This document shows, piece after piece, positions 1-34,767 of a stretch of 34,767 bases of DNA. Position 1 is the stretch's first letter, and each line of letters begins with the position of its first letter. The notes beneath the pieces are model-generated. The model saw only the letters and a list, made by a program, of their open reading frames with translations. It was not told the origin of the DNA and did no database searches. The DNA is from a virus. Position numbers and translations under genes: made by a program. The stretch spans positions 1 through 34,767 of the IMG/VR virus record IMGVR_UViG_3300035670_006607; one strand, given 5' to 3'.

Positions 1-174
1 GGTACGATTGCTGGTGTCCCGCTATGGAAAGCAATTTTCATGGCGGGCATCGCAGGCGTAGCAACCGTTGTTGAAGGATTGTCACGAGCATTCCTGGATG
101 ATGGTAAACTTAGTTTAGATGAAATAAACGATGTCTTTTCCAGGGTTGAAAAGAAGAAGTTTGAGGAGAGTTAA
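1..174 (+). CDS. Holin-like small membrane protein, C-terminal part
   Basis: The reading frame is open from the left edge and ends with TAA at 172-174, giving the last 57 residues of a protein whose start lies outside the window. It has a hydrophobic, Gly/Ala-rich segment (about residues 6-30 of the visible part) followed by a charged tail containing DDGKLSLDEINDVF, which looks like half of an EF-hand-type loop. The endolysin begins 2 bases after its stop, and a gene for a small membrane protein directly before an endolysin is commonly a holin, which would permeabilise the inner membrane to release the enzyme. The call rests mainly on position and hydrophobicity. It could instead be another small membrane-associated phage protein. 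Confidence 0.4.
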   Translation, partial: GTIAGVPLWKAIFMAGIAGVATVVEGLSRAFLDDGKLSLDEINDVFSRVEKKKFEES

Positions 175-176
175 TA

Positions 177-1019
177 ATGTCTAAGAGAACACCTTGGGAC
201 TACATTGTTCCAATAAAAATGCCTATTGCGCTTAAGGGCGTTGAGCCAGGAAAGCTTCATGCAAGCCTTTTGCGTGACATCCCAGGCGGAGGAAAATTAT
301 TTTATCTTGCAGCAGATGCATGGCTTGCAATGGTTGAAGCAGCAAAGGCTGATGGGGTTGAACTAAAGCCAACTTCCAGTGGAGATACATATCGCAGTTA
401 CGATTTTCAAAAAAGAGGGTTTTTGCAAAGATATCAGCTTGAACCAATTCCTGGTCAAAGCACAAAAACATTTGAAGGAAAGACTTGGTATCTCAAGAAG
501 GGTATGGCGATGCTTGCCACACCTGGTAAGTCTAACCATAATTTCGGCTTGGCGGTTGATGTTCATTCTGCAAGTGAAAAGAAAAGGATTAATTGGCTAA
601 TTGCTAATGTTGAAAAGTTTGGGTGGAGTTGGGAAGTAGTTCCTTCAGAGCCTTGGCATATTCGTTATGTTGCTGGAGACAATGTTCCTCAAGCAGTAAA
701 GGATTATGTTGCTCGTAATCCAAAACTAGGTAGTCCCTTTGGTTCAGTTGCAGAGCAGAAATCTGTTGCGGAAGCAAAGGCGGCATCTCCTGCGATTAAT
801 TCACAGGTTAATATTCCAAAAAGAAACATTAGGCAAGGTAGTAATGGTCCTCTTGTGAAGAGAGCGCAGACTCTTTTATCTAAACATGGTGCTGCAATCA
901 AAATTGACGGTGATTTTGGTCCAAAAACTGCACAGTTAGTTAAGGATTTTCAAACTAAAAAAGGAATCCCTGTAACTGGTGAAGTAGATCAAGCAACTTG
1001 GTCAGTATTGCTGGGTTAA
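177..1019 (+). CDS. Endolysin: M15/VanY-type peptidase with peptidoglycan-binding domain
   Basis: A 280-residue lysis enzyme predicted to cut peptide bonds in host peptidoglycan. The catalytic part (about residues 25-170) shows the M15 (VanY/DacC-like) zinc signature: SNHNFGLAVD at 119-128 supplies H121 and D128, and EPWHIRY at 158-164 supplies the third ligand H161. TYRSYDFQ at 71-78 matches the family's substrate-side motif. A linker rich in Ala/Lys (190-215) leads to a C-terminal PG_binding_1 domain (about 219-280) with the typical GSNGPLVKRAQ start and DGDFGPKTAQLVKDFQ core. ATG at 177 is preceded by GAGGAGAG at good spacing, just after the holin-like gene, so the two form a lysis cassette. 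All key residues are present. Confidence 0.92.
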   Translation: MSKRTPWDYIVPIKMPIALKGVEPGKLHASLLRDIPGGGKLFYLAADAWLAMVEAAKADGVELKPTSSGDTYRSYDFQKRGFLQRYQLEPIPGQSTKTFEGKTWYLKKGMAMLATPGKSNHNFGLAVDVHSASEKKRINWLIANVEKFGWSWEVVPSEPWHIRYVAGDNVPQAVKDYVARNPKLGSPFGSVAEQKSVAEAKAASPAINSQVNIPKRNIRQGSNGPLVKRAQTLLSKHGAAIKIDGDFGPKTAQLVKDFQTKKGIPVTGEVDQATWSVLLG

Positions 1020-1029
1020 TCAATCTTTG

Positions 1030-1053
1030 ATAATATCTTATAGGAGATATTAT
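1030..1053 (+). promoter_or_regulatory. Hairpin overlapping ribosome binding site of the next gene
   Basis: ATAATATCT (1030-1038) and AGATATTAT (1045-1053) form a perfect 9-bp stem around the loop TATAGG. The Shine-Dalgarno GGAG (1043-1046) and the first two bases of the ATG at 1052 lie in the loop and 3' arm. The stem is AT-only apart from one G-C pair, so it is weak, but it could tune initiation at 1052. Confidence 0.35.
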
Positions 1054-1384
1054 GCCTGCAACTAGAAATATTGAAATTTATCAAGGCGATACTTACGCTC
1101 ATCAGCTAACGCTGAAAGATAGCGCAAATGCTGTTATAAATATAACTTCAAGAACTTATTCTGGTCAAGTTCGGAAGAGAAGAACATCTGATACTGCCTC
1201 CGCCACCTTCTCTAGCGAAATTACAGACGGAGCTAATGGTGTCGTAGTTTTTACACTACTACCCGCAGTCACAGCGAACTTGAGACCTGGAACATATGTT
1301 TATGATTTTCAAGAAACTAATGGCTCTACTGTTACTACTATATTAACAGGTAATGCTGTAATTACTGGTGAGGTAACTAGGTAA
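1052..1384 (+). CDS. Small beta-sandwich baseplate/fibre-type protein (LtfC/BppU-N-like)
   Basis: A 110-residue protein with the pattern of the small beta-sandwich domain found in phage baseplate and long-tail-fibre accessory proteins: an N-terminal RNIEIYQGDTY (residues 5-15), then LTLKDSANAVINITSRTY, and a late RPGTYVYDF strand. The family usually acts as an attachment or oligomerisation module, not an enzyme. It starts at ATG 1052 behind TAGGAG and ends in TAATG, overlapping the next gene by one base, so translation is likely coupled. It begins a run of four fibre-like genes between lysis and the connector genes. The fold call is from pattern recognition; the exact role is unknown. Confidence 0.55.
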   Translation: MPATRNIEIYQGDTYAHQLTLKDSANAVINITSRTYSGQVRKRRTSDTASATFSSEITDGANGVVVFTLLPAVTANLRPGTYVYDFQETNGSTVTTILTGNAVITGEVTR

Positions 1385-1623
1385 TGGCTGATGTAACAGT
1401 ATTGCAAGTCTATCCTGCTGCAATTTCTAATGTTTCTCAAGTAACACAGACTACTGTGCTAACACAAACTAGTGGTACAATTAATCTAGGCAGTTTAAGT
1501 TTAAGCAGCGCAGACCCTGTGGATGTAGCAAGAACAGCAAGTGCTGGAGTTAGCAATGTGGCGGCTAGGGCAGATCATGTCCATAGTGCAGCCGATCTTT
1601 TGGTTGATGGAGGAAATTATTAA
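1384..1623 (+). CDS. Small fibre-like protein
   Basis: A 79-residue protein without enzyme motifs. Residues 50-68 carry ARTASAGVSNVAARADHVH, a turn-rich motif common in phage tail fibres, where the conserved DHVH often lies near trimer-forming segments. It ends in VDGGNY, similar to the IDGGTF end of the next protein. Its start (TAATG) overlaps the previous stop, and its own TAA overlaps the next ATG in the same way, so the three genes are probably co-translated and may form one structure. Ser/Thr/Val richness fits a fibrous beta protein. Confidence 0.5.
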   Translation: MADVTVLQVYPAAISNVSQVTQTTVLTQTSGTINLGSLSLSSADPVDVARTASAGVSNVAARADHVHSAADLLVDGGNY

Positions 1624-2507
1624 TGGCTAATACGCTAAGAATTAAGAGAAGGGCGACTGGTAATGCTGGCGCACCTACAAGTTTGGAGAATGCGGAATTA
1701 GCATTTAACGAAGTAGATAATATTCTTTACTACGGTAAAGGAACTGGTGGTGCAGGTGGTTCTGCAACTACCGTAGAGGCTATTGGTGGTTATGGTGCTT
1801 ATACAACATTGTCAACAACACAAACAATTTCTGGAGACAAAACTTTTTCTGGTGTTGTAATTGTTCCTACTCCATCTGCAAACACACACGCTGCAACTAA
1901 AGCCTATGTTGACAGTTCTTTGCCAACACTGACTGGAACTGAAAATCAAATTGTTTATAATGCTGGAACGATTTCCTTGGCGGCTAATGTTACAACCCCA
2001 GGAAACCTTACGGTAACTGGAGATTTGACGGTTCAGGGTAACACAACAACTCTTAACACATCAACACTAGTTGTTGAGGATAAGAACATTGTTCTTGCCA
2101 ATGTTGCTTCCCCAGATGATACAACAGCAGATGGTGCTGGTATTACAGTTCTTGGTGCAACAGAAAAGACACTGAACTGGATTGATGCTACAGATGCTTG
2201 GACATCCTCAGAGCACTTTAATATTGTTGCTGGTAAATCATTTTATATCGGTGGCTCAGCAGTTCTGTCAAACACAACTCTTGCATCAAGCGTTGTAACT
2301 TCAAGCCTTACATCGGTAGGTACTATTAGCACTGGCACATGGCAAGGAACTGCTATTGGTATCGCTTACGGCGGTACTGGGTCAACAACAGCTGGAGATG
2401 CAAGAACAGCACTTGGTCTTGCAATTGGTTCAAATGTTCAAGCTTTTAGCGCCCAACTTGATGCTCTTGCCGCCAATACTGCTACAATTGATGGCGGTAC
2501 TTTCTAA
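1623..2507 (+). CDS. Fibre protein with Mtd-N-like head and repeat-containing tail
   Basis: A 294-residue structural fibre. Residues 1-40 (MANTLRIKRRATGN, then PTSLENAELAFNE and ILYYGKG) resemble the N-terminal attachment domain of major-tropism-determinant-type and cyanophage fibres. Residues about 87-100 (NTHAATKAYVDSSL) and 133-160 (GDLTVQGNTTTLNTS, then VVEDKNIVLAN) are recurrent fibre modules, and 249-266 (YGGTGSTTAGDARTALGL) is the widespread fibre repeat. It ends in IDGGTF. Such proteins normally trimerise and bind the host surface. The site between lysis and head-tail connector genes, far from the tail-tip cluster, leaves open whether it sits on the tail, the neck or the capsid. Confidence 0.7.
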   Translation: MANTLRIKRRATGNAGAPTSLENAELAFNEVDNILYYGKGTGGAGGSATTVEAIGGYGAYTTLSTTQTISGDKTFSGVVIVPTPSANTHAATKAYVDSSLPTLTGTENQIVYNAGTISLAANVTTPGNLTVTGDLTVQGNTTTLNTSTLVVEDKNIVLANVASPDDTTADGAGITVLGATEKTLNWIDATDAWTSSEHFNIVAGKSFYIGGSAVLSNTTLASSVVTSSLTSVGTISTGTWQGTAIGIAYGGTGSTTAGDARTALGLAIGSNVQAFSAQLDALAANTATIDGGTF

Positions 2508-2520
2508 TCAAGAGGATTAA

Positions 2521-2727
2521 ATGGCTAATGTAATTAAAATTAAAAATTCTGGTACCACCAATGCTGCCCCGACATCTTTGGAGTACGGTGAATTAGCTAT
2601 TAATTACGCTGATGGTGTTTTGTTTTTTAAAGATTCAAACAACACAATTATTTCTTTTGATATAAAAGGTGTGTTTAAAGTTGATGTTTCTGATTTAGCT
2701 GTTGATGTAGCAATGTCAACATTCTAG
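2521..2727 (+). CDS. Short paralogue of the fibre N-terminal domain
   Basis: A 68-residue protein that aligns with the start of the preceding fibre: MANVIKIKNSGTTN, PTSLEYGELAINYADGVLFF here, against MANTLRIKRRATGN, PTSLENAELAFNEVDNILYY there. It lacks the repeat-rich shaft, so it is either a stand-alone attachment domain or a remnant of a duplicated fibre gene. It ends in STF, echoing the GGTF/GGNY ends of its neighbours. It starts 13 bases after the previous stop behind AGAGGA. The domain is intact and in frame with a normal ribosome binding site, which argues against decay. Confidence 0.6.
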   Translation: MANVIKIKNSGTTNAAPTSLEYGELAINYADGVLFFKDSNNTIISFDIKGVFKVDVSDLAVDVAMSTF

Positions 2728-2745
2728 GGTGTAAAACCCTTATTC

Positions 2746-2760
2746 TGTTATAATTGAATT
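2746..2760 (+). promoter_or_regulatory. Extended -10 promoter, probably leaderless
   Basis: TGtTATAAT at 2746-2754 is a perfect extended -10. Only six bases (TGAATT) separate it from the ATG at 2761, so the predicted transcription start falls on or next to the start codon. There is no Shine-Dalgarno for this gene and no good -35 at the expected 2726-2731. The site opens the connector module. Confidence 0.6.
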
Positions 2761-3687
2761 ATGGATGATGTAAAGATTGAAACAAGCAAGACGCTTACTT
2801 TAACGCTACCAAGCGATCCTACATCCAATGTTGTAGCCGTAAATCTATATCATGAATTTGGATCATTAGTTTCTGGTCCTACAAACGCAACTAGATCAAG
2901 TGCTGGCGTGTATACAATCACATACGGTCAAGCAGCTTCTGGTATCTATATTCTTAATGCTGCGGGAAGATATCGTGCCGATTTTACTTACACTGTGAGT
3001 GGAACATCCTATACACAATCTCAATATTTCAATGTTTATACCCCGTACATTGATATTGACACTTTCTTTGAAGACCATCCAGATTTAGAAGAAGATAACT
3101 ATGAAAAGTTTGAAAAGATGGAAAAGAAAGTAAGAAATATCATCAATACTTTTTGCGGTCAATCTTTTGAGTACTACCCTAATAAATACCTTGAAGTGAT
3201 GGGAACAGGGAAAAATTCATTACATCTTCCAAATCCGATTACTACCTTAAGGAAAGTCACAGCCGATCCAGGAACTAATGATGAAACTGTTCTTCATGAT
3301 TATGAAGATGCTACTATGAATCATATTGAAAAAATCAAGGAACCGCACAGTTTTGGCAGTTCCTACTATCTACAGTTTAGAAAGTCAGTTCTTGATAGTG
3401 TAAATGTTCTACTTTTGGTAAACAGGTTTGACAAGCAAAGCGTCTATAGAGTGGAGGGTGATTTTGGTTGGAGGTTTGTTCCGAATAACATTGAACAAGC
3501 AGCAGATTTGCTTTTGGAAGATATGATGAATGACGACTCTATCTACCGTAGGCATGGTATTTACAGTGCCGACATGGATGTTCTTAAAATTCAAACAGGT
3601 CAAAACTTTTATGAATCAACTGGAAATATTGATGCGGATATATTACTTATGGACTACACATTGTTTGTGATGGACTATGTGGTTTAA
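2761..3687 (+). CDS. Head-tail connector (adaptor) with N-terminal Ig-like domain
   Basis: A 308-residue protein. The C-terminal two thirds (about 95-308) fit the gp6/gp15-type adaptor that binds the portal ring and starts the neck: an acidic helix (DIDTFFEDHPDLEEDNYEKF), a LPNPITTL strand, then DFGWRFVPNNIEQAADLLLEDMM and a helical end. Residues about 3-93 form a separate Ser/Thr-rich beta domain (SAGVYTITYGQAASGIY, AGRYRADFTY), unusual for this family, whose members are mostly 100-200 residues. There is no Shine-Dalgarno; the -10 directly upstream suggests a leaderless message. The next three genes are the standard neck and tail-completion set. Confidence 0.72.
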   Translation: MDDVKIETSKTLTLTLPSDPTSNVVAVNLYHEFGSLVSGPTNATRSSAGVYTITYGQAASGIYILNAAGRYRADFTYTVSGTSYTQSQYFNVYTPYIDIDTFFEDHPDLEEDNYEKFEKMEKKVRNIINTFCGQSFEYYPNKYLEVMGTGKNSLHLPNPITTLRKVTADPGTNDETVLHDYEDATMNHIEKIKEPHSFGSSYYLQFRKSVLDSVNVLLLVNRFDKQSVYRVEGDFGWRFVPNNIEQAADLLLEDMMNDDSIYRRHGIYSADMDVLKIQTGQNFYESTGNIDADILLMDYTLFVMDYVV

Positions 3688-4080
3688 ATGGCTTCGCAAA
3701 CTTACTTTAAATTTACGCATAAATGCGATATTTATACTAAGTCTACAAGTGTAAATGCAGCTGGTCAGCAATTTGCTTCCTATGCGAAGGTAGAAACAAT
3801 ACCTTTTCAATTCCAATCCCCTAGTACGAGCACTAGCTCGGGAGATGAAAGAAGACTGGCTCCTTATCAAGAAAGTATTCCCAAATTTGAAGCACTTATT
3901 CCAAAAGGTTCGGATACAAATATTATATACGGCAGCAGGATACAAAATATAAAAGATAGAAAAGGGACAGTTGTTGATAATAGTGTTTACGAAGTTGTCG
4001 GAATACAGCCGAAATTTAGTATCACTGGTTTGAAGCATCATACCGTTGTTACGCTTAGGCGTGTCGTGGAGACAGCATGA
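3688..4080 (+). CDS. Head-closure (stopper) protein
   Basis: A 130-residue protein that begins immediately after the adaptor stop and overlaps the next gene by ATGA. Composition and pattern fit the SPP1 gp16/HK97-type head-closure family: an N-terminal KFTHKCDIYTKST strand, a central loop (RLAPYQESIPKFEALIPKGSDTNI), and a barrel-like end DNSVYEVVGIQPKFSITGLKHHTVVTLRR. These proteins sit under the adaptor and block DNA leakage until the tail joins. Sequence similarity across this family is low, so gene order carries much of the weight. Confidence 0.65.
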   Translation: MASQTYFKFTHKCDIYTKSTSVNAAGQQFASYAKVETIPFQFQSPSTSTSSGDERRLAPYQESIPKFEALIPKGSDTNIIYGSRIQNIKDRKGTVVDNSVYEVVGIQPKFSITGLKHHTVVTLRRVVETA

Positions 4081-4412
4081 TAAAAGTAACTGGGAGTCTC
4101 CAGCCGTTATTGAATAAAGTTGAGAAGATTCCTGTTGAAATTCAATCAGCAGTCGCTGAAGCTATGATGGCTAGTGAGCAAAGTGTTATGGATGTTTTGA
4201 ATTCTGAGTATCAAGGAATTTTTGAAAATGTTCAAATAGATGTTAACGAAAACCCAGGCATAAGTGTTGTTGTAGACAACAGTGATGTGTATTATTATAA
4301 AAATGCAACGGGGTCTGATTTTGATAGTTTGGTTGAAACAATTAAAAATGTTGTAAATAAAAATTTGGATGAATCTATTGCCAAATTCAAGGGAGGTAAT
4401 TTTGGCGCTTAG
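4077..4412 (+). CDS. Neck protein (HK97 gp10-like)
   Basis: A 111-residue protein, start ATG overlapping the previous TGA. An N-terminal amphipathic part (GSLQPLLNKVEKIPVEIQSAVAEAMM) is followed by a beta region (ISVVVDNSDVYYYKNATG) and a C-terminal helix (SLVETIKNVVNKNLDESIAKF). Size, helix-strand pattern and the place between head-closure and tail-terminator genes match the HK97 gp10-like/type 1 neck family, which helps join tail to head. Sequence alone is not diagnostic. Confidence 0.55.
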   Translation: MIKVTGSLQPLLNKVEKIPVEIQSAVAEAMMASEQSVMDVLNSEYQGIFENVQIDVNENPGISVVVDNSDVYYYKNATGSDFDSLVETIKNVVNKNLDESIAKFKGGNFGA

Positions 4413-4812
4413 TGTTTATGATATAAATACAGCTTTGAGGGCTGACACTGTGCTGGCTAATATTGCTGGTAAAACAATGAATTTTTTCCCAGTTGTTGCT
4501 ACTAACGGCGAAACTGCTCCATTTGTGATATATTATTACCAGCCTTCAATTCCAAGTGCTGACGCTTATTGGATAAGGAAGGATGTTATAAGATATTCAA
4601 TATTTGATACTGATGCTGACAGGCTATTTAGACTTTCTGAAAGGTTTTTGGAAAGGCTAGGTCAGGCAGACCAGGTAGCAAAAAGTGGTGGTATTACTGG
4701 GTCTAACTCCAGAATACTGTCTAGTTATCAAACAGGTTCAAGCTTGGCAGCACCTCTTGAGAAAGAGGGTTGGTATAGAATGAATTTGGATTTTAAGGTG
4801 TGTAATGTATAA
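4402..4812 (+). CDS. Tail terminator / tail completion protein
   Basis: A 136-residue protein starting at TTG 4402. That start is chosen because GGGAGG (4391-4396) lies five bases upstream; an in-frame ATG at 4369 has no such site and would lie deep in the previous gene. The pattern (VYDINTALRADTVLANIAG, then ETAPFVIYYYQPS, IRYSIFDTDADRLFRLSERFLERL, ending WYRMNLDFKVCNV) fits the gp17/lambda gpU-type family that caps the finished tail tube and docks it to the neck. It overlaps the preceding gene by 11 bases, suggesting coupled translation. Confidence 0.68.
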   Translation: MALSVYDINTALRADTVLANIAGKTMNFFPVVATNGETAPFVIYYYQPSIPSADAYWIRKDVIRYSIFDTDADRLFRLSERFLERLGQADQVAKSGGITGSNSRILSSYQTGSSLAAPLEKEGWYRMNLDFKVCNV

Positions 4813-4826
4813 TGATAAAAAGGGTA

Positions 4827-4843
4827 TGGTAAAATAATAACAT
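4827..4843 (+). promoter_or_regulatory. Extended -10 promoter, probably leaderless
   Basis: TGgTAAAAT at 4827-4835 is an extended -10, eight bases before the ATG at 4844. There is no Shine-Dalgarno in the intervening AATAACAT and no clear -35. Same layout as the site at 2746. It would serve the small gene at 4844 and the major tail gene behind it. Confidence 0.5.
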
Positions 4844-5041
4844 ATGGAGTACAATACTATTACATATATTGGCAAAACACCAAGTTATGTCGTTAAACTT
4901 CGTAATACAGTTTACGAATTTGAATGGAACAAAGGTCTCGGTATAGGCAATCGTCAAGGCGAAGTCAATGCCAAGGATATAGAAAAGATCGCTAAATGGC
5001 GTGATAAGAAAGGCAGAAAGATATTTCGCCTGGATAAATAG
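4844..5041 (+). CDS. Small protein of unknown function preceding the major tail gene
   Basis: A 65-residue basic protein I do not recognise as a named family. It has a short beta-rich first half (NTITYIGKTPSYVVKLRNTVYEF) and a Lys-rich helical end (DIEKIAKWRDKKGRKIFRLDK). The layout 'strand pair, then a helix with a late F' resembles small phage proteins sometimes seen beside tail-tube genes, but no function follows from it. It sits 11 bases before the major tail protein and has its own -10 element but no ribosome binding site. Its size, frame and packing support a real gene. Confidence 0.6.
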   Translation: MEYNTITYIGKTPSYVVKLRNTVYEFEWNKGLGIGNRQGEVNAKDIEKIAKWRDKKGRKIFRLDK

Positions 5042-5052
5042 GAGGAAGTAAA

Positions 5053-5634
5053 ATGGCAGTTAATGTTTCTAACATTATCGTTGGCGAAGCAACCATTAAA
5101 CTCGGTACAAACGCTAACGCAACAACCATTGCAGCAATGAACAACTTTGCTGACATTGGAGCTACCCAAAACGGTTTGGAAATTTCGTGGGAACCAGACA
5201 TGGTTGATATTGAAATTGACCAGTTTGGTGATGCAGCAAAAATCATTCAGTCAAAAGTTAAGGTAATGGTTAAGACAACCCTCGCAGAAGGAACTCTTAA
5301 CAACCTTGCAACAGCATGGAACTACGACAGTGAGACGGGCGGAGATTCAATCCAAGCAAACAATGACGGTGCAAACACACAGACATTCTTGTTTGGTGCT
5401 CAGGGTGTAATTCCTTACGAGAAGGCACTTGTTGTGACAGGTACAGCACCTGGTTCAACAGCAGGCGACTTGCTTACCCGTAAGTTCTACACAAAGCGTG
5501 CAATTTCAATGGAATCATCCACAATTGCAATGAAGCGTGCAGAGGCAACAATGTTCACTGTGGGCTTTAGAATTTTGCCAACAGTAGCCGATGTCGGTTA
5601 CGAATACGGCAAGATCGTTGACGAAACCGCATAA
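5053..5634 (+). CDS. Major tail (tube) protein
   Basis: A 193-residue protein with the features of siphovirus tail-tube subunits: an N-terminal VGEATIKLG strand, a GATQNGLEISWEPDMVDIEIDQFGD segment typical of the family's early beta hairpin, KVKVMVKTTLAEGTLNNLA, and a late RAEATMFTVGFRILP strand. It would stack as hexamer rings around the tape measure protein. A strong Shine-Dalgarno (TAGGAGGAAG) precedes ATG 5053. Codon choice is more GC-ended and uniform than in the neighbours, as expected for a very abundant virion protein. A 17-bp hairpin follows the stop. Confidence 0.85.
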   Translation: MAVNVSNIIVGEATIKLGTNANATTIAAMNNFADIGATQNGLEISWEPDMVDIEIDQFGDAAKIIQSKVKVMVKTTLAEGTLNNLATAWNYDSETGGDSIQANNDGANTQTFLFGAQGVIPYEKALVVTGTAPGSTAGDLLTRKFYTKRAISMESSTIAMKRAEATMFTVGFRILPTVADVGYEYGKIVDETA

Positions 5635-5661
5635 TTATAAATAAATAATTTAGCTAAAATC

Positions 5662-5708
5662 TTCACCCCTTGGGTATTTTGTGATAAACTTAATACTCAA
5701 GGGGTGAA
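5662..5708 (+). promoter_or_regulatory. 17-bp hairpin after the major tail gene
   Basis: TTCACCCCTTGGGTATT (5662-5678) pairs with AATACTCAAGGGGTGAA (5692-5708); the only departure is one G-U pair. The loop is 13 bases and includes TGtGATAAA (5680-5688), an imperfect extended -10. No U-tract follows on either strand, so it is not a classical intrinsic terminator. It may be an mRNA end-protecting or processing element separating the abundant tail-tube message from the chaperone gene. Confidence 0.6.
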
Positions 5709-5740
5709 CCCTATATAACGGAAAAAAGGATGGATATACT

Positions 5741-6046
5741 TTGAGCGATAAAAATAAAGACATTCTTGCTGGCACAGAAATCGTGTTCGCAGATGGAAAG
5801 ACAAGAACAATTAAGCCTTTGACAATTCGTAATCTTAGAAAGTTTATGAAGGTCGTTAAGGACCTTAAGAGCGAAGACACTCTTGATGACAAGGATATTG
5901 ACATCATGGTTGAGGCTGCTGGAATTGCTCTCGCAGCGGTTGACCCAGAGTTGGGCAATGATAGAGAGAAGCTGGAAGATGTGCTTGACTTGCGTTCATT
6001 CGGTGAACTCATGTCGGCTGCAATGGGTTCAGACCCTTCCTTCTAG
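5741..6046 (+). CDS. Tail assembly chaperone (G-type, unshifted product)
   Basis: A 101-residue acidic, helical protein between the tail-tube and tape measure genes, the invariant place of the lambda G-like chaperone. The start is TTG 5741, preceded by AAAGGA (5725-5730); the ATG at 5730 meets a stop after four codons. Features are KTRTIKPLTIRNLRKFMKVV, then a Leu/Asp-rich helix bundle (EDTLDDKDIDIMVEAAGIALAAVDPEL) and LRSFGELMSAAMG. The protein coats the tape measure protein during tail assembly. It ends at TAG 6044-6046 unless ribosomes shift into the -1 frame. Confidence 0.78.
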   Translation: MSDKNKDILAGTEIVFADGKTRTIKPLTIRNLRKFMKVVKDLKSEDTLDDKDIDIMVEAAGIALAAVDPELGNDREKLEDVLDLRSFGELMSAAMGSDPSF

Positions 6047-6372
6047 GCGAAGAGGGGGCTGGTTCATCTGACCAATCTTGGGAAGATCTCCCTCTTCTAA
6101 AATACGAATCGGAAGTATTTGTCAGAACGGGTTCTTGGGTGAATTTTGAATCACTTGAGACCCATCTGACATTGAATGAATTATTTTTATTATATCGTGC
6201 TTGTATGAATGAAACAAGTACAGCAATGAAAATTGCTGCTGCTGCACAAGGTGCAGATGTTGACTTTGATGATGACTGGTACGATCCAGAACCTCCTAGA
6301 GCTGCGCAGGCGCACGACATTCTGGATATGAAGTTTGGAATGGGATACGAGGTTGTAAAGAAAAGTGAATAA
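5741..6372 (+). CDS. Tail assembly chaperone, -1 frameshift fusion (GT-type)
   Basis: The -1 frame relative to the G-type gene is open from 6007 through 6372 and has no ribosome binding site or convincing start of its own; the GTG/ATG codons inside come after a well-formed coding stretch. Joining at about 6034-6040 gives some 210 residues: after SDP comes FLLGEEGAGSSDQSW, then FESLETHLTLNELFLLYRACM and a C-terminal part ending YEVVKKSE. Acidic DFDDDWYDPEPP follows the helices. This matches the lambda G-GT arrangement, where the minor fusion bridges the tape measure and tube subunits. The exact slip codon is uncertain; 6034-6040 is inferred. Confidence 0.75.
6034..6097 (+). promoter_or_regulatory. 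Programmed -1 frameshift signal
   Basis: Candidate slippery site CCCTTCC (6034-6040) in the reading C CCT TCC; the P-site tRNA can re-pair on CCC. The zero-frame stop TAG follows at 6044. Eight bases past the site starts a hairpin: GAAGAGGG (6049-6056) pairs perfectly with CCCTCTTC (6090-6097), extendable by a G-U and a G-C pair, loop 29 bases. Placement is right for a stimulatory structure. Confidence 0.6.
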
Positions 6373-6374
6373 TC

Positions 6375-6419
6375 TTGCTTTAATTAACCCAATATGCGAT
6401 AATTGTTGTTGGCTGAATT
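6375..6419 (+). promoter_or_regulatory. Promoter of the tape measure gene
   Basis: TTGCTT (6375-6380) and GATAAT (6398-6403) are separated by exactly 17 bases, and TG at 6395-6396 adds an extended -10 (TGcGATAAT). The predicted start lies near 6410, leaving a leader of about 10 bases with no Shine-Dalgarno before ATG 6420. This is the most complete sigma-A-type promoter I see in the window. Confidence 0.6.
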
Positions 6420-9400
6420 ATGTCTGACACTGGTGACTCAACAACACGAATAGGTATAGATGCATCTGTTACTGGTGCTGACTCCGTTGCTGGTTTAACA
6501 TCTGGTGTTGCTGCACTTGCTCAGCAACTAGTATCACTGTCTGCAAATGCAACAAAAAGTTTTTCTGTTCAAGAAAGCTTAAATGCAGCTCTTGATAAAA
6601 CAAGGGTTAGAACTGGCTTAATTAGTTCATCACTTAATGAATACAGAAAGAATACTGAATTAACAAACAGAGTTCTTAAAGAAACTGAAAATAGATTAAA
6701 CGCAGTAGCGGAGGCTCAAAAGAGAGCTAAACTTAGCGGCTCTTTGACCCCAACAGCACAGGCTGGTTATAGGCAAACTGAAGCCCATTTAAATTCTGTA
6801 AAGAGTTCTGTTAATACAATCAATTCAATAATGAAAGGAAATGCTATAGAGCAGTTTGGTAATAAGATGAGGATAGCTGGGCAGAGATCTCAGCAATCCG
6901 CATACTATATGACTGCCGCTATTTTGCCAGTGTTTCTTGCATTCAAATCTGCATTTTTTAACTACACAAGACTAGAACAAGAACAGGTCCGAGTAACAAA
7001 GTTGATTGGAGACAACTTTTCTGGGATGATTGATGGTTCTGCTAAGTTACAGAAGGAACTGGATAAGATCAATACTGGTCTTGACAAGATAACTGGTAAA
7101 TTCGGAACATCTAGGATTCTTCTTCAAGGTCTTGCTGGAGACTTTGCAGAACTAGGTCTCCCCAGTTCAGAAGCCATTGTTAGGTTAACTGAGATAACAG
7201 CGGCTGCTGAAAAACTGGGTAACTTGGATATCTCTGCTTCACAGACTTTTATTCAATCTCTCTTTCAGAACATTGTTAGGGTAAGAAGAGATATGGCGCA
7301 GGCATCTGGTGAAGCTTTTGATATTTCAGATGTGAAAACATTAGGTAAAGTTCTTGATGAAGTACAAGGTCAATTAGCAATTTTTAACTTAATTGAAAAC
7401 AAAACATCGCTGTCATTGAAAGATATAGCGGATGCATTCCCAGAAGTGTCTGGTGCGGCAACATCATTTGGTTTGTCAATGACGGAAACGGCAGCATTGC
7501 TTACTCCGATGGTTGCGGCAGGGTTTCAGGTTGGAGCATCAGCAAACTCAATCAAGGTTTCGCTACAAAGACTTGTGGCTATGACTAAGCAAAATACTCA
7601 AATTATTCAAGATTTAAATTCAGCCCTAGGACCAGAGTTTAACATGGCAGCAGATGTTGGTATGAGAAGTATTCAGAGATTGGTTGATGGCTATCAGGCA
7701 TTAAGAGATATGAAAGGTGAGCAAGGTGCTCTTGAATACTTCTCTCGCCTTTTTGGTGTGCGTCAGGGTCCAAGAATGGAGGTCGCCATTCAGCAAGTTG
7801 CTGCGTTTCAAGCGGCAATGAATGTGGCGGGTAGTGCTGAAGAAAAAATATCTAGACAGCTAGAAGAGAGTGTTAATAAAAGATTAACAGCTCAAGGTTA
7901 CGAAGCGATACAAATTAAAAAAGTAATAGATTTAACTAATTTACACAGAGCTTCTATTGCTGAAAATAATGGTGAGTATACAGAGCAAGCAAAACTGATT
8001 CAACAAGGTCAAGCGGAAGCTGATGCTGCAATGAGAAAAGCCTACTCAGACAGTTCTGACTATATTGCAAAAATTGGAACTGAGAGCGGTAGAGAGTTTA
8101 TGATGCAGGCTATGGGTGGTGTTGAGCTTGCAAGTAAGATAATGCAAGAAGAACTTAATCTAACTATTTCAACAGTAGCTACAAAGTTTAATATATTGCG
8201 TGAATCATTTCTTGGCATTGGTCGTGCTCTAGTACCAATTGTTGGTGTAGTAATTAAAGCACTATTGCCTATAGTGCAAGGCATTCAAAAGTTTTTAACA
8301 GGTCTTAGTGAGGGAACCAGGAATGTTATCGGTGGTCTTCTCCTGTTCGCCCTTATTATACCTCAAATGAGATTGGTTGCCGCAACATTCAAACTTGCAT
8401 TTGGTGGAACTATTGCTCAATTTGGAAAATTAATATTTGGAGCGGGCGGTTTTTTGAAAGCGCTGCGGGGTGTAAAAGCCGCCGCTGTTGATATTGCAGA
8501 TGTTATCAATAACCCATCAATACTAAAGGGTTTCAATAAGATGACTCAAATTACTGACAGTAAAGTTATTCTGTCACAAGACCCAACGGCACCAGGTTAT
8601 AGCAAAGGATTTTTTGGAAGAAGAAATATGCGACCACTCTCCACAGACGGTCTATCTCAGCCAATAAAGGAGTTGTTTGATAAGGAAGGAATTGTTGGTC
8701 CAACAGATAAAAAATCAATTAAATCTTTACTTGATAAGATGTCAAAGATTGGTTTGACAAATACAGATGAGCTAGTCAGATCAATGCTTACAGACATGGG
8801 AGATGTTCCCGAAAAAATTGCAACCGCAAGTACAAAAGCTACAGAAAAAGCAGCTACGAGTACAGCAGATAAACTTACGAAAGCAATGAAAGGTTCTATA
8901 TTCCAAAACAATACATTTCTTGGAAACAAGTTTGGAGGCGGAACTTCTGGCACTGGTGGACCAGGTGCTGGACCACGCACTCCAAAAACTCCAACAACAG
9001 GTGGAACACCAACAGGCGGAGTGCCAGTTGTACCAACACCATCTACACCACGATCAACCACTTCTAGCAGGTACTTTACAGACCCAAGATTTGATCAAGC
9101 AAGTGCGAGAAGGATATCAATTCCATCAGCAAAAAATGTAGCAAAAGCTGCAACTATTGGCGCACCTATTGCAGCAACTGCTGAGAGAATGGCGGCTGAA
9201 GCTAAGGCTCAATTGGATGCGTTGGGTGTTACCGTTCAAGAAGAAGTTGCAAAAGCTACTAAAGTTGTCAAAGAAGCTACTAAGCCAAAAGGAAAGTCAC
9301 CTCGTGGTTCACCAAAGCAAGTAAAAGCAACAGTTGAAAAAACTGTTGGTGAGGCTGTTAGTACAGCAACTGCACCTATAACAGAGGCAGTTGAGGCAGT

Positions 9401-12400
9401 AACAGAAGCATCAACCGAAACTCCTAAGAAAATTGAGAAGGCTGTTAAAGAAGTAAAGAGTAAAGCTGCAACGCCAAAGGGCGGTGCTAAAAAAGCAGTA
9501 AAATCTGTAAAGAAAGTTGCTGAACAAGCAGTTGTCGCAGTAGAAAAAACTGTTGCTGGAGTTGCTGAAGTTGTGGATAGTTCTGCAGCAGCTCAGGCTG
9601 CAGTTGAAAAAGCAACAAGTCAAGTTGGTAAGGCTACAAAGGTTGCTTCAAAAGTAGCAAAAGCCCCAACTGGACAAGCCGCTATTGTAAAACTTTCGTA
9701 TAAAGAAATTGCTAAATTCTTTGATGATGCGGGACAAGCTATTCCAGCTGAATATGAATTTATTAGAACTACTAATAAAGAAGTTGAATTAACTAAGAGA
9801 GCAAAAAATCAATTCTTCCAAAATCTTACAAAGCAATTTGAAAAAGGATCAACTACGCCTCTTGGAGCATTAAGCCGCCCTGGCGGAAGACCGATATATA
9901 AAATATTTAATAAAGAAGTTAACGCTCAAAAAGATGCGTATAAGTCTCTTGTTGATGAACTTCTTGTTGATAGAAGATCGCTGGAACAATCGGTAAAAGT
10001 AAAAGATCAAATATCATCAACATTGTCACAAATGCTTCAAAAAGGAGGCGGCACTCCTGCAACTACATCAACTGGCGGAATGTCAAAAGCCGCTGCTAGG
10101 CGATTGGCTGCAGAGAAGAAGAGGGCACAAGAAGCAATTGTAGCAATGAATGCAACAGAAGCATTAAAGCTTGACGCAATGCCAGGTGGTGCCCCTCCTT
10201 CTGGTGTTGAGGAGATATATACAACAAGACCTAAAGCTGAAATTGCCGCAATAGAGAAGAGTTTGGCTGAGGCAAAATCTAATTTGAAGATTGTAGAAAA
10301 GGAAGGTACTGATGTCGCTAAACAGCTTAGTGCCACCTATAGAAAGCAAATAGATGATCTTAGAGAAGAGCTGTTGCTGGCTAGATCTGCAATCCATGAA
10401 AGATTAATTCCTGCATCACCAGCAACATCTCAATTGCTTAACGCTCAAAATAATTTAATGAGAGATGAGTCTCCGCTTCAAAACTTAACAAGTGGTAGGA
10501 CACCAGCAGGTGTTGGTATTGGACCAGATAATCCAGTTAGATATGCAAATCAATTCTCAGATCGTGTTGGCAGTATGCCAAGGGTTGTAAGCAAGCCTGG
10601 TGGAATGTTTGAGCCGAAAGTACCTGTTTCTCTAAACCCAGATATTAGAGCAAAAATATTACATGATCTTGAGATAGAAAAATTAAGTCAACGATTAATT
10701 GAGTCTACTGACGCAAGTATTGCAAAAGATTTGAAATCTCATATGGCTGATTTGGAAGATGAATTTAAGCTTAAAGGCAAGTCAAAAGCTGCCCTTAAAA
10801 AAGCAGCTGCTAGGCAGATGGCTGAAAATATGGGTGTTGATTTAACTAAATACCTCCCAACATCAGATGAGTTTGATCCCGCAGCTGAAGCCGCAATATT
10901 GAAAAATAAAAAAGTTGTTGATGGTGTAACACAGTTTTATAAAGGAATAGAGCATGGTGGTGACGAACTTGTAGCGGAACTTGCAGGCATGAAGAAAGAT
11001 GTTTCTCCTGCAAGCACTTCAGCTAGAGAAAAACTTGCAAAAGCTTTCATAAGACAAAGAGAGGCGATAAGCCCTTCTGACTCTGGCGGTAGAACTGCAA
11101 GCCCAATCAGAAAAATAATTTCTGGTGGAATGGGCAAGGCTAAAGCTGGTGTTGTTACAGTCGGGAAGTTAATTGAAGACTCTATTAATGAAACAGTAAA
11201 TGCACTTCCAGCCTCTATTTCTGATGCTAAAAGACAATTGATTAGGGCTACTGCAATAGCGGTAGCTTCACAGCAACCAGGCGCTGCAGTTGGCGAGGCT
11301 CTTCAGGGCGGTCTTAAATTAGTAGATCAAGAATTAACAGAATCTCAGGCTAAAGTCGTAAAGGGCAGACTTGATTTGATGAGAAAGCAAGTTCTTGATT
11401 TGATGGGCAAAGATGTTGCTGGTTTTAAAACAGCAACTATAACTGACAGTAAAGGCAAGATAACAAAATTTGTATCAGACGCTAAATCTAAAGCTGGTGT
11501 TCTTTTAAATAAGCTTGCAAAAGGAACTGCTCTATCTGTAAGTGATTTAGGTAAAGCTGTAGAGGGTGTATTTGTTGATTCTATGGGGGCTGCATCCTAT
11601 GCAGTAACTCAAGTTGAGAAAACAAAGAAAGGCTTTAGGGGTTTCCAATTCAAGGACATGGTTGGTCGTGTTAAAGAAACTCTTGACGCAAGAGTAGCAG
11701 CAGGAACCAAAGCCCAAGCTAGCGCCGCAAATGTTGGCAGTGGAACTGCAGTTGGCAATCGTGCCGCAGAAAGACAAGCCGCAAAAGAAGCTCAAAAGGT
11801 TGCACAGCAAAAGAGTAAAGAAGAAGCAGACCAAATTGTAAGAGATATCCAAGCCAGAAAAGCTGGAACTGCTGCGGCAGAAGTGAAAACACAAGCTACG
11901 GTTGCTGAGACTGCGGCTACAAAAGTTGAAACTGAATCCAAGGTTAAGAATACAGCTGCTACTGAAGTTGAAGCTGCAGCTAAAACAGAGGCTGCAGTTG
12001 TAGAGAAAGCCGAAACCGCTTCTACAACAAAACTTACTGGTGCAAAAGAAGCTTTGACTGGCGCAACGGCAAGGGGAGCGACTGCGGCTACTGTTGACGA
12101 GCAAATTACAAAAGCACTGGGTGAAACTAAAGTAGCTCAAATTGCTAAACTACAAAGCCAGATTGCAACAATGACTGCCGAGCAGTTGGCATCTGACGCT
12201 GGTGTGAAAGTTCAAGATGCTCAAAAAGATCTTAAGACAAAATTAAATACTTTAACTAAAGCTCAGATTAAACTTACTGAAGCTCAAGCAAGTGCTGATG
12301 CAGCAGGTCGTTCTTCAACATCTGCTTTAAAGACGGCAAAAGAAAGATTTGCATCAGCAACACGAAATGCAAAAATTGCAACTGACAAGCTTGCTAAGGC

Positions 12401-15400
12401 AGTAGCTGCCGCAGCTGTAGATGTTGCTGCAGTAGCGCCAGCTTTAACAAGTTCTGCATCTACTGCGGCTTCTGGATCTAGTGCGGGGTCAGCTGGCACA
12501 CCTAAAGCTCCAAGAACACCAAGACCAAGAACCCCTGCTGCTGCAATACCTGCGTCTGCTAGTGGTGGTAGTGCAATTGTTAAAGCAATTGAAAAGCAGA
12601 CATTGCAGTTTGATAGCTCCCTTGCTAACTTCTTTAAAGGACCGAACTTCTTCCAGGGTCCAAACATTTTCCAAGGTAAATTGATTAGTGCAGATAAGTT
12701 AAATCTTAAGATTAAAGATTCTGCAAAAGCAGCTAAGGATGCAGCTAAAGCTTTACCTGCTGATGACCCATTGGTTGTCAAAGCAAAAGCTAGACAAAAT
12801 TATAAGACACTAAAAGACAGAATTGAATCAAGAACTGGTGTCCCTCTATCTGAAGAAAGGCTTGAGAGGCTTAAGAGATTAACTGGTGTAAGAACACCGA
12901 CAGCACTGCCTGCTGTTATGGAAGATGCTAGAGCAGCTAGGGCAGCAACAAGAGCTGCAGACATTCGTGCTCGTGTTTTGAGCAGTGTTGCTGCATCAAG
13001 AGCAGCTACCGCTTCATCTGGGGCTAAGGCTGCATTTAGAGGCATGGACATGTCCAGTCTTGACAAGGTTAAGAGCAAGCTGAGTTCATTTAATAAGATG
13101 ATAACTGGTTCAATTGCTGGTGGATTTAACAAGGGCTTCTCTTTGGCTGGGAATGGTTTAACAAGATTTGCACAGTTGTATGTCAAGACAATGCTAAGTA
13201 CAGCCGCATCTGGATCACAAATGTCAATGAAAGTAGCTCAATCAATGACATACCTATTGTCTGGCGGGAAAAAGTATGTTGAGGAAATTGCCGTTATAGG
13301 GAGAGCATTCCAGATGCTTGCTGCTATTAATAAAGTATCAATGGGTTCAATGAAAACAAGTGCAGCGGAAACTGCTTTTGTAATGAAAGCTCTTGGGACA
13401 GTTATTAAGAGTGAAGTAGCGCCAGCATTTACGCAATTACTTGCTTCATTAAAAAATAGTAAAATCATAAAAGCATGGTCATTCCTATTATTTACTGGAA
13501 TGAACAGAGTTGCTGGTGCAATAAGGGCGGCTAGCGTTGCAGCTGGCTTATTCTCATCTAATGCAACAAGAATGGCTGCTGTTGGTAAAGCACTAGACGC
13601 TTACAAAGCAAAGAGGATCGCTGCTGGATTGTCAGAAACAATTCCGCTTTTCCAAAGACTCATTATTCAAGCTAGCGCTTACACTGGAATTGGAAAAGGC
13701 TTGCGATCAATATTTTCAAGTTTGACCAAAACATTATTTGCCGCTATAGCAATGGCTATTAAGTTAAATGCGGCGATGTTATTAATAGCGCCCGTGTTTA
13801 TTCTCATAGCGGGTTTTGTCATGTCAATGAGATCAGGTTTAGTTAAAAACACTGCTGCAGTTGACAACTTTAAGCAAGCCTGGATTGCTATAAAAGATGC
13901 AATTGTAACTTTAGCAAAACCATTGATGGATATGATTGGCACTTTTGGTGGTTTAGGAAAAGCAAAAAATGGAGCTGATGGTGTATCTGGTGCTCTTTAT
14001 ACCATATCAAGATTGGTTAAGCATGTAGCGGATAGGTTCAATGACTTCGCTCATAGTACTGGTATGAGATTTATGGTGGAAAAAATTGTTCCTGTCTTGA
14101 CAAGAATGATTAATAGATTCATTCTACTCGGCAGAACTATCTCAGGTGTATTTAGAGGCGATGCGGGGGCTCTTAAGAATTTTAGAGGTCTATTACTGTC
14201 ACTTGCATATGAAGCAGTTAATTCAATACAGAAGATATTTGGGTTCTTAGCCAGTTTGCTTCCAAAGTTAGGACCATTACTTTCTTCTATAGTTGAGGCA
14301 GTTCTGAATGCAACAATTGATGCATTCATGTACATAATGAATTTCGGAAAAGAAGTTGCGTTATTCTTTGGATCAATGATGGTTGGTATAGGCGGGGTTC
14401 TTGCTTTCTTCACTGGACCTGCAGGAGCAGGTGTAGCTCTTATGGGTGCAGGGCTTATAGCTGCTGCTGGTGCCGCACATCTTCTTGATAAAAATATTGG
14501 AAGAGTTAAATCTGGAGTCAAGGGTGTTTCTAAAGCTATTGGAACTAATGTTGCTCAAGGTCTTGGAGCTGGGGCTGGTTATATAGAAAAAAATATTCTT
14601 GGAAGAATAAAAGGCGCTATTGCCGAGCAATATGGAAAAGATATTGGAGCTGATGTAAATGCGGCTCTTGCGGTTCAACTGTCGGATCCATCAGATGTTA
14701 AGAAAGCACTCAATAATGCATTAGATGGAGCTTCTGAAGATCCAGCTGCTGCAAACGCAGCGGGTGAGTCACTAGGTCAGGCGATTGCAAAAGGCATAAA
14801 GGACAAATTAATTTCACTAAAAGAAGATTTTGCTGGGGCATTCTTTGGTAAAGCTGATGACCAAGTAGCCAGAATTACTGATAAATATAAAGATGCAATT
14901 GACAAGCAAAAAGAAGAGGCGCTAAAGGCTTTTGACACTCAAGTTTCTGCTATTGAAGCGCTTGGTAAAGCCGAAGAAGAACTTACGGCAAAAATGGATT
15001 ACGAAGAAAAACGCCGTGAAATGATTAGATCAAGGGCTCTAAATAAAGAAAATTATTTAAGAGAAAGAAAAATTGCAAAGTATGAAGGTAGAACAGAAGA
15101 TGTTCGTTCGCTAGACCTTTCCTTTAGAAAAACAGATAAAGAAGCGGGCAAAGAGATAACAACCTTAGATACAGACAGGGCTAAGACACTCCAGGAACAA
15201 CAGAGATCAATTGCTATTGCAGTTATTAATCGTGAAAAAGAAATAATGGCTGCAACATTTGAAGAAATGGAAAAGCAATTTGAAGAGAATCTTGAAAAGA
15301 TTTTGAATAAAGGTTTTTCAACAAAAGAAGAATTTAATGCTCTGTTAAATGAAATTGGCGGTGCCGCTCAAGGGTTCTCTGGTGAAATAAGTAATGTATT

Positions 15401-18400
15401 TGAGGGTGCAATGACATCCTTGCCATCAATAATAAGAAGATCAACCGACCCAGCAGTTGGAATGTTCAGTATGACAATGCAAAAACTTGTTGATCAAGCC
15501 GCACTCTCTTTTGGTGCAGAAGTTAGAACTGGCGATCCAAAATCAATACTTGGTTCTGCATATGCAATGGCAAATGGAATGCCAGACGCATTCAAACAAG
15601 CATTTAGTGATGGAGTTATTTCTGAGTCTGTCACGCCTTTTATTGCAAAGATTTCAACAATAATGGGTGATGTAAATGTTGATGCAATTTGGATTGAGGC
15701 TGGTAGATCTGCCGTTGAGTCAATGATTGCCGAAATGAAACGAAAACTTCGTGGTCTTAAGGGTGATTTGTACGATGAATTTAAAAACCTGTTTGCGGGA
15801 ATGAGCGCTGAATATAACCAACTATTCCCAACCCTAGAGAAACTTGCAAAAGAAATTGCAAGAATTGAGGCAATTAGGTCGCAATCGGGAGGTGGGGCTG
15901 GAGGTGACACGAAAGCTCCAGGCAGTGGTGGTCTTAAGGATACATTGACTACAGATAAAGTCATGATTAAATATGGTGAGCATCTTGCAAGAAGACCAAC
16001 AGAAGGTCTCATGCCAGAAAATAAGGGAGACTTCTCTTTCTTTGGAATGTTGATTGAAGGAGCGAAAAATCTTGCAAAAGCACTCGGTCCTGTAAAAACA
16101 GCAATCCTCGGTGCTGTTGGTGTAATTGCTGGATTTATGATGCTGAAAGGTTTGTTTGTAATAATAACTGGAGCATTTGAAACACTAATGCTCGCAGCAA
16201 TGTATGCCGTACAGCCTGTTGGTGCTGCGCTGGCTGGAATAAGCGCAGTTGGTCTTGCTATTGCTGCTGCGGTAGGAGTTGTAGTCGGCGTTATTGTTTA
16301 CATGTACATTAAATTTAAATGGTTTAGAGATATGGTCAATGACACATTTAAGAGTGTAATTGATTTCTTTGTAACTGGTTTCCAAATGTTGAAAGAACCA
16401 GTGGCTGGGTTCCTTGGCGCAGTTTTTGATGGTGTTAAACAAATTCTTAGTTCATTGTTTGGACCAATTATTGATTTTGGCAAAAAAGTTGTAATGGGGA
16501 TAGTCGGGGCAATTGCTGGAGTTGTTGTTGTAATAGTTGGTGCGCTTCGTGGAATAACAATGGTGTTTGATTTTATCAAAGTTCCACTATTTAAATTTAT
16601 TGGATTCATAATAGATATGGCTTCTGGGATAGTAAGCGTTCTTGCAGACATTATCTCTGGAGCAATTGACTTTATTTACAAGATCATCGGGGCGCTCTTT
16701 ACAGTTGGAATTGGCGGTCCAATCAAACTTATTGTTGAAGCATTCAAGCTTGCGTTTGACATTATTGTTGGAATAGTAAAGACAGCTATTGATTTGATTG
16801 TTAAGGCGTTTGATCTCCTTAAGGGTCCACTATCTGGTCCTTTTGAATTTGGTTTTGAAATTATTAAGGGAGTTTTTGACAAGATAAAGGATATTGTTTC
16901 TGGAGTAATTGATTTTATAAAAGGAATTTTCAGTGTTCTTGATTTGGGAGATATTACTGGTCCGATTATTGCGCCATTCAAATTCTCATTTGATATTATC
17001 ACTGGAATACTTTCCGATGCCTTTGGCTTGCTCAAGGGCACCCTGGAATCAATAACTGGGGTTGTTATCTCAGCGTTTAGTGCAATAACTACTAACCCAG
17101 TATTTATTTGGATTAGAGACTTCTTGTTTAGAGTTTTAATGTTGGGTATTTTTATTGTGGCTATGGCTCTTCAAAATCTTTTCTTTGCGTGGAAAGGTAT
17201 ATTTACAAAACTTATTGATATTATGAAGCCAGTAGGGTCGTTTATTTTTGATGTTCTTAAGGGTGCATTTGAAGTTTTGAAAGAAGTTATTTCAACGATT
17301 GGTGATATAGCATCCGCCGCATTCGGATTTGTAAAAGATGCTGTTTCTACAGCGTTTACATTTATTTATGAAAAAGTAAAAGGTTTTATTGATTGGTGGC
17401 ATGAGAACATCGGTTCGCTCTGGTTGATATTTGTTGCAGTATTTGCAATTATGTATGAAGGAGCAAAAATGCTCTTCAATTGGATGAAAGATACATTTGG
17501 ACCAATTCTTGCAAAAGTGTGGGATGCATTTAAGGATGCTACTAGTGCCGTATGGGATCTTATGAAGCAAGTTGGATCCTGGATTGGTTCGGTATTCACT
17601 GCTGCTTGGGATGTTCTTAAAAAAGCAGCGTCATTGTTCTGGGACTACCTAGGTTTGGCTATTACTTTTGCATGGGAGGGTATGAAGACAGTAGCTTCCT
17701 GGATAAGCACTGCATTTGGCGCTGCCTGGGGAGTGTTGAAGAAAGCAGCCTCTTTGTTCTGGGATTACCTTGGCGAAGTGCTTCCATTTGCTTGGGAGGT
17801 TATGAAGAAAGTAGCCTCTTGGATTGGAACAGTATTTTCAAAAGCTTGGGATGTTATAAGTGTTGTTGCAACAAAAGCTTTTGAAATTCTCGGTGATGCA
17901 ATTAGTTTTGTTTGGGAAACAATTACTGGAGGATGGAGCACTATCCGACCAGTTTTGGAAACAATTGGTAATTTTGTTCGTGATGTTGTTACTAATGCAT
18001 GGGATGTTTTGGTGTATTCTGTAAAAGCATTTTGGGATATTATTAAGTTTGGTTGGAGCGTAACTAAGCCAGCACTTGACGGTCTCTGGGGAATTATCTG
18101 GAAAGTGATCAGCCCAGCTGTAAAAATCCTTGGTCAAACTTTCGGTTTCTTATGGGATGGAATCAAAGCAGCGTGGAGTTTTGTTGAGCCAATCTTTAGT
18201 GCAATGGTTGATGTTATTTCAAACATTCTTTCTCCTGTCGTAGATCTGCTATCCACGCTGTTCCAGAAAATTTGGGATGGGATCGTTGCTGGATGGGGAT
18301 TGGTCGGTCCAGTTTTTGAATTGATGGTTGATATTATTATGAACGGTATAGGATACGCAATTGATGGGGTGAAAGTTATTTGGGACTTACTCTGGCAGGG

Positions 18401-19484
18401 GATAGTTGCTTCTTGGAATTTCCTCAGTCCAATATTTGGTTTTATTGTTGATATTATCGGAATCGGCATTGGGTATGCAATTGAAGGAGTAAAAGTCGTT
18501 TGGGATCTGTTCTGGAAGGCTATAAAATCTTCATGGAGCTTCCTCAAGCCGATATTTGATTTCATTGTTGACGCAATTAAGACTGGCATTGGATTTGCAA
18601 TTGATCTGGTAAAACAAGGCTGGGACATCTTTGTTGCAGTGCTGAAAAATACTAAAGACTTCATCGTTGGCATAATTCAAACAATTGGAAATTGGATTAA
18701 AGAAGGCATTCAATTTGTAATTGAGAAAGTGATAAGCGTATGGAATGGGCTGAAAGACGCATTCAGTGCCGTGTGGACATTTATTCAACCAATTATTTCC
18801 AAGATCGGAGACATGATTAAGAATGTAATCGGTGGAGCTATTGATTTCATCAAAGATGGATTAGGTAAGCTTGGAGATGCATTCAAGGGATCTGTAAACT
18901 TAATAATCAAATTGATTAATAAGATGACAGGGTTCTCTTTTACAATGCCAGATTGGTTAAAGTACATTGGTATGGGTAGTATCGCTGGTAAGACATACAG
19001 TTTCAGAGATGTAATTCCAGCAATTCCTGAATTGTATAATGGCGGAAAAGTTGGAATGTATATGAAGGGTGGTATGGCATACGGCTCTGGCGGTATGACA
19101 GATGGTCCAGCACAGCAAGGTATCCCTGCCATTTTACACGGTGGTGAGTATGTAATTAATCATAAAGCGGTTAAGAGAATCGGTACTGACACGCTAGATA
19201 GGCTTAATAACTATAAATTATCTAAACCAAACTTCCCAAACATGCCAAATGTCCCAAGTATTAACTTGCCAAATATGAGCATGAGTAAGCAAGCTTACGC
19301 ACAGCCAAGTGGTTCCTCAACACAGAATGTAAATATCTATGTTGACAACTTCATTGGCGAGCCAGAGTGGTTTAATTCAATGATGAAGAGCTACAACACT
19401 ACTGTGTTACCAAGAAATCAAAAAACAGCGGGTCTTGAGAGTAGAGTTATTAATACATATAATGGTTTAAATAGGGGTCTGTAA
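6420..19484 (+). CDS. Giant tape measure protein
   Basis: An uninterrupted 4354-residue protein that would set tail length and travel with the DNA into the host. The start is typical (TRIGIDASVTGADSVAGLTSG). A TP901-type tape measure core lies at about 224-471 (GLPSSEAIVRLTEITAAAE, LKDIADAFPEVSGAATSFGLSMTETAALLT). Hydrophobic membrane-type segments occur near 590-665, 2440-2470, 2650-2690 and 3220-3300. Residues about 840-2060 are an Ala/Lys/Thr/Pro-rich insertion. A charged coiled coil spans about 2820-2970. Residues about 3690-4110 hold a 40-residue tryptophan repeat. The C-terminus has GGMAYGSGGMTDGPAQQGIP and HGGEYVINHKAV, found at the end of many actinophage tape measures. At 0.15 nm per residue the tail would be about 650 nm. 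Translation probably lacks a Shine-Dalgarno. Confidence 0.9.
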   Translation: MSDTGDSTTRIGIDASVTGADSVAGLTSGVAALAQQLVSLSANATKSFSVQESLNAALDKTRVRTGLISSSLNEYRKNTELTNRVLKETENRLNAVAEAQKRAKLSGSLTPTAQAGYRQTEAHLNSVKSSVNTINSIMKGNAIEQFGNKMRIAGQRSQQSAYYMTAAILPVFLAFKSAFFNYTRLEQEQVRVTKLIGDNFSGMIDGSAKLQKELDKINTGLDKITGKFGTSRILLQGLAGDFAELGLPSSEAIVRLTEITAAAEKLGNLDISASQTFIQSLFQNIVRVRRDMAQASGEAFDISDVKTLGKVLDEVQGQLAIFNLIENKTSLSLKDIADAFPEVSGAATSFGLSMTETAALLTPMVAAGFQVGASANSIKVSLQRLVAMTKQNTQIIQDLNSALGPEFNMAADVGMRSIQRLVDGYQALRDMKGEQGALEYFSRLFGVRQGPRMEVAIQQVAAFQAAMNVAGSAEEKISRQLEESVNKRLTAQGYEAIQIKKVIDLTNLHRASIAENNGEYTEQAKLIQQGQAEADAAMRKAYSDSSDYIAKIGTESGREFMMQAMGGVELASKIMQEELNLTISTVATKFNILRESFLGIGRALVPIVGVVIKALLPIVQGIQKFLTGLSEGTRNVIGGLLLFALIIPQMRLVAATFKLAFGGTIAQFGKLIFGAGGFLKALRGVKAAAVDIADVINNPSILKGFNKMTQITDSKVILSQDPTAPGYSKGFFGRRNMRPLSTDGLSQPIKELFDKEGIVGPTDKKSIKSLLDKMSKIGLTNTDELVRSMLTDMGDVPEKIATASTKATEKAATSTADKLTKAMKGSIFQNNTFLGNKFGGGTSGTGGPGAGPRTPKTPTTGGTPTGGVPVVPTPSTPRSTTSSRYFTDPRFDQASARRISIPSAKNVAKAATIGAPIAATAERMAAEAKAQLDALGVTVQEEVAKATKVVKEATKPKGKSPRGSPKQVKATVEKTVGEAVSTATAPITEAVEAVTEASTETPKKIEKAVKEVKSKAATPKGGAKKAVKSVKKVAEQAVVAVEKTVAGVAEVVDSSAAAQAAVEKATSQVGKATKVASKVAKAPTGQAAIVKLSYKEIAKFFDDAGQAIPAEYEFIRTTNKEVELTKRAKNQFFQNLTKQFEKGSTTPLGALSRPGGRPIYKIFNKEVNAQKDAYKSLVDELLVDRRSLEQSVKVKDQISSTLSQMLQKGGGTPATTSTGGMSKAAARRLAAEKKRAQEAIVAMNATEALKLDAMPGGAPPSGVEEIYTTRPKAEIAAIEKSLAEAKSNLKIVEKEGTDVAKQLSATYRKQIDDLREELLLARSAIHERLIPASPATSQLLNAQNNLMRDESPLQNLTSGRTPAGVGIGPDNPVRYANQFSDRVGSMPRVVSKPGGMFEPKVPVSLNPDIRAKILHDLEIEKLSQRLIESTDASIAKDLKSHMADLEDEFKLKGKSKAALKKAAARQMAENMGVDLTKYLPTSDEFDPAAEAAILKNKKVVDGVTQFYKGIEHGGDELVAELAGMKKDVSPASTSAREKLAKAFIRQREAISPSDSGGRTASPIRKIISGGMGKAKAGVVTVGKLIEDSINETVNALPASISDAKRQLIRATAIAVASQQPGAAVGEALQGGLKLVDQELTESQAKVVKGRLDLMRKQVLDLMGKDVAGFKTATITDSKGKITKFVSDAKSKAGVLLNKLAKGTALSVSDLGKAVEGVFVDSMGAASYAVTQVEKTKKGFRGFQFKDMVGRVKETLDARVAAGTKAQASAANVGSGTAVGNRAAERQAAKEAQKVAQQKSKEEADQIVRDIQARKAGTAAAEVKTQATVAETAATKVETESKVKNTAATEVEAAAKTEAAVVEKAETASTTKLTGAKEALTGATARGATAATVDEQITKALGETKVAQIAKLQSQIATMTAEQLASDAGVKVQDAQKDLKTKLNTLTKAQIKLTEAQASADAAGRSSTSALKTAKERFASATRNAKIATDKLAKAVAAAAVDVAAVAPALTSSASTAASGSSAGSAGTPKAPRTPRPRTPAAAIPASASGGSAIVKAIEKQTLQFDSSLANFFKGPNFFQGPNIFQGKLISADKLNLKIKDSAKAAKDAAKALPADDPLVVKAKARQNYKTLKDRIESRTGVPLSEERLERLKRLTGVRTPTALPAVMEDARAARAATRAADIRARVLSSVAASRAATASSGAKAAFRGMDMSSLDKVKSKLSSFNKMITGSIAGGFNKGFSLAGNGLTRFAQLYVKTMLSTAASGSQMSMKVAQSMTYLLSGGKKYVEEIAVIGRAFQMLAAINKVSMGSMKTSAAETAFVMKALGTVIKSEVAPAFTQLLASLKNSKIIKAWSFLLFTGMNRVAGAIRAASVAAGLFSSNATRMAAVGKALDAYKAKRIAAGLSETIPLFQRLIIQASAYTGIGKGLRSIFSSLTKTLFAAIAMAIKLNAAMLLIAPVFILIAGFVMSMRSGLVKNTAAVDNFKQAWIAIKDAIVTLAKPLMDMIGTFGGLGKAKNGADGVSGALYTISRLVKHVADRFNDFAHSTGMRFMVEKIVPVLTRMINRFILLGRTISGVFRGDAGALKNFRGLLLSLAYEAVNSIQKIFGFLASLLPKLGPLLSSIVEAVLNATIDAFMYIMNFGKEVALFFGSMMVGIGGVLAFFTGPAGAGVALMGAGLIAAAGAAHLLDKNIGRVKSGVKGVSKAIGTNVAQGLGAGAGYIEKNILGRIKGAIAEQYGKDIGADVNAALAVQLSDPSDVKKALNNALDGASEDPAAANAAGESLGQAIAKGIKDKLISLKEDFAGAFFGKADDQVARITDKYKDAIDKQKEEALKAFDTQVSAIEALGKAEEELTAKMDYEEKRREMIRSRALNKENYLRERKIAKYEGRTEDVRSLDLSFRKTDKEAGKEITTLDTDRAKTLQEQQRSIAIAVINREKEIMAATFEEMEKQFEENLEKILNKGFSTKEEFNALLNEIGGAAQGFSGEISNVFEGAMTSLPSIIRRSTDPAVGMFSMTMQKLVDQAALSFGAEVRTGDPKSILGSAYAMANGMPDAFKQAFSDGVISESVTPFIAKISTIMGDVNVDAIWIEAGRSAVESMIAEMKRKLRGLKGDLYDEFKNLFAGMSAEYNQLFPTLEKLAKEIARIEAIRSQSGGGAGGDTKAPGSGGLKDTLTTDKVMIKYGEHLARRPTEGLMPENKGDFSFFGMLIEGAKNLAKALGPVKTAILGAVGVIAGFMMLKGLFVIITGAFETLMLAAMYAVQPVGAALAGISAVGLAIAAAVGVVVGVIVYMYIKFKWFRDMVNDTFKSVIDFFVTGFQMLKEPVAGFLGAVFDGVKQILSSLFGPIIDFGKKVVMGIVGAIAGVVVVIVGALRGITMVFDFIKVPLFKFIGFIIDMASGIVSVLADIISGAIDFIYKIIGALFTVGIGGPIKLIVEAFKLAFDIIVGIVKTAIDLIVKAFDLLKGPLSGPFEFGFEIIKGVFDKIKDIVSGVIDFIKGIFSVLDLGDITGPIIAPFKFSFDIITGILSDAFGLLKGTLESITGVVISAFSAITTNPVFIWIRDFLFRVLMLGIFIVAMALQNLFFAWKGIFTKLIDIMKPVGSFIFDVLKGAFEVLKEVISTIGDIASAAFGFVKDAVSTAFTFIYEKVKGFIDWWHENIGSLWLIFVAVFAIMYEGAKMLFNWMKDTFGPILAKVWDAFKDATSAVWDLMKQVGSWIGSVFTAAWDVLKKAASLFWDYLGLAITFAWEGMKTVASWISTAFGAAWGVLKKAASLFWDYLGEVLPFAWEVMKKVASWIGTVFSKAWDVISVVATKAFEILGDAISFVWETITGGWSTIRPVLETIGNFVRDVVTNAWDVLVYSVKAFWDIIKFGWSVTKPALDGLWGIIWKVISPAVKILGQTFGFLWDGIKAAWSFVEPIFSAMVDVISNILSPVVDLLSTLFQKIWDGIVAGWGLVGPVFELMVDIIMNGIGYAIDGVKVIWDLLWQGIVASWNFLSPIFGFIVDIIGIGIGYAIEGVKVVWDLFWKAIKSSWSFLKPIFDFIVDAIKTGIGFAIDLVKQGWDIFVAVLKNTKDFIVGIIQTIGNWIKEGIQFVIEKVISVWNGLKDAFSAVWTFIQPIISKIGDMIKNVIGGAIDFIKDGLGKLGDAFKGSVNLIIKLINKMTGFSFTMPDWLKYIGMGSIAGKTYSFRDVIPAIPELYNGGKVGMYMKGGMAYGSGGMTDGPAQQGIPAILHGGEYVINHKAVKRIGTDTLDRLNNYKLSKPNFPNMPNVPSINLPNMSMSKQAYAQPSGSSTQNVNIYVDNFIGEPEWFNSMMKSYNTTVLPRNQKTAGLESRVINTYNGLNRGL
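17550..18760 (+). repeat. Strict 40-codon tandem repeat in the tape measure gene
   Basis: TGG (Trp) codons start at 17553, 17673, 17793, 17913, 18033, 18153, 18273, 18393 and 18513, each exactly 120 bases apart. A second Trp position 12 bases earlier is shared by 18381, 18501, 18621 and 18741. Adjacent units are close at the start (AASLFWDYLG twice) and in the later part (IGYAIDGVKVIWDLLW / IGYAIEGVKVVWDLFW) and diverged between, but no indel breaks the register. Confidence 0.9.
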
Positions 19485-19879
19485 TGTCAATATCCAATAT
19501 TTTAACCATAAACAATACAGAAGTGACTGAGCATAATAGAAAACTAAGTATTGCTGAGCAGATTTCTGCAAATGATATTGACCTAGCCTCTGGTCATAGA
19601 AGGAGGTTTTTTACAAAAAATAAAAAACAATTCTCACTATCATGGTCGTACCTTCCAGATCTTTCAACAAAAACTGTTGACACTAGGGTTGGTAGAAATT
19701 TTTTATTTGGAATTGCAAATACATCAAATTATGTTTCTCTAAAAATTGAACTAGAGCCAGGAGCTGGCTTTACCGAGTATAGCTGTTACTTAGATTCATA
19801 TAGTGAATCTTTGATAAGAAGAGATTTATCAACTGGCTGTACTTACTATGATGTGTCTTTGACACTAACGGAAAAATAA
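19484..19879 (+). CDS. Distal tail / minor tail protein, copy 1
   Basis: A 131-residue protein directly after the tape measure gene (TAATG overlap), where siphoviruses place the distal tail protein that closes the tube tip. Motifs are NNTEVTEHNRKLSIAEQ, FSLSWSYLPDLSTKTVDTRVGR and a final YSESLIRRDLS, then YYDVSLTLTE. The same pattern occurs in the C-terminal half of the next gene, so this is a family represented twice. No enzymatic motif is seen. It would form a ring connecting the tube to the tip protein; the name rests on position and on the shared domain. Confidence 0.65.
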   Translation: MSISNILTINNTEVTEHNRKLSIAEQISANDIDLASGHRRRFFTKNKKQFSLSWSYLPDLSTKTVDTRVGRNFLFGIANTSNYVSLKIELEPGAGFTEYSCYLDSYSESLIRRDLSTGCTYYDVSLTLTEK

Positions 19880-20955
19880 TGTCTAGCAGCTTTTATTCTT
19901 TTAGTGAACCGTTCAATAGTGGTATAGATTTCTACCAAGCTGATGCTGCCGATGTTGCAATTGATATTAGTGTCACTTCATCTCTAACAATAACATCGCA
20001 AAAAATATCTTTTGCAATCGTTTCAATTGATTCAAGTTCAATCCTTGTATCCAACTCACACAAAATTGCTCACGCTTCCGCTAATTTAGCAATAGACGGA
20101 GCAACAGTGGTTGTTGCAACAGAAAGGCAAGATGGAAGCGTTGTAATTAATTCAGAAGTTCTTGTTGAGACAAATATTACAAAAATTTCTTTTGCAAGCG
20201 CATCACTTTCCTCTATCGGAAATGTTGGTGTAAACGGAACTAAAGTTGTGCTATCTACATGTGAAATAAATGTTGAATCCAATACATCTGTTTCTATTTA
20301 TAAGATAGCACATTCTTCTTCACAACTTTCATCACTCCTAGATTTGTTTGTATCTGGAAAGAAAATTGCGCTTGCTGATGTCAATATTTCTGGTCAAATA
20401 GGTTTGGCTATTGTTGGAAAAATTACTTTAGCAACTATAAGAATTGCAATGAGTCAGATTGCTGATATTGATATCAAGAATGTAATAAAATTTGCTGAAA
20501 ACCTAAGTGCATTAAGTGGGGGCTCTGACCCAGGCATGTTTAAAACGCTGGTTTTGATTGACGGTAAACCATTAACAAACCACAACAGGAAATTAGATAT
20601 GAGTATAGAGCCAATTTTTACAGAGGCGATCAACTGGGCGAATTCCAAGAGTAGATATTTTAAATCAACGGCTAGGTCTGGAAGAAGAATTTTTAACATT
20701 TCTTGGTCATATTTGCCAAATAGCACCACATACACAGTAGATGGTAATAGGGGTAGAGACTTTATAAAAGACATAGCGCAAGACCCAAGGCATCATGTTC
20801 TTAAAATAATAAACATGGATGAATCTGGCACTACGCCATACTCAGAAACAAGTTATAATGTATTAGTCAAAGATTATAATGAAACTTTGATAAGAAGAGA
20901 TATTCCTAACGAAGTGTATCTGTGGGATTGCTCAATGAGCTTTGAAGAGGTTTAA
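19879..20955 (+). CDS. Minor tail protein, repeat domain fused to distal-tail domain copy 2
   Basis: A 358-residue protein, start overlapping the previous stop (TAATG). Residues 1-215 are irregular beta repeats of about 20-45 residues, each with a KI.FA or KIA.A core (KISFAIVSID, KIAHASANLA, KISFASASLS, KIAHSSSQLS, KIALADVNIS, KITLATIRIA), a layout seen in minor tail proteins with projecting decoration. Residues about 222-358 are a paralogue of the preceding protein: LTNHNRKLDMS, FNISWSYLPNSTTYTVDGNRGRD, YNETLIRRDIPN. The domain is thus duplicated in tandem, once alone and once with an added arm. Confidence 0.65.
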   Translation: MSSSFYSFSEPFNSGIDFYQADAADVAIDISVTSSLTITSQKISFAIVSIDSSSILVSNSHKIAHASANLAIDGATVVVATERQDGSVVINSEVLVETNITKISFASASLSSIGNVGVNGTKVVLSTCEINVESNTSVSIYKIAHSSSQLSSLLDLFVSGKKIALADVNISGQIGLAIVGKITLATIRIAMSQIADIDIKNVIKFAENLSALSGGSDPGMFKTLVLIDGKPLTNHNRKLDMSIEPIFTEAINWANSKSRYFKSTARSGRRIFNISWSYLPNSTTYTVDGNRGRDFIKDIAQDPRHHVLKIINMDESGTTPYSETSYNVLVKDYNETLIRRDIPNEVYLWDCSMSFEEV

Positions 20956-23900
20956 ATGCTAGAATCTGGTTTATACGATAAAGATATATCTAACTCTTTT
21001 AATAGCGCTTTTAATGCAATATCTCAAAGTGTAAAGCCGTTAATCATGGTTGACTGGCTGGACAGTCGCCATATTGATAAGCATTCAAATACAGAAATAG
21101 CAAGTAGTAACTATACTAATTTACAAATTAGCGCTGCAACTGTAAATCAAAATGTTTCTGGCATGCTTTCTGGATCAAGACAGCTCTCTGATAACGAAGT
21201 GCTGTTCAATAGATCCAGAGGTCGGGATTTTTATTTTACTCCAAATGAGTCAATTAATGGTATAGAACGACAGTCATTTACTTGGGCGGTGTGTGACGCT
21301 AAAGATGTTAATGGGAAAGTAATTACTGCCAATGGACAATGGCACTGCCTGCCAGCAAGTAAAGATGAAAACTATGAGTTCGGCTATCAATCTTCTACAA
21401 AAAGCACCAGTACCCTTCATTCCACTTTGAATGGGTATCAGTTTTCTGACCCTGTTATTCTTACATATGTATTTGCAGAAAGAAAAGTTAATCTAATTAA
21501 AATTATATCATCAGAATACAATGGTCAAATAAAGGCTTATAACTTAAAAGCTTATAATAATACTGTTAATTTAGTATATAACGAAGATGCAGAAATACCA
21601 GATGATTCTTATTTTTTAGATCACTACCTTGAAGGTATTAATTCAAACGATATTAATAAAATTGTTTTAACAATTTATACAACAAAAAATCCTCAAGACT
21701 ACGCCAGGGTTAATGAGATGTCTCCAATTTACAGAATTGATATGACTGAATGGGTCATGAATTTTAATGTGTCTAAGGTACGAGATGTGCATGAAACGAG
21801 CCTTCCAATCGCTGGAAGCGGGAGCAATACTTCATCAGTAACATTTGATAATACTGGGAAGGAATTCAATCTGTTTAACTCCAGTTCGGATTTTGGCAAA
21901 TACATGAAAAAAGATATAAAGTTTAATATCTATGCTGGTTGGGAAATTCATCGTGCAGACTCTAATTATGTAGAAACTGTTCTTACATCAAATGTAAGTG
22001 CAGCAGATACAACATGGACCGTAAACAGCGTCAATGACCTTCCAACTGGAGGTGCTGGTAATTATTTTTTATTAACAATAGATTCTGGAAATGTTAACAA
22101 AGAGATTGTAATTGCTACAAGAGGGTCTGGTAACTCACTGACAATTATTGAAAGGGGGGTTGGGAATACGGCGGCTAGATCTCACACATCTGGTGCATCT
22201 ATAATATTTGATGTATATGAGTATGTCCCATACGGAATTTTTTATGTTGATGAATGGCAAGGTACATCATCATCAATGACTGTGAGCGCTACTTTAACAG
22301 ACAGGTCTAAGTTCGCACAAGAAAAACTTTTAACTAAAGGTTTCCTACTGCAAGAATCAACAGTTGCGGAAGCCGTAGAGCACCTATTATTGATGACTAA
22401 TTTTCCTAAAGCTGATATTCAGTACTTATCAAAACCATCTAAAACCTATAAAAAAAACAATGCTATTTTACATTATGGTTTTGATGAAAACTCAATTGAT
22501 AGAGCCAATTCTGCAAAAGTTGTATCAACATCACTCAGGGCTAGATTTGTCAAAGTCCCAGAGACTGACTTGAATTCGGTTCGTGACATCAAGTTAGATG
22601 CGAATGATAGGGAATTGAGTACATACGAAAAGGCATTAGATGTAAGGGCGTTTATTTCTCCAACACTAACAACGACAACAGCGGAGATATCAAGTAATTC
22701 TAATTTAGCTCTTGATTTTGTTTCTGGAGATTTTTTAGATAAAGATGGTAACACTGTTAACCAATATTACAATGGTGTTTTTGATGGGTATTATATACCG
22801 CCAAGCACTGGGGAATATACAATTTTACTTGGCATAGCTAGAGGTGGAGTTCGTGTTTATCTTAATAAAGTAAGAATTATTGACGAATGGATGGTTGTCA
22901 CATCGGGAACGGCTGGGCAGCAAGAAACTCTCTATTCAGAACCGATAGATCTCACAGCGGGGGTTCCCTATGAAATCAGAATTGAATTCTTTACAGAGCA
23001 ATATATTCAAGGAGAACCGTTTAAAATATCACTAGGAGTAGACCTTAATTCAGTGCAGGACAATGTGCTTGCCACTCAGTGCCGCACGATGGTAGCCAGC
23101 GACAGAATCGGAGTGAAAGACAATTCATCTTACTTAAATTTTTCATCTAATTCCTGGGCGCTTACATCAAATGTTAATGTAATAGACCGATCCGCAAGGA
23201 GAAATGATTCTTTGTATGTAGGATCGGTTAAAATATCAGAAACAAGCGGTGTTGTGTCGGATAGTCTAAGTAAGAGTATATTATTAGATTCAAACTCCTA
23301 TCTTAGGACTCCGTATCACATATCTTATGATGTGTTTAATAGCTCATCTGACTCATATACTGGAGAGTACAGCGTACAATTGTATGTTAAATTTCACAAC
23401 AGCTCATTCTCAAACGATGGAGAATATGTAAGTAATTGGAGTAACGCAGCATCAGATTCTGGTTTTGAATTTTTTAATACATCTTCTAATAATGGGTTTA
23501 AATTCAAAACGAGCACTGGTACTGCTATTATTTCTTCCAACACTGTATTATCAATATCTGAGTTTACTCATATTGCTGTAACTTACAAATCAAATTCTTT
23601 AAAATATTATATTAATGGGTCATTAGCTAACACTGTCACGACTTCTGGAACTTTAACTGCGTTTACTGGGAAAGATTTAACTTTTGGTGGTCGTGGTGCG
23701 TCATTCACGGCTGGTGCAGAAAATCCGCCAACCACAGTTAGAAGTTTTTACATTGATGAGTTTGCGATATTTAATAAAGAATTATCTGCTGCTCAAATTA
23801 AAAATGATTATATTGAAACGCAAATGCAAGAGGCGAGAGTTATGCCTTTTATATATGGTAATGATTCTTCAATACAAGAAGTAATTGACAATATAAGCCT

Positions 23901-24954
23901 TGCCGACCTAGGAAGGCTTTATATTGATGAAAATAATAAAGCAAGGTATGAGCATTTTAATAGATTTTTTGAATCTTCAATAGAGCAACATGCAAATGTC
24001 CAATACACGCTATCTGATTCTTCAAATATTATTGATGCAAGTTACAATGTACAGTTGCAAACAAATAAAGTAACTATAAAAATAAATGGAATAGCTAACA
24101 ATTTAATTCAAAAGCAAAGTTTATGGAGGGCAGAAGATCCAACGACTCTTGGCGTAACTGAGTTGTCATCGTCAATGTCAAACAATGATGTAAGTATGAA
24201 TGTGTTATCAACAGACAATCCATATTTTGCAAAATCTGGTTATTTATTAATTGACAATGAAATAGTTAAATATAGCAATACAACTAGTAATTCATTTTTA
24301 ACACTAGAAAGAGGGCAGTTTGATACATTCGCCGCATCTCATAATACAAACACTCTGGTTAGAGAAGTTAAAAACTACGATCTACTATTTGATAAAGCAC
24401 CAGCTTTTAAAATTGAAAATCCATTGATAACTAATTTAAGTACAGTCAACCCAGCCAAGATTGAATTGTTAAAATATAACCCAAACCCTTATGGTGCAAA
24501 ATTAATACTTGCGGCATCAAATAGTGTTGCAAGTGGAGATATTGTTTATATTGAAGGCGAAAACCCTATTACACAAGAAAAGCATTTTGCTGGTATTGCT
24601 GGGATACCAGTTATTGTTACAGATAATACTGGGGATGTCAAAGAACAGAAAGCGGTTCTGGAGGACAATATTAGAAGATATGGTCTTAAAGAAATTATCA
24701 TAGAAAATGAATTTATAACGGATTTAACCCATGCTCAAAAATTAGCTGATTTTATTATCAATAAAATGTCAGAGCCAGTTCCAGTTTTAAACTTAAACAT
24801 TTTGCCAGTACCCACTCTTCAGCTTGGAGACAGAATTCGCATATCAACAATGGATTCATTTGATATAATTAATGGTGATTATTGGTTGATAAGTACAGAA
24901 TTTTCTTACAGTGGAAGTCTGACGCAATCAATTGTAATTAGGAAGGTTGTGTAA
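20956..24954 (+). CDS. Tail-tip protein with PA14-like and LamG-like domains
   Basis: A 1332-residue protein that likely forms the tip or receptor-binding part of the tail. Residues about 598-697 look like a PA14 domain (YYNGVFDGYYIPPSTGEYTI, VRVYLNKVRIIDEW, GVPYEIRIEFF). Residues about 797-953 look like a LamG/concanavalin jelly roll (YSVQLYVKFHNSSFSNDGEY, FTHIAVTYKSNSLKYYINGS, FYIDEFAIFNKELSAAQI). Both folds usually bind glycans. Two copies of a tail module with an ERG.G/ERGQF core occur at about 342-424 and 1065-1141. Residues 955 on (QEVIDNISLADLGRLYIDENN) match the rear of many actinophage minor tail proteins. It starts at once after the previous stop, behind GAAGAGG. Confidence 0.75.
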   Translation: MLESGLYDKDISNSFNSAFNAISQSVKPLIMVDWLDSRHIDKHSNTEIASSNYTNLQISAATVNQNVSGMLSGSRQLSDNEVLFNRSRGRDFYFTPNESINGIERQSFTWAVCDAKDVNGKVITANGQWHCLPASKDENYEFGYQSSTKSTSTLHSTLNGYQFSDPVILTYVFAERKVNLIKIISSEYNGQIKAYNLKAYNNTVNLVYNEDAEIPDDSYFLDHYLEGINSNDINKIVLTIYTTKNPQDYARVNEMSPIYRIDMTEWVMNFNVSKVRDVHETSLPIAGSGSNTSSVTFDNTGKEFNLFNSSSDFGKYMKKDIKFNIYAGWEIHRADSNYVETVLTSNVSAADTTWTVNSVNDLPTGGAGNYFLLTIDSGNVNKEIVIATRGSGNSLTIIERGVGNTAARSHTSGASIIFDVYEYVPYGIFYVDEWQGTSSSMTVSATLTDRSKFAQEKLLTKGFLLQESTVAEAVEHLLLMTNFPKADIQYLSKPSKTYKKNNAILHYGFDENSIDRANSAKVVSTSLRARFVKVPETDLNSVRDIKLDANDRELSTYEKALDVRAFISPTLTTTTAEISSNSNLALDFVSGDFLDKDGNTVNQYYNGVFDGYYIPPSTGEYTILLGIARGGVRVYLNKVRIIDEWMVVTSGTAGQQETLYSEPIDLTAGVPYEIRIEFFTEQYIQGEPFKISLGVDLNSVQDNVLATQCRTMVASDRIGVKDNSSYLNFSSNSWALTSNVNVIDRSARRNDSLYVGSVKISETSGVVSDSLSKSILLDSNSYLRTPYHISYDVFNSSSDSYTGEYSVQLYVKFHNSSFSNDGEYVSNWSNAASDSGFEFFNTSSNNGFKFKTSTGTAIISSNTVLSISEFTHIAVTYKSNSLKYYINGSLANTVTTSGTLTAFTGKDLTFGGRGASFTAGAENPPTTVRSFYIDEFAIFNKELSAAQIKNDYIETQMQEARVMPFIYGNDSSIQEVIDNISLADLGRLYIDENNKARYEHFNRFFESSIEQHANVQYTLSDSSNIIDASYNVQLQTNKVTIKINGIANNLIQKQSLWRAEDPTTLGVTELSSSMSNNDVSMNVLSTDNPYFAKSGYLLIDNEIVKYSNTTSNSFLTLERGQFDTFAASHNTNTLVREVKNYDLLFDKAPAFKIENPLITNLSTVNPAKIELLKYNPNPYGAKLILAASNSVASGDIVYIEGENPITQEKHFAGIAGIPVIVTDNTGDVKEQKAVLEDNIRRYGLKEIIIENEFITDLTHAQKLADFIINKMSEPVPVLNLNILPVPTLQLGDRIRISTMDSFDIINGDYWLISTEFSYSGSLTQSIVIRKVV

Positions 24955-26357
24955 TGGCTTTTAGTAGAGGAACTTCTGAAAATTCAATTTTGTTTTTTAA
25001 TGGTGGTCATGATCACAACGGCGTTTCTTCTTCATTAATCAATACAAATTCATATTCAATATATGATTTTGTCGTTGGTAAAATTGGTGATTCGGCAAGA
25101 CAAAATAACCAGCAAAAAAATTATGATAATTTAAAAAATGTAATTACGAATATTGTTAAAACAGATATTCTTGGTCCATCTGGTGTGCGGTTGGGACCAA
25201 ATTCTGTTCAATCCGTAAACATAGCGGCTGGGGCTGTGACTGCTGGAGAGCTGGCTGCGAACATTGTCTTGGTTAATAATATTATATCAAGTGGAAATTT
25301 TGACGGAACGGTTGCTGCAAATGGAGTTATCACAAGTCAAGGTACATCTGGTTGGGCTATAACTAGTGCTGGAAGTGCTGTGTTTGATTCAACAGCGATA
25401 AGGGGAACGCTTACTGCAAGCGCAGTAAGCACTCCAGGTATTGATATTTTATCTAATGGTACATTAGTTGGTGGTGGTTTTACTCTCTACGGCAATGGTG
25501 CAATCGTTACATCAGGAGGTAATTTTCAAGTTGATGCATCTGGAAACCTTACAGCCAACAATGCAATTGTTACTGGAACGATATATGGCTCGTCTGGTCA
25601 AATTGCTGGTTGGACAATTGACGGGAACAACCTAACCGCTGGGGGTTTTCCTGGCTATATAACGATAGGTCCAACAGCGTACTCTCTAACAGGAGAGGCT
25701 GGTATGCAAATTGCTTATGACTCATATGCTACTAATTTAATTAGCGGAACTCTTATGCTTGAAGGAGAGGGTAATCTAATTGATTTAAACACATCTTCAC
25801 CAACAACGGTTACGATTAGTAATGGATTTAGTTCAACAATAATAGGCGCAACGGGTATTAATACAAACAACATTGCTGTGTCTGATGAAGCTGAAATGAG
25901 TACTGGAAGTGTTAACGGTGTTGGCATTAAGTACCCTGGGTGCACAACTGGTCCTGGCACACCGAATTACATGGGGCTAGTTTGGGACCAACCAGACATT
26001 AGAGGCACAGTGGATAATGTCGTATCAGCTGTTCTTGGAACAGTATCAGATGAAAGGTCAAAGTCATATATCTTAGACGCAGAAGATGTTTGGTTAAATA
26101 ATCTATATAATTCATTAAGGGTCGTGTCCTTCAACCCAGTAGATTTATTAGATAAAGATAATCTACATTTATATCCAAGAAGACTTGGTTTAATAGCGCA
26201 GGAGGTTAGGAATGTCCTGCCCGACCTGGTAGTTTCAGCAAATCCGTATGATGAGGAAGCTTTTCTTACAGTTAACTATCTTGGGCTGGTTCCTTATTTG
26301 ATACAGGCAGTGCAAGATTTAAATAATCGTGTTAAAGAATTGGAAAATGAGGTATAA
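24954..26357 (+). CDS. Tail fibre with self-cleaving S74 intramolecular chaperone
   Basis: A 467-residue fibre, start overlapping the previous stop. Residues about 60-330 are repetitive beta structure (GNFQVDASGNLTANNAIVTG, GTIYGSSGQIAGWTIDGNN). The last 103 residues are a Peptidase_S74 chaperone: SDERSK at 365-370 gives the S365/K370 dyad at the five-residue spacing of endosialidase chaperones, then LGLIAQEVRNVLPDLV and YLGLVPYLIQAVQDLNNRVKELE, a final coiled coil. The chaperone folds the trimer and is then cleaved off just before S365. The mature fibre would be about 364 residues. The -10 of the next gene overlaps this stop codon. Confidence 0.85.
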   Translation: MAFSRGTSENSILFFNGGHDHNGVSSSLINTNSYSIYDFVVGKIGDSARQNNQQKNYDNLKNVITNIVKTDILGPSGVRLGPNSVQSVNIAAGAVTAGELAANIVLVNNIISSGNFDGTVAANGVITSQGTSGWAITSAGSAVFDSTAIRGTLTASAVSTPGIDILSNGTLVGGGFTLYGNGAIVTSGGNFQVDASGNLTANNAIVTGTIYGSSGQIAGWTIDGNNLTAGGFPGYITIGPTAYSLTGEAGMQIAYDSYATNLISGTLMLEGEGNLIDLNTSSPTTVTISNGFSSTIIGATGINTNNIAVSDEAEMSTGSVNGVGIKYPGCTTGPGTPNYMGLVWDQPDIRGTVDNVVSAVLGTVSDERSKSYILDAEDVWLNNLYNSLRVVSFNPVDLLDKDNLHLYPRRLGLIAQEVRNVLPDLVVSANPYDEEAFLTVNYLGLVPYLIQAVQDLNNRVKELENEV

Positions 26358-26364
26358 TAGATAA
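26353..26364 (+). promoter_or_regulatory. -10 element, possible leaderless start
   Basis: A perfect TATAAT at 26353-26358 contains the TAA stop of the fibre gene and lies six bases (AGATAA) before ATG 26365. No TGn and only a poor -35 (TGTTAA, 26330-26335). GAGG at 26349-26352 is 12 bases from the ATG, so ordinary translation of a read-through message is also possible. Confidence 0.4.
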
Positions 26365-27030
26365 ATGGCTTACGAGAACTATTCCTTTGTTTCCTGGACT
26401 GATGGGACTCCGATATCATCAGACAGACTTGCACAAATGTCTATGAATATGGAACAAATTCGTGACTATAATGACTCCAAGCCATCTGGTGTTGTTGAGT
26501 TCGCAGAGACAACATCGGCTAATGTTGTTGCAAATGTTGGGGCAAACTCAACATCAATAATTGCTTTAACAAACCCCGATGGTGGTTCCGACCAAAGAGT
26601 AACAATTTCTGAAAATAGGTACTATAAAGTCACAGTTGTATTTCCAGGTTTTACTGTTTATAATAAAGGTGCGGAAGATTCGGTTCTTACGCTTCAAGTA
26701 TGGAGTGATATTTCTAACAATTATGAATCAACATCGCCAATTATGGAATGGGTGTTTTCTCCTTCACCACACATTTTTTACAACACCGCCAGTAATGCTA
26801 ATGTTGCAGCAACAAGTGGGAGTTTTAAGGCTGATTATGGAAGAGTCGGTGCAGGAACTTATACTTTATATGCAGAAAGCGGAGGCGGTTTGAATGCTGA
26901 ATCTTTTTCCGCATCTGTAAAAAGAACTTTTGGCACATCTGGCTCTACCAACGCTCCGCAGATTTCAGTTAATCCAACAGCTACCGAAAGATTGCAGATT
27001 ATTGTTGAAGATGCTGGCGCAAGTATTTAA
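26365..27030 (+). CDS. Minor tail protein
   Basis: A 221-residue protein. Its first 40 residues (SFVSWTDGTPISSDRLAQMSMNMEQIRDY) are a helical module that begins many actinophage minor tail proteins. The rest is Ser/Thr/Asn-rich beta sandwich (NRYYKVTVVFPGFTVYNKG, VLTLQVWSDIS, RVGAGTYTLYAESGGG), with no catalytic motif. It closes the tail-tip cluster and probably decorates the tip or fibres, perhaps as a receptor-binding or adhesion subunit. It is read as a complete gene; the next gene starts two bases after its stop. Confidence 0.6.
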   Translation: MAYENYSFVSWTDGTPISSDRLAQMSMNMEQIRDYNDSKPSGVVEFAETTSANVVANVGANSTSIIALTNPDGGSDQRVTISENRYYKVTVVFPGFTVYNKGAEDSVLTLQVWSDISNNYESTSPIMEWVFSPSPHIFYNTASNANVAATSGSFKADYGRVGAGTYTLYAESGGGLNAESFSASVKRTFGTSGSTNAPQISVNPTATERLQIIVEDAGASI

Positions 27031-27032
27031 GT

Positions 27033-27443
27033 ATGAGAGAGTTGGCATCTAAAAGAAAAGATGTTGAATGGTCAATTAGAAATGTTGGTGGTGAAAATAA
27101 TCCTAATTACGGTGGTGGAAAATACATAGATGACAAGGGCTATGTGCGGATACTAGCTCAAGATCACCCTTTTAGTATTAAAGGTTATATTTACGAGCAT
27201 CGTGCTGTATTTGAAGAATATTTAGGAAGGCTTCTGCAACCTTGGGAAACTGTGCATCATATAAATGAAATAAAAGTAGATAATCGTGTTAGCAACCTTT
27301 ATCTCTGCACAGTTCCTGAACATAGTGCTGTTCATAGAGAGGGAAAGAAGCCTAGTGATAGTCATCGGGAAAAAATGCGTGAGAATATGAACAAACGCAA
27401 TGCAGAAACAAGAGAAAAAAAGAAGAAACAAATTTTAAGATAA
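27033..27443 (+). CDS. HNH homing-type endonuclease
   Basis: A 136-residue free-standing nuclease. After an N-terminal GGENNPNYGGGKYIDDKGYVRI, the HNH core is YEHRAVFEEYLGR, then WETVHHINEIKVDNRVSNLYL, in which HH, the following N and the late N of RVSNL fit the beta-beta-alpha metal fold of the HNH_3 group. A C-terminal basic part (PSDSHREKMRENMNKRN and a Lys-rich end) resembles a NUMOD3-type DNA-binding helix. Such genes spread by cutting phage DNA that lacks them. It stands exactly at the tail/replication boundary and has no clear Shine-Dalgarno, both in keeping with a later insertion. Confidence 0.82.
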   Translation: MRELASKRKDVEWSIRNVGGENNPNYGGGKYIDDKGYVRILAQDHPFSIKGYIYEHRAVFEEYLGRLLQPWETVHHINEIKVDNRVSNLYLCTVPEHSAVHREGKKPSDSHREKMRENMNKRNAETREKKKKQILR

Positions 27444-27476
27444 ACTGTTTTTACACATATTGCCTCTGAGATGGTG

Positions 27477-27489
27477 TACAATTGACCTT
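27477..27489 (+). promoter_or_regulatory. -10 element, probably leaderless start of the replication block
   Basis: TACAAT at 27477-27482 lies seven bases (TGACCTT) before ATG 27490, with TG directly before it (TGTACAAT). No Shine-Dalgarno and no good -35 are visible. Placing transcription and translation starts together here excludes the in-frame TTG at 27460, which would lie upstream of the -10. Confidence 0.5.
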
Positions 27490-28656
27490 ATGAAAATATG
27501 CGAAGCACAAGGTTGTGACCAAGAGTTTCAACCAAACACAGCAAATCACAAGTATGCAGATAAAGACTGTCGTAAATCAATTGACAGTACTGGTATCTGC
27601 AAGTATAGACGACAGAAAGGTTTATTTGAAGTGCCAAAAGATCCAATCACTGGTGAACAACCAGTTTCAGACCCAGAGTTGAGAGTCTCTTTTACAAGAC
27701 TCCAACAAGAATATAATAAGTTGAAAACAAAGAGTGATGATTTGGCTAGTGCAGTTTATCAAGCTGTAAGAGATGACATGGCTGACAATAAGTACAAGCC
27801 AGTCCCGAAGCCAGTTCTTAGTAAGAAGAAAAGCGGAGAAGAAGTAGCTGTTGCTGTCATTGCTGACTGGCAACTTGCCAAAATCACTCCTGATTATAAT
27901 TCACAAGTATGTGAAGAAAGAATTTATAAATTTGCTGAGAAGATTATTAATCTTACTGAAATCCAAAGACGAGATCATCCAGTTCGTGAACTTAGAATTT
28001 GGGCTTTGGGCGACATTATTGAAGGTGAATTGATCTTTCCAGGTCAATCATTCTTGGTTGATGGTGGTTTGTATAGACAGATCACGGTTGATGGACCAAG
28101 AATTCTTAAGAATTTTATTAACATCATGCTTGAAAACTTTGAAAAAGTTACATTTGTTGGTGTGATTGGTAATCATGGTTCTATCGGCGGCAGGGCGAGA
28201 AGAGATCATGACCCTGAAACAAACGGTGACAGAATGCTCTATCGCATCGCCCAATTGATGTTTGAAAATGAAAAGAGGATTGAGTTCAAGATTCCAGATG
28301 GTCGTGGTGAGCGTCATTGGTATGCAATTGACAAGATTGGTAATTACAAAGCAATGCTTTGTCACGGCGATCAATTCGGTAGCTTGTCTTCATTTTATTC
28401 TTTCCAAAAGAAAGCGTATGGTTGGAAGATCGGTGCATTGAGTGAAGATTTTGACGATATCTACATTGGTCATTTTCATACGCCAACTAAGATGACATTT
28501 AATACCGTTCAATTGAGAATTTCAGGAAGTCCTGAGTCTGTAAACACATATGCTGCCGAAGTTCTAGCCGCAGTTGGAAGACCATCGCAATCGCTATACT
28601 TCGTACACCCTGAGAAAGGAATGGTAACAGCAGAGTATAACTGCTGGTTGGACTAA
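27490..28656 (+). CDS. Calcineurin-like metallophosphoesterase with N-terminal zinc motif
   Basis: A 388-residue protein. The phosphoesterase signature is complete in order: ADWQLAK (D126, Gln where DxH is usual), LGDIIEGE (G174-D175), GNHG (227-230), CHGDQ (291-295) and GHFHTP (327-332). These bind two metals in nucleases such as SbcD/Mre11 and in phosphatases. Residues 1-38 hold CEAQGCDQEF, then C27 and C37, a likely zinc finger, and residues 67-100 look like a coiled coil. The zinc finger and the place at the head of the replication genes suggest a nucleic-acid substrate, for instance a repair or end-processing nuclease; this is inference. ATG 27490 is chosen over TTG 27460 because of the -10. 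Confidence 0.75.
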   Translation: MKICEAQGCDQEFQPNTANHKYADKDCRKSIDSTGICKYRRQKGLFEVPKDPITGEQPVSDPELRVSFTRLQQEYNKLKTKSDDLASAVYQAVRDDMADNKYKPVPKPVLSKKKSGEEVAVAVIADWQLAKITPDYNSQVCEERIYKFAEKIINLTEIQRRDHPVRELRIWALGDIIEGELIFPGQSFLVDGGLYRQITVDGPRILKNFINIMLENFEKVTFVGVIGNHGSIGGRARRDHDPETNGDRMLYRIAQLMFENEKRIEFKIPDGRGERHWYAIDKIGNYKAMLCHGDQFGSLSSFYSFQKKAYGWKIGALSEDFDDIYIGHFHTPTKMTFNTVQLRISGSPESVNTYAAEVLAAVGRPSQSLYFVHPEKGMVTAEYNCWLD

Positions 28657-28657
28657 T

Positions 28658-28882
28658 ATGAAATCTAAAGTAACTGGGTTCTACTGCAGAGTGTGCACTG
28701 GGAAAATGTTCACAGGGCAGCAGTATTATGCTTTTCAAAAAAATTATATTGATTTGACTTGTATTAAATGTTCTAATTCAGTAGATGTTGAGGTGAGAAA
28801 ATTCAATAAAATACTTGATGCACTAGGTTTTAAGAAGCTAGAGGAGCGTTATGAACTTGCAGACCAAAATAGTTCTAAATAA
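28658..28882 (+). CDS. Small zinc-ribbon-like protein
   Basis: A 74-residue protein with two CxxC knuckles, CRVC at residues 10-13 and CIKC at 35-38, 21 residues apart, as in zinc ribbons. Between them is an aromatic stretch (FTGQQYYAFQKNYIDLTC) and after them a charged helix (FNKILDALGFKKLEERYEL). I cannot name a family; a DNA- or RNA-polymerase-interacting or DNA-binding role would fit the fold but is not shown. It follows the phosphoesterase stop by one base and its end overlaps the next gene by 32 bases. Confidence 0.6.
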   Translation: MKSKVTGFYCRVCTGKMFTGQQYYAFQKNYIDLTCIKCSNSVDVEVRKFNKILDALGFKKLEERYELADQNSSK

Positions 28883-29291
28883 ATTTTATAAATATTCAAA
28901 CACAATTGTTAAAGTAAAAAAAATTACTAAAAATCTTAATAAGATTATAGTAACTGATTTAACAACTAAAGAGGAAATGGTTATGCCATTTGAAGGTGCT
29001 GAATTGATTATGCATAGGATTTATACGATTGGTGAAGTAGCTAAGATTGTAGAGAAAAGAGCTGATACCATTAGGAAATATGAAAAGAAGGGTCTTATCC
29101 CCAGCGGTAAAAAGTTTAATGAAACATGTCAAAGTTATAAAAATTGGCGATATTATGATAGAGAAGATGTTTATGATATGGTATCATTTTTTAACGGCAG
29201 AACGCCAGGAAGACCTGTTGTAAACAATAGAACAAGTGCGCAAGCTAAGGTAATAAGAATAACAGAAAAAGTCAAACTAGGAAGAAGGTAA
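28851..29291 (+). CDS. MerR-type winged-helix DNA-binding protein
   Basis: A 146-residue regulator-like protein. Residues about 57-115 are a MerR-type winged helix: IYTIGEVAKIVEKRADTIRK, then YEKKGLIPSG and WRYYDREDVYDMV, the typical wing and return. The first 55 residues form a small beta domain (IVKVKKITKNLNKIIVTDL). After the helix-turn-helix comes NGRTPGRPVV, resembling an AT-hook core, and a basic end. It has no effector-binding domain, so it may be an Xis-like or architectural DNA binder as well as a transcription factor. GGAG precedes ATG 28851; the start overlaps the zinc gene. Confidence 0.7.
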   Translation: MNLQTKIVLNKFYKYSNTIVKVKKITKNLNKIIVTDLTTKEEMVMPFEGAELIMHRIYTIGEVAKIVEKRADTIRKYEKKGLIPSGKKFNETCQSYKNWRYYDREDVYDMVSFFNGRTPGRPVVNNRTSAQAKVIRITEKVKLGRR

Positions 29292-29292
29292 T

Positions 29293-29502
29293 ATGACAAC
29301 ACCACTTAATGAAAATCAAGTAGAGCTTTGGGCTTCGGTAGGGATTACGAAGAACCTTGGAAACTATGAATCACTTCGTCTAGATGCTGGAGCAAGGGTA
29401 ATTGCATCAAGCATTGACGATGAAAAGTCTTGGAGCAAATTGTGGGATTCAATTGATTCCCAAATTGAGGCGAAGCTTCAAGAGCTTGACGCTGAGAAGT
29501 AA
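29293..29502 (+). CDS. Small conserved-type phage protein, function unknown
   Basis: A 69-residue acidic protein. Its middle, GITKNLGNYESLRLDAGARV, follows the 'NLGxYES...DxG' pattern I associate with small proteins next to replication genes in actinophages, and the last third is helical (EKSWSKLWDSIDSQIEAKLQELDAEK). The known patterns carry no assigned function. It starts two bases after the MerR-like gene behind GGAAGAAGG and its stop abuts the WhiB start (TAATTG), so it sits in a translationally coupled string. Confidence 0.6.
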   Translation: MTTPLNENQVELWASVGITKNLGNYESLRLDAGARVIASSIDDEKSWSKLWDSIDSQIEAKLQELDAEK

Positions 29503-29793
29503 TTGAAGAATTGGAGAGACCAAGCCCTTTGCGCTGTAGATAAAAATTCTTATTTTTGGTTTTCGTATGACTATCAAGAAGTAGAATACGCAAAAAATAT
29601 TTGTAAAAAATGCACTGTAAGACAGCAGTGTTTAACTAGTGCATGGAAGGAAAATTTTATCTACGGCGTTAATGGCGGTCTTTCTGAATTTGATATACTG
29701 CTGGAGACATGGAAGAAAGCGAAGAGAGAAGATGATAGCAACTGGTCAAGAACTGATAAATTACTTCAAAAGCTACTGCGAAAAATCAAATAA
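29503..29793 (+). CDS. whiB: WhiB-family iron-sulfur transcription regulator
   Basis: A 96-residue protein with the hallmark WhiB layout: W4-R5 and C10 (WRDQALC), then C34, C37 and C43 (NICKKCTVRQQC), spacing C-x23-C-x2-C-x5-C, which bind a 4Fe-4S cluster. The turn usually written G[VI]WGG is GVNGG (55-59), with Asn for the aromatic residue. A basic end (KLLQKLLRKIK) is the DNA-binding tail. WhiB proteins bind sigma-A region 4 and redirect transcription in Actinobacteria; a mycobacteriophage TM4 member blocks host division genes. The start is TTG 29503, directly at the previous stop. It is the strongest host indicator in the window. Confidence 0.92.
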   Translation: MKNWRDQALCAVDKNSYFWFSYDYQEVEYAKNICKKCTVRQQCLTSAWKENFIYGVNGGLSEFDILLETWKKAKREDDSNWSRTDKLLQKLLRKIK

Positions 29794-30037
29794 ATTATTC
29801 ATTCCAGACTCACCACGACAAGAGTCAGTTGCTGATTCTCTGGTTAGTTTTTATAAAACTGATAACCTAAGGCTTGGAGTTGAGAGCTTTATCAAAAGCA
29901 GACCTGGACCTTTTTTGATATTTGATTTTGCTATAGAGTCAAGAACTTTTGTAGAAAAGGCGGAGTTTGATAAAAAATCTGGTGATAAATTTAAGTCCAT
30001 AGTGGAAGAAACTAAAAAGAGAATGGAGACAGAGTGA
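29732..30037 (+). CDS. Unknown protein before the helicase gene
   Basis: A 101-residue protein that I do not recognise. ATG 29732 is chosen because GAAGAGAGAAG precedes it; an earlier ATG at 29639 in the same frame would bury the gene in WhiB and adds a sequence without protein-like character. It overlaps the 3' end of whiB by 62 bases. The core (RQESVADSLVSFYKTDNLRLG, then KSRPGPFLIFDFAIESRTF) is mixed helix and strand, and the end is a charged helix. Its stop overlaps the helicase start (GTGA), so a helicase-loader or accessory role is possible by position only. Confidence 0.55.
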   Translation: MIATGQELINYFKSYCEKSNKLFIPDSPRQESVADSLVSFYKTDNLRLGVESFIKSRPGPFLIFDFAIESRTFVEKAEFDKKSGDKFKSIVEETKKRMETE

Positions 30038-31248
30038 ATTACGAAGTAAGACTTCTAAATTCTATTGTTGATACCCAAGACTATGTAACTGCTGTGAATA
30101 GCGGTGTTGAAAATGTATTTTTGGAATATCGTGATGTTTGGAATTTTATAGTTTCTCATTATGAAACACACAGCAAAGTTCCGTCAAAGGAAACAGTGAA
30201 GCAACATCACCAGGATTTTGAATTCATTTCCACTCCAGAGCCAATTGCTTACTACATTGATGAGGCAAAGAAAGAATCTCTTTCGTATCAGACCAGAGGT
30301 ATTGTTGCTAAGGCGCATGGTCTTATCAATGAGTCTGGTCCTAAAGAGGCTTTATCATTTTTGATGGAAGAAACTTCAAAGCTTTATAAGTTTTCATCAA
30401 ACCTAAAAGACACCGATCTTGCTGGGGAATGGAAAGACAGAGTTAGGGACTTAAAAGCCAGATCTCTCAATCCTAAAGCAATTGCTGGAATCCCTAGCGG
30501 TATTGATGTTATTGACAAGGTATTTGGCGGTTGGCAATCGGGTGACTTTATTGTTCTTCTTGGCTGGACTGGCGTTGGCAAATCCTTTATCGCAAGACTG
30601 TTCGCTGTTAATGCTTGGAAAGCTGGCTATAGACCATTGATCATTTCTTTGGAGATGAATAAACAACAAGAAGGACAGAGACTTGACACGCTTTTGAATA
30701 ACGGCGAGGGGCACTTTACAAACACAGACTTGATTAAAGCCAACCCAGGAATTGTTGATGGCTATGAGAAGTGGGCAGAGGCTACTTTTGAAGGTAAGCA
30801 TGCTATTCACCTTGTTACATCAGAGGGGCTTGAAACAGCAGACCAAAACATGGTGCAAGCAAAGATTGATCAGTATCATCCTGATATGGTTATTCTTGAC
30901 TACCACAGCTTGTTTGATGATTCAAGCGGTGCTAAGAATGAAACAGAAAAGGCTAAGAATCTTTCTAAGGCATTCAAGCGAATTGCGGTAAAAAATGGCA
31001 TCCCGATCATAGATGTTGCCGCAGTAACAATGTCTGATGGTCACTCAGAGAGACCACCAGAGCTAGAAGAGGTTGCGTGGAGTAAGCAGTTGGCTTACGA
31101 TGCCGATCTTGTACTTGCTATTCACAGAGAACTATCATCTGATTTGTTTCAGGTGGTGTCAAGAAAAGTCCGTAGAGCGTCACACTTTGGTTTCTACCTT
31201 AGATGGAATCTAGAAACTGGTAAGTGGGCAGAAGAGTGGGATATTTAA
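30034..31248 (+). CDS. DnaB-type replicative helicase
   Basis: A 404-residue RecA-fold ATPase. Walker A is GWTGVGKS at 177-184 and Walker B MVILDYHS at 285-292. It is preceded by SGIDVIDKVFGGWQSGDFIV, the usual lead-in of DnaB/Twinkle helicases, and followed by AKNLSKAFKRIAVKNGIPIIDVA (sensor region) and a late SRKVRRA basic finger. The N-terminal 120 residues are a DnaB-N-like helical part. It would unwind the phage fork with the primase two genes on. GTG 30034 overlaps the previous TGA; the end overlaps the next ATG (TAATG). Confidence 0.88.
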   Translation: MNYEVRLLNSIVDTQDYVTAVNSGVENVFLEYRDVWNFIVSHYETHSKVPSKETVKQHHQDFEFISTPEPIAYYIDEAKKESLSYQTRGIVAKAHGLINESGPKEALSFLMEETSKLYKFSSNLKDTDLAGEWKDRVRDLKARSLNPKAIAGIPSGIDVIDKVFGGWQSGDFIVLLGWTGVGKSFIARLFAVNAWKAGYRPLIISLEMNKQQEGQRLDTLLNNGEGHFTNTDLIKANPGIVDGYEKWAEATFEGKHAIHLVTSEGLETADQNMVQAKIDQYHPDMVILDYHSLFDDSSGAKNETEKAKNLSKAFKRIAVKNGIPIIDVAAVTMSDGHSERPPELEEVAWSKQLAYDADLVLAIHRELSSDLFQVVSRKVRRASHFGFYLRWNLETGKWAEEWDI

Positions 31249-31415
31249 TGAAGACTGTAGTCAAAGGCGAAGTAAAAGATATTGAAACCCTCAGCAGGCT
31301 TAGAACCTGGATGGAGGATGAAGCTCGTAAGAAATATGGCAATTTTGGTAAAACTAAGTTGATCACAGACTATGATGCAGGTAGGGATGTCTACAAATTC
31401 AAACTTCTTAGCTAG
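31248..31415 (+). CDS. Small protein between helicase and primase genes
   Basis: A 55-residue basic protein starting at ATG 31248, which overlaps the helicase stop. An upstream in-frame ATG at 31224 lies inside the helicase gene and is less likely. Visible features are ETLSRLRTWMEDEARKKYG and DYDAGRDVYKFKLLS. No family is recognised. Its last 29 bases overlap the primase gene in another frame. Strict packing between two replication genes argues that it is translated; a helicase-primase link would be speculation. Confidence 0.5.
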   Translation: MKTVVKGEVKDIETLSRLRTWMEDEARKKYGNFGKTKLITDYDAGRDVYKFKLLS

Positions 31416-32307
31416 TTCTATTGAGGAAGAGATACTGTCGTTATTTAATAACTACAATGTCTCAATTCAAAGTGCTAATGGTGAAGAGTTAAATGTCTAT
31501 TGTCCTTTTCACAAGAATACGCATAGCGCCGCTATGTATATCAATGTTAGAACTGGTCTATGGCAATGCTTTAATCCGTCATGCGGTAAGAAAGGTAATT
31601 TTAGACAGCTATATTTTAATGTTACTGGTAAGACCTACAGTAAACACATAGAGCTGGACAGTCACAAGCTTGATAAAGAGCTAAACAGTTATAAGTATCA
31701 AGTTGAAGATGTTAATGAGTTATCAATTGATAATTTGATGATAGACTACGAAGATCAATCTGATCTATTACAAACAATGATTGAGCGTGGTTTGGATATT
31801 AATACAATGAGGCACTTTGAGGTTGGATTTTCATCTGAAAAGAACCGTGTTGTAATCCCAGTCAGGTCTCATAATTATGAGCTAGTAGGATTAATTGGCA
31901 GAGCAATTGAGTCAACTCAACAGCCTAGATATCTATACAATAAAGGCTTTAAGCGAGCAGATGTGTTATTCAACATTCATAATGCCAAGAATTACAATTC
32001 GGTTATTGTAGTTGAAGGTAGTGTTGATTGCATGTTTGTTCATCAAGCTGGTTTTCCAAATGTAGTAGCAACACTTGGTGCTGCAGTGTCAAAAAATCAA
32101 GGGAATATGATAAGACGGTTTTTTGATAAAGTTATCTTGTTTTGTGACAATGATGATGCTGGTATGGCAATGAGATGTGCTATGATAGAGATGTGCCGAG
32201 GCAAAGAAATCTCGGTAGCAAGAATCCCCGAAGGAGTTAAAGACCCTGCGGAGATGACTAAAGAACAAATAGCAGAAGCTATAAACAACAAAGAAATAAT
32301 CATATAG
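31387..32307 (+). CDS. DnaG-type primase (zinc and Toprim domains)
   Basis: A 306-residue primase. The CHC2-type zinc domain has C39, H42, C61 and C66 (CPFHKNTHS, then LWQCFNPSCGKKGNF). The Toprim catalytic core is present: VVEGSVD at 208-214 (general base Glu) and DNDDAG at 254-259 (metal ligands), followed by the DPAE motif. It is shorter than bacterial DnaG (about 580) as it lacks the C-terminal helicase-binding domain. ATG 31387 is preferred to ATG 31372 because AGG lies five bases upstream. It would lay primers for the DnaE-type polymerase encoded downstream. Confidence 0.88.
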   Translation: MSTNSNFLASSIEEEILSLFNNYNVSIQSANGEELNVYCPFHKNTHSAAMYINVRTGLWQCFNPSCGKKGNFRQLYFNVTGKTYSKHIELDSHKLDKELNSYKYQVEDVNELSIDNLMIDYEDQSDLLQTMIERGLDINTMRHFEVGFSSEKNRVVIPVRSHNYELVGLIGRAIESTQQPRYLYNKGFKRADVLFNIHNAKNYNSVIVVEGSVDCMFVHQAGFPNVVATLGAAVSKNQGNMIRRFFDKVILFCDNDDAGMAMRCAMIEMCRGKEISVARIPEGVKDPAEMTKEQIAEAINNKEIII

Positions 32308-32317
32308 GAGACAAAAC

Positions 32318-32959
32318 ATGTCATTTCAATCATTAAAATCACTAAAAGACTTAGAAAAGTCAGTAGCAAAACCAGGTGCGTCAGCAGGACCAAAGAAATT
32401 TTTTACAGTCCAAGCTGGTCAGTCGTACCGCATTCGCTTCCGTCAGGAATTGACAGAAGATTCAGCAAACTACGATGAAAATATCGGCACAGCAATTAAT
32501 GTTCCAGTTATTACATCGCCAATCAACTGGAAGTGGAGAGTAGCTTCCACAGCAGGTCTTGAGAAGTTTAACTATCGTTGCTGGGGTTCTGAACAAGCAA
32601 CCGTAGATAAGGCTTGGAGACCAAAGCCCCATCTTTTGATTAATATTGCGGTAGAAATGGAGCCAGGTGTTTGGGAACCGAGAGTTCTTGACACAACATT
32701 TAACCAACGCCATATTGGTCTTACACTTATTGAGTACGCAAAGGAATTCGGTACAATTACCGATAGATTCTACAAGTATTCACGCACAGGTTCTTCTGCA
32801 TCGGACACAAACTATTCATTGATTCCGCTTGACTCCTCACCAGAGCCAAAACAAATTACTGAATTGCCAATGCACCAGCTTGACAGTGTGTACATGATGC
32901 TTCCATACGAGAAGCAACAAATGTTCCTCACCACTGGCGAGATGAAAGATTCCTGGTAA
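32318..32959 (+). CDS. Probable single-stranded DNA-binding protein
   Basis: A 213-residue protein. The plan resembles gp32/gp2.5-type phage binding proteins: a Lys/Ser-rich N-terminus (SFQSLKSLKDLEKSVAK), then FTVQAGQSYRIRFRQEL, a central barrel-like region with HLLINIAVEMEPGVWEPRVLD and LIEYAKEFGTITDRFYKYS, and a proline/acidic rear. Key aromatic residues are plentiful. A strong TAGGAG and better-than-average codon choice suggest high expression, as such proteins need. It lies directly after primase and is followed by a strong terminator. I see no diagnostic motif, so the role is inferred from plan and position. Confidence 0.5.
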   Translation: MSFQSLKSLKDLEKSVAKPGASAGPKKFFTVQAGQSYRIRFRQELTEDSANYDENIGTAINVPVITSPINWKWRVASTAGLEKFNYRCWGSEQATVDKAWRPKPHLLINIAVEMEPGVWEPRVLDTTFNQRHIGLTLIEYAKEFGTITDRFYKYSRTGSSASDTNYSLIPLDSSPEPKQITELPMHQLDSVYMMLPYEKQQMFLTTGEMKDSW

Positions 32960-32971
32960 TCACTAATGAAT

Positions 32972-33000
32972 TGGGGAGGGCGAAAGCCCTCCCCATTTTT
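32972..33000 (+). terminator. Intrinsic terminator
   Basis: GGGGAGGGC (32973-32981) and GCCCTCCCC (32986-32994) form a perfect GC-rich 9-bp stem closed by a GAAA tetraloop, followed by ATTTTT; one more T-A pair extends the stem. It lies 13 bases after the ssDNA-binding gene stop and separates it from the nucleotidase gene. It is the only textbook terminator in the window. Confidence 0.92.
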
Positions 33001-33029
33001 CATGCACAAAATTATACAACTGGAGTGAA

Positions 33030-33578
33030 ATGGAATTTGTAGAAACAGCAATTGTTTTAGATTTAGATGGGGTGATTGCAGACATAGACAGCTCAGTATC
33101 CGATCATTTTTTTTACAACTACGGTATCGGTGTTGAAGAAGCTGACTATTCATCATGGTTTACAACAAATACACAAGATGAAGAGGCGATGAAGCTATTT
33201 CAAGACAAACTGTTTTGGAAAAACATGAAGCCATTTCAGGATGCCTACTTTCAGGTAAATCACTGGATGAATCTGGGTGTTGATGTTCATATAGTTACCG
33301 CTAGAAGACAGCAGGCGGCTGTTGATGCTACAGAGCCTTGGCTGAATAGCTGGAACATCAACACACTAAGACCAAAATTTTCTGAATTTGGTAAAAAAAT
33401 TGATATCATTAAACACATTGATCCGCTGTTTGTAGTGGAAGATAATCCACACGAAATAGAAATTTTACAAGATCATGGAATTAAGTGTTATCTTCGTGCG
33501 GCGTGGTATAATCAGGCTTATTGGAACAAAATGGACACGATTGAATCGTTGTTTGAAATTGATTTGGAGAATATGTGA
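33030..33578 (+). CDS. 5'(3')-deoxyribonucleotidase, HAD family
   Basis: A 182-residue HAD phosphatase of the type that removes phosphate from deoxynucleoside monophosphates. Motif I is DLDGVIAD (D11 nucleophile, D13 acid/base), motif II HIVTARR (T90), a Lys-rich segment GKKID follows at 121-125, and motif III is VVEDNP (135-140). Helical cap residues include the aromatic stretch HFFYNYGIG. It sits between a terminator and the polymerase gene, so it may balance dNTP pools during replication. ATG 33030 is preceded by TGGAG. Its stop overlaps the next GTG. Confidence 0.82.
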   Translation: MEFVETAIVLDLDGVIADIDSSVSDHFFYNYGIGVEEADYSSWFTTNTQDEEAMKLFQDKLFWKNMKPFQDAYFQVNHWMNLGVDVHIVTARRQQAAVDATEPWLNSWNINTLRPKFSEFGKKIDIIKHIDPLFVVEDNPHEIEILQDHGIKCYLRAAWYNQAYWNKMDTIESLFEIDLENM

Positions 33579-34767
33579 CGGATTTCGTTCACCTACATTG
33601 TCATTCTGAATACTCACTGCTAGATGGAATGTCAACACCAGAAGAAATAGCGAGAATTACAAGCACGAATGGTCAAGTAGCTGCGGCTATCACAGATCAC
33701 GGGACAATGGGCGGGGTGCTGAAATTCCAAGATGCTTGTATTGCTAATAATGTAAAGCCATTGTTCGGCGTGGAAGCTTATTTCGTACCATCTATTGAAT
33801 CGGATAGCGAGGATAAGAGTGAGCGCTTCCATCTAATTTTGCTGGCTAAAAATAATGATGGTCTTAAGAAGCTATTTAAGATGAACCAAAAGGCTTGGGG
33901 CGATAACTTTTACTATAAGCCCAGAATAGACTTTAACTTGCTGGAAGAAATGGTTGATAATGATGTTATCTCTCTATCAGGCTGTATGGGTAGCGCTATC
34001 TCTAAGGCTATTGATGTGGGCGATATGGACAGAGCAGCCCAGTTGTCCGAAAGATTTATAAAGATATTTAAAGATGATTTCTACTTTGAAATTCAATCAT
34101 GGAACCCAAAGCATATAAATGACGGGTTGATTCAATTAGCAGACACCTATAACCGACCTGTACTAGCTACTGCTGATTGTCATTTCCCCAGTCGTAAGGA
34201 TAAGGGTTGCGAAGAGATTCTGTTAATGCTCTCACAATACCCAAGCCTATCTGCCGCAGATCAACGCCATGCTAAGGACCATGCTGATTGCTTACACAAC
34301 CCATCCCTTGATATGGTGGCGAAAATCAACAATATGTATCCTAACAGGCATCTTAGGTTTGATGAGATTAACCCGTATGTGGCTGGTGCTGATGAGGTGG
34401 CTTCTTGGTTCAAAGATGCTGGCTATGACAGGGTTGACATTCTGGAAAATACGATGGAAGTTGCCGAGAAGTGTACGGCTCGGATGGAAAAGCGGAAGAA
34501 CCTGTTGCCGAAGTATATGAAGTCCATGAGTTCGGATGATTACTTAATGGAGATTACAAAATTCCGTTTGAAAGAGCTGGGAATTACCGATCAAGCTTAT
34601 GTGAAGCGTCTTGATGAAGAGTTGAAAATTATTGAGCAACTCGGTTTTGCGGATTACTTTTTGATTGTATGGGATTTGGTGAAGTGGGCTGACAATAACG
34701 GCATTGGTCGTGGTACTGGTCGTGGGTCTGTTGGCGGTAGTGTCTTGGCGTTTTTGTTGGACATTAC
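33575..34767 (+). CDS. dnaE: DNA polymerase III alpha-type (DnaE), N-terminal part
   Basis: The frame opens at GTG 33575, overlapping the previous TGA, and stays open for 397 codons to the window edge, so the stop lies beyond. The start is a PHP domain: FVHLHCHSEYSLLDG (H8, H10), AITDHGTMGG, FGVEAYFV and LATADCH, metal-site motifs that look intact, unlike in E. coli. Later comes QLGFADYFLIVWDLVKWA and GRGSVGGSVLAF (about 382-393), the phosphate-binding motif that begins the Pol III palm. This is the replicative polymerase; the catalytic aspartates are downstream of the window. Few phages use a DnaE-type enzyme. Confidence 0.92.
   Translation, partial: MTDFVHLHCHSEYSLLDGMSTPEEIARITSTNGQVAAAITDHGTMGGVLKFQDACIANNVKPLFGVEAYFVPSIESDSEDKSERFHLILLAKNNDGLKKLFKMNQKAWGDNFYYKPRIDFNLLEEMVDNDVISLSGCMGSAISKAIDVGDMDRAAQLSERFIKIFKDDFYFEIQSWNPKHINDGLIQLADTYNRPVLATADCHFPSRKDKGCEEILLMLSQYPSLSAADQRHAKDHADCLHNPSLDMVAKINNMYPNRHLRFDEINPYVAGADEVASWFKDAGYDRVDILENTMEVAEKCTARMEKRKNLLPKYMKSMSSDDYLMEITKFRLKELGITDQAYVKRLDEELKIIEQLGFADYFLIVWDLVKWADNNGIGRGTGRGSVGGSVLAFLLDI

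What the first reader, a model, noticed from the sequence alone, without database searches (positions are those of the whole stretch)
17550..18760. Exact 40-residue tryptophan period in the tape measure
Nine Trp codons in a row lie exactly 120 bases apart (17553 to 18513), and a second Trp column four residues earlier continues to 18741. Sequence between units has diverged, yet no indel breaks the register, so spacing itself seems selected. Taking 1.5 angstrom per residue, 40 residues span 60 angstrom; two units would match three tube rings of about 40 angstrom. The Trp columns may contact the tube or chaperone at fixed points.
Basis: partly seen in the sequence, partly recalled or inferred. 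Interest (0 to 1): 0.7.

Follow-up and report, generated by a model that had tools for sequence, protein, structure and literature searches.

The report
Forty-residue tryptophan repeats in tail ruler
A phage tail-length ruler protein carries nine back-to-back 40-residue units each starting with tryptophan, a repeat type already known from dairy phages; relatives gain or lose whole units, most likely because 40 residues are exactly eleven turns of a helix, not because the tryptophans touch the tail tube at fixed points.

Summary
Residues 3712-4032 of a 4354-residue tape measure protein (TMP; 6420-19484) hold nine Trp exactly 40 apart; no shuffle exceeded a run of six. Units have diverged to near-saturated synonymous sites, yet Trp-1 and the length never change. 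In uncultivated relatives the anchor-to-anchor distance is 326, 366, 406, 446 or 486 residues, a ladder of whole 40-residue steps. A second clade gives 282/322. A third sits 11 residues off. Published lactococcal 936 phages change in the array by 40, 80, 120 or 160, and twice by an additional 22 (2x11). Indels elsewhere in the TMP have arbitrary sizes.

The repeat kind is known: the 11-11-18 (=40) aromatic repeat of lactococcal phage p2. Hydrophobicity peaks at 99.0 degrees per residue (40 residues = 11 helical turns), with the Trp columns on one helix edge. Published TP901-1 deletions fail or work roughly with alpha-helical phase. I favour helix-phase-locked repeats made by tandem duplication in an oligomeric helical bundle. 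The two-units-per-three-rings idea is not supported: single-unit steps occur, a measured tube rise (41.84 A) does not fit, and a cryo-EM tail shows no obvious TMP-tube contacts.

The parts
6420..19484 (+). tail tape measure protein gene, 4354 aa
   Evidence: ORF; PHROG 58, 1272, 4200 and other tape measure families
17385..17423 (+). upstream anchor FIDWWHENIGSLW, conserved in relatives just before the array
17553..18632 (+). nine head-to-tail 40-residue (120-nt) units, each beginning with Trp
   Evidence: Tandem Repeats Finder detects period 120 only at 18315-18571
18381..18743 (+). second Trp column (unit position 37): 18381, 18501, 18621, 18741
18633..18872 (+). two degenerate units in the same 40-residue register without the leading Trp
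18723..18755 (+). downstream anchor EKVISVWNGLK
5741..6372 (+). probable tail assembly chaperone G/T pair: G ORF 5741-6046 (TTG start) and an open frame at -1 running to 6372 without a clear start codon
   Evidence: reading frames; position between tail tube-like gene and TMP; function inferred from synteny
5053..5634 (+). probable major tail (tube) protein
   Evidence: PHROG 2175 (Ig-domain protein, 4e-23), weak matches to major tail protein families

Best explanation
The array is a run of tandemly duplicated alpha-helical units in the TMP. Forty residues is a length at which an alpha-helical hydrophobic stripe closes on itself (40/11 = 3.636 residues per turn; built as 11+11+18, i.e. three hendecads and a heptad). 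Each unit therefore adds exactly eleven turns and the Trp/hydrophobic edge of the helix stays in line. Duplication or loss of 120-nt units by recombination between repeats changes tail length in whole units. Indels that rotate the helix face are removed because they would break the packing of the TMP oligomer (trimeric helical bundle in solved phage tails). Trp marks one edge of the broad hydrophobic face. Shown here: the period, the ladder, the 99.0-degree periodicity, the single Trp edge, the divergence. Inferred: oligomer packing as the selected property, recombination as the route, and effect on tail length in this uncultured phage.
For: Hydrophobicity power peaks at 99.00 degrees/residue (11 turns per 40) in 12 of 13 arrays (98.5 in the other), and at 98.75 in the adjoining non-repeat part of the same TMP, so the helix pitch is not just a by-product of the repeat. 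Unit columns 1, 8, 19, 30 and 37, where most Trp sit, fall within 324-360 degrees of the wheel; polar columns fill 9-117 degrees. Close relatives: array length 326/366/406/446/486, all 6 mod 40; a second clade 282/322. Off-ladder difference of L017 is 25.03 turns, and the alignment shows an 11-residue gap. 936 phages: +40, -80, -120, -160, and two with an additional -22 (2x11) in the array. Indels in the 1600 residues upstream are 1, 3, 6, 7, 11, 12, 18, 22 and so on; in the C-terminal region 1-4. p2 gives the same 99.0 degrees, and pure 11-residue TMPs (Genki, VPE25) give 98.25. Published TP901-1 series: deleting 40+n residues gives intact virions at n=3,4,7,9,10,11 and heads only at n=1,2,5,6,8 (PMC5099701); locked to a 3.636-residue phase this ranks 20th of 462 possible outcomes, best free period 3.5. 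TMP is a trimeric helical coiled coil in DT57C; JBD30 has TMP density read as a trimer, with a resolved C-terminal coiled coil.
Against: A sequence with period 40 can only peak at multiples of 9 degrees, so 99.0 inside the array is partly built in. The TP901-1 phase test is weak (p about 0.04) with one clear exception (n=9); the in-phase 51-residue deletion makes particles but no plaques; [quoted passage not shown] The second clade is about 36 degrees out of phase with the first. AlphaFold2 models were all helix but at pLDDT 31 and 34, so packing was not seen. Unit changes may simply follow repeat homology.
Confidence: 0.6

Rival explanations
1. Chaperone ruler: the Trp/Phe columns are docking sites for the tail assembly chaperone, which coats the TMP before tube polymerisation; the spacing equals one chaperone footprint.
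For: Published idea for p2 ORF12 (Siponen 2009, as reported in PMC3271669 and PMC5099701); a probable G/T chaperone pair lies just upstream of this TMP.
Against: TP901-1 repeat 4 replaced by 6 or 11 alanines still infects at 6-8% plating efficiency, which its authors call little impact. Many phages use period 11 instead, so 40 is not a general footprint. Unit number varies freely.
Confidence: 0.15
2. Membrane/DNA-channel role: the hydrophobic, Trp-edged helices sit near the tail tip end of the TMP, are ejected early and insert in the host membrane; the repeat is shaped by that job rather than by packing in the tail.
For: Broad hydrophobic face with Trp at its edge; p2 units look almost uncharged (sequences); JBD30 authors propose that the TMP refolds into a membrane channel (PMC11445458).
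Against: Most units here carry Asp/Glu and Lys at fixed columns (2, 5, 20, 31), unlike a plain transmembrane helix. In TP901-1 repeats 1-18 (219 residues) can be deleted with full plaquing.
Confidence: 0.15
3. Tube register: two units match three tube rings and the Trp columns touch the tube at fixed points.
For: Arithmetic only, for a rise of exactly 40 A.
Against: Single-unit steps in natural relatives; 41.84 A rise and no obvious TMP-tube contact in DT57C; full TMPs in the family differ by 6 residues (L013 v L021).
Confidence: 0.04
4. No selection on spacing: 40-residue steps only reflect unequal recombination between 120-nt repeats.
For: L030 and L002 have better preserved 120-nt repeats (79-81% matches), and homology gives whole-unit steps automatically.
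Against: Units with near-saturated synonymous sites still show no small indel, while the flanks of the same proteins have many; Trp-1 is kept in 58 of 59 units.
Confidence: 0.06

Closest known systems
40-residue (11-11-18) aromatic repeat of the lactococcal phage p2 / Skunavirus (936) tape measure protein (Siponen 2009; Belcaid 2011 pattern 2; Mahony 2016)
   Same: Same period 40, same 11-11-18 spacing of Phe/Trp, same 99.0-degree helical periodicity, same tandem array towards the C-terminal end of the TMP, same whole-unit length changes
   Different: Here the invariant column is Trp (p2 uses mostly Phe); the TMP is four times longer; units carry regular charged columns; phages are uncultivated
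Pure 11-residue Trp/Phe repeats of tape measure proteins (Belcaid 2011 pattern 1; found here in Paenibacillus phage Genki and Enterococcus phage VPE25)
   Same: Aromatic positions on one helix edge, tandem units in a TMP
   Different: Period 11, 98.25 degrees; pattern 1 is absent from the window TMP
TP901-1 tape measure protein repeats (mixed 11 and 18)
   Same: Aromatic 11/18 spacing; deletion data show dependence on residue number
   Different: Irregular order of 11s and 18s; 98.25 degrees

Membership tests
40-residue (11-11-18) aromatic tape measure repeat | lies in a tape measure protein | tested here: met
   PHROG tape measure families over the array, E down to 1.4e-34
40-residue (11-11-18) aromatic tape measure repeat | Belcaid pattern 2, [FW] at 11-11-18-11-11-18 | tested here: met
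   Match at residue 3730 in published order, two in each other rotation; p2 has 8, 8, 7
40-residue (11-11-18) aromatic tape measure repeat | head-to-tail units of 40 residues without gaps | tested here: met
   Nine units, shift score peak only at 40
40-residue (11-11-18) aromatic tape measure repeat | alpha-helical structure | tested here: inconclusive
   Strong helical periodicity; AlphaFold2 all helix but pLDDT 31 and 34
40-residue (11-11-18) aromatic tape measure repeat | aromatic columns bind the tail chaperone (proposed) | not testable with these tools
   Needs binding experiments
11-residue (pattern 1) aromatic tape measure repeat | seven [FW] in a row spaced 11 | tested here: not met
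   No match in the window TMP

The most novel reading that the evidence does not exclude
Tape measure arrays evolve in quantised steps set by closure of the alpha helix: 40 residues (11 turns) as the main quantum and 11 or 22 as the minor one, so tail length in these phages changes only by helix-phase-preserving amounts, independent of tube ring spacing.
Probability: 0.4. Interest if true: 0.5.

Novelty: new member of a known kind. Interest (0 to 1): 0.36.

Why it matters
How a tape measure protein is packed in the tail, and what its repeats are for, is still open because cryo-EM does not resolve it. Natural relatives that differ by exactly one, two or three units, in two unrelated phage groups, are a ready set for measuring tail length per unit. 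They also separate three ideas about the repeat: helix phase, chaperone docking and tube register.

Tried and rejected
Two units per three tube rings: rejected on single-unit steps, measured rise and cryo-EM. Plain chance: rejected by shuffles. Recent duplication as the reason for identical spacing: rejected for this window because units are at near-saturated synonymous divergence. AlphaFold2 on the 610-residue region and on a 230-residue part: both low confidence, so no fold search was made. An in-register alignment of 51 four-unit segments was re-gapped by the aligner and dropped. PDB sequence search gave nothing significant. Search for relatives in bacterial genomes to name a host found none. 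No near DNA match in phages.

Full report
WHAT IS THERE. The window is a 34.8-kb virus record from IMG/VR. ORF 6420-19484 encodes 4354 residues and matches many tape measure families, most strongly over the region of the finding. Nine Trp codons lie exactly 120 bases apart from 17553 to 18513, residues 3712 to 4032. The second column, four residues before, has four consecutive Trp from 18381 to 18741. Two further degenerate units keep the same register to 18872. In 3000 shuffles of the region no Trp run at any spacing from 5 to 60 exceeded six. Self-comparison of the array scores positive only at shift 40 among shifts 30-51.

AGE OF THE UNITS. Unit pairs share 8-68% of residues. Where two units have the same residue with a fourfold codon, the third base agrees in 53 of 128 cases (41%), against 35% expected from base composition. 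The units are therefore old, and the constant spacing is not left over from a recent duplication. Relatives show younger arrays: L030 has better preserved 120-nt repeats (about 79% matches).

Relatives were taken from IMG/VR with a C-terminal query and with an upstream anchor. Between the anchors F[IV]DWWHENIGSLW and EKVIxVWNGLK the distance is 446 in the window and L003, 486 in L002 and L005, 406 in L006, 366 in L008, 326 in L009 and L011. All equal 6 modulo 40. For four further length classes to agree by chance would be (1/40)^4, about 4e-7, if the classes were independent, which they are only partly because the phages are related. A second clade has 322 (L026/L022/L102) and 282 (L100/L101), again one unit apart but 4 off the first ladder modulo 40. 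A third, L017, has 315 and 355, because its end segment is itself duplicated by 40 residues; it lies 11 off the ladder, and the alignment shows an 11-residue gap in the array. In the same proteins the 1600 residues upstream have indels of 1, 3, 6, 7, 11, 12, 18, 22 and other sizes, and the C-terminal part has indels of 1-4.

THE SAME IN KNOWN PHAGES. A 40-residue repeat has been reported for the TMP of lactococcal phage p2, with an 11-11-18 spacing of Phe/Trp (Siponen 2009, as reported in PMC3271669 and PMC5099701). The published search pattern matches p2 and the window TMP. I aligned p2 with its relatives: 37201 differs by +40; 96403 by -40 twice; CaseusJM1 by -80; PhiJF1 by -120; 13W11L by -160; ASCC368 by -40, -40 and -22; FB4 by -142 (three units plus 22). 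A 3-residue difference at residue 520 lies outside the array. The more distant PLgW-1 shows +22 and -22. So the quantum is 40, with 11 or 22 as a minor step. I found no mention of this ladder in the papers I could read, but Siponen 2009 itself was not available.

GEOMETRY. With a hydrophobicity scale the power peaks at 99.00 degrees per residue in 12 of 13 arrays. That is 11 turns in 40 residues. A repeat of 40 forces the peak to a multiple of 9 degrees, so this alone is weak. The adjoining non-repeat region peaks at 98.75, and pure 11-residue TMPs at 98.25, which says that a stripe near 3.64-3.67 residues per turn is the general property and 40 is a whole number of turns for it. On the wheel the columns that carry most Trp (1, 8, 19, 30, 37) fall between 324 and 360 degrees, next to a polar arc at 9-117 degrees. 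Trp-1 is present in 58 of 59 units of the main group.

EXPERIMENTS IN THE LITERATURE. Mahony et al. 2016 (PMC5099701) removed 40+n residues from the TP901-1 repeats. Virions were intact for n = 3, 4, 7, 9, 10, 11 and heads only for n = 1, 2, 5, 6, 8; a 16-residue deletion failed. Locked to a 3.636-residue phase, this outcome ranks 20th of 462 arrangements, so it is suggestive, with n = 9 as an exception. [quoted passage not shown] the alpha-helix reading is mine. Replacing one repeat by alanines had little effect in their words (plating efficiency 0.06-0.08). In DT57C the TMP is a three-stranded helical coiled coil, the tube rise is 41.84 A and no obvious contacts with the tube wall were seen (PMC10713586). 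JBD30 has tail-lumen density that its authors read as a TMP trimer, with a resolved C-terminal coiled coil (PMC11445458).

MECHANISM. The best reading is a helical array in a TMP oligomer. Whole-unit duplication or loss keeps the hydrophobic, Trp-edged face in line; other indels rotate it and are removed. Shown: period, ladder, divergence without small indels, helical periodicity. Inferred: the oligomer interface as the selected property, recombination as the route, and the effect on tail length of this phage. AlphaFold2 gave helices at pLDDT 31 and 34 and cannot show packing. Chaperone docking and a later membrane role are not excluded and could act on the same face.

VERDICT. The tube-register idea is not supported. 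The repeat is a new member of a known kind.

Noticed in passing
window 5741-6372: Tail chaperone genes: a TTG-start ORF to 6046 is followed by an open frame at -1 to 6372 with no clear start, so a programmed -1 frameshift near 6004-6046 is likely; no standard slippery heptamer was identified.
   Followed up: partly
window 6420-19484: At 1.5 A per residue the 4354-residue tape measure would specify a tail near 650 nm, very long for a siphophage; full relatives range from about 4090 to 4650 residues.
   Followed up: partly
window 8900-12700: About 1200 residues of the tape measure are low-complexity Ala/Thr/Lys/Pro-rich sequence.
   Followed up: no
window 20956-24954: Tail-tip protein of 1332 residues with PA14 and laminin-G-like (concanavalin-type) domains, suggesting sugar binding.
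   Followed up: no
L017 and L026, near the C-terminus of the TMP: Short tandem YMKGGM-type repeats vary in number between relatives.
   Followed up: no
window 177-1019: Endolysin-like protein that also matches a tape measure family (phrog_16823) over residues 13-180.
   Followed up: no
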